Origin: a virus | Length of the DNA stretch: 38,775 bases | Reading direction: 5' to 3' (one strand) | IMG/VR virus record: IMGVR_UViG_3300037486_000048 | Location: 1-38,775 of that record | Program-made: the position numbers and the translations under genes | The notes under the pieces: generated by a model | Seen by the model: only the letters and a program-made list of their open reading frames with translations | Database searches by the model: none | Told to the model about the DNA's origin: nothing | Part shown: one piece after another, positions 1 through 38,775 of the stretch | Position numbering within the stretch: position 1 is the first letter of the stretch | Layout of the letters: every line of letters starts with the position of its first letter

Positions 1-120
1 CGCCAGCACCCGCAGCGCCAGCCGGATGCGGGCGCGTATTGCGTAGAGCCGAAGGTGATCCGGCGACCTAAGCGCCAGCATCGTTTCGTACTCCTCAAGT
101 TGATCCGCAGCATCTCCCAT
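1..120 (-). CDS. Partial small helical protein, runs off the left edge
   Basis: An ATG at 120 opens a frame that stays open for 40 codons to the window edge, so only the N-terminal part is visible. It begins MGDAADQLEEYETMLALR and is predicted to be mostly alpha-helical, acidic first and then Arg-rich. The start lies three bases after the stop of the preceding small membrane peptide, which fits the packed operon. No function is recognisable. Confidence 0.5.
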   Translation of the reverse strand, partial: MGDAADQLEEYETMLALRSPDHLRLYAIRARIRLALRVLA

Positions 121-123
121 CGC

Positions 124-216
124 TTACCCCCTATCCTTCAGCCGGAACAGGCTGCCGACCGCGATCCCAAGAGCAACTTCCACAATGATCACCAACGCGA
201 TCATCAGCGCCGTCAT
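124..216 (-). CDS. Tiny single-span membrane peptide (30 aa)
   Basis: A 30-residue ORF starting MTALMIALVIIVEVALGIAV and ending in a basic tail (FRLKDRG). Residues 3-24 form one continuous hydrophobic stretch long enough to span a membrane. A purine-rich GGAAGGAG ribosome site lies about six bases before the ATG, and the stop is three bases before the next start. Small membrane peptides are common in phage operons, as holin-like, signalling or exclusion proteins, but nothing here decides the role. Confidence 0.5.
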   Translation of the reverse strand: MTALMIALVIIVEVALGIAVGSLFRLKDRG

Positions 217-231
217 TTCTTCTCCTTCCCA

Positions 232-366
232 TCAGAATCGCCCTAATGGGCGAAATCTCTCTGGATTCGCCTTCTTGGGCGACACGGCCCCACCGGGGCG
301 CACAGGGATCACCCCGGTTTCGCCCGAACCCGACGAACGGACGCCGGGGCCGCTGCCAACGATCAC
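232..366 (-). CDS. Small Gly/Pro-rich protein (44 aa), GTG start overlapping upstream stop
   Basis: A GTG at 366 overlaps the TGA of the upstream gene in a GTGA junction, as elsewhere in this operon. The product begins (M)IVGSGPGVRSSGSGETG and ends with a basic segment (KKANPERFRPLGRF). It has no membrane segment or recognisable domain and looks disordered. Support comes from the coupled start and from filling an otherwise empty gap; the ribosome site is weak (GAGG about 13 bases upstream), so it could be spurious. Confidence 0.35.
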   Translation of the reverse strand: MIVGSGPGVRSSGSGETGVIPVRPGGAVSPKKANPERFRPLGRF

Positions 367-911
367 ATCAACATCAACTGCCTCGGCTTCTGGCCAGGAA
401 ACGCAAGAGGCTTGCCCTCCTGGTACTGCTCTGGAAGGGCCGTCATGTCCAGTAGCGCGTCTATCGGAACCCAATAGCACGGGTGCTGCTTCCTTTTGCG
501 AACGCCCCACCAGTGCTTGCGCATACAGTCCTTGCCGAGAAGCCACCCACGGATCGCCAACTTCTTCGACGGATCCTGCTCTCCGGTCACAAGGATGAAC
601 GGGTGATCCAGCCGGTCATCTTCATGGACTAGCAGACAACCCATGTCGTGAATCGTGTGACGGACCTGGAGACACTCCCCAACATCGACCTTCACCATCT
701 CTCCTAAGGCGTGCCACTCCAGATCGAAGTACTCTGCGACTAGGGCTTCGGCACAGCATGACAGGATGTCTGTCTCCAGATCCTTCTCCATGCCGTGCCG
801 ATCCTTAGTTCCGCGACCGACGTGTTTCTCGTACCGTTTCCTTCCGACCCACTCCGCGTAGCGTCGGAGTTCTGGAGACAGTTCCAGTCGGATCGGAACC
901 GGCCCTCTCAT
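363..911 (-). CDS. Conserved-looking phage protein, possibly PD-(D/E)XK-like
   Basis: A 182-residue protein starting MRGPVPIRLELSPELRRYAE. The ATG overlaps the upstream stop by one base (TGATG); a GTG one codon earlier is also possible. The segment KDLETDILSCCAEALVAEY is followed by VDVGECLQVRHTIHD and by two beta-like strands (CLLVHEDD, PFILVTGE). That order, a helix with Glu and then Asp and Gln-Val-Arg on adjacent strands, resembles degenerate PD-(D/E)XK nucleases, but the catalytic Lys is not clear. The fold suggestion is inference. It follows the ParB-like genes. Confidence 0.6.
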   Translation of the reverse strand: MRGPVPIRLELSPELRRYAEWVGRKRYEKHVGRGTKDRHGMEKDLETDILSCCAEALVAEYFDLEWHALGEMVKVDVGECLQVRHTIHDMGCLLVHEDDRLDHPFILVTGEQDPSKKLAIRGWLLGKDCMRKHWWGVRKRKQHPCYWVPIDALLDMTALPEQYQEGKPLAFPGQKPRQLMLM

Positions 912-1747
912 CACTTCACCTTTGCTACCTTGCGGACTTCCTGCTTCACGTTGGTCCGATTCACCCGTTCGTGCGCGCGCTTGGCTTCACCGGCGTTGTG
1001 CTTGATTGCAAGCCTCCCGGCCTGCCGGTGGTAGTTGTAGGCCGCGTCGATGGAGTCGATGTAGAGGTCCACGGTCACACAATGCTCCAGCATCGACGGG
1101 CGCATGCGGACTTGCTTCAGGAAGTGCGCAGCTTCGAACCCCGGAGTTGCCATCGCCCACCGCATCGCCGTACAGAAGTTCGTGCTCTTAGCGAACTCCA
1201 CTCCGGCCTCCTTCAATCCGTTGAGGAGTCTCACCAGCCGATCGGCCTTCTCGGGGTTGCCCATCTTGAAGGTCCCGTCCTTCAGGTGCTGGCTCACGCT
1301 TCCCCTTCCCGCGCAGTTCATCATCGACAGCGCGAAGCCTAGCGGGAGTGCCGTGGGTTCGTACCACTTTTCGAACTTTTCGATCTCAGGATGGTGATGC
1401 TTGGCGCGCGCCTGAAGCCAGTTCTTCAGCGACCACGCCTTCTGCGTACCCTGGAGATCGTAGATGTCGATGTCTTCGGTCTCCACGATGTAGGCGACCG
1501 GAACCTTGAGTTTCTCGGCGTATGAGAGTCTGCGATGTCCGTCTTTGACGATGAACTTGTTGTACTTCGCTCCGACCTTCCAGTCAGGATTACGCATGAC
1601 GTGGATCGCGCACGATGCTCGGAATCCGTGTTTCTGGATAGACTCAACCAGGTGGTCGTCGTTGAAAACCATCCGGTTGTGAACAGTCTTCTTGAAGATG
1701 TTGTAGTCCCTGGTCCAGTAGATCGTGTCCTTATCCTTCGTTCTCAT
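911..1747 (-). CDS. ParB-like N-terminal domain protein
   Basis: A 278-residue protein. Residues about 25-90 look like a ParB/sulfiredoxin domain: a 'which sites' helix (DDHLVESIQKHGF), then strands ending in the ParB-box-like KDGHRRLSYAEKLKVPVAYIV. In true ParB this box binds CTP or phosphate; phage relatives may be nucleases, ATPases or regulators. The remaining ~185 residues are helical and Lys/Arg-rich at the C-terminus (KQEVRKVAKVK), fitting nucleic-acid binding. It overlaps the preceding ParB-like gene by 17 bases, so the two are probably co-translated. No parA-like gene is visible, so plasmid-type partition is unproven. Confidence 0.75.
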   Translation of the reverse strand: MRTKDKDTIYWTRDYNIFKKTVHNRMVFNDDHLVESIQKHGFRASCAIHVMRNPDWKVGAKYNKFIVKDGHRRLSYAEKLKVPVAYIVETEDIDIYDLQGTQKAWSLKNWLQARAKHHHPEIEKFEKWYEPTALPLGFALSMMNCAGRGSVSQHLKDGTFKMGNPEKADRLVRLLNGLKEAGVEFAKSTNFCTAMRWAMATPGFEAAHFLKQVRMRPSMLEHCVTVDLYIDSIDAAYNYHRQAGRLAIKHNAGEAKRAHERVNRTNVKQEVRKVAKVK

Positions 1748-2435
1748 CGAGCCACCCCCTTAGTATTGCCCATCCTTCTGCTCGTTCTGGATCGTCCAGT
1801 GGGACCGTTGCCATCATGGCAATCGCCTCTCTCGCCCGATCTATGCCGATGGCCTTCAGCCGACGAGCCTCCTCTCGCTTCGCCTTGGCCTTGTTCTTCC
1901 TGCTCCGCTTCCCCTCTGCCGGATGCTGCTTGCCATCACGGCCGGTGCGCGTTTTCCGCTTCGGACCGCCCGCATCTTCCTTTCCGCGTGCGGGTTGAGT
2001 GGTACCTGTCATTTTGACAAGTTGATCCCTATACGACCTGACCGTGTTCACGCTCACCGCACACACTTCCGCAACTGCCACGTTGGACCAGTCGGAGAAC
2101 TCCCGCAGGGCGATCTCGACGCAACGGTGCTTATCTACGTTGGTCCGCCTGACTCCGTGGGCTGCGTTGCAGTTCAGAGCGAACTTGACCGCTTCTGACC
2201 TGCCGCCTTGATGCAAGTTGGCTTCGATCACCCTCAGCGCGGCGTTGTCTGCGGCAGAGACCCGGTGCCAGCCGTCACCGATCCAGCACTCCTTATCGGT
2301 TCCGAACAGGTCCACCGGAGGAAACTCGCCACCTGCCAGCATCGCTTCCGCGTAGTCGTTGATCGCTTCGATGTTCAGTTTGGCGCGGCAGCAGATCGAC
2401 TTGTCCATGACGATTGACTTCAGGTTCACCTTCAC
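1731..2435 (-). CDS. Second ParB-like protein with helix-turn-helix and basic tail
   Basis: A 234-residue protein. The N-terminal third carries a ParB-type core (NIEAINDYAEAMLAGGEFPP, then CWIGDGWHRVSAADNA, where GWHRVSAA matches the ParB box). Residues about 115-145 look like a helix-turn-helix (SNVAVAEVCAVSVNTVRSYR), the usual ParB position for one. A Lys/Arg-rich linker (GKRSRKNKAKAKREEARRLK) and an acidic C-terminus follow. The ATG overlaps the upstream stop in an ATGA. With its neighbour it makes an unusual tandem pair of divergent ParB-like proteins beside recombination genes. Confidence 0.75.
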   Translation of the reverse strand: MKVNLKSIVMDKSICCRAKLNIEAINDYAEAMLAGGEFPPVDLFGTDKECWIGDGWHRVSAADNAALRVIEANLHQGGRSEAVKFALNCNAAHGVRRTNVDKHRCVEIALREFSDWSNVAVAEVCAVSVNTVRSYRDQLVKMTGTTQPARGKEDAGGPKRKTRTGRDGKQHPAEGKRSRKNKAKAKREEARRLKAIGIDRAREAIAMMATVPLDDPERAEGWAILRGWLDENEG

Positions 2436-2779
2436 GGTTCACCGCCGTTCTTCCGATCTGCCCGGAACATCTGGTACTCCGTAGCCCTCGGATGCGTGCC
2501 CTGGATCTGCCTGCACTCGATCCTTACCTTCGGACACCGCTTCCGAAGTTCCGATATGCGCGCCGTGAAGCTCTGCGCCTGACCTTCTCCTGCTCTTGAA
2601 TGGGACGCCAGATCAACCCGCGTGTGAGTCTTGAAGTCCTGCAAGACTTCGAGAAGGCTGACGTCCGAACCCCGAAGTCGATCCAGGTCCAGGTCATCGA
2701 GGAATGGCATCCGTCTCAGTCTCTTGCGCTTCGCCGTGTTCATAACGTCAGAGATCATGCTGTTACCCCATCTCATCAT
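2432..2779 (-). CDS. Small basic protein with possible winged-helix segment
   Basis: A 115-residue basic protein. The middle (RAGEGQAQSFTARISELRKR) resembles the recognition-helix region of small phage winged-helix proteins, and the C-terminal part (VRIECRQI, ATEYQMFRADR) could be the wing strands. DNA binding is inference. The ATG overlaps the stop of a 26-codon ORF (ATGA), and its own stop overlaps the next ParB-like gene. A second ATG at codon 2 is also available. Confidence 0.55.
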   Translation of the reverse strand: MMRWGNSMISDVMNTAKRKRLRRMPFLDDLDLDRLRGSDVSLLEVLQDFKTHTRVDLASHSRAGEGQAQSFTARISELRKRCPKVRIECRQIQGTHPRATEYQMFRADRKNGGEP

Positions 2780-2856
2780 ACCGCCTCGGAAGCATCCTTG
2801 TCGAAGATTGCCCTAACCGTGTCTGTGACCCCTTTGCGATACAGCAACCTCATCAT
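2776..2856 (-). CDS. Tiny basic peptide ORF (26 aa)
   Basis: Tandem ATGs at 2856 and 2853 open a 26-codon frame (MMRLLYRKGVTDTVRAIF, ending DASEAV). A GGGGGAT sits just upstream as a possible ribosome site, and the TGA overlaps the next gene's ATG in an ATGA junction. It fills most of the gap after the putative annealing protein. It may be a real micro-protein or a leader that couples translation. No function is recognisable. Confidence 0.4.
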   Translation of the reverse strand: MMRLLYRKGVTDTVRAIFDKDASEAV

Positions 2857-2875
2857 ATCCCCCAGACGTCATGTG

Positions 2876-3844
2876 CTACTCCTCCGCTTGCGATATTTCG
2901 AGGATGTCGCGGAACCCGCGTTCGTTCAGATCGAACGTGAGCCGTACGGCCGTGTTCGTCGCCTTGGCATGCTGGGCGAACTCATGGATCTTCGTGTCGA
3001 AGCTGTTGAACCACTCACCCTTGACCTTCATGCCGTAGCGCGTGCCCCTCTCCATCTTCCTCGGAGCGGCCAGCGCCTCGATCTGTCCGACCACCGTGCC
3101 CGGCGCACCGCGAGGCGGTAGGCCGTCATCCGACGCCGCGAACTCTGGCGGATCCTCGCTGACCGTCGGCACCGGAACCTTCGCCTTCGGTTCGGCCACT
3201 GGGGGCCGCTCGACCTTCGCGGCACCTGCGATCACCTCGGTCATGTCCTCGATGTCCTGCGTGAAGATGTCGCTCGCGGCAGTTGCAGTCAGGACCGCGT
3301 CGACGTGTGCCCGCTTCTTCGCCATCTTCAGGATCGTGTTCAGGTAGTCCGCAGGGTTGTCATGTTCGACGCGGTGGTAGATGTGCCAACCACCGGCCTT
3401 CGTCTTGCGCGGCACGAACGTCGATCCACCCAGGATCTGCGGATCGCGCGTGTCCCAGTACTCTCTCGGCACTTCCGCCCCGGTATCCTCCCAACGGTAG
3501 CGGTACTTGCCCTCCATCGTCGATCCGGCACCGAGTCCCTGCCCCACGGTCTGCCCGGTCGGGATGAACCGCAGCGTACAGCGGACTTGGTACTCTCGGT
3601 GACATCCGGGGTGGTCCCGCGCCTCGACCTCGTACTCGGGCGCGAGACGGAACATCATGCTGATCTTCTCTGCACCCGGCTTCAGCAGCGTCGGCTTGTC
3701 TCCCGTTCCCGGTACGACGCCGAAGTGCTGCCCCTCCTGCATCGCTCCGCGCATCAACTCCTGGATCGAGCGGATCTGCTCCCGGACCTCTGCTATGCTC
3801 AGTCGCGTAGGCTCCGCACTCAACACAGCCAACTCCTCACTCAT
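2876..3844 (-). CDS. Putative recombination / single-strand annealing-type protein
   Basis: A 322-residue protein; the ATG at 3844 (MSEELAVLSAEP) has a GGAGG nine bases upstream. Residues about 20-200 contain an initial helix (VREQIRSIQELMRGAMQEGQ), then LLKPGAEKISMMFRLAP, VGQGLGAGSTMEGKYRYRW and DYLNTILKMAKKRAHVDAVL. This pattern occurs in phage proteins encoded with exonucleases and has a Rad52/RecT/ERF-like flavour; membership is by resemblance only. A Pro-rich linker leads to a C-terminal beta-rich region that could be an OB-type fold. It follows the nuclease and coiled-coil genes, supporting a recombination cassette. Confidence 0.6.
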   Translation of the reverse strand: MSEELAVLSAEPTRLSIAEVREQIRSIQELMRGAMQEGQHFGVVPGTGDKPTLLKPGAEKISMMFRLAPEYEVEARDHPGCHREYQVRCTLRFIPTGQTVGQGLGAGSTMEGKYRYRWEDTGAEVPREYWDTRDPQILGGSTFVPRKTKAGGWHIYHRVEHDNPADYLNTILKMAKKRAHVDAVLTATAASDIFTQDIEDMTEVIAGAAKVERPPVAEPKAKVPVPTVSEDPPEFAASDDGLPPRGAPGTVVGQIEALAAPRKMERGTRYGMKVKGEWFNSFDTKIHEFAQHAKATNTAVRLTFDLNERGFRDILEISQAEE

Positions 3845-3860
3845 CTTCCCGGCCTCCTTC

Positions 3861-4544
3861 CTACCTTGCACCGATTGACAGGACGTCCCTGCTCACGAAC
3901 TGCACGCCGGGGATCGCGATGGTCCCCTTCGTAGCTCGCGCCAGGGCGTCGGCTACCTTCTGATCCATCATCACCAGCGACGCGGCAGGGCTTGTCGGTC
4001 CATCCTTCGCGGCGGCGGCGATCAACTCCGTCTTGTTCGCCAGCACCGCCGACCACGCCTTGCGTGACGTGGCGGCTGCGTCGGCCGTCACGGAGATGAC
4101 AGGAGCCACGACGGACGCCGCAGCCTCCAGCCGCTCGGCCTTCAACTCTGGGGTCTTCAGCTTCTCGGCCTCCCGTTCTAGCCGCTCCCGTTCCTTCCGC
4201 GCCTGCTCGTCCGCGATTGCCTGCAACCGCTTCCGCTCTGCTTCCGCCTTCGCTCGTTCCTCGGCCTGCCAGATTGCTACGCGGTTCTTGACGATCCTCT
4301 CTGCCGAGTCGATCACTTCCGTTCCTGCCTTCCGCCGCTCATACGCGGCATCCATGGCAGTCCGCATCGGTCGCGTGATCGTGTCCCAGTAGTCCATCCA
4401 CTTCTTGCGCAGTCCCTTCGCCTGCGCGATCTTCTCGACCGCCACGTCAGCGTCGTCTTTCGTGACTATCGCCAGTCCCTTCGCCCAGGTCAGAAGCGTC
4501 CGCGATTCCTCCTGGATCACCTCAAGCTCAACCGACTCGCTCAC
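3861..4544 (-). CDS. Coiled-coil protein of the recombination cassette
   Basis: A 227-residue protein from a GTG at 4544 (V/MSESVELEVIQEESRTLL) that overlaps the nuclease stop as GTGA, with GGAGGG as ribosome site. Residues about 95-145 form a strongly charged helix (ERAKAEAERKRLQAIADEQA), a long coiled coil. An Ala-rich stretch and a small C-terminal domain (KATKGTIAIPGVQFVSRDVL region) follow. Similar coiled-coil proteins occur beside phage annealing proteins and RecB-like nucleases, where the role is unclear. I treat the function as unknown. Confidence 0.7.
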   Translation of the reverse strand: MSESVELEVIQEESRTLLTWAKGLAIVTKDDADVAVEKIAQAKGLRKKWMDYWDTITRPMRTAMDAAYERRKAGTEVIDSAERIVKNRVAIWQAEERAKAEAERKRLQAIADEQARKERERLEREAEKLKTPELKAERLEAAASVVAPVISVTADAAATSRKAWSAVLANKTELIAAAAKDGPTSPAASLVMMDQKVADALARATKGTIAIPGVQFVSRDVLSIGAR

Positions 4545-5125
4545 TTCCCGACCCTCCCTTGGTACAGGAACCCGTAGATGGATAGGCACGCCATGAACAG
4601 ACCGCGCGCCCTCCTGACGTCGTACTTCTCGATGGACCAAGACGTGCGGTTCAGGCGGATCGCTCCACACTCGCGTACCTTGATCCCAAGGTCGGTCTCG
4701 ATCAGCCAGGCGTATCCGCCAAGCTGTATCTCTGCCGCCGCGTGTACCGATCCAGTCTTCCAGTCCCACAGTCTGTGGTGAACGTCCAACGCGTCGAATC
4801 GTCCGGCATACATCCGAACGGGATCGCACACGAACGTCTCGGTCATCTTCGGAACTATCCCCAACGCCACCCTAGCTGCCTGAGCCTGCTCGACGTATCC
4901 CATGATCTCAGGATCGACGGTTGCCGGATCCAGGCATCCGGCCAGCAGGAGTTCTACCGCTTCGTGTACGGCCTTCCCCCTCTGCAAGTACCACTCGTCC
5001 ACCACGAACTTGATTGGCAGTACTGCACCAACGATGCCAGTTACGCTCGGAACCTTCCTGCCGTCGATGAAGTAGCTGTGAGTCTTGTCGTCGTACTCCA
5101 GCTTCACGTCGGGCTTCTTGATCAC
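4541..5125 (-). CDS. PD-(D/E)XK superfamily exonuclease (RecB/Cas4-like)
   Basis: A 194-residue protein with the full motif set of RecB-like PD-(D/E)XK nucleases: QRGKAVHEAVELLLAG around residues 48-63 (His54), Asp111 in YAGRFDAL, Asp121 and Lys123 in LWDWKTG, and the downstream QLGGYAW helix (Gln134, Tyr138). These residues bind a metal ion and cut DNA. With the annealing-type protein two genes downstream it probably processes double-strand ends for phage recombination. Its ATG overlaps the stop of the PadR-like gene (ATGA), so both are translated together. Confidence 0.85.
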   Translation of the reverse strand: MIKKPDVKLEYDDKTHSYFIDGRKVPSVTGIVGAVLPIKFVVDEWYLQRGKAVHEAVELLLAGCLDPATVDPEIMGYVEQAQAARVALGIVPKMTETFVCDPVRMYAGRFDALDVHHRLWDWKTGSVHAAAEIQLGGYAWLIETDLGIKVRECGAIRLNRTSWSIEKYDVRRARGLFMACLSIYGFLYQGRVGK

Positions 5126-5424
5126 TTGATCGCTCCCTCCCTCGTCGTGGACTCGGACATGCCAGACGTCTGAAGCGAGCGAATACCCCTGTCCGTTACG
5201 CAGTAGATCCTGCGCGGCTGACCCTGCTCGTTGGCCTTCCTTCTGCGTACCTTCGACGTGACCAGCCCACCTCTCTCCAACTGCTTCAGCGCCCGATACG
5301 ACTGCCCGAGTTTCAACCGCCTTCCCATCTTCTCGACCTCATCCTCGATCCGCAGAGCGTAAGCGTTGTCCCTCAACACCAGGATCGCTCGCAAGATCAT
5401 CAACTGCACGACTCCCGCAACCAT
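5122..5424 (-). CDS. PadR-like winged-helix transcriptional regulator
   Basis: The ATG at 5424 (MVAGVVQLMILRAILVLRD) has a GAGAGGAG ribosome site; a GTG at 5496 would add 24 residues without support. The 100-residue product shows the PadR/MarR pattern: a first helix, a second with NAYALRIEDEVE, a recognition helix (LGQSYRALKQLERGGLV) and wing strands (RRIYCVTDRGIRSL). It heads the recombination operon and is preceded by an AT-rich spacer with a perfect palindrome and 11-bp repeats, so it may bind there and control its own operon. That link is inference. Confidence 0.7.
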   Translation of the reverse strand: MVAGVVQLMILRAILVLRDNAYALRIEDEVEKMGRRLKLGQSYRALKQLERGGLVTSKVRRRKANEQGQPRRIYCVTDRGIRSLQTSGMSESTTREGAIK

Positions 5425-5510
5425 GGCTTCTCCTCTCGTTGCTCGGCCCCATCCGACCTCGGCACCATAATCCAAGCAATAACCCCCGTCTATCACATTC
5501 TGATTAAGAG

Positions 5511-5524
5511 AACTCTTAAGAGTT
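5511..5524. promoter_or_regulatory. Perfect 14-bp palindrome within TTAAG repeats, candidate operator
   Basis: AACTCTTAAGAGTT is a perfect 14-bp palindrome. It lies in an AT-rich patch (about 5500-5545) that repeats TTAAGA-type words about every 8-11 bases, including a second CTTAAG at 5529-5534. In a GC-rich genome this stands out. It is 87 bases upstream of the PadR-like start, the position expected of an autoregulatory operator. Confidence 0.5.
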
Positions 5525-5545
5525 AAGACTTAAGAATACATAAGA

Positions 5546-5588
5546 GGGGCTTCCAAGGGGCTTGGAAGGGGCTTGGAAGGGGCTTCGG
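5546..5588. repeat. Tandem 11-bp repeats GGGGCTTNNAA (about four units)
   Basis: Three full units, GGGGCTTCCAA, GGGGCTTGGAA and GGGGCTTGGAA, are followed by a partial GGGGCTTCGG. The 11-bp period is close to one DNA turn, so the units would face the same side of the helix. This fits iterated protein-binding sites, operator or origin iterons, in the spacer upstream of the PadR-like gene. Confidence 0.75.
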
Positions 5589-5677
5589 TGAATGGGACCG
5601 GGGAATCCGCCAAACCCTTTTGCTGCAAGGGTTTCGATGGCTCGGAGGGCATTGAGCGGCGGTCCCCGGTCCACCAA

Positions 5678-5698
5678 GGGGCTTCGAAGGGGCTTACC
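5678..5698. repeat. Second cluster of the 11-bp repeat (two units)
   Basis: GGGGCTTCGAA is followed directly by GGGGCTTACC, the same unit as the cluster 90 bases away. It abuts the stop of the 64-residue protein gene. Between the clusters (5589-5677) I see no convincing gene, only GC-rich sequence. Confidence 0.65.
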
Positions 5699-5888
5699 CT
5701 CCAGTACTGGCTTCACCACCCTCCCTGATCGCTTTCCACTCCGCAGACAGCGCGGTCAACGCGCGTCCCAGGTTCGGACTGTACCCGCGTGACTTCATGA
5801 CCGTCGCGATGGTCCTCGCGGCCAACTCCAGGGCATCGGCCTCGTTGACCACCTCGCCTTGCTCAGACAACCGGATCGTCGTCACCAT
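5694..5888 (-). CDS. Small hypothetical protein (64 aa)
   Basis: The ATG at 5888 (MVTTIRLSEQGEVVNEADAL) follows a GAGGA site and overlaps the upstream gene by 26 bases. The product is a short strand followed by helices (ELAARTIATVMKSRG, ALTALSAEWKAIREGGE). It resembles nothing I can name. It is the last gene before the repeat-rich spacer. Confidence 0.6.
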   Translation of the reverse strand: MVTTIRLSEQGEVVNEADALELAARTIATVMKSRGYSPNLGRALTALSAEWKAIREGGEASTGG

Positions 5889-6156
5889 CGTCCTGTCCTC
5901 CGGGTCCTCCGTCCAGTATCCACTCGCGTAGAGCGAGCAGGTCCCCACGTACCTGATTCAGCTTCGCCACGCGGTCCGCGTGTTCCTTCGTCGCTTCGTG
6001 GATCGCGTGCGGTCCCTTCGGGTAGTAGTCGCGTCCGTTGGGTGCCGTGTCGATCACGGCGCGGATCGCTGCCTCGACGGATTCCAGCGCAGCCGTGTAT
6101 CCGTCAATCAAACTCTCGGGACTCGTTCCGTTCAGGTGAACCGTCGGAAACTGCAT
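5863..6156 (-). CDS. Small acidic helical protein (97 aa)
   Basis: The ATG at 6156 (MQFPTVHLNGTSPESL) overlaps the upstream stop by one base (TGATG); GTG at 6159 is an alternative. The body is helical (YTAALESVEAAIRAVIDTA, ADRVAKLNQVRGDLLALREW) and ends in an Asp/Gly-rich acidic tail (GGQDDGDDDPVV). The heptad-like leucines suggest a coiled coil. The function is unknown. Confidence 0.6.
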   Translation of the reverse strand: MQFPTVHLNGTSPESLIDGYTAALESVEAAIRAVIDTAPNGRDYYPKGPHAIHEATKEHADRVAKLNQVRGDLLALREWILDGGPGGQDDGDDDPVV

Positions 6157-6404
6157 CACTTACCCCCTTCCTTCGGCGGCTGAAGCACGATCCAGCGTAT
6201 GCGTCCCATCGCGTACGAGACCGCCCTGCGGATCGCAACCTTCTGCGTGGCTCCACCGACACGATCACTGTCTGCACCGATGACGCTAACGTACCGGAAC
6301 CTCCACTTGCCGTCCTTCCGATACACCGTAATCGCTCGGACTGGAGTCGCCCATCCGATCTGCTCGACATCCTCGTCCGCCCCCTCGATCCATTGTGGCT
6401 TCAT
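6156..6404 (-). CDS. Small hypothetical protein (82 aa)
   Basis: The ATG at 6404 (MKPQWIEGADEDVEQIGWAT) has a GGAGG site and overlaps the upstream stop (ATGA). A beta-rich middle (VRAITVYRKDGKWRFRYVSV) is followed by a basic helix and the end WIVLQPPKEGGK. The pattern is that of a small all-beta phage protein. The function is unknown. Confidence 0.65.
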   Translation of the reverse strand: MKPQWIEGADEDVEQIGWATPVRAITVYRKDGKWRFRYVSVIGADSDRVGGATQKVAIRRAVSYAMGRIRWIVLQPPKEGGK

Positions 6405-6601
6405 GCACTTGCCTCCTTCTGGTCTACCGCCTGTCGGATCTCGGCTTCCAGCAGGCGTGCCCGGCCTTCGAACTCTGCCTTGCGCGCCATAGCCCACCGC
6501 GCCAGCTTCATGTCTCCGTCCGCGAACCATCGGTCGTGCTGGTCCTGCGCCTTGCGAACGTAGTACTGCGCACGACGAAGTTCCTCGTTCAGATCCCTCA
6601 C
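6401..6601 (-). CDS. Small charged coiled-coil protein (66 aa)
   Basis: The frame starts MRDLNEELRRAQYYVRKAQD and is helical throughout, with alternating charge and regular hydrophobic positions (ARLLEAEIRQAVDQK). It ends in an overlap with the next gene. It could form a coiled coil. No family is recognised. Confidence 0.6.
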   Translation of the reverse strand: MRDLNEELRRAQYYVRKAQDQHDRWFADGDMKLARWAMARKAEFEGRARLLEAEIRQAVDQKEASA

Positions 6602-6615
6602 GGCTACCTCCTTGT

Positions 6616-6993
6616 CTAGTAGGACGCGATGATGCGCGGGTTCTTCCCCTCGGCCTCCAGCCTCTCAATCAACTCCACGAAGTTTACGAATGACATGCAG
6701 ACAGGATCGTTTGGCATGACTTCATCGGCGTATACTTGACGCGCCCTGAGCATCACCGCCATGATCACCAGGGGCAACCGTTCGCGTAGCGTCGCGGCAG
6801 GGATCTTCACGCCACCCTCTGGACATCCGTCGTCGAACGCCTCTGGCATGAGTACGTGAGTCGCGTACGGTTCTCCGTGGTACGCCTAGCGCAAGTATCC
6901 GACGTGCCCGTGCACCGTCGAGAACCCGGTGTACTGCTTCTCCTCCTCGTACTTCGTCTGTCCATCCCATCTCGCGTAGACGTCGATTCCCAT
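6616..6993 (-). pseudogene. Phage protein interrupted by an in-frame amber codon
   Basis: From the ATG at 6993 (MGIDVYARWDGQTKYEEEKQ) the frame runs 35 codons to a TAG at 6886-6888. It then continues in the same frame as AYHGEPYATHVLMPEAFDDG to a normal stop at 6616. Both halves read as one 125-residue protein of a familiar phage type, in which GYLR is followed by Glu and AYHGEPYAT; GAG to TAG is one base change. Reinitiation at ATG 6849 would give only the C-terminal 77 residues. TAG ends other genes here, so whole-genome reassignment is unlikely. The cause may be a nonsense mutation, suppression or a sequencing error. Confidence 0.7.
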
Positions 6994-6995
6994 GA

Positions 6996-7241
6996 CTAAC
7001 CCTCCTCCACGCTGGGCAGCTCCACTCCACACTTCGCCAGATACTCCTGATCCTCATCTCCGTGACGGTAGATGTGGACTGTGATCCAGTCCTGCTTTGG
7101 ATCATCTACTCCACGGACCTCGCCATGCTCGATCAGCACGGAAAACTGACCCGCCGTGATCCACGCCTTGTCTCCCTCCATCACGAAGTCCTCGTTGTCG
7201 TCGACGTCGAACTCCGCAACGATTGATACCTTCTTCGCCAT
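6996..7241 (-). CDS. Small acidic beta-rich protein (81 aa)
   Basis: The protein starts MAKKVSIVAEFDVDDNEDFV after a GGAGGG site. Several short strands (AWITAGQFSVLIEH, DWITVHIYRHGDE) suggest a small beta sandwich, and the composition is acidic. Its stop lies two bases before the ATG of the interrupted gene. The function is unknown. Confidence 0.65.
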   Translation of the reverse strand: MAKKVSIVAEFDVDDNEDFVMEGDKAWITAGQFSVLIEHGEVRGVDDPKQDWITVHIYRHGDEDQEYLAKCGVELPSVEEG

Positions 7242-7262
7242 GATCCGGCCCTCCTAGTATCC

Positions 7263-7311
7263 GCCCAGGCACCACGCTTGGGCAGGCGGGGATGGGCCTT
7301 GCGACCCATCC
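7263..7311 (-). terminator. Two GC-rich hairpins in the spacer after the DUF932 gene
   Basis: GGATGGG (7290-7296) pairs with CCCATCC (7305-7311) around an 8-base loop. GCCCA (7263-7267) pairs with TGGGC (7279-7283). No T-run follows, so this is not a standard intrinsic terminator; it may stabilise or process mRNA. The 79-base spacer holds no gene. Confidence 0.4.
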
Positions 7312-7320
7312 GCGCGTGCG

Positions 7321-8337
7321 CTAGTTGGACTGCGAACGAGCGAGGGCGACCAGGACCTTCCGGCCTTCCTCACGCCGCTGTGAGTCCGATCCGGCGATCA
7401 CGCTCACCAGCTTCGTGTCTCTCGCGTACTGCTCCGTGGCCGACTTCCGCACCCTGGGCGTCCGGTCGTCGAGCCACTGCGTGAACCCGTTGTAGTAGTC
7501 CCACAGCGTCTTGCCGTCGTTCCCCGTTCCGTGCTGAGCCAAGTACGCGACCTCGGCCTTCTCGCGCCGGATCACGTCCGGCTTCGCATCCTTCCTGTCG
7601 GGGAAGATCTTGCGGAGCCACGTGTCCACGATGCTGAAGTCTGCGGGCGTCTCCACCAGCCGCTTGCACTCCTCACTCAAGACCCGCAGGTTGTCGAACT
7701 TCAGGCCCAGTTCCTCTCGCATCTCCACCGCCTTGTCCGTGATGTTCGGCGTATGCCGCGCCTGGATCAGCGTCCGCGCACTCGCCAACCCCGATGACAC
7801 CGTGTTCCAGCAGACGGGGCGGATCGTCGTCATGTAGATCGCGAGCTTGTGGAACCCGTCGTGTCCGTTCAGAGCTACTAGCCACGTCGGAAGCTGCTCG
7901 CCGTTCGGCAGGTCGATCACCATGCCGGGGATTGCCCGCGTGTCCAGGCTTGCGAACGTCCGCTTGCCGTCGAACAGGACGCCCGCTGTCTCGTAGACCG
8001 CGTGTCCCGCTCCGACGATCTTGTCCAGCAGTTCGAACTTCTGGTAGTTCTGGAACGCCGTCCACGTGTTGTGAACGATGCCCAGGTGGACGATGCCCCG
8101 CTCGGGGTCGCGGCGGAAGTTCGTCTTGTACCCCGCCACCGGCTTACCCTCGTGGTCGAACACCGGACCATGCTCGACCAACCAGTCCATCTTTGCGGCG
8201 GTCAGCATCCGCTCGCCCGTGACCGTTCCCTCCAGCGCCTCCGCAAGTACGGCGGCGTGGTCCCACCAGGGAACACCGTTCCGCTTGTTGTAGGCCATCA
8301 TCGCCTTGCCGTTCGTGAACGTCATCTCGTGACTCAT
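7321..8337 (-). CDS. DUF932 / phage-plasmid-like protein
   Basis: The ATG at 8337 (MSHEMTFTNGKAMMAYNKRN) follows a GGAGGG site, giving 338 residues, the usual length for this family (DUF932, TIGR03299-like). Recognisable stretches are VPWWDHAAVLAEALEGTVTG, GIVHNTWTAFQNYQKFELLD, AGVLFDGKRTFASL and MTTIRPVCWNTVSSGLASA. The family is frequent in phages and plasmids; its biochemical role is not established. It is by far the largest gene of the early cluster and is flanked by hairpin-bearing spacers. Confidence 0.85.
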   Translation of the reverse strand: MSHEMTFTNGKAMMAYNKRNGVPWWDHAAVLAEALEGTVTGERMLTAAKMDWLVEHGPVFDHEGKPVAGYKTNFRRDPERGIVHLGIVHNTWTAFQNYQKFELLDKIVGAGHAVYETAGVLFDGKRTFASLDTRAIPGMVIDLPNGEQLPTWLVALNGHDGFHKLAIYMTTIRPVCWNTVSSGLASARTLIQARHTPNITDKAVEMREELGLKFDNLRVLSEECKRLVETPADFSIVDTWLRKIFPDRKDAKPDVIRREKAEVAYLAQHGTGNDGKTLWDYYNGFTQWLDDRTPRVRKSATEQYARDTKLVSVIAGSDSQRREEGRKVLVALARSQSN

Positions 8338-8415
8338 GTCCCGGCCCTCCTCTCTCATAGATGCCCCGATGATTTATCGAGGCGCGAGGCGATGCCCCGC
8401 AGGGCACCGCTTCGC

Positions 8416-8727
8416 TCACGCTGGTGGGCCAGCGATCCACTCGCACGCGCGCCCGCATTCCTCTCCGTCCACGGGTTCCTGGCACGTCGCCTGATCCTGG
8501 TTCGACCCGTGGAACCGCAGTTCGTCGACCTCCATCCTGCCGTGCACTGGACACTCGTAGTGTGGCGCGTAGAACATCCGTAGCCGCGTTCGGAGTTCCG
8601 CCAGGATCGCGTATACCGCCACGGCCACCGGGTCGGACTCCTCCGTGATTGGCATTGACACGACATCATTGCTGATCAGATTGATGCAGCGCGTTAGCGC
8701 CTCGATCTTCGCTTCCCTCGGTTTCAT
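8416..8727 (-). CDS. Small Cys-rich protein (103 aa), possible zinc binder
   Basis: The ATG at 8727 (MKPREAKIEALTRCINLISN) follows a GAGGGG site. A helical N-terminal half leads to a C-terminal part with Cys/His clusters: YECPVHGRMEVDE, then QATCQEPVDGEECGRACEW. CPVHG and the Cys triplet could coordinate one zinc ion. The function is unknown. Confidence 0.65.
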   Translation of the reverse strand: MKPREAKIEALTRCINLISNDVVSMPITEESDPVAVAVYAILAELRTRLRMFYAPHYECPVHGRMEVDELRFHGSNQDQATCQEPVDGEECGRACEWIAGPPA

Positions 8728-8740
8728 CGTATTGCCCCCC

Positions 8741-8965
8741 TCATCGACTAGGATCCACCATGAACAGCCGGTCCATGCAATGCCAGGACCATCGCTCGTC
8801 ATTACGCGCCCTGAGTGAATCGCCCATCTGATCCCGCAGTCTGGAGGCGCGTTCCCACAGCTTGCCTGCTTCGAACCACTCCTTCTTGTCCATCTTCGTC
8901 TGTGCCGCACCCTCGCACTTCGATGCCTCGGCGGCGATCTGATGCACGCTACGCTCTGACTTCAT
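8741..8965 (-). CDS. Small basic helical protein (74 aa)
   Basis: The ATG at 8965 (MKSERSVHQIAAEASKCEGA) follows GGGGGAGG. The product is helical and charged (KKEWFEAGKLWERASRLRDQ), like a short TPR-style hairpin, and ends RLFMVDPSR before a TAG stop. The function is unknown. Confidence 0.6.
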   Translation of the reverse strand: MKSERSVHQIAAEASKCEGAAQTKMDKKEWFEAGKLWERASRLRDQMGDSLRARNDERWSWHCMDRLFMVDPSR

Positions 8966-9028
8966 CGTTCGCCTCCCCCGGATAGATCGGCTCGTACCCT
9001 GCGTTCCGCACGGCACCATGCTATGCGC

Positions 9029-9058
9029 CCACAGCCGCGCCCGAAGGCGCGACCGTGG
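9029..9058 (-). other. Stable UUCG-loop hairpin in a gene spacer
   Basis: On the minus strand CCACGGTCGCGCC, TTCG and GGCGCGGCTGTGG form a 13-bp stem, including two G-U pairs, closed by the very stable C(UUCG)G tetraloop. It fills the spacer between two small genes. No T-run follows, so mRNA stabilisation or processing is likelier than termination. Confidence 0.7.
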
Positions 9059-9064
9059 CGGGTC
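9051..9064. repeat. 14-bp repeat GACCGTGGCGGGTC, copy 1
   Basis: GACCGTGGCGGGTC occurs here, over one arm of the UUCG hairpin and the end of the 63-residue gene, and again at 9280-9293 in the next spacer. The two copies flank that gene. The repeat may be a by-product of spacer duplication. Confidence 0.6.
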
Positions 9065-9254
9065 AGTCCTTCACGATCACGTATCCGCCCTGGTGGGCGA
9101 AGTCTTCCAGCGACATGCGGGCGTAGGACGCCGCGCGGTCAGCCTTGCCTTCTCGTTCTAGTTGCTGGCACAGATCGTGCCGGTACAACTCCATCATCGG
9201 GCGCGTGAAGTTGCGGCCGGTCCCGTCCTCCGTGTAGGTATTTCTCGGTCTCAT
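9063..9254 (-). CDS. Small hypothetical protein (63 aa)
   Basis: The protein starts MRPRNTYTEDGTGRNFTRPM after a GAGGAGG site. It is basic and helical in the middle (MELYRHDLCQQLEREGKADR) and ends in strand-forming GGYVIVKD. The function is unknown. Copies of a 14-bp repeat lie at either side. Confidence 0.6.
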   Translation of the reverse strand: MRPRNTYTEDGTGRNFTRPMMELYRHDLCQQLEREGKADRAASYARMSLEDFAHQGGYVIVKD

Positions 9255-9279
9255 GCGGTATCCCTCCTCCCGTGTGCCC

Positions 9280-9293
9280 GACCGTGGCGGGTC
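9280..9293. repeat. 14-bp repeat GACCGTGGCGGGTC, copy 2
   Basis: Identical to 9051-9064. It lies in the 42-base spacer just before the start of the 63-residue gene on the minus strand. Confidence 0.6.
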
Positions 9294-9296
9294 CGA

Positions 9297-9533
9297 TCAG
9301 TCTCCAACCGTCTGCCAGTCTTGAACCGGATGCTCCTGCTCGTACTTCCGCGCATCGGCCAATTCGCACGCCAGTCTATTGTGGCGCGCCAACAGTTCGT
9401 CGGACAACCGCGACAACTCGTGGTCGATCAGGACGTGCGGCGTATCGCTCGGGCGAGTCTGGTGCCAGTTCCTTGCGGCGTCGATCAGTATGACCAGCGC
9501 CGTCATCTTGTCTTCGGTGTTCGTGCGTCTCAT
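9297..9533 (-). CDS. Small helical protein (78 aa)
   Basis: The protein starts MRRTNTEDKMTALVILIDAA; the ATG at codon 10 (MTALVILIDA) is an alternative. Residues 10-19 are hydrophobic but too short to span a membrane. The rest is charged and helical (HELSRLSDELLARHNRLACE). Its start is three bases after the upstream stop. The function is unknown. Confidence 0.55.
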   Translation of the reverse strand: MRRTNTEDKMTALVILIDAARNWHQTRPSDTPHVLIDHELSRLSDELLARHNRLACELADARKYEQEHPVQDWQTVGD

Positions 9534-9535
9534 CT

Positions 9536-9781
9536 CTACTCCTCCGCCAACGTACTTGGGGCGTCGTCGTCAACCGGCGTCCCCTCGCCGTTGTCCAGGC
9601 AGTCGGCCTTGTGGAATCCGTGACCTCCGCACTTGGGGCACTCGCAGTTGTGATCGACTCCGCAGACCGAGCAGCACAAGGTCTCGGGGTCGATGTGACC
9701 TTCGCAGTCCTCGTCACTAACGTGCACATCGAATGATCCGACCTTCGTCCCGCCGTAGGACATGCTCCACTTCTCACTCAT
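9536..9781 (-). CDS. Small Cys-rich protein with zinc-ribbon-like knuckles (81 aa)
   Basis: The ATG at 9781 (MSEKWSMSYGGTKVGSFDVH) follows GGAGG and overlaps the upstream stop as ATGA. Residues about 36-58 hold CCSVCGVDHNCECPKCGGHG and then HKADC, a run of Cys pairs typical of a zinc-ribbon or DnaJ-type knuckle. The C-terminus is acidic. It may be a small adaptor or nucleic-acid-binding protein. Confidence 0.65.
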   Translation of the reverse strand: MSEKWSMSYGGTKVGSFDVHVSDEDCEGHIDPETLCCSVCGVDHNCECPKCGGHGFHKADCLDNGEGTPVDDDAPSTLAEE

Positions 9782-10002
9782 GCCGTCGCCTCCTTCTGCT
9801 CGATCTTGTCGGTCTCGACCAGGGCAACGGTCTCGCCGCCCTTGCAGACGTGGATGCGGATTGCGCCCGTGGACCACCGCTGGATGAACACGCACCCGTC
9901 AGTACCCATCATGACGTCGACGCCTGCGCCGGGATCCAGCCTGACTTGCAGCACGCTGAATCCCTCGCCGTCCTCAGACTTCTCAACCTTGATCGTATTC
10001 AT
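9778..10002 (-). CDS. Small beta-rich protein (74 aa)
   Basis: The ATG at 10002 (MNTIKVEKSEDGEGFSVLQV) follows GGAGGG. Alternating strands (AGVDVMMGTDGCVFIQRW, AIRIHVCKGGETVALVET) suggest a compact all-beta fold. It is cotranslated with the zinc-ribbon-like gene (ATGA). The function is unknown. Confidence 0.65.
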   Translation of the reverse strand: MNTIKVEKSEDGEGFSVLQVRLDPGAGVDVMMGTDGCVFIQRWSTGAIRIHVCKGGETVALVETDKIEQKEATA

Positions 10003-10046
10003 CGTCTTGCCCTCCAGCACCAGCCCCGGCGTGATTGCCGAGGCAC

Positions 10047-10068
10047 GCGGGCGAGCCTCGCGGCCCGC
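10047..10068 (-). other. GC-rich inverted repeat in an 80-base spacer
   Basis: GCGGGC (10047-10052) pairs with GCCCGC (10063-10068) around a 10-base loop. The spacer 10003-10082 holds no gene. It resembles the hairpins in other early spacers and lacks a T-run. Confidence 0.4.
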
Positions 10069-10082
10069 CTGCGTACGTGCTA

Positions 10083-10337
10083 TCAACCCTGCCGCTCCTG
10101 CCGCATCACTTCATCGTCCACCTCGTTACACCACGCGTCGTACTGCTCGCGGGAAACTCTAAGTTCCGCGCACGTCTGGTCGATCTGCCTCTGCAACGTC
10201 TCATCCCTCGCCGCATCCGACCACTCGCCACCGTCGAACTCTCGGTCGGCCATCGCCGCTTCCTCGTTCGCTTCCTGCCAGTCGGCAACCAAGCGATCCA
10301 CTACCGCGCACCGTTCGGAAACGCTCGGCGTGTTCAT
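10083..10337 (-). CDS. Small acidic helical protein (84 aa)
   Basis: The protein starts MNTPSVSERCAVVDRLVADW after a GGAGG site. It is rich in Glu/Asp and helical (QEANEEAAMADREFDGGEW, ELRVSREQYDAWCNEVDDEV). The C-terminal YDAWCNEVDDEV resembles the WVQEQ segment of the next upstream small protein, so the two could be distant duplicates, a weak inference. The function is unknown. Confidence 0.6.
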   Translation of the reverse strand: MNTPSVSERCAVVDRLVADWQEANEEAAMADREFDGGEWSDAARDETLQRQIDQTCAELRVSREQYDAWCNEVDDEVMRQERQG

Positions 10338-10347
10338 CGCGTCCTCC

Positions 10348-10617
10348 TTACTCCTCAGAGTCGATCTGGCGATTCGCCAGAGCCATCTGCTCCTGCACCC
10401 ACTTGCCGTACTGGTCGATGCTCAGACCGTAGCGGACCAGCACCGACTTCGTCGCCTGCTCCTCGATGTCAGTGAAGTCGTCCTTGCTCTCGACTACGAT
10501 GCGCTGGCACATCGCCGAGAGTTCATACGCGATCTCCCGGTCTGCCCGATCGCACCGCGAGTCCAGATCCTCGGCCTCGATGACCTCGGTCTCCGTCAAC
10601 CGCTTCGCTTCCATCAT
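10348..10617 (-). CDS. Small acidic helical protein (89 aa)
   Basis: The protein starts MMEAKRLTETEVIEAEDLDS after GGAGGG; the second ATG is equally possible. It is helical and acidic (ADREIAYELSAMCQRIVVES, DDFTDIEEQATKSVLVRYG, IDQYGKWVQEQMALAN). No domain is recognised. Confidence 0.6.
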   Translation of the reverse strand: MMEAKRLTETEVIEAEDLDSRCDRADREIAYELSAMCQRIVVESKDDFTDIEEQATKSVLVRYGLSIDQYGKWVQEQMALANRQIDSEE

Positions 10618-10624
10618 GCCCTCC

Positions 10625-10876
10625 TTAGTCCCACCCGTAGCACCCGCAGTAGTACAGGTCCGTCTCCTTCTCGGGACGGTGCGCGAAGAACGCCAGCGTC
10701 ACCTTGCTGGGCACCTTCGTGTCACAGTACGTGCACTCCGCCATCCGACCAACGAGGTCGGGAGCGGCCACTTCGATCTCGGCGTCTGGCGTCATTCCGT
10801 AGTGGACTGCGCAGACCGGCTTACCGTTGCAGATTCCGTTCGCGGCGCAACCGCACTTCATCATCGTCGCACTCAT
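10625..10876 (-). CDS. Cys-rich putative zinc-binding protein (83 aa)
   Basis: The protein starts MSATMMKCGCAANGICNGKP and overlaps the upstream stop (ATGA). Two Cys clusters are visible: KCGCAANGICNGKPVCAVH at the N-terminus, and ECTYCDTKVPS with YYCGCYGWD at the C-terminus, enough ligands for two zinc sites. Such small proteins are common in phage early regions and often bind host proteins; the target is unknown. Confidence 0.65.
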   Translation of the reverse strand: MSATMMKCGCAANGICNGKPVCAVHYGMTPDAEIEVAAPDLVGRMAECTYCDTKVPSKVTLAFFAHRPEKETDLYYCGCYGWD

Positions 10877-11043
10877 GCGGCCACCTCCTTCTTGATCTGC
10901 TCACCCAACCATTCGGCATGACTTCGTAGCCACTTGGCCTCGGCAACCTTTCCGATCTTCTCGCGGTAGTCTGCGCTTCTAAGCGCCTTCTGAATGATCG
11001 CGGCATACGCCACGCGATCCTCCAACGTATGGCTCGTCGTCAT
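10873..11043 (-). CDS. Small helical protein (56 aa)
   Basis: The ATG at 11043 (MTTSHTLEDRVAYAAIIQKA) follows GAGGAGGG. The product is one or two amphipathic helices (SADYREKIGKVAEAKWLRSH, WLGEQIKKEVAA). An upstream in-frame ATG at 11157 would overlap the previous gene and a hairpin and lacks a ribosome site. The function is unknown. Confidence 0.6.
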   Translation of the reverse strand: MTTSHTLEDRVAYAAIIQKALRSADYREKIGKVAEAKWLRSHAEWLGEQIKKEVAA

Positions 11044-11081
11044 CGTACTGCCCTCCTCTTGGCTTCCCATCTTCATGCGCG

Positions 11082-11096
11082 TCGGGTGCCACCCGA
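11082..11096 (-). other. Short perfect hairpin in the spacer after the first early gene
   Basis: TCGGGT, GCC and ACCCGA form a 6-bp stem with a 3-base loop in the 91-base spacer 11044-11134. No T-run follows. The rest of the spacer holds only the next gene's ribosome site. Confidence 0.4.
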
Positions 11097-11134
11097 ACGC
11101 GGACGCGCGAGCGTGTGCCCGCGCGTTTCGGGAA

Positions 11135-11551
11135 CTAACTGGCGACGTACTCACCACGGACGAGCTTGAAGCCCGGCGTCGTCACGACCGTGCGGCCCTT
11201 GCCGTCCACCCCGGTGTAGATGCCCTGGACGTTGCCCTTGCTCGTGCGGACCTTGATCACGCGTCCGACCGTCACGTCCTCGGGCGGCGTCGCCTTCGGA
11301 GCCTTCACCTTCGGGGCCTTCTCGATCTTGGCGAGCGTTCCGCGCCGCACCGCGTCGATGTAGGCGATCTTCAGCATCGCCGCGCCCTGCTTCGGCGTCA
11401 GGGGCTGGAGACCTTCCAGCGCCGCCTGGATCTTGTGGAACGCTGCTTCGCGCGTGGCGCTGTTGACCGCCATCGTCTCGGTGACCGCCATCGCCTTTGC
11501 CTCAACCTTGCGATCCCGCGCCTCAGCCTTCGCACTACTCTTCGGATTCAT
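11135..11551 (-). CDS. First early gene: basic protein with SH3/KOW-like C-terminus (138 aa)
   Basis: The ATG at 11551 (MNPKSSAKAEARDRKVEAKA) follows GGGAGGG. A Lys/Ala-rich N-terminus is followed by a helical middle (ATREAAFHKIQAALEGLQPL) and a basic linker. The C-terminal ~45 residues (VGRVIKVRTSKGNVQGIYTG, then GRTVVTTPGFKLVRGEYVAS) have strand spacing like a small SH3 or KOW barrel. It is the promoter-proximal gene of the early operon. Nucleic-acid or RNA-polymerase binding is a guess from charge and fold. Confidence 0.65.
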   Translation of the reverse strand: MNPKSSAKAEARDRKVEAKAMAVTETMAVNSATREAAFHKIQAALEGLQPLTPKQGAAMLKIAYIDAVRRGTLAKIEKAPKVKAPKATPPEDVTVGRVIKVRTSKGNVQGIYTGVDGKGRTVVTTPGFKLVRGEYVAS

Positions 11552-11985
11552 CGTGCCCTCCCAGTTCAGAACGCCTCGTACCTTGGCCTGCCTCGTCAGC
11601 GCCGGGCGGCCATCCCCGGCCGTACGGTCGCTCTTTAATGAGCGGACCGTTTCGGCTACGCGGTGTCCTCGCGAGCGGTCGCCGTCGTTCGCGCCGTTCG
11701 CTCTCCCGCGCCGTTTCGTTTCTTGCTTTACCCGACTGGATTGCCCGGTCTACGTTGCCCGCTCTTGAATGGGGTTCGCTTCGTCTCGCGGAGTCGTTAG
11801 CGGATCACGCGCCTGGGTTCGCTGTCGGTCGTCGGCGTTTCGACTCGGTCCGGTGTGGGCTGGTCGGTGTGGGCTGTCCCACCCGATGTCCTCCGGTCCT
11901 GGCTCGGGCTGCCCTTGGCTGGCCCCTTGCCCTGGTCCCTGCGCCGTTCGTCTTTCAAAGATCAACTAGGCTTTATCTATCGGCA

Positions 11986-11991
11986 ATTATA
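11986..11991 (-). promoter_or_regulatory. Candidate early promoter, perfect -10 TATAAT
   Basis: On the minus strand TATAAT matches the sigma-70 -10 consensus exactly, in the most AT-rich part of the region. No good -35 lies at 17 bases; TTGTTC at 12011-12016 (19-base spacer) is the nearest, 3 of 6. A weak -35 with inverted repeats just upstream suggests an activated promoter. Transcription would run towards the first early gene, about 430 bases downstream. Confidence 0.45.
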
Positions 11992-12032
11992 GCCTATCCT
12001 GAACCCCTCGGAACAACTATTTTCGGCATGGT

Positions 12033-12062
12033 CCTAAGTGGCGATCCTGCAATCACTTATGG
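12033..12062. promoter_or_regulatory. Inverted repeat CCTAAGTG / CACTTATGG, candidate operator 1
   Basis: CCTAAGTG (12033-12040) faces CACTTATGG (12054-12062), an imperfect copy of the repeat at 12118-12146. Its near edge is about 42 bases upstream of the -10 element, an activator-like position. Confidence 0.5.
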
Positions 12063-12117
12063 TTCTTTCGCTGGATGGCGTTTCGTGGGCGTACTTGGCC
12101 GGGATGGTCCCAAGTGA

Positions 12118-12146
12118 CCTAAGTGACGTAGTTGGAATCACTTAGG
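12118..12146. promoter_or_regulatory. Inverted repeat CCTAAGTGA / TCACTTAGG, candidate operator 2
   Basis: CCTAAGTGA (12118-12126) and TCACTTAGG (12138-12146) are perfect 9-bp inverted arms with an 11-base spacer. A further half-site, CCAAGTGACC, overlaps it at 12110-12119. The same half-site AAGTG(A) occurs five times between 12033 and 12146. Confidence 0.55.
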
Positions 12147-12179
12147 AAGCCCGGTGTAGGGCCACCTGGGGGCGCGAGA

Positions 12180-12200
12180 AACCCGCACTAGCAGCGGGTT
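12180..12200 (-). terminator. Hairpin after the last late gene, possible terminator
   Basis: On the minus strand AACCCGC, TGCTAGT and GCGGGTT form a 7-bp stem with a 7-base loop, 27 bases beyond the stop of the papain-fold hydrolase. It is followed by TCTC, so the T-run is short and termination may be weak. Its position at the end of the late gene block supports the call. Confidence 0.45.
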
Positions 12201-12226
12201 CCAGCACGCTAGGGGGCGGGAAACGC

Positions 12227-12829
12227 CTACGAAGCCTGGGCGAATCGGGCCGGGGTGTTGGCGTACGCGGCCGGGGGCGTCCGCTCTACGTTCAGCTTCT
12301 GTCCGCCCTGCGTGAACAGGACGTCGAACGGCGGCGGCTGGCCTGCGGATTCCTTCGCCTTTCGCGCGGCGTCGAAGCACGCGCGAACGCCGACGGAGCA
12401 GACCATCAGGTTCCCGCCGAAGTCGAAGATGCGGTGGTAGAAGCCGACGCCGTATCCGAGGATCTCGTTCAGCGCGATGTCGAGCAGCTGCCCCACGTCG
12501 TAGCTGGTCCCGATGAGCTTGTGCGCCGCCTCGTACATCACCAGCACGTCTTGGCTGTCGAGCGGGAACGTCGGACGCCAGACACGGAAGTCCCTCTGCT
12601 GCACGCGGTCCCACGTTTCCCACTTCGTGTGTGGGTACGTCACGGACAAGATCCGGGCTGGTCCGAAGTAGAGCATCGAGTGGGTATCTCGCCAGTCGGC
12701 GTACCCGACGTGCCGCTGGTGCGCCTGGATGCAACCTTGCGGCACGGATTCGAACGGGTGAGTCGCCTGCCACCAGATCGACCGCTTGGGCGGGCGCGTG
12801 TTGATGACGTCACCGGTGGATAGGGTCAT
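12227..12829 (-). CDS. Permuted papain-fold hydrolase (YiiX / NlpC-P60-like)
   Basis: The ATG at 12829 (MTLSTGDVINTRPPKRSIWW) follows GGAGGG, giving 200 residues. The motif order fits permuted papain-fold amidases or peptidases: an initial GDVI strand, His in DTHSMLYFG, then RVWRP, the helix HKLIGTSYDVGQLLDIALNE, and Cys late in LMVCSVGVRACFDA. His before Cys is the hallmark of the permuted type. Substrates of the family include peptidoglycan and lipids; a role in lysis or wall passage is inference. It is the last late gene before the regulatory region. Confidence 0.65.
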   Translation of the reverse strand: MTLSTGDVINTRPPKRSIWWQATHPFESVPQGCIQAHQRHVGYADWRDTHSMLYFGPARILSVTYPHTKWETWDRVQQRDFRVWRPTFPLDSQDVLVMYEAAHKLIGTSYDVGQLLDIALNEILGYGVGFYHRIFDFGGNLMVCSVGVRACFDAARKAKESAGQPPPFDVLFTQGGQKLNVERTPPAAYANTPARFAQAS

Positions 12830-12961
12830 GGTAGCCCTCCTGGGATCATTAGGTGCCCGTGGCTGCACGATCCCGGCCAATGGGTATGTAGCCATAGCCC
12901 GGCGTGAGATCGTGCGCCTGTGAGCCTCCAGTCGCTTCTCGGTCCATGGCGCGGGCATGGG

Positions 12962-13198
12962 TCAGTCCGCGGATAGACGGTTCCCCTGGCATTCTGCTAC
13001 GCGCTGTGCCGCAGCCGCCCTCGCCCGCTGGACTTCGGTGTACCCGTACGTCCCGGTTGCTCCGCCAACGGCCAGGATCAGCACGGCGAGGATGTGCGGA
13101 ATCCCCGGCACCTGCTCAGCCACGATCCCCGCCGCTGTCACCACGATTCCCCAGAACGTCTTCTTCTGCCAGAAGTGCTTCTTGTCCACCGGATTCAT
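12962..13198 (-). CDS. Small membrane protein, holin candidate (78 aa)
   Basis: A basic N-terminus (MNPVDKKHFWQKKTFWG) is followed by two hydrophobic segments (about residues 15-29 and 33-53: WGIVVTAAGIVAEQV and HILAVLILAVGGATGTYG) and a charged, Ala/Arg-rich C-terminus. Two short spans with charged ends are typical of small holins or spanin-type accessory proteins. The endolysin is 6 kb upstream, so the assignment rests on topology alone; the coiled-coil membrane protein next to the endolysin is a competing holin candidate. Confidence 0.55.
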   Translation of the reverse strand: MNPVDKKHFWQKKTFWGIVVTAAGIVAEQVPGIPHILAVLILAVGGATGTYGYTEVQRARAAAAQRVAECQGNRLSAD

Positions 13199-13208
13199 CG
13201 ACTATCTC

Positions 13209-13544
13209 CTATCTGGTGATGTCCTCGGTTACGGTCATCGTACCCTTGACGTACGTCTTGACCACGGCCGTCGGGAATGTGATCTGAACGTCGTACTGGT
13301 AGGCGCGGGGTTCGAGGTCGATGATCAGCGGACCGACGCGAAACACGCCATTGACTTCGTCGACGACGGTGATCCCGCTACCATCCGATAGCTCCAGGGC
13401 CACCACCGCATCCCGATTCCTGCGAAACTGACACAGGATGGAAGCTCCAGACAGATCCAGCGGAGAACCGTTTACCTCAACGGTGAACTGCACGCCGTCG
13501 TACGTGTCTCCGCTGACTGTGGAAAAGTCGTACGTCGTTGCCAT
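13209..13544 (-). CDS. Possible internally started BppU-like domain (111 aa)
   Basis: Inside the repeat protein, in the same frame, an ATG at 13544 (MATTYDFSTVSGDTYDGVQF) follows GGAGGACGGAG, as good a ribosome site as any in the window. It would make the C-terminal domain as a free 111-residue protein, which looks complete: VEVNGSPLDLSGASILCQFR, then RVGPLIIDLEPRAYQYDVQI. The join between the repeats and the domain may be a recent fusion that kept the old start. Confidence 0.4.
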   Translation of the reverse strand: MATTYDFSTVSGDTYDGVQFTVEVNGSPLDLSGASILCQFRRNRDAVVALELSDGSGITVVDEVNGVFRVGPLIIDLEPRAYQYDVQITFPTAVVKTYVKGTMTVTEDITR

Positions 13545-14600
13545 CTCCGTCCTCCGATCAATCGCCACCAACTCGCAGCCGCCGACGATAGATACGTCCA
13601 CATCGACCACGGTCTCTGTGGCGAGTACGTCTATCGCATCCGCCACCTCGACGATGATGACGTCGACCTCATCGCCAGCAGCCGGGACAGTCCCAGATGC
13701 AGAGATGACGCTGATTGTAACGCACGATCCAATCCCGTACCACGTGGTCGGAAGCGTGCCAGAGGCCGAGATCACACTGGTGGTTTCACACGAACCAGCA
13801 CCACTCCATACGGCATGAACTACCGTGCCCGTCGCGGCAATCACGGAAGTGGTTGCCACTACCCCGCTTCCATCAACCGTGCCCAGTAGCGACCCGCTCG
13901 CAGAAATCGACGAGACGGTCTCTATGGACCCGGCTCCACTCCACGTCGCGTGCGCGACTGTACCGGCCGCACCTAGAACAGCCTCGGACTCAATCGCACC
14001 CGAGCCGCTCCAGGTCGCATGAGTCACGGTTCCTGCACCCGCAAGCACGGATGCAGTCTCAATCGCACCAGCGCCAGACCAGACGGCGTGCGTTACAGTC
14101 CCGGCACCTGCGATGACTGATTCAGTCTCTGCCGCGCCCGATCCGCTCCAAACCGCGTGTGTGACGGTCCCAGTGCCAGCGACTACCGACTCCGTTTCGA
14201 CTGCGCCAGCGCCAGACCAGACGGCATGCGTGACCGTCCCCGCACCCGCTACCACGGCCTCGGTCTCTACCGCGCCCGCGCCCGACCACGTGGCGTGCAC
14301 CACGGTCCCGGTGGCCGCGATCACGGCGGCTGTCACCACAGCCCCGACGCCGCTCCAGACGGCGTGCGTCAGCGTTCCCGCGCCCGCCAGGACGGACTCG
14401 GTGACTACGGACCCGACGCCAGAGTGCACGGTGCCAGCCGCGCCCTCGTTCCCGCAGAAGCACCCGCCCGTGTACCGAGATCCAACGTCCAGGCCGTACA
14501 GGTCGATGCTGGCCTTGGCTACGGTCTGGCAGAAGCACCCGCCCGTGTAGCGCGAGCCTACGTCCAGGGTCAGGAGATCGGTTTGCGTGGGCAGCGCCAT
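13209..14600 (-). CDS. Repeat-rich virion protein with BppU-like C-terminal domain
   Basis: A 463-residue protein. The N-terminus has two copies of LDVGSRYTGGCFC. From about residue 54 to 305 it is made of roughly eleven tandem units of about 23 residues, typified by GAGTVTHAVWSGAGAVETES, rich in Gly, Ala, Ser, Thr and Val and probably beta-structured. The last ~110 residues (from MATTYDFSTVSGDTYDGVQF) resemble the N-terminal immunoglobulin-like domain of phage baseplate/receptor-binding proteins. An internal ATG with strong GGAGG precedes this domain. It sits among fibre-like genes, so a tail appendage or spacer role is likely. Confidence 0.75.
   Translation of the reverse strand: MALPTQTDLLTLDVGSRYTGGCFCQTVAKASIDLYGLDVGSRYTGGCFCGNEGAAGTVHSGVGSVVTESVLAGAGTLTHAVWSGVGAVVTAAVIAATGTVVHATWSGAGAVETEAVVAGAGTVTHAVWSGAGAVETESVVAGTGTVTHAVWSGSGAAETESVIAGAGTVTHAVWSGAGAIETASVLAGAGTVTHATWSGSGAIESEAVLGAAGTVAHATWSGAGSIETVSSISASGSLLGTVDGSGVVATTSVIAATGTVVHAVWSGAGSCETTSVISASGTLPTTWYGIGSCVTISVISASGTVPAAGDEVDVIIVEVADAIDVLATETVVDVDVSIVGGCELVAIDRRTEMATTYDFSTVSGDTYDGVQFTVEVNGSPLDLSGASILCQFRRNRDAVVALELSDGSGITVVDEVNGVFRVGPLIIDLEPRAYQYDVQITFPTAVVKTYVKGTMTVTEDITR
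13690..14450 (-). repeat. Tandem ~69-bp coding repeats (23-residue units)
   Basis: About eleven units encode variants of GTVTHAVWSGAGAVETESVV. Units nearest the protein N-terminus and middle are most alike at the DNA level; those near the end (TTWYGIGSCVTISVISASGT) have diverged, which suggests growth by unequal exchange. Confidence 0.75.
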
Positions 14601-14603
14601 CGG

Positions 14604-16610
14604 CTATGCCTGCGTTATGGACAGATCATCGACGTACACGGAGTAGGTCGTGCCCCCGTAGGCCCAGGCTTCGATCTGCACGACACCCGCCTCGGTCGGG
14701 GTGAAGCTGATTGAAAGCTGCTCCCAGGTGTCGGCATCGGCTGTCACGGAGTCCGTCACATCGGTCGCCACGCCGTCTATCTGCATACCTCGGCAGACCA
14801 GCTTGCCGGTGAGACCCGTGTTCGACCGCTGCATCCAGCAAGTCACGGTCACTTCGGCATCGGCGTTTACCGGGAAGGAGCCGAGAAGGAATGAGAACGG
14901 CGTCGCGGCCACACAATAAGTGCTGCTGGTCGGTTGAATCTTCCAAGAGATCCCGCTCGCGGTGTGCCGCACCGAGGTCTCGGAATGGACCTGACCATAC
15001 GCCGCGTAGATGTGATGGGTTCCAATGACCCCGGCCTCGTCCTGCGAGATGATGCGAGTTCTATTGTACCCCGGCCCGGCTCCGGCATCGAGCGTGACGA
15101 ACACTGCCTCGCTGATCGTGGAGTTGCGAAACATCTGGTTGCCGAGGCATGTACCGAAAAGGAACGCCGATGTACCACTGTTGTAAATAGTAACATCGTC
15201 GTACTCGTTCTGCCCACATCCCGTGCCAAAGGCCGCACCGTACAACGCGCTCGACTGCGCAGAGATATTCTTGTAGCGACTGTGCGTGGATCGCACCGCG
15301 ATGTTCGCCGATCCATTCCCGTCGCACTTGAGATCGGTGAAGGTGGACTCGCCGCAGAACGATGACCATATCCCATAGCTACGGTTGGCGCACAGCCACA
15401 GCGTGTCCAGCACTAGCCCGATATGAACGTATGTACCATATCCGATGATGATACCGGCATTCGAGTTGCCGTTCCCGTGGCACTCGTTTACCTCCGAGAA
15501 ATGACACGCGCTAGAAATGAAGATCCCATTTTGAAAGCGCACGCAGCCGATCTTCTCCAGGTGGATGAATCCGAGCATATGCCAGCGAATGCCAGCACCG
15601 TAACCATTCTGCCCGTCCAGCCACGTCTCTCCGTCCTGCGTGGACATATCCGTGCGGTTCCAGCCACCGGAGTAGAGAACCGGACTTGCAGATGTACCGG
15701 CCTCTTGGATGGTGCCCTTGTAGTTGTCGTCCGTAGCGGTTGGCATATCTAGCGGCTTGATCGTCTCGCGCTTGTAGGTCGTTACGGATTCGCTCGTGCC
15801 GACGTACTTGCCATAGACGTTATACGTCGCATCCGGTCCGCAGTCGAGCGTGACCGTAGTACCCAGGATGGTCTTGATCGTGTACCACGTTTCGCCCGCC
15901 GCGTTTTTCCCGATGAGGCTGGTCAAGGTGAGCGAGTCAGCCGCCGACGACACCTTGCACGCGATGATGTGGTCGAGGTGGAGCACGGCAGCGCCAGTAT
16001 CGGAAGCGCAGTAGAGAGCCACGCTGTTGATGTCGGTCGTCATGTCGGAGCCAACGGAGACGGATATGGGTATCCACCTACCAGAGCTTGCGGGTCCGAG
16101 CGCCGGGATGACGGCCGTGTAGACAGGCGTGTCTCCAGCCGTATCGCTACACAGCTTTAGTTCCAGTTGCCCCGCCGTGATCGTGCCCGTGACGCACTTG
16201 ATCCACATGGAGACCTGCTGGTAGCCATCCAATGTGAGCGTTCCGGTTGCGAAGTATGCGACCTTACCAGTTGTGAACGAGGCATCTATTGTGATGACCT
16301 CAGTAGCAGTTCCCTCCTTGCGCGTAGTGTTGGTGCCCCTGGAGTTTGGAGCTACCGCCGTCCATGCAGAATCGCAATCGCATATCTCGGCGGTGACGGC
16401 AGTAGTCAGTTCAATGGTGGAAGTGTTCGTTGTCCACGTTGCCGCCTGCCCGAGACTTGTAGGCGCCAGAGACCCCATGATGCGAACAGTGTCACCGGGC
16501 GCGACGCGCGCCGCCGTTATGCCACTCGTGATGGTCTTGACGCGGTTCGCGTAGGACGTTCCATCGTTCGCGTCGTTCCCGCCCTCAAAGTCAACATAGA
16601 GCGTTGGCAT
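14604..16610 (-). CDS. Beta-helix tail spike-like protein (668 aa)
   Basis: The N-terminus (MPTLYVDFEGGNDANDGTSY, then VKTITSGITAARVAPGDTVR) is the usual opening of pectate-lyase-type right-handed beta-helix proteins. The middle third has the coil-by-coil pattern (NECHGNGNSNAGIIIGYGTY, STFTDLKCDGNGSANIAVRS, NEYDDVTIYNSGTSAFLFGT). Two jelly-roll-like parts are plausible: at about residues 140-215 and at the C-terminus (SWKIQPTSS to YSVYVDDLSITQA), the latter like a carbohydrate-binding module. A receptor-binding or polysaccharide-degrading virion protein is likely. Catalytic residues are not identifiable by eye. Its ATG is four bases after... the upstream stop overlaps by one base (TAATG). Confidence 0.75.
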   Translation of the reverse strand: MPTLYVDFEGGNDANDGTSYANRVKTITSGITAARVAPGDTVRIMGSLAPTSLGQAATWTTNTSTIELTTAVTAEICDCDSAWTAVAPNSRGTNTTRKEGTATEVITIDASFTTGKVAYFATGTLTLDGYQQVSMWIKCVTGTITAGQLELKLCSDTAGDTPVYTAVIPALGPASSGRWIPISVSVGSDMTTDINSVALYCASDTGAAVLHLDHIIACKVSSAADSLTLTSLIGKNAAGETWYTIKTILGTTVTLDCGPDATYNVYGKYVGTSESVTTYKRETIKPLDMPTATDDNYKGTIQEAGTSASPVLYSGGWNRTDMSTQDGETWLDGQNGYGAGIRWHMLGFIHLEKIGCVRFQNGIFISSACHFSEVNECHGNGNSNAGIIIGYGTYVHIGLVLDTLWLCANRSYGIWSSFCGESTFTDLKCDGNGSANIAVRSTHSRYKNISAQSSALYGAAFGTGCGQNEYDDVTIYNSGTSAFLFGTCLGNQMFRNSTISEAVFVTLDAGAGPGYNRTRIISQDEAGVIGTHHIYAAYGQVHSETSVRHTASGISWKIQPTSSTYCVAATPFSFLLGSFPVNADAEVTVTCWMQRSNTGLTGKLVCRGMQIDGVATDVTDSVTADADTWEQLSISFTPTEAGVVQIEAWAYGGTTYSVYVDDLSITQA

Positions 16611-17089
16611 TAGCGGCCCCCTCCCGGCAGCGGCTCTTCTTCACCGGGGATCGGCTCTTCCTCGATGGGTTCCTCTTCCCACGGCTCCGGCTCGCCCGGT
16701 CGCGGATCGCGGCCCCATTCCTCGGGAATCGGCTCCTCCTTGATAGGTTCCGGCTCCACCGGTATTGGGATAGTCTCGCCTCCGCCGTAGATCATCCCGA
16801 GTTCGCGCGCCAGTTCGGGATCAGCCTCGACGGTGGCGCGGTGGCGGTCCAGGATCGACAGGAAATCCTGGCGTACTTTCTCCTCGTCCGATAGCGTGGG
16901 AGCGGGGTTCAGCGCCGCTTGCGCCTTCGTGAGAGCGGCTGCCACTTCTGCGTCCGATGGCGCTCGCTCTCCGAATCGTAGCCGTTCGCACTGCTCTCCA
17001 CCCAGGCCATCTATCCACACGCTCCGCACCCACCACTTCCCGTAGCAGTCCTGCTCGCGGCCCAGGTGCCGCACGAACGTCCAGGCCAT
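16610..17089 (-). CDS. Hypothetical protein with Pro/Glu-rich repetitive tail (159 aa)
   Basis: The first ~100 residues are folded-looking (MAWTFVRHLGREQDCYGKWW, then SDAEVAAALTKAQAALNPAP). The last ~50 are low-complexity Pro-Glu repeats such as PIPVEPEPIKEEPIPEEWGR, surely extended. Its stop overlaps the start of the beta-helix gene by one base. It may link or chaperone neighbouring fibre proteins, by position only. Confidence 0.65.
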   Translation of the reverse strand: MAWTFVRHLGREQDCYGKWWVRSVWIDGLGGEQCERLRFGERAPSDAEVAAALTKAQAALNPAPTLSDEEKVRQDFLSILDRHRATVEADPELARELGMIYGGGETIPIPVEPEPIKEEPIPEEWGRDPRPGEPEPWEEEPIEEEPIPGEEEPLPGGGR

Positions 17090-17099
17090 GTCGCACCCC

Positions 17100-17504
17100 C
17101 TACGGCGTGATCGAGAACGACACGTCGAACTCGCCAGCGGCGAACTTGAACGTGTCGCCGTTGTTCACGGTCTTGGACGCCGTCAGCGTACACCATCCAA
17201 GATAGTTCCCAGACGTTATCGCATCCATCACGATTGCGCCCGTCACCGTTCCCCAGTCCGCAGTTGCAGTAGCGAAGGTGATGTCATTGTCGCAGTCCGT
17301 CGTACCTGCCGCCGCAGCCGACCATCCGCTGTTCACCTGAATCCGCCCGTACGATCCCCCCGTGACCTCCGTCCCAGGAGTTGCGTCCGTGTTCGCGCTG
17401 GTCGTCAAGCCGATGTAGATGTTCGTGGGCTGCGTGTAGGCCGTGCCCTTCATCACGTGGTCAATCAGCTTGTTCTTCAGAGCCGTCGAGAATGATCCAG
17501 CCAT
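17100..17504 (-). CDS. Small phage structural protein, tail-fibre-associated type (134 aa)
   Basis: The protein starts MAGSFSTALKNKLIDHVMKG after a GGAGGAT site. It then reads AYTQPTNIYIGLTTSANTDA, GGSYGRIQVNSGWSAA, DITFATATADWGTVTGAIVM and KTVNNGDTFKFAAGEFDVSF. This is a widespread phage protein of about 120-140 residues found with tail fibre and spike genes, all-beta in its second half. Its exact virion place is unknown. Confidence 0.75.
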   Translation of the reverse strand: MAGSFSTALKNKLIDHVMKGTAYTQPTNIYIGLTTSANTDATPGTEVTGGSYGRIQVNSGWSAAAAGTTDCDNDITFATATADWGTVTGAIVMDAITSGNYLGWCTLTASKTVNNGDTFKFAAGEFDVSFSITP

Positions 17505-17548
17505 CGGTCAATCCTCCATCTTAGAGTCCATCTGACGCACGGCATCAT

Positions 17549-17576
17549 ACGATATGGGCCATGCCTTACAGGTCAA
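17549..17576 (-). promoter_or_regulatory. Candidate promoter TTGACC-16-TATCGT
   Basis: On the minus strand TTGACC (5 of 6 to the -35 consensus) over the end of the HExxH gene and TATCGT (4 of 6) are 16 bases apart in the 68-base gap before the 134-residue structural gene. It could be a local boost for the appendage genes; such matches also arise by chance. Confidence 0.3.
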
Positions 17577-17947
17577 CCTGCCTTTTGCTGTTCCTTCGGC
17601 AACTTCGCGTAGATCGCATCTAGCCACCAACGCACCTGCCTGTCGTTCCGCGTGATGCGAGAGACGATGGAATCCTCCAGGCCCAGGATCATCGGTTCTT
17701 CAATCCCCATACCTAGTCCGTTCAGGTGTCCGTCTAGGATCGCGTGCGACAGTTCGTGGATCACGGCTCTCAATCTGCCGCATCTTCCACGACCTATCCT
17801 GATCGTCACGCCATCGCCGTCGTAGGTCGCGTACGCCTCGGACCGCTTCAGCGTGCGGAATGCGATGCCGGTCGACGGCAGTTCCAGAACCCTCCGCATC
17901 TCAGCTATGAGTGATGCCAAGGTCTTGAACTCCTTCGGTCGCTTCAT
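17573..17947 (-). CDS. Small HExxH putative zinc metalloprotease (124 aa)
   Basis: His64-Glu65 and His68 in AVIHELSHAILDGHLNG form a classic HExxH zinc site. The preceding strands (AYATYDGDGVTIRIGRG) and the following ED-containing helix (GIEEPMILGLEDSIVSRITR) match minimal gluzincin or SprT/ImmA-like folds; a Glu or His after the motif would be the third ligand. Small phage proteins of this type are common and uncharacterised. The ATG overlaps the metallophosphoesterase stop (ATGA), so the two are co-translated. Confidence 0.65.
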   Translation of the reverse strand: MKRPKEFKTLASLIAEMRRVLELPSTGIAFRTLKRSEAYATYDGDGVTIRIGRGRCGRLRAVIHELSHAILDGHLNGLGMGIEEPMILGLEDSIVSRITRNDRQVRWWLDAIYAKLPKEQQKAG

Positions 17948-18936
17948 CGCGCCCTCGTTGGTTCAAGCTCGACCCGGTGGCCGTCCCAGTAGAACCTAAC
18001 GAACCACGCACCGAGAGGACGCGGATCGAAGCCGTGTTCGTCGTCGAAACCGCCCTTCCCGTAGGCGTCCTTGTACGTCGGGATCTTCAGGAGCCACACC
18101 GTCTTCAACTCCGGCTTACCGGCGGAGTCCAGCGATTCGACCACAACGTCCGTCATCCAGGCCCGGTGAACGTGGCTCGATACCATCAGGTCCGCGCCCA
18201 CGATGTACGTCCGCTGCCGGAATCCCTGGATGAAGTCCTGTGTCACCTGTCCGCCGCCAGCGTAGCCGTGGTGCCACCAGAGTTTGCGGGAGAAGCATTC
18301 CGTACCACGGATGAAGCGGAACAGGACCCAGTTGTTCAGCAGGCCCGACAGCACGCAACTATTGTGTTCGGTCCGCATCCGACGGCAGAACGAGTCCACC
18401 AGCCCGACGCCGAACTGCTTGCGCGCCTTCGACTCATGGTTCCCCTCTCCCGCGTAGGCCCACAGGTGCGCGTACGGGACGTGGAACTCCACCAACTCAT
18501 CGACGAGAGAGTCCCAATAGGCGTCCACCTTGTTCGCCGCGCGAAGCTCGCTCTTGGACTGCCGCTTGTCAGACGCGGACTGCATCGCGTCGAACATGTC
18601 GCCCATGCCAAGGACCGGAGCCGAGTATTCGCGCGCCATGTCCAGGTGCTTCTTCTGGAGATCGTGCCGCGAGTATTCGTTGTCATGATGCTGGTCCGCC
18701 GTCAGCAGAACTCGGAAGTCCCATCCGCCCCACTTCTCTACCGGAACGGTAATCACCGCCGACCTATCGGACATCCGCTCCACGGTCCAAGGAACCTTGT
18801 CAACCTTCGGGTTGAACTTTGGTGCTACTGGTCGTCTGGCGGGTCGTCCGCTTCGCTTGTGCGGGGTGCGTTCTCGCACGGGGCCTCCCATGATTCTATC
18901 TGGCCTGATGATGCGGTCCCCGATCATCGTCTTCAT
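17944..18936 (-). CDS. Calcineurin-like metallophosphoesterase (about 330 aa)
   Basis: All metal-binding motifs are present in order: LLTADQHHDN (Asp and His), GMGDMFDA (GDxxD), AGEGNHES (GNHE), WWHHGYAGG and VSSHVHR. The family hydrolyses phosphomono- or diesters, including nucleic acids and cyclic nucleotides. The start at 18936 overlaps the endolysin stop by one base (TGATG); an ATG at 18960 would add eight residues and a 25-base overlap. A basic N-terminal extension (TPHKRSGRPARRPVAPKF) may contact nucleic acid. A DNA-related esterase would be unusual between lysis and fibre genes. Confidence 0.8.
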   Translation of the reverse strand: MKTMIGDRIIRPDRIMGGPVRERTPHKRSGRPARRPVAPKFNPKVDKVPWTVERMSDRSAVITVPVEKWGGWDFRVLLTADQHHDNEYSRHDLQKKHLDMAREYSAPVLGMGDMFDAMQSASDKRQSKSELRAANKVDAYWDSLVDELVEFHVPYAHLWAYAGEGNHESKARKQFGVGLVDSFCRRMRTEHNSCVLSGLLNNWVLFRFIRGTECFSRKLWWHHGYAGGGQVTQDFIQGFRQRTYIVGADLMVSSHVHRAWMTDVVVESLDSAGKPELKTVWLLKIPTYKDAYGKGGFDDEHGFDPRPLGAWFVRFYWDGHRVELEPTRAR

Positions 18937-19466
18937 CACTCGTACGCTCGATTCAGCCATCCCGCCAGGAACCGGCTCCGCTCAGGGTGGATCTTGGTGA
19001 GCATCCGGTAGAACCCGGCCAACTCGGACCTGATGGCGGAGACCAGTTGGTCGGGTCGCGCGGCGTTCGCGGCCCTCCAAGTTTCCTTGCCGAAGATACC
19101 GTCCTCCTCAACCTCGATCCCGCAGGCCCGCAACGCGCGCTGCGTTACTAGCGCCGCTTGCTTCGGCCCCACGTTCACCGCCATGTCGAACACCTTGACG
19201 GCCACGTCCTCCTGCAAGAATCCGTAGTGGTAGCGGTCCCAGAAGTGCGTGACGTAGATGTTCGCTGCCTGCTCCCACGACAGCGCCCGCACGTCGTCAG
19301 CGTCCACGTCGCCGTCGCGGTCCACGTCAGCCACCTCATCGCCTAAGTCCTTTAGGAACCGAAGCGATATGCCGTACTTGGTGGCACCTCCTGGATCTCC
19401 AGCGTCGTCGCAGAATCCACCTTCGTGTTCCTTGACGACTTTCAGCGCATGTTCCAGGGTTGTCAT
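18936..19466 (-). CDS. GH108-type endolysin (N-acetylmuramidase) with Ca-binding loop
   Basis: A 176-residue protein with the GH108 N-terminal signature KEHEGGFCDDAGDPGGATKYG, where Glu15 is the expected catalytic acid. The C-terminal half matches the family's peptidoglycan-binding domain (FDMAVNVGPKQAALVTQRAL, EDGIFGKETWRAANA). Residues 47-62 (DVDRDGDVDADDVRAL) form an EF-hand/dockerin-like loop. It cuts the glycan strand of peptidoglycan for lysis. There is no signal peptide, so it needs a holin. The ATG overlaps the coiled-coil membrane protein's stop (ATGA), which supports a joint lysis role. Confidence 0.85.
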   Translation of the reverse strand: MTTLEHALKVVKEHEGGFCDDAGDPGGATKYGISLRFLKDLGDEVADVDRDGDVDADDVRALSWEQAANIYVTHFWDRYHYGFLQEDVAVKVFDMAVNVGPKQAALVTQRALRACGIEVEEDGIFGKETWRAANAARPDQLVSAIRSELAGFYRMLTKIHPERSRFLAGWLNRAYE

Positions 19467-19867
19467 GGCTGGATGCGTTCCTCCGACTTATGGATGTCCC
19501 TCTGGAAAGCGTTCTCAACTGCGCGGACAATGAGTGTTCCACCGATTAGGTTCGCGATGAATACGGCGACCCCAATGATCACCCCGAGCTTGACGGCGAA
19601 GCGGACGTTCTCCATGCGCAGTCTGACTATCGACTCCTGCATCCCCTTCCACTCCTGCGGCGTGACCAAGGATTCCCTTCTGGCTTGCCATTGGCGCACG
19701 ACGTCGAGGTTACGGCTCACGACCGCGATACTCTCCGTATGCTCGTTGCATCGCCCCATGTTCGGAAAGTCATGCCGGATCTCGCGCACGTCGCGTTCAA
19801 CGAGGTCCAGCCGACGCTCCGCATCTTCCAGCCTCGCACGGATGCCGTTCGTGTTGGGTTCGGCCAT
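19463..19867 (-). CDS. Coiled-coil protein with one membrane span, holin/lysis accessory candidate
   Basis: A 134-residue protein. Residues about 8-90 are a long charged helix (IRARLEDAERRLDLVERDVR, then QWQARRESLVTPQEWKGMQE), residues about 91-113 a hydrophobic span (AVKLGVIIGVAVFIANLIGG), with a short charged tail. This resembles XhlA-type hemolysin/holin accessory proteins and Rz-like membrane-anchored proteins. It is translationally coupled to the endolysin. It is a candidate holin or holin regulator. Confidence 0.6.
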   Translation of the reverse strand: MAEPNTNGIRARLEDAERRLDLVERDVREIRHDFPNMGRCNEHTESIAVVSRNLDVVRQWQARRESLVTPQEWKGMQESIVRLRMENVRFAVKLGVIIGVAVFIANLIGGTLIVRAVENAFQRDIHKSEERIQP

Positions 19868-19984
19868 CTACACTCCCCAAGTCCCGATGGACTGAAGTCT
19901 TCAGCCGGGGCCGCCATGCGGGGCGGTTGTGCATCCGCAGACGACGAGCGAGGGGGCACCGCTCGACCAAGCCCCGGCATTTGG
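19868..19984. other. 117-bp spacer with inverted repeats
   Basis: No gene is seen. A CTGAAG-T-CTTCAG inverted repeat (19892-19904) and GC-rich partial repeats (GGGGC/GCCCC) lie between the tail fibre and lysis genes. No clear T-run or promoter boxes are visible, so transcription probably continues through. Confidence 0.4.
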
Positions 19985-21463
19985 CTAGAACTCCTTCAAC
20001 TTCAGGACCACGAATTCCGCACGCCTCAATGCTTCCGGTGCCGTGCCACACGCGGGTCCAAGTCCGTTGGCGGCGGCAATCTGAGTGAAGTGCTGTAACT
20101 CGTACGTCTCCGAGCCTGACATGATCTGGATTCGGCCACGCACGTTGAGAATCAGCGTGTCTCCAGACGTCGAAGCCGAGATTCCGTATTGGCCGACCAG
20201 TTCTGTACTCGGTCCAGTATCGACTCGGCGCAGGCGAAGTTGCGTATCCCCGACGCTCTTGCAGATAGACCACGCCTCAAACTCGTACAGGCCGGGACCA
20301 AGGGTGAAGCGATCTAGTAGGGCATCGCTGCTGCTGGTGATCGAGATAATCGAAAGCGGATCCGAGCGAGCCGTCCACTGCTTTCTCGTAACCCAGTCGG
20401 CGGTCGTTCCGTTCTCGTTGGAAACCGTGTAGTAGTGTGCGCTTCCAATGAGACCAGGGATCTGCGCGGCATGAAGTCCATCAACCATGTCGGAGTTTAG
20501 GTCGGTGCATACGGTCCCCGTGCTGATTGGTATTTCGGTTGTTCCGGTGCCAGCATGCCGCCCATCCAACTTGTCCGCATTCAGGTTCGTGCATACCGTT
20601 CCGTTGCTAATGGGTATTGCTCCGCTGCCGTTGCCGCTAGAATAGCCGTCCAGTAAATCAGCATTCAGGTTCGTGCACTTCGTCGCGTTGCTGACCGGGA
20701 TCTGCCCGGCGCTGTTTCCTGCGGCCTTCCCGTCAAGCGTATCCGCGTCGAGCGATCCAGCCGTGAACGTGCCCGTCACGGTAAGGTTCCCACCCACCGT
20801 CGTCGCTCCACCACCAGCTTGCAGGGCAAGCGTACCCTCAGTCGATCCGGTCGTATACTTGCTGATGCCGCTGGTAATCGCCTCAAGCCGATTCCCGCTA
20901 GACGGTCCGATCTTCAAGACAGATGACAGGACTTCTATCGCGCCGGTAATCGTCCCCGTGAAAGTCGGGTTGCTAGCGGGCGCGATGCCAAGTGCGGTTG
21001 CCCACGTTTCCATCCCCGAAGTTCCGGTGTAGTGACGCCCGAGTTCGAACCATACCCCGTTGGTCTCGTTGTCGGACATCCGCATCAGGAACATGCAGTC
21101 ATCCCTGGTGCATTCCATCGACTTCTTGCCTAGCGTTTCGATGCGCCCGTTCCCGGTGGACGCTCCTTCAATCGTGATCACCGATGACGCATGATGGGCG
21201 CGGATACAAACGACGTGCCCAACGCGAGCCGCAGTCCCGAGGTTGCGCAAGGTCGCGTCTCCAATCCCGCGCGGCGACTTTTCAATCGTATGGTACGGTC
21301 CGGTAACCTGCACTCCGTAGCTCTCGACCATAAGCGCCGTTGCGGGCCACGCAGCCCCGCCGAAGCACGTCTGCGCTTGCGTATTCAGCGTCTCCAGGGC
21401 TGCCGCCAATGCCTCCGCAGACACGGCCCCGGTGATGACTCCGTATACTGGGAATTCAGCCAT
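19985..21463 (-). CDS. Tail fibre protein with 28-residue LDG repeats (492 aa)
   Basis: The N-terminal part (MAEFPVYGVITGAVSAEALA, then VGHVVCIRAHHASSVITIEG) probably attaches to the tail tip. Residues about 180-240 look like fibre shaft (TGTITGAIEV, TVGGNLTVTGTFTAGSLDAD). Three and a half 28-residue repeats follow, of the kind LNADLLDGYSSGNGSGAIPI and LNADKLDGRHAGTGTTEIPI, a well-known tail-fibre module. The last ~150 residues form the beta-rich tip that would bind the receptor. It lies directly after the gpJ-like gene, the usual place for side fibres. Confidence 0.8.
   Translation of the reverse strand: MAEFPVYGVITGAVSAEALAAALETLNTQAQTCFGGAAWPATALMVESYGVQVTGPYHTIEKSPRGIGDATLRNLGTAARVGHVVCIRAHHASSVITIEGASTGNGRIETLGKKSMECTRDDCMFLMRMSDNETNGVWFELGRHYTGTSGMETWATALGIAPASNPTFTGTITGAIEVLSSVLKIGPSSGNRLEAITSGISKYTTGSTEGTLALQAGGGATTVGGNLTVTGTFTAGSLDADTLDGKAAGNSAGQIPVSNATKCTNLNADLLDGYSSGNGSGAIPISNGTVCTNLNADKLDGRHAGTGTTEIPISTGTVCTDLNSDMVDGLHAAQIPGLIGSAHYYTVSNENGTTADWVTRKQWTARSDPLSIISITSSSDALLDRFTLGPGLYEFEAWSICKSVGDTQLRLRRVDTGPSTELVGQYGISASTSGDTLILNVRGRIQIMSGSETYELQHFTQIAAANGLGPACGTAPEALRRAEFVVLKLKEF
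20480..20757 (-). repeat. 84-bp tandem coding repeats in the tail fibre gene
   Basis: Three full units and one partial unit of 28 codons each encode LDADTLDG, LNADLLDG, LNADKLDG and LNSDMVDG frames with an IPVSN/IPISN segment between. They likely extend the fibre by a fixed step per unit. Confidence 0.7.
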
Positions 21464-21465
21464 CG

Positions 21466-24400
21466 TCAGATCCCCCGTACTTTGACGTCCACTATTCCGT
21501 CCGTCTGGCTGCCGTCTTTGTCGTATCCCCTGATCGTGGGGCCGGATGTTGACTTCCCGGTCACCCTGACAAATGCGAGGTCTGTTCCTGCGGTGGTTTC
21601 GTCGCAGATGACCGGAGTAACGTCTATGATTCTATCGTACGTCTTAGACAGCGGAACCGTGGTGTCTCCAGAAGAAAGGACTGGAATGTCCGTCACGGTC
21701 TCGGTGACCCACGCCGCCTCCACGGTCAACCCAATTTCCTCAAGTGCTGGGCGTACGGCCATTGATTGCGGAATCTTCACGCGAACGTACAGGTTATCAT
21801 ACCCGTCCACGAATGGCTTGAGAGGCAGCCGGGCTGGGAATGGAATGTCCCACTGGTAGGTGGGATACTCGGTTCGCGTGTACGATACGTGAACGTCTCC
21901 GTACGCCGTGAAGCCAAGGTGTAGGAACTTGTCGATGCCATCTCCGTCTAGAAGGTTCTTGAGCGACATCGTCTCTCCGGTCGTGAATAGATACTCGACC
22001 GGACCATATCGCTCACCCACGGGCCAGAACGGGTCGCTCATGTTGGCGGGCCAGATCGGTTGTCCCATATCATCGGGCCAGATGGGATTGCTCCATCCAC
22101 TTCCGAGTTCCTCTCCGACAAGGCACCCATCTAGCGGATCCATGGGATCGTTCAGTACTACCCCGCTCACGATGGTTCCGATCCTATCCCACTCACTGTC
22201 CACGCTGACGAACTGCGACGGTATCAGGAGTGGCCAGAGGGTCGAGTCTACGTAGTCCATGTTTAGCGGAGCAGTATCGAACTGAATCTTCGCGGCATTC
22301 TCGCTCTCTCGCCCGCCCGTATCTACGGCCTTGACCAGGATGGTCAACGTCGAGTTGGACGGAAGCGCCATCATGGGGAACTCCGGCTTGGCGATTAGGC
22401 CGTCATGCGCGGCGATGGCATCGTCCCAAGTATCGGACGGCCCGGTGTGGTATCGCAGGTGGAATCCTGCTAGATCGAGGGGCGGACTCGGATAGGTCCA
22501 CCGGACCAGCTGGTGATCCTCGACGTAAACGTTCTCAACGTCGGGCGGTAAGCTGGTCTTGCCGATCACGGTCATTGGGCCGTATCCAACCCAGTCGCCC
22601 GGAACGTGATGCGTGGAGATCGTCCTTACGCGAAGATCGTACTCGGCCCCATCGTCTACGTTCGCGATGGTAACCCAGGCGGGCATTCCGTCGAATGCCG
22701 GAACTCGCTCCCATGCGTACGCCATGTCTTCTGAGTGGTGCCGGTACTGAACTTCTGTCCAGCGGACTTCTCCGCGCTGTTGGTGCGTTTCATACGACAG
22801 CGAGATTGCTATGCAGCTAATCAGAGTCCCGTCCGAAGCCCTCTCCATGACGGACTCGTCCGACTTGACGGATGAGATGATTGGTTTCGGCGGAGGGTAG
22901 TTCCTCTGATTCGGCGGGCGCGTCACGCACGACTCATACTCCGGGATCGGCCCCTCGTCGTGCACCTCTGGAGCGTGCAGAACGCCAGTAATCTCCGCGC
23001 CCAGGCGAGAGTTGGGAACGATCTCCTTGACTGTCAGCAAGACCCGCTCCTCTGACCGATTGCCAAAGACTACCAAGTCGCCAACCTGCGGAAATGCCTC
23101 GGCGTCGTGTTCGATGGGATCGACGAACAGTATCTGCGTCCACGTATCCTCGCCGGGATTGTAGACGTCTAGCTGTATCTCCTCGCCAACGTGCCCGGCG
23201 TTCGTTAGCGTGATGCGGACGCCATAGTTGCCCAGCACCTCCATCGGGAAGCCATTGTCAACTATGATGCCCGAGTAATCTAAGCTCTCGTCCTTGATGA
23301 CTGACACGATGCGGGCCGACGTAATGCCGTACAGAGCGTCGTCGAAGTTGACGCCGATCAGGTTCCCGCGCTGGCAGCCGATCCATTGCGGCCCGGTTTC
23401 AAACGTTGTCAGGACCGCCCGCTGCTGCTCGCACTTCATCTGGTAGCGGACGTGCTTGTAGACGGCCTCGTACGTGTCCAGTCCGTGACACTCCATCTCC
23501 TCTACGTAGCGCGCTGGGAGATTGCCGTCTCCACCGGCCATGCTGTATCCGTCGCGGTAGACAACGATCTCGTCGTCGACCCAGTCGTACAGGCTATTCT
23601 TGAACTTCGACCGTATCGCGTGCGGAGCCTCCGTGAACATGCGCCGCGCGCGATAGTTGGAACACGTCCGAGATGCAAACGTGCATACCGCCACCGTCTG
23701 CGGGCGGTCCATGACGACGCTGATCTTCCCGTCGTTCTCCCCGTAGAACGCGCGCCCGCAAGATAGGATCAGCTTCGCCAGGTCCCGAACGCTGCGGAAC
23801 GTGTCGCAGTAGTAGTTGAACGTGTATCCCTTCTCGGTGCAGTCGTCCGCGAACTCCAGGATTCGGTCGTTGTCTATCAGGTCGGAGTCAATGTCGAGGG
23901 CACCTGCGTCATCGCGGAGAACAGACGCGTAGGCCCATCCAGGATTCGAGGCGTTATCGGCAGAGGGCGACGTCCAGCCAGATCCGGTCCACGCTGGAAA
24001 CATCGCGGAGGCGATGACTGATACGTTTCCCGAAGCGGAGTTTCCAACGTACTCGCTTGGAATCCTCAGCGTCATCGTCGCGTACTGCTTGGCATTGGTC
24101 CCGAAGCGAGAAACCTTGTCGATCAGAACCGGATCTTCGGCGTGCATGCTACGAAGGGTCGTCCAGACGGGCCACGCACTACCATCCGTTTCGAGATTCC
24201 GGTAGTCGCTGCCGGATCCAGTACCGCCGATGTATCGCACGATGAGCTTGACCTGGAACCCGGTATTGTCGATGTCGGTATACTCGGGCCACGTCTCATC
24301 AATCATTGCCCGCGTGACGCGGACGGTCATCGTATACGGCTTCTTCTGCAACGTGGAAAGGGTCCAGACGGCATCGTCATTGTACCCGGTCCCGTCCTTG

Positions 24401-25413
24401 ACGGTCTTGAAAACGGAGAACAGCGGGCCGGGGGCCATCTTGACTTGGTACGTGCAGCGTAGCGTTCGCGGGCTATCGTCCACGTAGTAGACGTACCCAC
24501 TCGGATAGTTGATGATGATGTCAATGGCATCGACGTTCGCGGACGTTCGATAGCTTGTCGGAACTTCCCAGCCTTCGGGATGTCCCTGCCCGTTATGATC
24601 AATCGTCGCGCCGACGGACTTGTCGAATACCTGCTGCGCGTAGAGCCTTCGCGGGGTCTCGTCCCAGGACCATCCCTGCCTGATTTCCATGTCGTGAACT
24701 GGATCGAATGCGTCGATGGATGACAGGGGGGTGTCGCCGATCTTCACCGAATCCGTTTCTATGTTCACCGGCGCGTAGCTGATGGCGAACATCATGACGT
24801 GCCAGCTCTTGGTCCCATTCCATTCCACGTATGGCTGCGCGGCGTACTTGGGGAAGATGCGCATGCGGCCGAATAGACGAGGCCACGCACCGAACTCCGT
24901 GATCGCGTTCGACGCTCCACCGAACGACGCGTTGAACGTCGGTTCCTTCTCTGGATCGTGGAGTGGAACGAGTTGGCTAACCGCGTGCTTGCCCGCCCAT
25001 GACATCGCGGCGAACGACGCAACTGTCGCCGCCTTGATCGACCACGCGCCAGCGTAGAAACCGCCCTTCGTGAGACCCGTTAGCGCCAGATTCCCGAGGC
25101 CGGGTGCAAACATGACCGCGCCCAACTGGACGGCCATCATCAGCATCTGGCTCGTCTTGCGCTTCGACGCATCACTTCCACCGGCCGGGCAGTACCGGAC
25201 CAGCAGGTGATCGCCCTCGCTCACAACGCGCGACTTCCAGCGGTTCCGCACGACGGGGATGCCATTCAGCACGACCGAGATCGTCACCCACGGTTCCGCC
25301 ATCGGCAACGTTAGCAGGATGTCCTCGACCGTCCGCCCTGACTGGACGTATCTCGTTTCGTGGTCCAGCCCGAAGGGCTTCAGCGCAGTCGTCAAGACGG
25401 CGGATTCGGCCAT
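21466..25413 (-). CDS. gpJ-like tail tip / host specificity protein with gpI-like N-terminus
   Basis: A 1315-residue protein, the largest here. The first ~80 residues (EDILLTLPMAEPWVTISVVL, then SRVVSEGDHLLVRYCPAGG) resemble the ubiquitin-like fold of lambda gpI. A hydrophobic stretch follows (MLMMAVQLGAVMFAPGLGNL), as in tail tip proteins that reach the membrane. Residues about 480-720 match the central phage tail hub region (DSDLIDNDRILEFADDCTEK, LAKLILSCGRAFYGENDGKI). One or two fibronectin-III-like domains follow (SYETHQQRGEVRWTEVQYRH, ENVYVEDHQLVRWTYPSPP). It should form the tail tip hub and contact the receptor. Its ATG overlaps the peptidase stop (TGATG). Confidence 0.85.
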   Translation of the reverse strand: MAESAVLTTALKPFGLDHETRYVQSGRTVEDILLTLPMAEPWVTISVVLNGIPVVRNRWKSRVVSEGDHLLVRYCPAGGSDASKRKTSQMLMMAVQLGAVMFAPGLGNLALTGLTKGGFYAGAWSIKAATVASFAAMSWAGKHAVSQLVPLHDPEKEPTFNASFGGASNAITEFGAWPRLFGRMRIFPKYAAQPYVEWNGTKSWHVMMFAISYAPVNIETDSVKIGDTPLSSIDAFDPVHDMEIRQGWSWDETPRRLYAQQVFDKSVGATIDHNGQGHPEGWEVPTSYRTSANVDAIDIIINYPSGYVYYVDDSPRTLRCTYQVKMAPGPLFSVFKTVKDGTGYNDDAVWTLSTLQKKPYTMTVRVTRAMIDETWPEYTDIDNTGFQVKLIVRYIGGTGSGSDYRNLETDGSAWPVWTTLRSMHAEDPVLIDKVSRFGTNAKQYATMTLRIPSEYVGNSASGNVSVIASAMFPAWTGSGWTSPSADNASNPGWAYASVLRDDAGALDIDSDLIDNDRILEFADDCTEKGYTFNYYCDTFRSVRDLAKLILSCGRAFYGENDGKISVVMDRPQTVAVCTFASRTCSNYRARRMFTEAPHAIRSKFKNSLYDWVDDEIVVYRDGYSMAGGDGNLPARYVEEMECHGLDTYEAVYKHVRYQMKCEQQRAVLTTFETGPQWIGCQRGNLIGVNFDDALYGITSARIVSVIKDESLDYSGIIVDNGFPMEVLGNYGVRITLTNAGHVGEEIQLDVYNPGEDTWTQILFVDPIEHDAEAFPQVGDLVVFGNRSEERVLLTVKEIVPNSRLGAEITGVLHAPEVHDEGPIPEYESCVTRPPNQRNYPPPKPIISSVKSDESVMERASDGTLISCIAISLSYETHQQRGEVRWTEVQYRHHSEDMAYAWERVPAFDGMPAWVTIANVDDGAEYDLRVRTISTHHVPGDWVGYGPMTVIGKTSLPPDVENVYVEDHQLVRWTYPSPPLDLAGFHLRYHTGPSDTWDDAIAAHDGLIAKPEFPMMALPSNSTLTILVKAVDTGGRESENAAKIQFDTAPLNMDYVDSTLWPLLIPSQFVSVDSEWDRIGTIVSGVVLNDPMDPLDGCLVGEELGSGWSNPIWPDDMGQPIWPANMSDPFWPVGERYGPVEYLFTTGETMSLKNLLDGDGIDKFLHLGFTAYGDVHVSYTRTEYPTYQWDIPFPARLPLKPFVDGYDNLYVRVKIPQSMAVRPALEEIGLTVEAAWVTETVTDIPVLSSGDTTVPLSKTYDRIIDVTPVICDETTAGTDLAFVRVTGKSTSGPTIRGYDKDGSQTDGIVDVKVRGI

Positions 25414-25841
25414 CAGATCCTCGACCTGTGACGAAGGACACCCTCGATGCGGTGGTTCCAGGACATCCGACTCGCGTCGTCGATGCGCGACTTGATTCCG
25501 TCGTCAAGCGTGTGCAGGAACATCGGCGGCTTGACGAAGATGCCGCAATGTGCGCCCCTGCTTCCCGCGCGCAGGCGTAGAAGATCGAACGGTCGGCGGT
25601 CGGCCACCGGAATCCAGTCGGGAGTGGAAGTCTGCTCGGAGTCCATCAGCGCGGCAATCTCGTCCTCGTCTGCTGCGTTCATATAGTCGTCCACGTAGGA
25701 CGGTAGTTCGACTCCGAGCAGGTCCTTGAATGCCAGGAACACGATGCCCCAACAGTCGGCCCCTGCGCGACTACGCCCACGCTCCACGAACGGAACGTCT
25801 ACGAGCGGTGCCCATGCCGCGCACTCGGGACCGAGTATCAT
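25413..25841 (-). CDS. NlpC/P60 cell wall peptidase, gpK-like tail tip protein (142 aa)
   Basis: The catalytic Cys30 is in RAGADCWGIVFLAFKD, the signature of NlpC/P60 enzymes, with His98 in GAHCGIFV and a further His110 in MFLHTLDD. The length is that of the bare peptidase domain; the JAB half found in lambda gpK is absent. It presumably cleaves peptidoglycan stem peptides during DNA entry. It directly precedes the gpJ-like gene, as in lambda. Confidence 0.85.
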   Translation of the reverse strand: MILGPECAAWAPLVDVPFVERGRSRAGADCWGIVFLAFKDLLGVELPSYVDDYMNAADEDEIAALMDSEQTSTPDWIPVADRRPFDLLRLRAGSRGAHCGIFVKPPMFLHTLDDGIKSRIDDASRMSWNHRIEGVLRHRSRI

Positions 25842-25845
25842 GGAC

Positions 25846-26934
25846 TTACGGCCTCCCGATTACGAGATACCAGACCGTGTGCCCCCCGCTCGTCATGGAC
25901 ACAGCCGGGTAGCGCGTGATCTGCACCTGCTTCGATCCGACCACGCGCGCATTGATGATAGCCGAGCCAGCCACACTATTTAGCGGATGATCGACCCACC
26001 CGCAAATCACCAGATCCCCCGTCACCGCGCCAGACTTCCAGGCCGTCACAAGTGTATCGCCCGCCGCCTCGCCTATCTCCGCCGTGCCGTAGATCGAAGA
26101 GTCGGGGTCGAATGGAAACAGCGCGGTCGGGAGAACGGCCGTCGCATCGCTCGATCCGTCGCCCTTGAGGATGTAGCCGTTGGCGAGCGTGGGGAGTTCC
26201 GCCCAGGTATCCCACTCGGTATCGAGCGTGGCCTCGCCGGACAGGGACAGGGCCTCGATCAGGTCGCTCGTTCCATCATCCCATCTTGTCGTTCCGACGC
26301 GGACGATGACGCCGCCTTTCATGTCGACGTCCTCCCACACGTGGAGGCTGTCGACGTCCGCGACGATGGCCCTGAGCGTGTCGCAGAACAGGGTGTCCGG
26401 GTCCACGCGCGGGAGCGTGTAGATCGTGCCGGAGGTCGCGAGGAGCATTGTCGGGGTGATAGAGCCGCTAGGGAGTGCTACGGACGTGGCAACGCTAAGC
26501 GTATCGACAACAATCGTGTCGGACTCCACCCGCGAGAATGCGTACGTTGACTCGGGATCCATGCCGCTAGGCGGGAAAGTCGGCCCAGCTGCACAGAATG
26601 AGTCCAGAACGCACCAGCTGGTGGAAGTATCATAGAACCATACTGCATAGCAGCCCGTGGGTACTGCCAAGCACCATCGCGTGCCAGACGTTTCCCCGGC
26701 TGGTACCAACTCAAACCCACCACCCGTCGTATCAGCCAACAGGAGATTGTAGGCATACGCTCGCGTGGATCCGCTAATATCCGCGATGGTAACGTAGTCA
26801 GCGCGATACATCTTCCACCAAGACTTGCCATGCGGAATCAATGACGCATCCCAATCCGCCAGAGTGGTTGCGGCAAGTACGAGGAGTACCAACCCGAAGG
26901 CACAACGCGTAGCGGTACGAACCCTGTTCGTCAT
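25846..26934 (-). CDS. Fibre-like protein with an N-terminal signal peptide (362 aa)
   Basis: The N-terminus is a textbook Sec signal: basic MTNRVRTATRCAF, hydrophobic GLVLLVLAATTLA, likely cut before DWD. The mature part is beta-rich, with four Cys in residues 85-120 (RWCLAVPTGCYAVWFYDT, SWCVLDSFCAAG), then fibre-like text (SVALPSGSITPTMLLATSGT, GYILKGDGSSDATAVLPTAL). The start overlaps the DUF1833 gene stop (ATGA), so it is an integral gene of the tail tip operon. A signal peptide on a tail-module protein is unusual. A periplasmic or surface protein such as a receptor blocker is an alternative. Confidence 0.75.
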   Translation of the reverse strand: MTNRVRTATRCAFGLVLLVLAATTLADWDASLIPHGKSWWKMYRADYVTIADISGSTRAYAYNLLLADTTGGGFELVPAGETSGTRWCLAVPTGCYAVWFYDTSTSWCVLDSFCAAGPTFPPSGMDPESTYAFSRVESDTIVVDTLSVATSVALPSGSITPTMLLATSGTIYTLPRVDPDTLFCDTLRAIVADVDSLHVWEDVDMKGGVIVRVGTTRWDDGTSDLIEALSLSGEATLDTEWDTWAELPTLANGYILKGDGSSDATAVLPTALFPFDPDSSIYGTAEIGEAAGDTLVTAWKSGAVTGDLVICGWVDHPLNSVAGSAIINARVVGSKQVQITRYPAVSMTSGGHTVWYLVIGRP

Positions 26935-27509
26935 TCGTCATTCCCTCCGAAGGCTAGTGGTCCGTAGGCTGGCTCAGCACCCGCACCTGCCCCGCCACCA
27001 TCGTATTCCTCTCCAGTCCACGTGGATCCCGGCGGGATGGATGCGAAGATCCCTGGCGCATTCCACGGGGCCATGGCATCGGCTGGATACATCCTCTGCT
27101 GGAACTGCGCCATTCCGAACGACGCTTGCAGCGCGTTGCGATCCCATGATGTAGACAGGAGAGTGGACGGTATTGTCTGCATTTCGATCACGTCAGGAGC
27201 AGACACTCGCACGCAGTACGCTGTCACGGTAGCTGGAGACGAGATCGACATGATCGCCGCGCTATACTCGCGGCTGATGTTCGGCAGGCGCAACTGCCCG
27301 CCGAATGGCTCGTCCTCCTTGTCTGCCGTCCAGGGAAACTCAAACCGCACGGGCTGGTAGGTATCCCCGTCCGACGTGATCGCCTCCGTGTGGTTCGTGA
27401 CCAGGATGGGCGCGGCAAGGTCGTCATGCTCGACGCGCAGCAGAATCGCAATCGGCTCCTCGGACCGCTCGGCGTACAGCGCGAGCTTCATGTCGTCGGT
27501 GATCGGCAT
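26931..27509 (-). CDS. DUF1833-type minor tail protein, gpL position (192 aa)
   Basis: PIAILLRVEHDDLAAPILVT, NHTEAITSDGDTYQPVRFEF and GGQLRLPNISREYSAAIMSI are characteristic of the DUF1833 phage family, whose members sit between tape measure and NlpC/P60 genes. It is likely a tail tip component equivalent to lambda gpL. The last ~45 residues are Gly/Ala/Pro-rich (GGGAGAGAEPAYGPLAFGG) and probably flexible. Confidence 0.75.
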   Translation of the reverse strand: MPITDDMKLALYAERSEEPIAILLRVEHDDLAAPILVTNHTEAITSDGDTYQPVRFEFPWTADKEDEPFGGQLRLPNISREYSAAIMSISSPATVTAYCVRVSAPDVIEMQTIPSTLLSTSWDRNALQASFGMAQFQQRMYPADAMAPWNAPGIFASIPPGSTWTGEEYDGGGAGAGAEPAYGPLAFGGNDE

Positions 27510-27510
27510 G

Positions 27511-27867
27511 CTAGGTGATCCGCTTCATCGTGAAGTACGCCATCCACGCATCGGGTCCGACCTTCCTGTACCGGATCCTCCCGACGAACATCCAATCTTC
27601 GGTTTCGCCTGTCTCGGGATCGGGATGTTCGAAGGACAGCGTTCCGTACGACAGGTCGTCCTCGTACCAGTCTCGGAACGTGGCTAGTGCGGTGCTGGTC
27701 ATCGCCAACTGCATCGAGCAGTCTCTAGGAACCAGCGTTCCTACGGCCCGACGCATCGGTGGTCCAATGTCAGGCTGGAACTCCACGTATCCGACCGGCA
27801 GTTCTAGTTCGTGCCCATCCAGTAGCGTCGCCTCGGATACTCCAGAGGGCCACACTACGTCTGCCAT
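27511..27867 (-). CDS. Minor tail protein, gpM-like position (118 aa)
   Basis: The protein is beta-rich: ELELPVGYVEFQPDIGPPMR, DCSMQLAMTSTALATFRDWY, YGTLSFEHPDPETGETEDWM and FVGRIRYRKVGPDAWMAYFT. This pattern, a strand pair, a helix ending FRDWYE and a final beta-hairpin, is usual for small gpM-like or distal-tail proteins after the tape measure. Its ATG directly abuts the tape measure stop. Confidence 0.7.
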   Translation of the reverse strand: MADVVWPSGVSEATLLDGHELELPVGYVEFQPDIGPPMRRAVGTLVPRDCSMQLAMTSTALATFRDWYEDDLSYGTLSFEHPDPETGETEDWMFVGRIRYRKVGPDAWMAYFTMKRIT

Positions 27868-30045
27868 CTAGTAGCTCCCCGATGCGCGGCGTCCGTACCG
27901 CCTGCCCATCGTCGCATCCGTGACTCCAGATCCAGCAGCGGCCGCCATCATGTCTCGGATCGTGACGACCAGCTCGCGCTGCCCGTCCAACACGCCCATG
28001 TCATCGACTTCTACGTCTGGCGAACCGACCTGCCGATGGTCGTTGATCGTTACGTGCGTTCCACCAACTCCACCACCACCTTGAGCCAGCGGGATCACGG
28101 CTTCTGGTCCCTTTTCGGCAATCAGGGCGAGCGTCGGCCCCATCGCGACTCCGCCGCCTGCCATCTGTGGGATGATCATGTCGAACATCTTGTTCACGGT
28201 GCCACCGATGGCGCGGTACATCATGCGGCTGATGATCTCGGATATGAGCGTTTGCCCGAACCGCTTGATGACGTCCGTTGCACGATCTCCAGCCACGATC
28301 ATGTCTCCCAATGCACGGGTGAAGTCGCTACTCCACCCGGCGATCTCCTTCTGCCGATCAAGCTGGCGTTCGGTTGGTCCCTCTACGGCAGACGCCCAAG
28401 TGGGTTGCAGGTCGTACCCCATCCTCCGCCTCTGTTCGTTGCCCATGCCGAACGTCTGGAATCCGCCCTCCATCATGCGCTGTCGAATGATGTCAGGCTG
28501 GGCAAACTGGCGCGCGTATCCGGTGCGCGTCCCGAGTTCAATCGCTCGCGCCCACTCGTATCCAATCCCAGGAAGGTCGTATCCGCGATGCCGATTCTGG
28601 TAAGCCTCAAACGCGCGTTCCTTCTCGCGGCGCGCATCTTCGGCCGCCTGCCTTTCTTTCAGCAGCCGCCTCTCTCGGTCCTCTGGCGTCTCGACTGTTC
28701 CAATAAAGCCGCGCAGGAAGTCAGGTCCGGCAACGTCTCTGAACGGGTAGTTATGTGAAAGTAGCGGGGACGTTCCGCCTCCACCTGCCACGGAACCAAT
28801 GTACCCCAGGCCTCCGGGCTTGTTCATCGTTGCCAGGATGTCCTCAGTAAGTCCGGTAGCGGCTTGGTTCCATATCCTGTCCCACGTCGCGTTCAGCTCC
28901 CTATTCTGCTCGTCTAGTTTCTTGGCGAAGTCCGGCAGTTTCCACGGTGCCGTGTTGTATAGCTTGTTGAACTCCACTATGTCTTGCAGGCCCATCGATA
29001 TGCCATGAATAGTCATTCCAAGAGTAGCTACTGCACCAGAAGCGTTCGCCCATCCTTGGGTTGCGCTTTCTCCGCCAGTAAACGACTTCGCTATTTCCCC
29101 CTTCGTGATGTTCCATCGCCCACCGGCAGTCTTGTCCATGAGGGTAGCCCGTCGTTCCATCTCACCGTTGGACGCTATGAGGGAGTCAGTAAGCGTATCG
29201 ACGGCATCTGCTTGCCGCAGGATTCCCGCTACCACGGTTGCCTGCCGCGCGTTGAAGTTGGAGAAGATCTCCGCCGTACTCATGTGTTCGCGGTTCATGC
29301 GCTGGAGGACGGACACCAGATCGGCATTGGCCCACCCGTACTTCAGGGCGATCTCGTTGGCCTTTATCATCGCCATGCGAAGGCCCATCGAGGCCTTGGT
29401 ACCCTCAACCCCAGCCCGGCTCATGGCGACAAACATTGCCAATGTGCGTTCGAATGAGTACCCTAGCTTCTCTGCGATGGGACCTATCGCATCCATCGAG
29501 GATATGTACGAGTCTACGGTTCCGCGCCCAAGACTCATCGAGGCGGAAAACATCTCCAACGCCTGCTTCGTCTGCTCCGAAGTGCGGCCGAAGGTTTCTT
29601 CGCTGATGTCGGCCGCCTGGAGTGCAGTTGCGAAGTCTAGGGCGTTAGCCTTGGCGAACATCATGAGCGATGAAAGGTCGGAGATGGCTTCGGCTGCCGT
29701 GTGACCCTTCTTGGCTAGCATCTCCCATCCCTGGGCAGCAGCTAGAGGGTTGACAGCCGAATGTGCGATGCGGTTTAGGGCAGTAACTTCTGCGGCAGTA
29801 GCGCGCGTGAAGATCGCGGCGCGCTGCATGGTCGAGGCGTACTCCGTACCCGTACGGATGATCGCCTGAAGGGCGAACATTCCGCCGAAGGCCGTAGCAA
29901 GTCCCATGACCTGAGACTTGAGACTTCCGACGACGGATCCGACTCCGCCGAGTTCAGCCTTGGCCTTGGCAGCGCCACGATCCAGCCCCGACGTGTCGAG
30001 GCCGAGCGTAGCCATGAGAGGTCCGAGATTACCTTGACTTGCCAT
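27868..30045 (-). CDS. Tape measure protein (725 aa)
   Basis: The N-terminus (LGLDTSGLDRGAAKAKAELG, then SLKSQVMGLATAFGGMFALQ) and the core (AAEVTALNRIAHSAVNPLAA, EKLGYSFERTLAMFVAMSRA, GVEGTKASMGLRMAMIKANE) match the TP901/PhageMin_Tail type. Helical, Arg-rich sequence follows, with a C-terminal hydrophobic part. It sets tail length and passes into the host on DNA entry. At about 1.5 angstroms per residue, 725 residues predict a tail near 110 nm. The start overlaps the end of the gpT-like frame by 17 bases. Confidence 0.9.
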   Translation of the reverse strand: MASQGNLGPLMATLGLDTSGLDRGAAKAKAELGGVGSVVGSLKSQVMGLATAFGGMFALQAIIRTGTEYASTMQRAAIFTRATAAEVTALNRIAHSAVNPLAAAQGWEMLAKKGHTAAEAISDLSSLMMFAKANALDFATALQAADISEETFGRTSEQTKQALEMFSASMSLGRGTVDSYISSMDAIGPIAEKLGYSFERTLAMFVAMSRAGVEGTKASMGLRMAMIKANEIALKYGWANADLVSVLQRMNREHMSTAEIFSNFNARQATVVAGILRQADAVDTLTDSLIASNGEMERRATLMDKTAGGRWNITKGEIAKSFTGGESATQGWANASGAVATLGMTIHGISMGLQDIVEFNKLYNTAPWKLPDFAKKLDEQNRELNATWDRIWNQAATGLTEDILATMNKPGGLGYIGSVAGGGGTSPLLSHNYPFRDVAGPDFLRGFIGTVETPEDRERRLLKERQAAEDARREKERAFEAYQNRHRGYDLPGIGYEWARAIELGTRTGYARQFAQPDIIRQRMMEGGFQTFGMGNEQRRRMGYDLQPTWASAVEGPTERQLDRQKEIAGWSSDFTRALGDMIVAGDRATDVIKRFGQTLISEIISRMMYRAIGGTVNKMFDMIIPQMAGGGVAMGPTLALIAEKGPEAVIPLAQGGGGVGGTHVTINDHRQVGSPDVEVDDMGVLDGQRELVVTIRDMMAAAAGSGVTDATMGRRYGRRASGSY

Positions 30046-30792
30046 CCCTCGCGGCTTTCACCCGGCCACGGATGGATGCACTCGGAGCCTTCGCCTTCTC
30101 CTGCTTCTTCTTACGCCGTGCCTGACCGCGTGCCATGCCTCGCAGTATCGCGGCGATCAGGGCCGGCGACTGCCGCTTCTCCGGCTTCTTATCATGCGGA
30201 TCCTTCGGCATGCAGTCCTCTACCGAAACCGGCTCGTCGTCCTTGCCCCTGAATAGGTTGCGGAGCGTTGCGACGACGTACGCCGTACGCATCCACTCCT
30301 CGTTGTACCCCGACGGCTCCATCGAGTCGAAGACCTCGGCTTCCAATGCCTGGGATGCTGTCATCTCTGGCAGGAAGTCAGGGTGCGGAAGGCCGCAGGC
30401 CCGAGCTAGGCGGAAGCGGATACGCCTGCCGGGCCTGCTGCGGAGTTTCCCTCCAGCGCCTTCCGAGACTCGTCATCCAATACCGACAGTTTCTCACCGA
30501 CCGTGTACAGCCGGTCCATGACGGATGCCGGAATGTTTCCGAGGGCATCGACGTCGCCTGCGGAGAACATCAACTTGCCCTCCGAGTCGCATGCTGACAT
30601 CGACACCAGCAGGGCACGCAGGTTCTTCTTAGGAATCACTTGCCCATCCTTGATGTCAGGCAGCAGCGTTTCCCGCTCCGACGCCCACAGTTCTCTCATG
30701 TAGACCACGCCGCCGAGTTCAGGGATCTCGACGGCCTCGGTCTTGCGCTTGTTGCGAAGGCCTAGAATGGCCTCGCGGGTGACCAGTTCCAT
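30029..30792 (-). CDS. gpG-gpT-type tail assembly chaperone fusion made by -1 frameshift
   Basis: The gpT-like frame has no start of its own that is needed: it is open from 30472 to the stop at 30029, in the -1 frame of the gpG-like gene. A slip at GGGAAAC (30445-30451) would join 116 residues of the G part to 138 of the T part, 254 in all. Just after the slip it reads LRSRPGRRIRFRLARACGLP and then HPDFLPEMTASQALEAE, the typical start of T-type domains. It ends in a Lys/Arg-rich tail (ARRKKKQEKAKAPSASIRGR). By analogy with lambda it binds the tape measure and recruits tube subunits. Confidence 0.85.
30395..30451 (-). promoter_or_regulatory. Programmed -1 frameshift element: slippery site plus stem
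   Basis: The slippery heptamer G GGA AAC (30445-30451) is in register with the zero frame and fits X XXY YYZ. After a 6-base spacer, GCAGGCCCG (30430-30438) pairs perfectly over 9 bp with CGGGCCTGC (30395-30403), and the zero-frame TAG stop lies in the 26-base loop. Lambda uses GGGAAAG at the same place. All three elements were read directly. Confidence 0.9.
30406..30792 (-). CDS. gpG-like tail assembly chaperone (128 aa)
   Basis: The protein starts MELVTREAILGLRNKRKTEA, continues VEIPELGGVVYMRELWASER and ends in a Gly/Ala/Ser-rich tail (LEGNSAAGPAGVSASA) that spans the slippery site. VEIPELGG followed by VYMRELWASERE is typical of phage tail assembly chaperones. It is the main product of this gene; a minority of ribosomes should shift to make the longer form. 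It lies between tail tube and tape measure, as expected. Confidence 0.85.
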   Translation of the reverse strand: MELVTREAILGLRNKRKTEAVEIPELGGVVYMRELWASERETLLPDIKDGQVIPKKNLRALLVSMSACDSEGKLMFSAGDVDALGNIPASVMDRLYTVGEKLSVLDDESRKALEGNSAAGPAGVSASA

Positions 30793-30810
30793 ACAAGCCC
30801 CCTTCGTTTA

Positions 30811-31233
30811 CTAGCCAGTGTTGGAGATGTCGATGACGCCGGACACCGTGATCTCAAAGTCCGACTTGATCGCCGTGTCCTTGTCGACCGCGAATCCCAG
30901 GCTGGTCACCAGTCCATCGAACTCGAAGGTCGTGTCCTGCGGATCCGGTACGACCACCTGATAACTCACCAGATCCTCGCTCTCGTAGTCGTCATTCAGA
31001 TCCTCGTACCCAGTGTAGGTGAAGTTCGCCGTGCAGCGGAACGTCCCGCCATTGCGGAATCCGGCGATGAACTCCTCGTACCCACCGTCCGAGTCGAGGT
31101 TGGTCACGTCAATGACCTTCCGCGTCTTGGTGTTCGTGATCGTCAGGATCTCGGCAATCGCCGTATAGGACAGCGGCGAACCGGCTCCACGCTTCAACTG
31201 AACACCAACACCACTCTGTGCATTACTCGCCAT
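30811..31233 (-). CDS. Major tail tube protein (140 aa)
   Basis: The sequence AIAEILTITNTKTRKVIDVT, NLDSDGGYEEFIAGFRNGGT, FRCTANFTYTGYEDLNDDY, YQVVVPDPQDTTFEFDGLVT and KSDFEITVSGVIDI is that of a lambda gpV-type tube subunit: a beta sandwich with a loop that polymerises. It is in the right place, between the tail terminator and the chaperones. It should be the most abundant tail protein. Confidence 0.85.
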   Translation of the reverse strand: MASNAQSGVGVQLKRGAGSPLSYTAIAEILTITNTKTRKVIDVTNLDSDGGYEEFIAGFRNGGTFRCTANFTYTGYEDLNDDYESEDLVSYQVVVPDPQDTTFEFDGLVTSLGFAVDKDTAIKSDFEITVSGVIDISNTG

Positions 31234-31246
31234 TCCGGTCTCCTCC

Positions 31247-31663
31247 CTAACTCGTCGTCGCCGTCCGATGGATTCGGAAGTTGATCGACACCTCCGGTCT
31301 TCCGTTCTCGTCCGGCCCTATGTCAAGGATTCCCCCGGCCTGCCAGATTCCGACGTACCTTGATCCCTCGATCTCCACCTCGTTCGGCCCGTGCGTGTCG
31401 CGCAGGAAGTCCGCGATGGCCTTCGCCCTCTGCCAGATGGTCGGATACGATCCGCGCATCCCGCGCACCCGCACCTGGACCGTCGGGTAGTCCGTCTCCA
31501 GGGAAGGCTCCGGTTCAGGATCGTTCCCTCCAGAGTCCATTACCGACACACATACATCGGGCTTCTCGGGCATGTCGAAGGCGAACAGGTCCGTCCCGAG
31601 CGTCAGCCCAAGCGCGCTGTCGCCGTCCAGCATGTCCGCTATGTCTTGCGCTGGACTCCTCAT
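31247..31663 (-). CDS. Tail terminator-like / minor capsid protein (138 aa)
   Basis: Features are a start helix (SPAQDIADMLDGDSALGLTL), strands with YPTVQVRVRGMRGSYPTIWQ, a helix RAKAIADFLRD, and a final RPEVSINFRIHRT strand. This layout matches phage tail terminators (gpU-like), which cap the finished tube. The ATG overlaps the HK97 gp10-like gene's stop (ATGA). Confidence 0.75.
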   Translation of the reverse strand: MRSPAQDIADMLDGDSALGLTLGTDLFAFDMPEKPDVCVSVMDSGGNDPEPEPSLETDYPTVQVRVRGMRGSYPTIWQRAKAIADFLRDTHGPNEVEIEGSRYVGIWQAGGILDIGPDENGRPEVSINFRIHRTATTS

Positions 31664-32148
31664 TTCACCTTGGCCTCCGCCCTGATGATCGCCAGAAGTT
31701 CGTGACGCGTTCGCTTCAGGGCTTCCTCAAGAAACTTCCATTGCGTCGGCGGCCTATGTCCCTGCTCTCCCGGTAGACGCTTGCCGATGGCGCGTTGTCG
31801 GTACATGCCAGACTTGGATCTCCTGGTTCCCCACTTCCGACTCGCCCACTTGCTCACCGGTATAACGATCTTCCACGTACGGACCTTCACCTCGTGGACG
31901 TAGATCGCGTAGTCAGACTCGTACCAGATCACTCCCCAGATGATACCCGCCGTGCTAAACACGCGCCGCCGCATGGACCTGCGGAGGTTCCCGGTGTCGA
32001 CGGGCGTCAGCGGAAGGGCGACCTGACTCACGCGCAGCAGGGCCTTCGACATTCCAGACCTCGACCGATTCTTGATCCCGGCGATCTCTCGGCTGAGGTT
32101 CGCCACGACCTCGCTCGATCCTGCTAGGTTCAAGATGCCTTCGGCCAT
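31660..32148 (-). CDS. HK97 gp10-like neck / tail completion protein (162 aa)
   Basis: LLRVSQVALPLTPVDTGNLR, then RSMRRRVF and WYESDYAIYVHEVKVR, are the signature of gp10/gpZ-like proteins, with the PVDTGNLR turn and the YAxYVHE strand. A basic insertion (SRKWGTRRSKSGMYRQRA) and a closing helix (WKFLEEALKRTRHELLAIIR) follow. It joins head and tail at the neck. Confidence 0.8.
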   Translation of the reverse strand: MAEGILNLAGSSEVVANLSREIAGIKNRSRSGMSKALLRVSQVALPLTPVDTGNLRRSMRRRVFSTAGIIWGVIWYESDYAIYVHEVKVRTWKIVIPVSKWASRKWGTRRSKSGMYRQRAIGKRLPGEQGHRPPTQWKFLEEALKRTRHELLAIIRAEAKVK

Positions 32149-32514
32149 CTACAACCACGCCTTCCGCATCGTCGTCTTGCCGTCAAGTGACGTGGACTTC
32201 GCCCACCCACGGATCTCCTTCGCTCCATCCAGCGCGAACGGGTTGGTCTTCTCTGCAGGTGATAGGTCCGCCAGCCTACCAAGGTAGACATACCCACCCA
32301 GCGACAGATCCTGATTGGGGTACAGAACAGCGGAGGAGATGGCTTGCCGTCCGGCGACGTCGACGAACTCGTTCTGCGAGTCCTCCCATCGGACCCGGAT
32401 CTCGACGGGATCGTCGAACGTGCGTCCGCCAAGTCCATCGGCCACCGGAGTTCCCCAGTAGACGATGACAGACTTGGCGAATCCGCCAGCAAAGACCTGT
32501 GACCGGAGCGTCAT
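32149..32514 (-). CDS. Head closure / stopper-like neck protein (121 aa)
   Basis: The protein is beta-rich: FAKSVIVYWGTPVADGLGGR, TFDDPVEIRVRWEDSQNEFV and LYPNQDLSLGGYVYLGRLAD. This is the pattern of small head-closure proteins between connector and gp10-like genes. The ATG overlaps the connector stop (ATGA). Assignment is mainly by position and strand pattern. Confidence 0.65.
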   Translation of the reverse strand: MTLRSQVFAGGFAKSVIVYWGTPVADGLGGRTFDDPVEIRVRWEDSQNEFVDVAGRQAISSAVLYPNQDLSLGGYVYLGRLADLSPAEKTNPFALDGAKEIRGWAKSTSLDGKTTMRKAWL

Positions 32515-32891
32515 GTCGCGTCTTCCGCCTCAGTGTACGGACCGAACGCCGCGATGTCCCCGGCCACGGAGCTAGTGGCAAGTTGGGCCACGACGCCAGA
32601 GATGTCAAGTTCCATCAGCGCGTGGCCGTACGGGTTCACCTTCATGTTGGCGTACGTCGCGCTGGCGTCGCCCACGTTCTCGGACGCTACCATCGGATCT
32701 CTGGCCGTAGTTAGGAGATAGGCCGTCCACAGCTTCTCGGCCACGACCAGCTCGTCATCCGACAGGCCGCTCGCTGACAGGAACCGGGTCGTCATCTTGT
32801 TCCCGATGTCGAGCCAGGGAGTGATCTGCTGCTCCGTCAACTGCGTCCCGGTCAATGCGATAACCGCAGCCGCCGTCGTCCTGTATGCCAT
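32511..32891 (-). CDS. Head-tail connector, gp6-like (126 aa)
   Basis: The protein starts MAYRTTAAAVIALTGTQLTE, continues QITPWLDIGNKMTTRFLSAS, then DDELVVAEKLWTAYLLTTAR and TYANMKVNPYGHALMELDIS. The helical layout, with an assigned-helix WLAA-like segment, is typical of gp6-like adaptors that sit under the portal. The ribosome site (GGAGG) and the first 137 bases lie inside the preceding glycosyltransferase frame. Confidence 0.75.
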   Translation of the reverse strand: MAYRTTAAAVIALTGTQLTEQQITPWLDIGNKMTTRFLSASGLSDDELVVAEKLWTAYLLTTARDPMVASENVGDASATYANMKVNPYGHALMELDISGVVAQLATSSVAGDIAAFGPYTEAEDAT

Positions 32892-33582
32892 CTTCCACCT
32901 CCGGTTCTATCGTTTCGTGATCCCACCTGCCGCCACGCCGACGCCTCTCTGCCTGCATCTCAACGAACGCTCCACGGTTTCCCCGCCCAAACCACTCCTC
33001 CCTCTGCCCGACGTGCCACAGGACGAGTGGAAGTTCACGCACTCGCTTCCAGCGCCGCATGAACCCGTTGTCATAGTTTCCAGCATGGGTCCATTGGGTT
33101 TCAATCAGCGGTTCGCCCACCAGGGCGGGATCTTGTGAATGGAACAGTTGGAAGAAGCCAACGCCAGGAACGTCATACCTCATCGGACGTAGCCCGGTCC
33201 TATCAACGTCCTTCGTAGACCTGCATTGCACGCGGCTGGCACCCCACAGGCATCCAGGCTTGGGTGACGCGTTTTCGACGACAGACTTCCACCCAACGGG
33301 AGGGACTACGTCGGCGTCGAAGAACAGCACCCAGTCGGTCCAGGGCACCAACTTGCGTCCCTCCTCTATCGCGCGCCCCTTGTTGAATGCAGCTCCATCC
33401 TCGTAGAAGGCCGTCGTCGCGTACAGGCGAGCCTTCTGGCGGACCGAGACCAGGGCAGCGGTGTCGCGATCTCCGGGTCTAGTAACGACGATCAGGCTAT
33501 CGAGGCCGTCGAGCCAACGGTCCACGCCTACTCCAAGCATGTCGGCGTAGTCCACGCACACCGTCAAGCCGTGGATCGTCAT
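32755..33582 (-). CDS. GT-A-fold glycosyltransferase-like protein (275 aa)
   Basis: GAAFNKGRAIEEGRKLVPWT is followed by WVLFFDADVVPPVGW, where Asp89-Ala-Asp91 is the DxD metal site of GT-A enzymes that use nucleotide sugars. The rest (GVGFFQLFHSQDPALVGEPL, YDNGFMRRWKRVRELPLVLW) fits GT2-type proteins. The last ~45 residues overlap the connector gene in another frame for 137 bases and look like read-through rather than domain. It is the last gene of the cassette. Confidence 0.75.
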   Translation of the reverse strand: MTIHGLTVCVDYADMLGVGVDRWLDGLDSLIVVTRPGDRDTAALVSVRQKARLYATTAFYEDGAAFNKGRAIEEGRKLVPWTDWVLFFDADVVPPVGWKSVVENASPKPGCLWGASRVQCRSTKDVDRTGLRPMRYDVPGVGFFQLFHSQDPALVGEPLIETQWTHAGNYDNGFMRRWKRVRELPLVLWHVGQREEWFGRGNRGAFVEMQAERRRRGGRWDHETIEPEVEDGIQDDGGCGYRIDRDAVDGAADHSLARHREQDDDPVPVSERPVG

Positions 33583-33584
33583 GG

Positions 33585-34352
33585 TCAGATCCTGCCGGTC
33601 GCCAGGAAGTCCATCGAGTCCATTTCCTCGACGCTCACGTTTCCATCAGAGTCGACCACTTCTACGGAATCCTCTCCGAAGTGACTCACTTGCCAGTTCC
33701 ACCCATGCGTTGCGGCCACGATAAGTCCATCAGACCGTCGCCTGAAGCTGGATACACCACCGGCCATCAAGTCCAGCGATTGCTTGCATCGGAGCGGAGT
33801 CTGGCAGGCTGTGATTGCCGGATCGTACTTGTAGATGTACAGGACCTTGTTGATGTGTGCCTCTGTCAGCGGTGCGTACGCCGCTGCGATAGTCTTATAC
33901 CAGAACACGTCTACGCCGTACCATGCCGGAAGCCACGGAACCGTCTTGGCCCAGTCCGCTCTCCACGCACAGAAGTGGTTGGCACACATGATCTCGCCGC
34001 CAGTCACCTTCACCCCATCCTCAACTCCGACGTGGAACGTCCACACCTTCTCGGCGTCGATCCTCTTGGCAGCGAACGTGGCCACGGAAGGCCCACTCTC
34101 CAGCAGTCTAAGGATAGATTCCACGTAGTCGGGGGCAATCACGTCGTCGTCGTCGACCGATGATATGTATTCCCCTCCCGCTAGACCCATCAACTTCGCC
34201 ATCTTCGTACCGTAAGGAACCGTTCCGTCATCCTCGTCTACGATATGTTCCACGGATCTTCCCCGAGACTGGCGCGCGATTTCTTGGAACAGTCCCGCGC
34301 GCATGGACGCTCGATTCTTCAGCGTCGGAGTGATTAGAGACAGCACCGGCAT
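33585..34352 (-). CDS. GT2-family glycosyltransferase (255 aa)
   Basis: The ATG at 34352 (MPVLSLITPTLKNRASMRAG) follows GGAGG and the upstream TAA by two bases. VLSLITPTLKNR is the first strand and loop of GT2 enzymes; GEYISSVDDDDVIAPDYVES around residues 60-80 carries the Asp cluster (Asp67-70) that binds the nucleotide sugar and metal. WYGVDVFWYKTIAAAY is the acceptor-side segment. A C-terminal extension (SVEVVDSDGNVSVEEMDSMD) is acidic. It probably transfers one sugar to a growing glycan. Confidence 0.8.
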   Translation of the reverse strand: MPVLSLITPTLKNRASMRAGLFQEIARQSRGRSVEHIVDEDDGTVPYGTKMAKLMGLAGGEYISSVDDDDVIAPDYVESILRLLESGPSVATFAAKRIDAEKVWTFHVGVEDGVKVTGGEIMCANHFCAWRADWAKTVPWLPAWYGVDVFWYKTIAAAYAPLTEAHINKVLYIYKYDPAITACQTPLRCKQSLDLMAGGVSSFRRRSDGLIVAATHGWNWQVSHFGEDSVEVVDSDGNVSVEEMDSMDFLATGRI

Positions 34353-34354
34353 AG

Positions 34355-35314
34355 TTACCAACCTCCCATGTACGCGTCCTCCACCTCGCAATTGAGCCTG
34401 TGACCCATCGCTCGGTAGTCGTACACTTCCAGGCATGATCTAGAGTACGCCATGACGTCCTCCTCATGCCATCCGTCGGCGATCTTCTTGGCCTCACGAA
34501 CGATGTCTTCCGCGCGCCAGTTCTGATCAAATCGACGTAGTGCACCGTCGATTGCCGGAAGGACATCCGCTTCTGGAAGGTTCGTGACTGGTATGCAGCC
34601 AACCGCCACCGATTCAACGATCTTGCGGAGTGCGAATCCGTATTTGCTCGCCGTCGCGATGTGCGCGCGATACTCCGCCAGCGCGCGCAGGTAGTCTTCC
34701 GTCCTGCAACCTCGGTTGCCATATCCGGGGTGACGAAGCACGTCGATTCCCAAGCGCGACGCTGCCTTGACTATGGCCGTACGCGCGGGATATATCTCCT
34801 CTCCGATGGCTCCAGATACTACGACTGACTTGCGATGGTCCGTAGCCGGGATAGCCCTAACCAAGTCCGCATCAACCGTGTGCCACGTCCTGATCTTCGG
34901 ATACGCACTCATCCACGGCGCACAAGCGTGAATCTGGTCTTCGTTGTAGTAGACGATTGCGATGTCTGCTGCTACCTCGCGCAGGAACGACTGGTGGTAT
35001 GCCTGGAACGTTGCAGCATCCTTCACGACTGCGAGCTTCAGGATGTTCTTTCGACGCGCCAGTTCCCCAAGATCCTTGAATCCAACGTCCTTGCGGAACG
35101 AGATGCGAGAACCCGGGTCCCAGTCGCGCTTGTCGTGGACAATCACGACGTCGGGACTATGCCGCTCCAGGAGTTCAGGAACGCTGTTGCATCCGTCACC
35201 GAATCCGACTCCAGCCACTGTCCATCCAGCGTGTTCCAGTCCTCGCTGAAGCTGATCTCCCTCGTCTGTCATGTGACGGCGGTAGTCCACGTTCCCTAGC
35301 ATCAGTCCACGCAT
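34355..35314 (-). CDS. GT-B / CgeB-like glycosyltransferase (319 aa)
   Basis: The ATG at 35314 (MRGLMLGNVDYRRHMTDEGD) follows TTTGAGGA. The N-half shows a Rossmann pattern (DVVIVHDKRDWDPGSRI, RKNILKLAVVKDAATFQAYH, ADIAIVYYNEDQIHACAPWM). The C-half has SVVVSGAIGEEIYPARTAIV, GIDVLRHPGYGNRGCRTEDY, LAEYRAHIATASKYGFALRK and VESVAVGCIPVTNL. The last stretch matches the donor-binding E-x7-E-type region of GT-B enzymes of the GT1/GT4 or spore CgeB kind. The transferred sugar is unknown. Confidence 0.7.
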   Translation of the reverse strand: MRGLMLGNVDYRRHMTDEGDQLQRGLEHAGWTVAGVGFGDGCNSVPELLERHSPDVVIVHDKRDWDPGSRISFRKDVGFKDLGELARRKNILKLAVVKDAATFQAYHQSFLREVAADIAIVYYNEDQIHACAPWMSAYPKIRTWHTVDADLVRAIPATDHRKSVVVSGAIGEEIYPARTAIVKAASRLGIDVLRHPGYGNRGCRTEDYLRALAEYRAHIATASKYGFALRKIVESVAVGCIPVTNLPEADVLPAIDGALRRFDQNWRAEDIVREAKKIADGWHEEDVMAYSRSCLEVYDYRAMGHRLNCEVEDAYMGGW

Positions 35315-35321
35315 GACGTCC

Positions 35322-36023
35322 TCAAACGTGTAGCACGCCAACGCCGCACGACGTGTTGCCCCACACTCTGTTCCACGCCTCATGAGACGTAGCTGCGGGG
35401 ATTCCAGCCCTCTCTCGCGCGCGAGCCTCTAGACCCTCGGACACATCCACGATGGACTCGCTATCATACCTAGCGGCGAGCGTGTTGAATACGGCACGCG
35501 GGTTGATCTTGTCCACCACGTCGTGAATGAACACCAATCCGCCCTTGCGCACGAACGGGGAGTAGATGGCGAAGTCCTTCCCGGTCGACGCCTTGTCGCC
35601 GTCAATGAACAGGCAGTCGATGGGATCTCCGGCCAGGAAGTTCTTCACGTCGGCGATGACTGAGCCGTCCATACTACTACCAGCGCGGCACATGATGGAC
35701 ACGTAGGGGAACGCTCCACGAAATGCCGAGGCGTACGGAACTCCGCGCAGTTCAATCGCTATGGCTTTGCGTACTGTCGGAAGGCACTTGATCCAATGGT
35801 AGAATCCACCACCCTTGTCGGCACCGATCTCCATGACGACCTTCGGCGCTAAGGCGCGTGCAGTCATCATCATCCGAGACAGTTCCGCCTTACGCTGCAA
35901 TGGGAACAGAACGGAGTCGTCGAATACCTCCGAGTACGCATTCTCTCCCCTGGGGCGATCACCTTCGGTTGCCAGCAATCTACCCCAATGTTCCATCAGG
36001 TTTGCCGGAAGCGGTGCATCCAT
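35322..36023 (-). CDS. Class I SAM-dependent methyltransferase (233 aa)
   Basis: KVVMEIGADKGGGFYHWIKC (about residues 60-79) is SAM-binding motif I. KAIAIELRG is motif II with the acidic residue, and PIDCLFIDGDKASTGKDFAI followed by GGLVFIHDVV matches the Methyltransf_24 type. Its position between the radical SAM and glycosyltransferase genes suggests methylation of a sugar hydroxyl. A nucleic-acid substrate is less likely, as there is no DNA-methylase motif such as DPPY or NPPF. Confidence 0.8.
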   Translation of the reverse strand: MDAPLPANLMEHWGRLLATEGDRPRGENAYSEVFDDSVLFPLQRKAELSRMMMTARALAPKVVMEIGADKGGGFYHWIKCLPTVRKAIAIELRGVPYASAFRGAFPYVSIMCRAGSSMDGSVIADVKNFLAGDPIDCLFIDGDKASTGKDFAIYSPFVRKGGLVFIHDVVDKINPRAVFNTLAARYDSESIVDVSEGLEARARERAGIPAATSHEAWNRVWGNTSCGVGVLHV

Positions 36024-36024
36024 G

Positions 36025-36891
36025 CTACGACCTCAACCTCATGTAGTCCGTCGACTCCTTCACCTTGGGACTGAGACCAGTGATTAGGTTGCACACCACA
36101 TCGTCGGGAACGAGCAGTTTCCACGATGCACTTACGTCATATACTCCGTCCCGGTCTAGGTGTCCTCGCATGCAGAACGGCACTCCACAGCCAGCATCGC
36201 AGCACGCATCTACCTGATGCTGGAAGGCGTCCATTCCATTCTTCCACCATCCAGGTTCTGCGGGGATTCCATTGTCTCCGCCCAGTAGGTCGTCGATTGC
36301 TGCTGCTACCTCGCAGAAGTACGCTCTCGGCCTTCCGTCGAACCCCTCGACTATTGCGGAGGACCACTTGCGGTTGATTGGACACTTCTCTCGGTACGCG
36401 ACCCACCTTTCCTCGTCGAGTCCAACGTCACGCCAGTCAACAAGGATTGGCGTGTGCCACGATGGGCCGTCCGCACTTCCGAGGATGACTTTCCCTGGCG
36501 TCCACCGTTCCATCGCATCGGATACTTCGCGATTCCCGTGCGCGTTTAGATTCATCCTTCCCGTGGGATAGAACGTGCGTCGCACCAGTTCGCCGTACTT
36601 GCCGAAGCTACTTGCCCATAGGCCACGCCGACTCTGCTGCGGAATCTCCTCGCTCATAATGCGGCACAGTTCCGAGAAGTCTGGATGTACGCACGGATTC
36701 CCACCGAACGCCGCAACGACTCCGGGCCAGTCTTTCGAGGCGTAGACTGCCTCTCGAAAGCACTCCACAGACATGTGTGATGGACGCGAACGAAGCTGAA
36801 GCAACTGCGTGCAGTTCGAACACGATCCCTCGCACGCATGAGTCACCACCACCTGGATCGTGTCATTCCGCTTCTGCGTGGGTGCCAGCAT
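36025..36891 (-). CDS. Radical SAM enzyme (288 aa)
   Basis: VVVTHACEGSCSNCTQLLQL holds Cys20, Cys24 and Cys27 in the CxxxCxxC motif that binds the 4Fe-4S cluster for radical SAM chemistry. AFGGNPCVHPDF (residues 62-73) is the GGE(x)P-type SAM-binding motif with Asn for Glu. Extra Cys late in the protein (EKCPINRK, AYFCEVAAAI, DACCDAGCGVPFCMRG) could hold a second, SPASM-like cluster. It lies between a glycosyltransferase and a methyltransferase, 1-5 bases from each, so a sugar-modifying step such as epimerisation, dehydration or methylation is a reasonable inference. Confidence 0.85.
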   Translation of the reverse strand: MLAPTQKRNDTIQVVVTHACEGSCSNCTQLLQLRSRPSHMSVECFREAVYASKDWPGVVAAFGGNPCVHPDFSELCRIMSEEIPQQSRRGLWASSFGKYGELVRRTFYPTGRMNLNAHGNREVSDAMERWTPGKVILGSADGPSWHTPILVDWRDVGLDEERWVAYREKCPINRKWSSAIVEGFDGRPRAYFCEVAAAIDDLLGGDNGIPAEPGWWKNGMDAFQHQVDACCDAGCGVPFCMRGHLDRDGVYDVSASWKLLVPDDVVCNLITGLSPKVKESTDYMRLRS

Positions 36892-36895
36892 CGGA

Positions 36896-37564
36896 TCACC
36901 GTCCTATCCACCTAGCCGATACGTCGCGCGGACGAGGATGTCCGTGGAAGCATACGACTACGGCGTCGTCTGGAGGCTGGCAGAGTTTCTTCGATCTGAT
37001 GTGGTACTTATAGCTATACACTCCGTCCTCGACGGTGAACCCGATACGGGCTTTCGCATGTCTCCACGTCCAGTCTCCGTCACCCGCATACGTCTGCCCG
37101 TTGCTCGGTTTCATTGGGATGCCGTGACGCCTGCTGTCAAACTTTGCCCCCGAGACGGCCTCGCAGAACGACCGGTACAGGTAGCGCATCTCACCTGCCC
37201 ATCCCAGGATTCCGCTCTCGCCGTGGTCCGGTCGATAGAAGTCGTGGAGCATGAGCAGGTCGCCACCAGCGTTCTTGGCCTTCATGCCAAGCGCATCGAT
37301 GTTTCCGACGATCACGGTATCCAGGTCGAAGTACAGGACGGGACCGAGAAGGCGGTACACCTCCATCTTCGCCCACCATCCAGGCCAGTCGTGATTCAGG
37401 ATGGCGAAGTTAGAAATGATGCTAGAAACACCTACTGGATCATCTGTCAGGCAGGTGAATAGGTGGGGTAGCGTTAGGTTACGCTCGACTCCGCGAGCAA
37501 GTCGGGCTACGTCATCCGGCACGAAGTCTCCTCCGCTGCGAAGCACGCAGGTGACTGTCAGCAT
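36896..37564 (-). CDS. GT8-like glycosyltransferase (222 aa)
   Basis: The ATG at 37564 (MLTVTCVLRSGGDFVPDDVA) overlaps the TylF-type gene's end by seven bases; an upstream in-frame ATG at 37627 lacks support. LPHLFTCLTDD, WPGWWAKMEVYRLLGPVLYF and DLDTVIVGNID are the usual GT8-like text, with Asp80-Leu-Asp82 as the metal-binding DxD. TYAGDGDWTWRHAKARIGF is the acceptor side, and CFHGHPRP near the end is the HxGxxKP-like motif. It probably uses a UDP-sugar. Confidence 0.8.
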   Translation of the reverse strand: MLTVTCVLRSGGDFVPDDVARLARGVERNLTLPHLFTCLTDDPVGVSSIISNFAILNHDWPGWWAKMEVYRLLGPVLYFDLDTVIVGNIDALGMKAKNAGGDLLMLHDFYRPDHGESGILGWAGEMRYLYRSFCEAVSGAKFDSRRHGIPMKPSNGQTYAGDGDWTWRHAKARIGFTVEDGVYSYKYHIRSKKLCQPPDDAVVVCFHGHPRPRDVSARWIGR

Positions 37565-38130
37565 CGCACCTTCCTCAGAACGAGTTGGTTGTTGTCCAGT
37601 CTGCCCACGGACGCGAGTCCGGGGCACGTTGCGATGAACTCGTTGACTGCATCGGAGGCTCCGCCGTGTCCCAGGTCGAATACGTCGTCACAGACGATTA
37701 GGCCTTCCGGCACGGTTCTCTGGTAGCAGAACTCTAGGGCATCGATGGTCGGATCGTAGTGGTCTAGGTCCACGTACGAGAACACCAGGAGCAGGGTGGT
37801 CGCATCGGACAGAGACTCGGGGATGAATCCGGGCCAGAGTTTGTACGAGTCGTGCTTCAGGCGAGCAGTCATCAGGTCCCTGAATCTGTCCACTCCGCCG
37901 ACGCTGAACTTTCCACGCCAGTATGCGGTGGAATCCCTTGGGCCAGGATCGGCCATGCCAATGAACGAGTCGAAGGCGTGTGCCATACGGCTGTGCGCGA
38001 AAGCCCAGTTGGCTAGTACGGCGAACGTGTCGCCACGGTAGACTCCGAACTCGGCCACGTCGCCAGCCAGATGCTCTATCCTCGACAGGAGTCGCATCAG
38101 CTTGCCGACGTCCATCCTACCAGTTCCCAT
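37558..38130 (-). CDS. TylF-type O-methyltransferase (190 aa)
   Basis: GDVAEFGVYRGDTFAVLANW (residues 23-42) is motif I of the TylF/MycF family. AHAFDSFIGMADPGP, FSYVDLDHYDPTIDALEFCY and GLIVCDDVFDLGHGGASDAV complete it; the Asp residues bind magnesium and the acceptor. Known members methylate hydroxyls of sugars such as javose or mycinose on macrolides. The length is shorter than TylF itself, lacking much of its N-terminus, as usual in phage and polysaccharide clusters. It is first in the cassette, right after the tRNA. Confidence 0.8.
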   Translation of the reverse strand: MGTGRMDVGKLMRLLSRIEHLAGDVAEFGVYRGDTFAVLANWAFAHSRMAHAFDSFIGMADPGPRDSTAYWRGKFSVGGVDRFRDLMTARLKHDSYKLWPGFIPESLSDATTLLLVFSYVDLDHYDPTIDALEFCYQRTVPEGLIVCDDVFDLGHGGASDAVNEFIATCPGLASVGRLDNNQLVLRKVRC

Positions 38131-38156
38131 GGACCCTCTGCCTCACGGCCCGTGCT

Positions 38157-38228
38157 TTGCGGGGGCGGGAGTCGAACCCGCCACCAGCGGATTATGGGTC
38201 CGCTGCTCTACCGCTGAGCTACCCCGCG
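38157..38228 (-). tRNA. tRNA with CAU anticodon (Met; initiator-like acceptor stem)
   Basis: The 72-base cloverleaf has D stem GCTC/GAGC, anticodon stem GCGGA/TCCGC, T stem GCGGG/CCCGC and T loop TTCGACT. The anticodon is CAT (38194-38196). The acceptor CGCGGGG/CCCCGCA has a C1.A72 mismatch, the hallmark of bacterial initiator tRNA, and equals that of E. coli tRNA-fMet. Against initiator identity, the D stem has C11-G24 and the anticodon stem has only two of the three G-C pairs (A31-U39). Position 33 is C rather than U. CCA is not encoded. Ile2 (modified C34) is a further possibility. Confidence 0.9.
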
Positions 38229-38308
38229 ATGCCGGACCGGGCGCAGCGTGCGAACGGACGGACGCGCACGACTCATCCATTCCAAGATCCGCGCCCGATC
38301 CTCTACCT

Positions 38309-38527
38309 TCATCCATCGTCCCCCACCAACTCGTACTGATACACTTTGGCAATCCCCAGGAGTTTGGTCGTCTGCTCGGCGGTCGGATAGCATCGGATGG
38401 TCAATGTAACCACGGAATCGCCCTCGATGTGAAGGTCGATGGACCGCACCTCGGGCGGCAGTTGTAGCGGTGTCAGCGCGTCCTTGACCAGATCGAAGAT
38501 CGTATGTCCGACAACTGCATGCGACAC
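38309..38527 (-). CDS. Small hypothetical protein (72 aa)
   Basis: A GTG at 38527 (V/MSHAVVGHTIFDLVKDALTP) starts one base after the upstream stop. A helix is followed by two strands (VRSIDLHIEGDSVVTLTIRC) and a closing helix-strand (TKLLGIAKVYQYELVG), an alpha/beta layout. It lies between the Rossmann-like gene and the tRNA. The function is unknown. Confidence 0.6.
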   Translation of the reverse strand: MSHAVVGHTIFDLVKDALTPLQLPPEVRSIDLHIEGDSVVTLTIRCYPTAEQTTKLLGIAKVYQYELVGDDG

Positions 38528-38528
38528 G

Positions 38529-38775
38529 TCACACCCCCTTTGACATCACGTCTGCCGGATCTACGATGGGCCAGACGGTGATCGCAGACCCAGGAGTAGC
38601 GTTGATGATCTCCAGTCCAAGCTCCTTGGCCTCTACCGCGACCTGCTGCATCGGCAGAAGGTGCTTATCGTACTCGGTGGTCATTTCGTCGTGGTAGTCG
38701 TGCCAGTTGTTCTTCCCGTCGACCTTCCTCATGTCGAAGCCAAGCAGAACGATCCGCTTCACACCGAGTAGGTAG
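38529..38775 (-). CDS. C-terminal part of a Rossmann-like phage protein ('norphogenetic' type), runs off the right edge
   Basis: The frame is open to the window edge (YLLGVKRIVLLGFDMRKVDG), so this is the end of a longer gene; a GTG at 38762 is an unlikely start. VLLGFDMRKVDGKNNWHDYH followed by LGLEIINATPGSAITVWPIV resembles the C-terminal half of phage proteins annotated 'norphogenetic', whose fold is near MptE/DUF115 and Maf-type proteins. Some relatives of that fold act in glycan transfer, which would suit the adjacent cassette, but this is weak inference. Confidence 0.55.
   Translation of the reverse strand, partial: YLLGVKRIVLLGFDMRKVDGKNNWHDYHDEMTTEYDKHLLPMQQVAVEAKELGLEIINATPGSAITVWPIVDPADVMSKGV

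Follow-up and report, generated by a model that had tools for sequence, protein, structure and literature searches.

A predicted glycan-building gene cassette upstream of the neck genes of an uncultured tailed phage

Glycosylation of phage virions is documented chiefly in mycobacteriophages. In the cluster O (Corndog-type) mycobacteriophages, an O-methyltransferase and three glycosyltransferases (GTs) encoded in tandem are reported to modify the capsid and tail tube (PMC11600133 citing Freeman 2023; PMC12619734); these accounts mention no radical SAM enzyme, whereas the locus described here includes one and is predicted to make a glycan. Outside the phages, the A064R protein of chlorovirus PBCV-1 carries virus-encoded GT and methyltransferase activities by which a methylated glycan of the major capsid protein is completed (PMC7019647), but it is a single three-domain protein of a eukaryotic virus with no radical SAM step, and serves as an analogy only. 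Closer in protein family are phage P1, in which sialyltransferase-like and GT8-like enzymes are encoded near each other by pmgO and pmgQ, whose recorded function is only putatively morphogenetic and between which the annotation shows neither a TylF nor a radical SAM gene, and the jumbo phages RAS14 and XacN1. These two myoviruses carry homologues of the first three enzymes of our cassette in the same order, but with the TylF and GT8-like enzymes fused in one protein and with the proteins annotated as hypothetical; no radical SAM, GT4 or GT2-like gene was seen among the flanking genes. The RAS14 fusion lies two genes upstream of the tail sheath stabiliser and sheath. XacN1 virions contain at least two glycoproteins by proteomics, which the authors ascribed to two other genes and not to the sialyltransferase-like/TylF-GT8 operon (PMC5852040).

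We analysed the whole of IMG/VR record IMGVR_UViG_3300037486_000048 (38,775 nucleotides; the window). Open reading frame (ORF) calls across the whole window gave seven close-set genes on the minus strand at 32755-38130, in which each adjacent pair overlaps or is separated by at most 7 nt. The features of the region, in the direction of transcription, are:

38529..38774, minus strand: sialyltransferase-like protein (GT42/DUF115, MptE-like), C-terminal 81 amino acids; PHROG 4603 'alpha-2,3-sialyltransferase', E 8.9e-15
38156..38229, minus strand: tRNA-Met (CAT), between the sialyltransferase-like and TylF genes; ARAGORN
37558..38130, minus strand: TylF-type sugar O-methyltransferase (gene 1); Pfam TylF and profile matches
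36896..37564, minus strand: GT8-like glycosyltransferase (gene 2), family of P1 PmgQ/HdmD; PHROG 1962, invariant DxD
36025..36891, minus strand: radical SAM enzyme, predicted twitch dehydrogenase type (SpeY/BtrN-like); invariant cysteines and model fold
35322..36023, minus strand: second methyltransferase, Methyltransf_24; Pfam and neighbours in relatives
34355..35314, minus strand: predicted GT4-type GT-B glycosyltransferase (gene 5); model, Foldseek, relatives adjoining the radical SAM gene
33585..34352, minus strand: GT2-family glycosyltransferase (gene 6); PHROG 8858, relatives in viral loci L173 and L175
32755..33582, minus strand: GT2-like glycosyltransferase (gene 7); relatives in L105 and L068, invariant D89 and D91
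32511..32891, minus strand: head-tail connector gene, after the cassette; homologues at the same place in relatives
30811..32514, minus strand: joining protein, Neck1-type protein, tail terminator-type connector and major tail protein; PHROGs 5, 2595 and 158

Probable starts lie downstream of the longest-ORF starts in three genes (37564, 35314 and 34352). The gene 7 ORF overlaps the connector gene in a different frame by 137 nt (its last 50 codons), and its homology to relatives stops at about residue 225 of 275. The connector gene had no PHROG match of its own; the order of the joining protein, Neck1-type, terminator-type connector and major tail protein genes that follow is kept in relatives. 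No minus-strand promoter-like sites were found within the cassette, terminator-like sites showed no excess there, and no membrane segments were predicted in the cassette enzymes.

The sequence-only reading had proposed seven consecutive glycan-type genes at 32755-38130, and Pfam, PHROG, profile and structure matches bear this out; the cluster extends further upstream than that reading had it, to the sialyltransferase-like gene that precedes the tRNA-Met. This eighth cassette-type gene is open-ended, with its 5' part past the contig edge, and it probably encodes the cassette's first enzyme. Homologues of the 38529..38774 protein precede the GT8-like gene in L012, L097, L092, L105, RAS14 and XacN1, and the family profile matches CstII sialyltransferases (E 8e-4) and MptE (1e-3), of which family the window holds just 81 residues. 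The tRNA-Met, which is not known to take part in the pathway, resembles tRNA-Met genes in isolate phages, and was the only part of the cassette region with DNA similarity to isolate phages among the matches listed.

Most cassette enzymes were assigned to families by profile searches. The TylF protein scored 46.9 bits against a Pfam cut-off of 23, and profile comparison matched it to the sugar O-methyltransferases CalS11, mycinamicin III 3''-OMT and NovP, its nearest solved relatives. The second methyltransferase passed the Methyltransf_24 cut-off (27.0 vs 26.3 bits), and in L163, L166 and L191 the radical SAM gene is found together with Methyltransf_24 genes. For the GT8-like protein the PHROG 1962 match had an E-value of 8.5e-30, both aspartates of the DxD motif (D80, D82) are invariant in the alignment, and the profile matches Skp1 galactosyltransferase (E 1.9e-8) and glycogenin (E about 1e-3 to 1e-4). 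Gene 6 belongs to a PHROG 8858 glycosyltransferase family (E 1.2e-20), with a Pfam Glycos_transf_2 score of 22.1 bits under the cut-off of 23.3. Gene 7 is 50% identical to the L105 protein and 49% identical to the L068 protein, and has 82 relatives in viral contigs.

The radical SAM protein and gene 5 were poorly recognised by profiles, so their identity was settled by structure. Gene 5, for which profile searches gave no convincing family match, yielded a model (pLDDT 90.7) that matches GT4-type enzymes (Foldseek E 5e-7; Z 17-19 over about 280 residues) and is on this basis a predicted GT4-type GT-B glycosyltransferase; its relatives adjoin the radical SAM gene in other viral loci. The radical SAM protein scored below the Pfam threshold (18.0 vs 29.5 bits), while the cysteines of its CX3CX2C motif for the SAM-binding [4Fe-4S] cluster (C20, C24, C27) are invariant in 22 aligned members, as are four further cysteines (C170, C193, C231, C235) that are candidate ligands able to hold one auxiliary cluster. 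The model (pLDDT 92.4) matched SpeY (Foldseek E 7e-8; Z 17.2 over 251 residues) and BtrN (Z 12.5; next row 10.3). It thus predicts the fold of SpeY and BtrN, carbohydrate dehydrogenases of antibiotic pathways with one extra iron-sulphur cluster, and the phage enzyme, which has the SAM-cluster motif and the four other invariant cysteines, shares their overall fold. It differs in having only 11-14% identity to them and in being encoded within glycan cassettes, its function being predicted from sequence and fold. Because this is a carbohydrate dehydrogenase fold, the radical-modified sugar suggested previously is a reasonable reading, and a stronger one than before. Neither the radical SAM protein nor the tape measure protein gave a match in viral contigs when used as a single query, and alignments were needed to find relatives; among isolate phages there was no full-length radical SAM relative.

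The capsid family of the relatives (phrog_771) had no match in the window, so capsid adjacency was checked in the relatives instead. In the IMG/VR relatives the gene order is protease-type gene, decoration, capsid, cassette and connector, with a capsid-to-connector interval of 4.1-8.0 kb; the expectation that capsid genes normally adjoin the neck at this place was confirmed, and the cassette fills the gap between capsid and connector. Glycan-type genes lie just upstream of the connector in 12 of the 14 distinct relatives that were fetched with a neck gene only. A run of radical SAM, GT4, Methyltransf_24 and GT2-like genes lies beside capsid and portal genes in L163 and between the head-tail adaptor and tail tube genes in L166, and this set recurs beside unrelated capsid genes. 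When the radical SAM query alone was used to fetch viral loci, a GT was found within 4 kb in 61 of 79, any glycan gene in 68 and a terminase in 39. Loci fetched with the GT2-like protein could not serve to measure how often its gene accompanies the radical SAM gene, and this linkage was re-measured in the radical-SAM-fetched loci; the GT2-like gene was present in 16/79 of these compared with 1/67 neck-fetched loci. In bacteria, 34 of 78 homologues of the radical SAM protein have GT genes nearby.

A chance collection of genes was rejected on the basis of this recurrence across independently fetched locus sets. The proposal that the genes form a functional set is upheld by the presence of the same families together in other phages and by the TylF/GT8-like fusion in two jumbo phages. 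Scattering or reordering in related phages had been named as evidence against it: order does vary and genes are swapped, with sister cassettes keeping their GTs while the tailoring enzymes vary, but clustering and location hold. Many relatives' cassettes end in a sulfotransferase-like gene (19.1 bits, under the Pfam cut-off of 22.8).

The sequences themselves show eight enzymes of fitting families, whose genes stay clustered and keep their place amid the head and tail genes. We consider it probable (about 0.68) that the cassette acts late and in the cytosol, building a glycan on at least one of the virion proteins that the phage itself encodes. The sialyltransferase-like, GT8-like, GT4 and two GT2-type enzymes would draw on host nucleotide sugars to start a short chain on a capsid, neck or tail protein and then lengthen it; hydroxyls would be capped with methyl groups by TylF and the Methyltransf_24 enzyme, and the SpeY/BtrN-like radical SAM enzyme would convert a single sugar hydroxyl into a ketone or bring about a related radical modification. 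Swapping of genes at the capsid-neck locus would quickly alter the sugar surface of the virion. The idea that a virion-glycan cassette would be unusual in a phage was overstated, since an O-methyltransferase with tandem GTs is reported for cluster O (PMC11600133). A tblastn search (E 1e-3) with the TylF and GT8-like proteins gave no mycobacteriophage among its matches, and the cluster O precedent is therefore one by analogy.

CstII-type enzymes are known for cell-surface glycans, which counts against a virion target. The main rival is that the cassette alters the host surface polysaccharide during infection, excluding competing phages or stopping released virions from binding debris. The sialyltransferase-like family resembles the CstII lipooligosaccharide enzymes, and the GT genes near bacterial homologues of the radical SAM protein indicate that the enzyme set is not specific to virions; GT8-rich clusters of pelagimyophages (PMC7029224) and clusters of cyanophages (PMC7824862) were read in this way by their authors. 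We nevertheless consider a host-surface target unlikely, given that the enzymes lack membrane segments, that in several lineages the locus is surrounded by head and tail genes, which are expected to be late, that the RAS14 fusion is upstream of tail genes, and that a GtrA-type membrane protein (PF04138) was absent from the window and 15 relatives, whose records may be incomplete. The missing GtrA flippase, with the same scope and caveat, also disfavours serotype conversion of the gtrABC type.

Hypermodification of phage DNA, with GTs and tailoring enzymes acting on a modified base before packaging, appears very improbable. T4 alpha-glucosyltransferase, a phage enzyme of GT4 fold, was among the structural matches of gene 5, and a terminase is often near radical SAM loci; against this, the thymidylate-synthase-type hydroxymethylase PF00303 was absent from the window and 15 relatives (several >50 kb; records may be incomplete), and relatives of TylF and SpeY/BtrN act on free or glycosidic sugars. 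Also very improbable is a diffusible, antibiotic-like glycosylated small molecule for competition between infected cells, for which TylF, NovP, CalS11, SpeY and BtrN are antibiotic-pathway enzymes and secondary metabolite synthesis was proposed for one cyanophage cluster (PMC7824862), but the cassette has no scaffold-making genes (polyketide, peptide or cyclitol), sits among virion genes, and has sister cassettes that keep the GTs and vary the tailoring enzymes.

Versions of this enzyme set are retained at the corresponding genome position by many unrelated environmental phages. If decoration of the virion is the correct reading, virion glycosylation would be common in uncultured tailed phages, at a defined capsid-neck swapping point, and phage genes that have long lacked an explanation, P1 pmgO and pmgQ among them, would gain a testable function. 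A radical SAM sugar dehydrogenase, a class not described for virion modification in the literature cited here, would be a new step. That this swappable, widespread locus endows environmental phages with coats of unusual chemistry, among them a virion keto-sugar made by the radical SAM enzyme, is a tentative extension that we hold as doubtful; we know of no phage counterpart of a carbonyl-bearing, methylated glycan of this kind, and such a glycan, if present, could shield the particle or allow covalent binding to surfaces. The cassette would also provide a sequence marker for glycan-coated virions, with a bearing on adsorption, antibody recognition and particle stability.

Seven consecutive, tightly spaced genes run along the minus strand of the window from 38130 to 32755, as the sequence-only reading had proposed, with neighbours overlapping or a few bases apart. 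The likely starts of the GT8-like, GT4 and GT2 genes are 37564, 35314 and 34352, respectively. The contig edge truncates an eighth enzyme, a sialyltransferase-like protein (PHROG 4603) of which 81 residues remain; between it and TylF lie a small ORF and a tRNA-Met gene. This tRNA gene (38156-38229) stands within the structural operon immediately before TylF, and it most closely matches tRNA-Met genes from isolate phages. Inside the cassette no minus-strand promoter-like site was found and terminator-like sites showed no excess over chance, which fits a single transcript that would carry the cassette together with the neck genes. The GT2-like ORF enters the following gene by 137 nt in a different frame (window 32755-32914) and its relatives stop near residue 225; the extra C-terminal stretch may extend the protein naturally or may stem from a frameshift, whether in the gene or in the assembly.

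32511-32891, minus strand, head-tail connector gene, first gene after the cassette

The standard head-to-tail gene order continues from the connector on the minus strand: a second head-tail joining protein, a Neck1-type protein, a tail terminator-type connector, the major tail protein, an assembly chaperone, the tape measure, a minor tail protein and central fibre J. The window, a 38,775-base IMG/VR virus record, is most likely an incomplete siphovirus genome; the capsid family of its relatives (phrog_771) has no match in it, so the genes for portal and capsid are presumably located past its right end. The left arm holds ParB-like and exonuclease-like genes (911-1747 and 3861-4829), and no integrase was identified among the window genes tested. 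Two large ORFs lack a PHROG match at E 0.01 (14604-16610, minus strand, 668 aa; 9733-10929, plus strand, 398 aa).

Relatives were fetched by the neck gene alone, in a search blind to glycan genes, and 14 distinct loci had sequence upstream of the connector. Glycan-type genes were present there in 12 (absent in L108 and L099), in some of which the sole gene detected was sulfotransferase-like with a weak Pfam match. Where capsid and connector shared a contig, the gap between them measured 4.1-8.0 kb with a cassette versus 0.3-1.2 kb without, two of the loci compared (L107 and L132) being weak neck matches. In isolate Rhizobium phage RHph_Y3_1, related in the tail fibre, merely one small ORF separates the two genes. 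PHROGs placed decoration protein and capsid genes directly upstream in two relatives, L012 (sialyltransferase-like, GT8-like, NAD-epimerase, GT2, weak methyltransferase and sulfotransferase matches) and L105 (sialyltransferase-like, GT8-like, radical SAM, GT2-like, another methyltransferase). L105 shares 57% identity with the window in radical SAM and 50% in GT2-like. The position between capsid and connector is kept and the enzyme content varies, so in this clade the gap is a site at which glycan enzymes are swapped. The usual last cassette gene in the clade, found in neither the window nor L105, has a weak sulfotransferase match.

Loci with a weak sulfotransferase-like gene just upstream of the connector
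L012, L034, L072, L085, L093-L095, L097, L098, L102-L104, L106, L109, L119, L126

TylF exceeded the Pfam threshold, with profile matches to the sugar O-methyltransferases CalS11, mycinamicin III 3''-OMT and NovP. The second gene, GT8-like, is a member of PHROG 1962 (the P1 PmgQ/HdmD family); its profile matched Skp1 galactosyltransferase and glycogenin, whose substrates are protein-linked sugars. The fourth gene encodes a Methyltransf_24 enzyme. Gene 5 had no family match; its predicted structure (pLDDT 90.7) identifies it as a GT4-type GT-B enzyme (Z 17-19). Gene 6 is of GT2 type, and gene 7 is GT2-like, with invariant aspartates D89 and D91 and numerous relatives in environmental phages.

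The most informative piece of the cassette is the radical SAM protein. Its CX3CX2C motif and four later cysteines are invariant in all 22 aligned members, which also carry GG, NxNxH and FCE motifs. The model (pLDDT 92.4, pTM 0.90) came closest to SpeY at Z 17.2 across 251 residues, a structure that the PDB titles a twitch radical SAM dehydrogenase; BtrN followed (Z 12.5), with all others at ≤10.3. SpeY and BtrN are alcohol dehydrogenases acting on carbohydrates or cyclitols in antibiotic pathways, and from this predicted fold we infer that the phage enzyme would oxidise a sugar hydroxyl. The nearest viral model in BFVD has just 14% identity, and among isolate phages in the collection searched none has a full-length relative. 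Members of the family are found in a range of bacterial genomes too (L317-L394), with a glycosyltransferase within 4 kb in 34/78; in at least one such contig, L317, a terminase adjoins the radical SAM gene, and the contig looks like a prophage or phage.

Among 79 viral loci fetched by the radical SAM family alone, a glycosyltransferase lay within 4 kb of that gene in 61, any glycan gene in 68 and a terminase in 39. The enzyme set is thus also present in phages beyond the clade of the window. Radical SAM, GT4, GT2-like and GT8-like genes stand in a single run in each of L159, L162, L163 and L169; L163 adds a sialyltransferase-like gene ahead of the run and a Methyltransf_24 gene inside it, and the capsid and portal genes upstream belong to different PHROG families. 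In L166, a head-tail adaptor gene and tail genes flank a set made up of radical SAM, GT4, Methyltransf_24, GT2-like and GT2 genes. TylF and GT8-like genes lie near each other in L015 and are fused in Stenotrophomonas phage RAS14 and Xanthomonas phage XacN1, both after a sialyltransferase-like gene; the RAS14 fusion lies two genes ahead of the tail sheath stabiliser, which the sheath follows. Just upstream of the RAS14 fusion operon is a second sialyltransferase-like reading frame, apparently split over two frames (L003, 7740-8322). In phage P1, pmgO (sialyltransferase-like) and pmgQ (GT8-like) match two cassette enzymes (L010, 5144-7702) and are recorded only as of 'putative morphogenetic function'.

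Virion glycosylation is the best-supported reading of the cassette, because of the fixed place that it has next to virion genes across several lineages, the glycoproteins reported for XacN1 (PMC5852040) and the mycobacteriophage precedent, in which an O-methyltransferase and tandem glycosyltransferases reportedly modify capsid and tail tube (PMC11600133; PMC12619734). The enzymes would act in some sequence, join a glycan to an attachment site and oxidise one sugar, all three details being part of the proposed scheme. Modification of the host surface is a possible alternative, the reading given by others to GT8-rich phage clusters (PMC7029224; PMC7824862). No membrane segments were predicted in the cassette enzymes. 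The evidence is against gtr-type conversion and DNA modification, since the GtrA membrane protein (PF04138) and the thymidylate-synthase-type hydroxymethylase (PF00303), respectively, are absent from the window and 15 relatives, records that may be incomplete.

The open-licence literature searched yielded no paper combining this radical SAM member, its gene linkage and the capsid-neck swapping site. Phage-encoded virion glycosylation as such is already known; what appears new is a carbohydrate-dehydrogenase-like radical SAM member, its repeated association with GT4, Methyltransf_24 and GT2-like genes, and a capsid-neck swapping site across uncultured phages.

Follow-up and report, generated by a model that had tools for sequence, protein, structure and literature searches.

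What does a radical SAM protein do in a virus, in the midst of genes for glycosyltransferases? The question is raised by an IMG/VR virus record (IMGVR_UViG_3300037486_000048) of 38,775 bases without end repeats, analysed here over its whole length and called the window. At 36025-36891 the plus strand is interrupted by stops and the open reading frame lies on the minus strand only. Its product carries CxxxCxxC (Cys20/24/27) and GGNP (residues 63-66), motifs from which a sequence-only reading had proposed a radical SAM protein, with late cysteines that could hold a second cluster. The gene belongs to a minus-strand series, listed here in the order in which that strand is read:

38529..38774, minus strand: end of a sialyltransferase-like protein, cut by the window end (phrog_4603, E 8.9e-15)
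38309-38527, minus strand: small ORF between the sialyltransferase-like end and tRNA-Met
38156-38229, minus strand: tRNA-Met (CAT), within the glycan module (Rfam tRNA, 62 bits)
37558..38130, minus strand: TylF-like methyltransferase (PF05711, E 2.7e-12)
36896..37564, minus strand: glycosyltransferase (phrog_1962, E 8.5e-30)
36025..36891, minus strand: predicted Twitch-type radical SAM protein, 288 aa, single intact ORF
35322..36023, minus strand: Methyltransf_24 / CmcI-like methyltransferase, cluster MT6 (E 9e-06)
34355..35314, minus strand: GT-B fold glycosyltransferase, cluster GTB2 (model, best Z 19.2)
33585..34352, minus strand: glycosyltransferase family 2 (phrog_8858, E 1.2e-20)
32755..33582, minus strand: probable GT-A glycosyltransferase, family GTA1 (PF13704 only, E 0.069)
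31247..32148, minus strand: neck/head-tail connector genes at 31660-32148 (phrog_5, 5.2e-10) and 31247-31663 (phrog_2595, 2.8e-17)

The genes of this module abut or slightly overlap, in an operon-like manner, and the connector genes lie directly downstream. Some reading frames extend beyond the likely start: that of the phrog_1962 glycosyltransferase reaches a GTG at 37627 (likely ATG start at 37564, by inspection), that of GTB2 reaches 35383 (likely start 35314) and that of the phrog_8858 enzyme 34436 (likely start 34352). GTB2 has no family match; its model (pLDDT 95.3) is matched structurally by GT-B glycosyltransferases. GTA1 was assigned from weak Pfam matches (E ~0.07) and a DxD-like motif recognised by eye. 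The glycosyltransferase cluster noticed in the sequence-only reading is thus real, with two PHROG matches (8.5e-30 and 1.2e-20), one GT-B fold and two methyltransferases.

The radical SAM protein of the window scored 18 bits against Pfam Radical_SAM, below the cut-off of 29.5; NCBIfam gave radical SAM matches that were all sub-threshold, PHROGs contained no family for it, and a PDB sequence search with this single protein found nothing useful. Among 53 aligned relatives, 47 matched Pfam Radical_SAM at E<=0.01, and any one PHROG matched at most 12 of them, under the names Fe-S oxidoreductase or radical SAM. Although Pfam is weak on the window protein itself, the matches of its relatives and a clear predicted fold confirm the observation. 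AlphaFold2, run on the 53-row alignment, gave a model with a mean pLDDT of 94.7 and a pTM of 0.91 that aligns with radical SAM enzymes along its entire length and shows both the barrel and the auxiliary cysteine layout. Foldseek against the PDB returned 17 matches at E<=0.001, those listed being radical SAM enzymes; ranks 1-5 were SpeY and BtrN, and the epimerase EpeE, DesII and BlsE (names taken from PDB titles) followed below them. In VIA-align the model superposed on SpeY with a Z of 17.5 (249 residues, rmsd 3.4 Å) and on BtrN with a Z of 12.7 (207 residues, rmsd 3.9 Å).

Along the model, Cys170 is followed by a hairpin (178-182/188-191), Cys193, a helix (220-231), and then Cys231 and Cys235. 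This order is the BtrN arrangement outlined in a passage of PMC6231123, with one cysteine before the hairpin, one after it and two after the next helix, and it therefore indicates a Twitch domain layout. A SPASM motif, according to the same source, comprises seven cysteines for two auxiliary clusters; that motif is absent here, and the family has just four invariant late cysteines (103-row set). We favour Twitch over SPASM because SpeY and BtrN outrank the SPASM enzymes in the fold match. Judged from the model, the window protein is almost certainly a Twitch radical SAM enzyme.

These features also bear on the idea, raised in the sequence-only reading, that the enzyme modifies a peptide of a virion protein, as SPASM or RiPP-like enzymes would. 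Such enzymes do belong to the same fold family (PqqE Z 10.5, rmsd 6.0 Å; SuiB Z 10.4; SPASM enzymes from 10.5 down), and flagellin and virion proteins are encoded near the gene at some loci. Yet the protein has four rather than seven late cysteines; its first barrel strand begins at residue 11, so that the ~10 residues upstream in the model are too few for a domain of peptide recognition at the N-terminus; and the enzymes found beside or fused to its relatives are glycosyltransferases and methyltransferases, the fusion partners being glycosyltransferases and one methyltransferase. We consider a peptide substrate very improbable. Two more specific classes were rejected on the same N-terminus: a B12-dependent radical SAM enzyme, as a barrel that starts at residue 11 is preceded by no cobalamin-binding domain, and a RiPP maturase with an RRE, as ~10 residues hold no recognition domain.

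Relatives proved numerous in uncultivated viruses. A hand-made DNA pattern for FGGNPxxHP, scanned on IMG/VR, gave 109 stretches, of which 82 encode relatives at E<1e-15, and a profile-guided IMG/VR scan found relatives encoded in 145 of 155 candidate stretches, the best 80 of these 145 being fetched; IMG/VR scans with automatically chosen peptides of the single window protein gave no relatives. In a collection of 50,697 phage records, tblastn with the window protein produced four weak matches, none a convincing relative, and queries with a TQGSN-clade relative, GTB2 and GTA1 had no match at E<=0.001; plasmid records had none at E<=0.01. The cultured-phage searches rest on these four representative queries and do not establish absence for every clade. 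The GTDB set contributed 13 loci among 94 pattern stretches. Two cultivable bacteria, Beijerinckia mobilis (L114) and Methylosinus (L115), have the gene on the chromosome. In the class of the Beijerinckia mobilis genome it is rare, being carried by 2 of 385 genomes drawn, this one included. The family thus looks almost confined to uncultivated viruses and a few bacteria. In the tree, the radical SAM gene on a contig of a planctomycete metagenome-assembled genome (L122) is separated only by short branches (0.07 and 0.044) from the one on virus contig L103, for which reason the planctomycete contig may itself be viral.

Conservation was tallied on a nonredundant set of 103 rows, from which rows had been dropped if they fell short of 200 aa, broke the length limits or shared more than 90% identity with a kept row; each cluster cysteine position is covered by 101-103 rows. 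A loss of the CxxxCxxC cysteines in relatives, which would have spoken against a radical SAM protein, did not occur: Cys20 (101/101), Cys24 (101/101) and Cys27 (102/102) are present in every covering row. Four of the late cysteines, seen earlier as able to hold a second cluster, are equally invariant (Cys170 103/103, Cys193 102/102, Cys231 101/101, Cys235 101/101) and make up a putative auxiliary-cluster site, while N114, N116, H118, H146, W176 and S177 occur in all 103 rows. The search patterns required F62-P66, H69 and P70, and those of the GTDB and profile-guided scans additionally FCE at ~192-194, so C193 and E194 were partly selected; the other cluster cysteines and the N/H residues are free of this selection. 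Cys230 is confined to the window's clade. In a quick tree of 77 rows we distinguished three main groups: the window's clade (15 virus rows, support 99), a group of mostly alphaproteobacterial records, and the virus-dominated TQGSN group (50 rows). Many of the IMG/VR members gained in the profile-guided scan are similar to the bacterial group.

The surroundings of the relatives point to glycans. HMMs were built from clusters of the neighbours of radical SAM genes and run on all loci. Of 67 nonredundant viral loci, one of them that of the window, 60 have a glycosyltransferase or methyltransferase family near the radical SAM gene (any glycosyltransferase 52, any methyltransferase 43, both 35). 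GTA1 is the commonest neighbour (43 loci), followed by MT3 (32), GT-B2 (30), GT4 (14) and MT6 (8), and 154 of 155 such neighbouring genes share the strand of the radical SAM gene. Neighbour cluster 11, which is methyltransferase-like, raised the combined count from 59/67 to 60/67 by its inclusion; cluster 16, once a glycosyltransferase candidate, is a major head protein in PHROGs and stands outside the counts. The tallied families were found in none of 27 chance pattern-match stretches, a control that is partly circular because the HMMs were derived from the neighbourhoods tested; it shows that these families are not generic phage genes and is not a fair enrichment. Frequencies were lower elsewhere: within 3 kb, the 26 rows new from the profile-guided scan, a third set of relatives, have a tallied glycosyltransferase family in 1 case and a methyltransferase in 11, and 2 of 13 loci from bacterial records match the neighbour HMMs.

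At 11 loci the radical SAM domain is fused to a partner in a single ORF, ten times with a glycosyltransferase and once with a methyltransferase. The partner is an N-terminal Exostosin_GT47 domain at L116, L154, L156, L158 and L162, an N-terminal GT2 at L004 and L197, a C-terminal GT2 at L117 and L183, a C-terminal Methyltransf_24 at L094, and a C-terminal GTA1 at L025 (a match to our own neighbour HMM). The count leaves out L118 and L119, whose C-terminal extensions look FkbM-like (that of L118 having no Pfam match), as well as L120 and L127, which resemble radical SAM-GT2 fusions, the Pfam scan having covered other loci. Several architectures, with partners at both ends, suggest a pathway shared with glycosyltransferases. 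Of the two directions, sugar or peptide modification, in which the neighbours had earlier been taken to point, it is therefore the sugar that neighbours and fusions uphold; they lend no support to the peptide. It is highly likely that the radical SAM protein acts in the making of a glycan and, put more narrowly, probable that it is a Twitch enzyme whose substrate is a sugar in a glycan made by the virus.

Further genes of this kind accompany individual loci. Sulfotransferase-like genes lie beside the radical SAM gene at L108, L097, L042, L051, L073 and L024, the representative at L042 matching Pfam Sulfotransfer_3 at E 0.02, below the cut-off, and LicD-like genes occur at L013, L029 and L078. 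Going by these assignments, the decorating enzymes differ between modules.

We thus describe a large uncharacterised radical SAM family, present in many unrelated-looking uncultivated viruses and adjoining or fused to glycosyltransferases. An open-access literature search found no paper on the radical SAM family of the window protein; what is new is the family itself and its wiring to glycosyltransferases.

Which reaction would such an enzyme catalyse? SpeY (PDB 7wzv, 7wzx, 7x0b), the best whole-length fold match, has the single-barrel and Twitch architecture in common with the window protein and acts on a sugar-like antibiotic, spectinomycin; it is, however, only ~10% identical, and the setting in which it is known is the biosynthesis of an antibiotic and not a virus. 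BtrN (2-deoxy-scyllo-inosamine dehydrogenase, PDB 4m7t) has the same four-Cys Twitch layout, but shares 13% identity, uses an aminocyclitol as substrate and, to our knowledge, has no glycosyltransferase fusion. QueE (7-carboxy-7-deazaguanine synthase) has the GGNP stretch in common with the window protein and is the top match of the family profile (E 0.099, not significant, barrel part only), a match that stops before the Twitch part; QueE is not known to have an auxiliary-cluster domain. BtrN comes second in the profile search (E 0.12) and SpeY (7wzv) reaches E 0.29, both over the barrel start only and not significant. According to a passage of PMC9012708, BtrN oxidises an alcohol of the aminocyclitol: the 5'-deoxyadenosyl radical abstracts hydrogen from the alcohol carbon, and the second electron probably passes to the four-Cys auxiliary cluster. 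Judged by fold, this reaction offers the best mechanistic template, but a likeness at 10-13% identity does not settle the chemistry.

On this template, the most likely reading is C-H radical chemistry in which an alcohol of a glycan sugar is oxidised to a ketone, a reaction and a substrate that we infer. A putative [4Fe-4S] cluster at Cys20/24/27 would cleave SAM, and the resulting 5'-deoxyadenosyl radical would abstract a hydrogen from a hydroxyl-bearing carbon of the sugar, either in a nucleotide sugar or in the growing glycan. H118, H146 and E194 are candidates for the invariant polar barrel residue that would take up the proton, and the second electron would pass to a presumed auxiliary [4Fe-4S] cluster, leaving a keto-sugar. 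The neighbouring methyltransferases and glycosyltransferases could then decorate and extend this product, and the finished glycan would be placed on virion proteins. The assignment of dehydrogenase chemistry is tentative, and we put it slightly short of even.

An enzyme of the same class in the same setting might instead perform other sugar chemistry, such as epimerisation, deoxygenation, decarboxylation or C-C bond making. Fold alone cannot tell the reaction, EpeE, DesII and BlsE do appear in the Foldseek list, and the SkfB paper (PMC6231123) remarks in one passage that function in the Twitch/SPASM group is hard to predict and does not follow sequence. These enzymes rank below SpeY and BtrN, however, and the two dehydrogenases are clearly ahead. 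Epimerases of the EpeE/NeoN type need a conserved extra cysteine that returns the hydrogen. The PDB titles for EpeE name a C223A mutant, and no such donor was seen in the 103 rows, where the commonest other cysteine, Cys76, is present in 93; a Cys-donor epimerase is disfavoured because there is no eighth invariant cysteine. Taken together, we hold reactions other than oxidation to be improbable.

Given the place of the family beside glycosyltransferases and its fusions to them, these viruses probably alter by radical chemistry a sugar that they build, and would make chemically unusual sugars instead of merely attaching those of the host. Since its genetic context is clear, this Twitch family also allows the role of Twitch/SPASM auxiliary clusters to be tested on a novel type of substrate. 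The GT47-rSAM, rSAM-GT2 and rSAM-methyltransferase fusions lend themselves to such tests, because in each the partner domain gives a clue to the substrate.

As for the carrier of the glycan, a portal, head, head-tail adaptor or tail-fibre gene is found in 12 of 15 fetched stretches of the window's clade, mostly less than 3 kb away. The same structural genes are present in 17 of the 67 viral loci overall and in 1 of 27 controls, so a virion target is not general. At four of these loci (L071, L007, L110 and L054) a collagen-like tail-fibre gene lies ~1 kb away. Virion glycosylation in phages is on record, as mentioned in PMC12619734 citing Freeman 2023. Because the module of the window's clade sits among head, neck and tail-fibre genes, virion proteins are the most likely carriers that we can name, a proposition that we regard as evenly balanced.

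The module might alternatively act on the host surface or on viral DNA, in superinfection exclusion, serotype change or base hypermodification. Phage glycosyltransferases are described in a passage of PMC12619734 as decorating DNA, hosts and virions alike; most loci outside the window's clade are not beside recognised structural genes; and the many GT-B structures that tie as matches of GTB2 include the T4 DNA alpha-glucosyltransferase (Z 17.4). Against this stand the position of the window's clade module among portal, head, adaptor and tail-fibre genes (12/15 loci) and a bacterial relative that adjoins flagellin, a protein target. On balance we think a host or DNA target rather unlikely.

That relative comes from a Chromatiaceae metagenome-assembled genome (L124), where the radical SAM gene lies behind FliW, flagellin, MptE-like and TPR genes and is followed by GT2, GT2, Methyltransf_24 and GT2. 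MptE-like denotes the Maf-type domain of flagellin glycosyltransferases; the whole region, 2936-14873 of this locus, contains two flagellin-like stretches. Since the L124 copy falls inside the virus-dominated group of the 77-row tree and stands beside flagellin, its placement suggests gene transfer and a setting of protein-linked glycans. A bolder version of the oxidation reading would have the virus family oxidise a ring carbon in place, on sugars already attached to head, neck or tail-fibre proteins, leaving a reactive carbonyl, and the bacterium take up the gene for its flagellin. We judge this quite unlikely; were it true, the carbonyl would change adhesion, shield the virion or permit glycan cross-linking.

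The sequence-only reading had also called radical SAM enzymes rare in phage structural regions. Rarity in phages at large would be overstated for the superfamily, because one environmental T4-like genome is reported, in a passage of PMC5332604, to have 12 radical SAM genes; in pelagimyophages, according to part of PMC7029224, a variable region contains cassettes of radical SAM genes. The nearest parallel in a cultured phage is a protein of Synechococcus phage S-SCSM2R (XQU50219.1), whose gene likewise lies within a glycosyltransferase cluster and whose late cysteines are present. It differs in matching the barrel start only (27% identity over 77 columns; 40 bits over 84 positions of the family HMM), is without the NxNxH and WW signature by eye, and is annotated as SkfB/NifB/PqqE-like. 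Around this gene (L002, 228461-236691) lie glycosyltransferases, an aminotransferase-like 'AHBA synthase' and an 'inosamine amidinotransferase', as if the cluster made an amino-cyclitol.

Some further observations concern the window itself. The tRNA-Met gene sits between the TylF-like methyltransferase and ORF 38309-38527. The C-terminal tail of the GTA1 gene overlaps ORF 32511-32891 by 137 bases (32755-32891), whereas gene ends in the rest of the module are compact; the overlap may be either a natural extension or a frameshift. Beyond the module, the window also holds genes for a tape measure protein, major tail protein, tail chaperone, central fibre J, connector and endolysin. Adjoining the tail genes, an ORF at 13209-14600 (minus strand, 463 aa) contains many near-copies of a 'GAGTVTHAVWSG'-like stretch.
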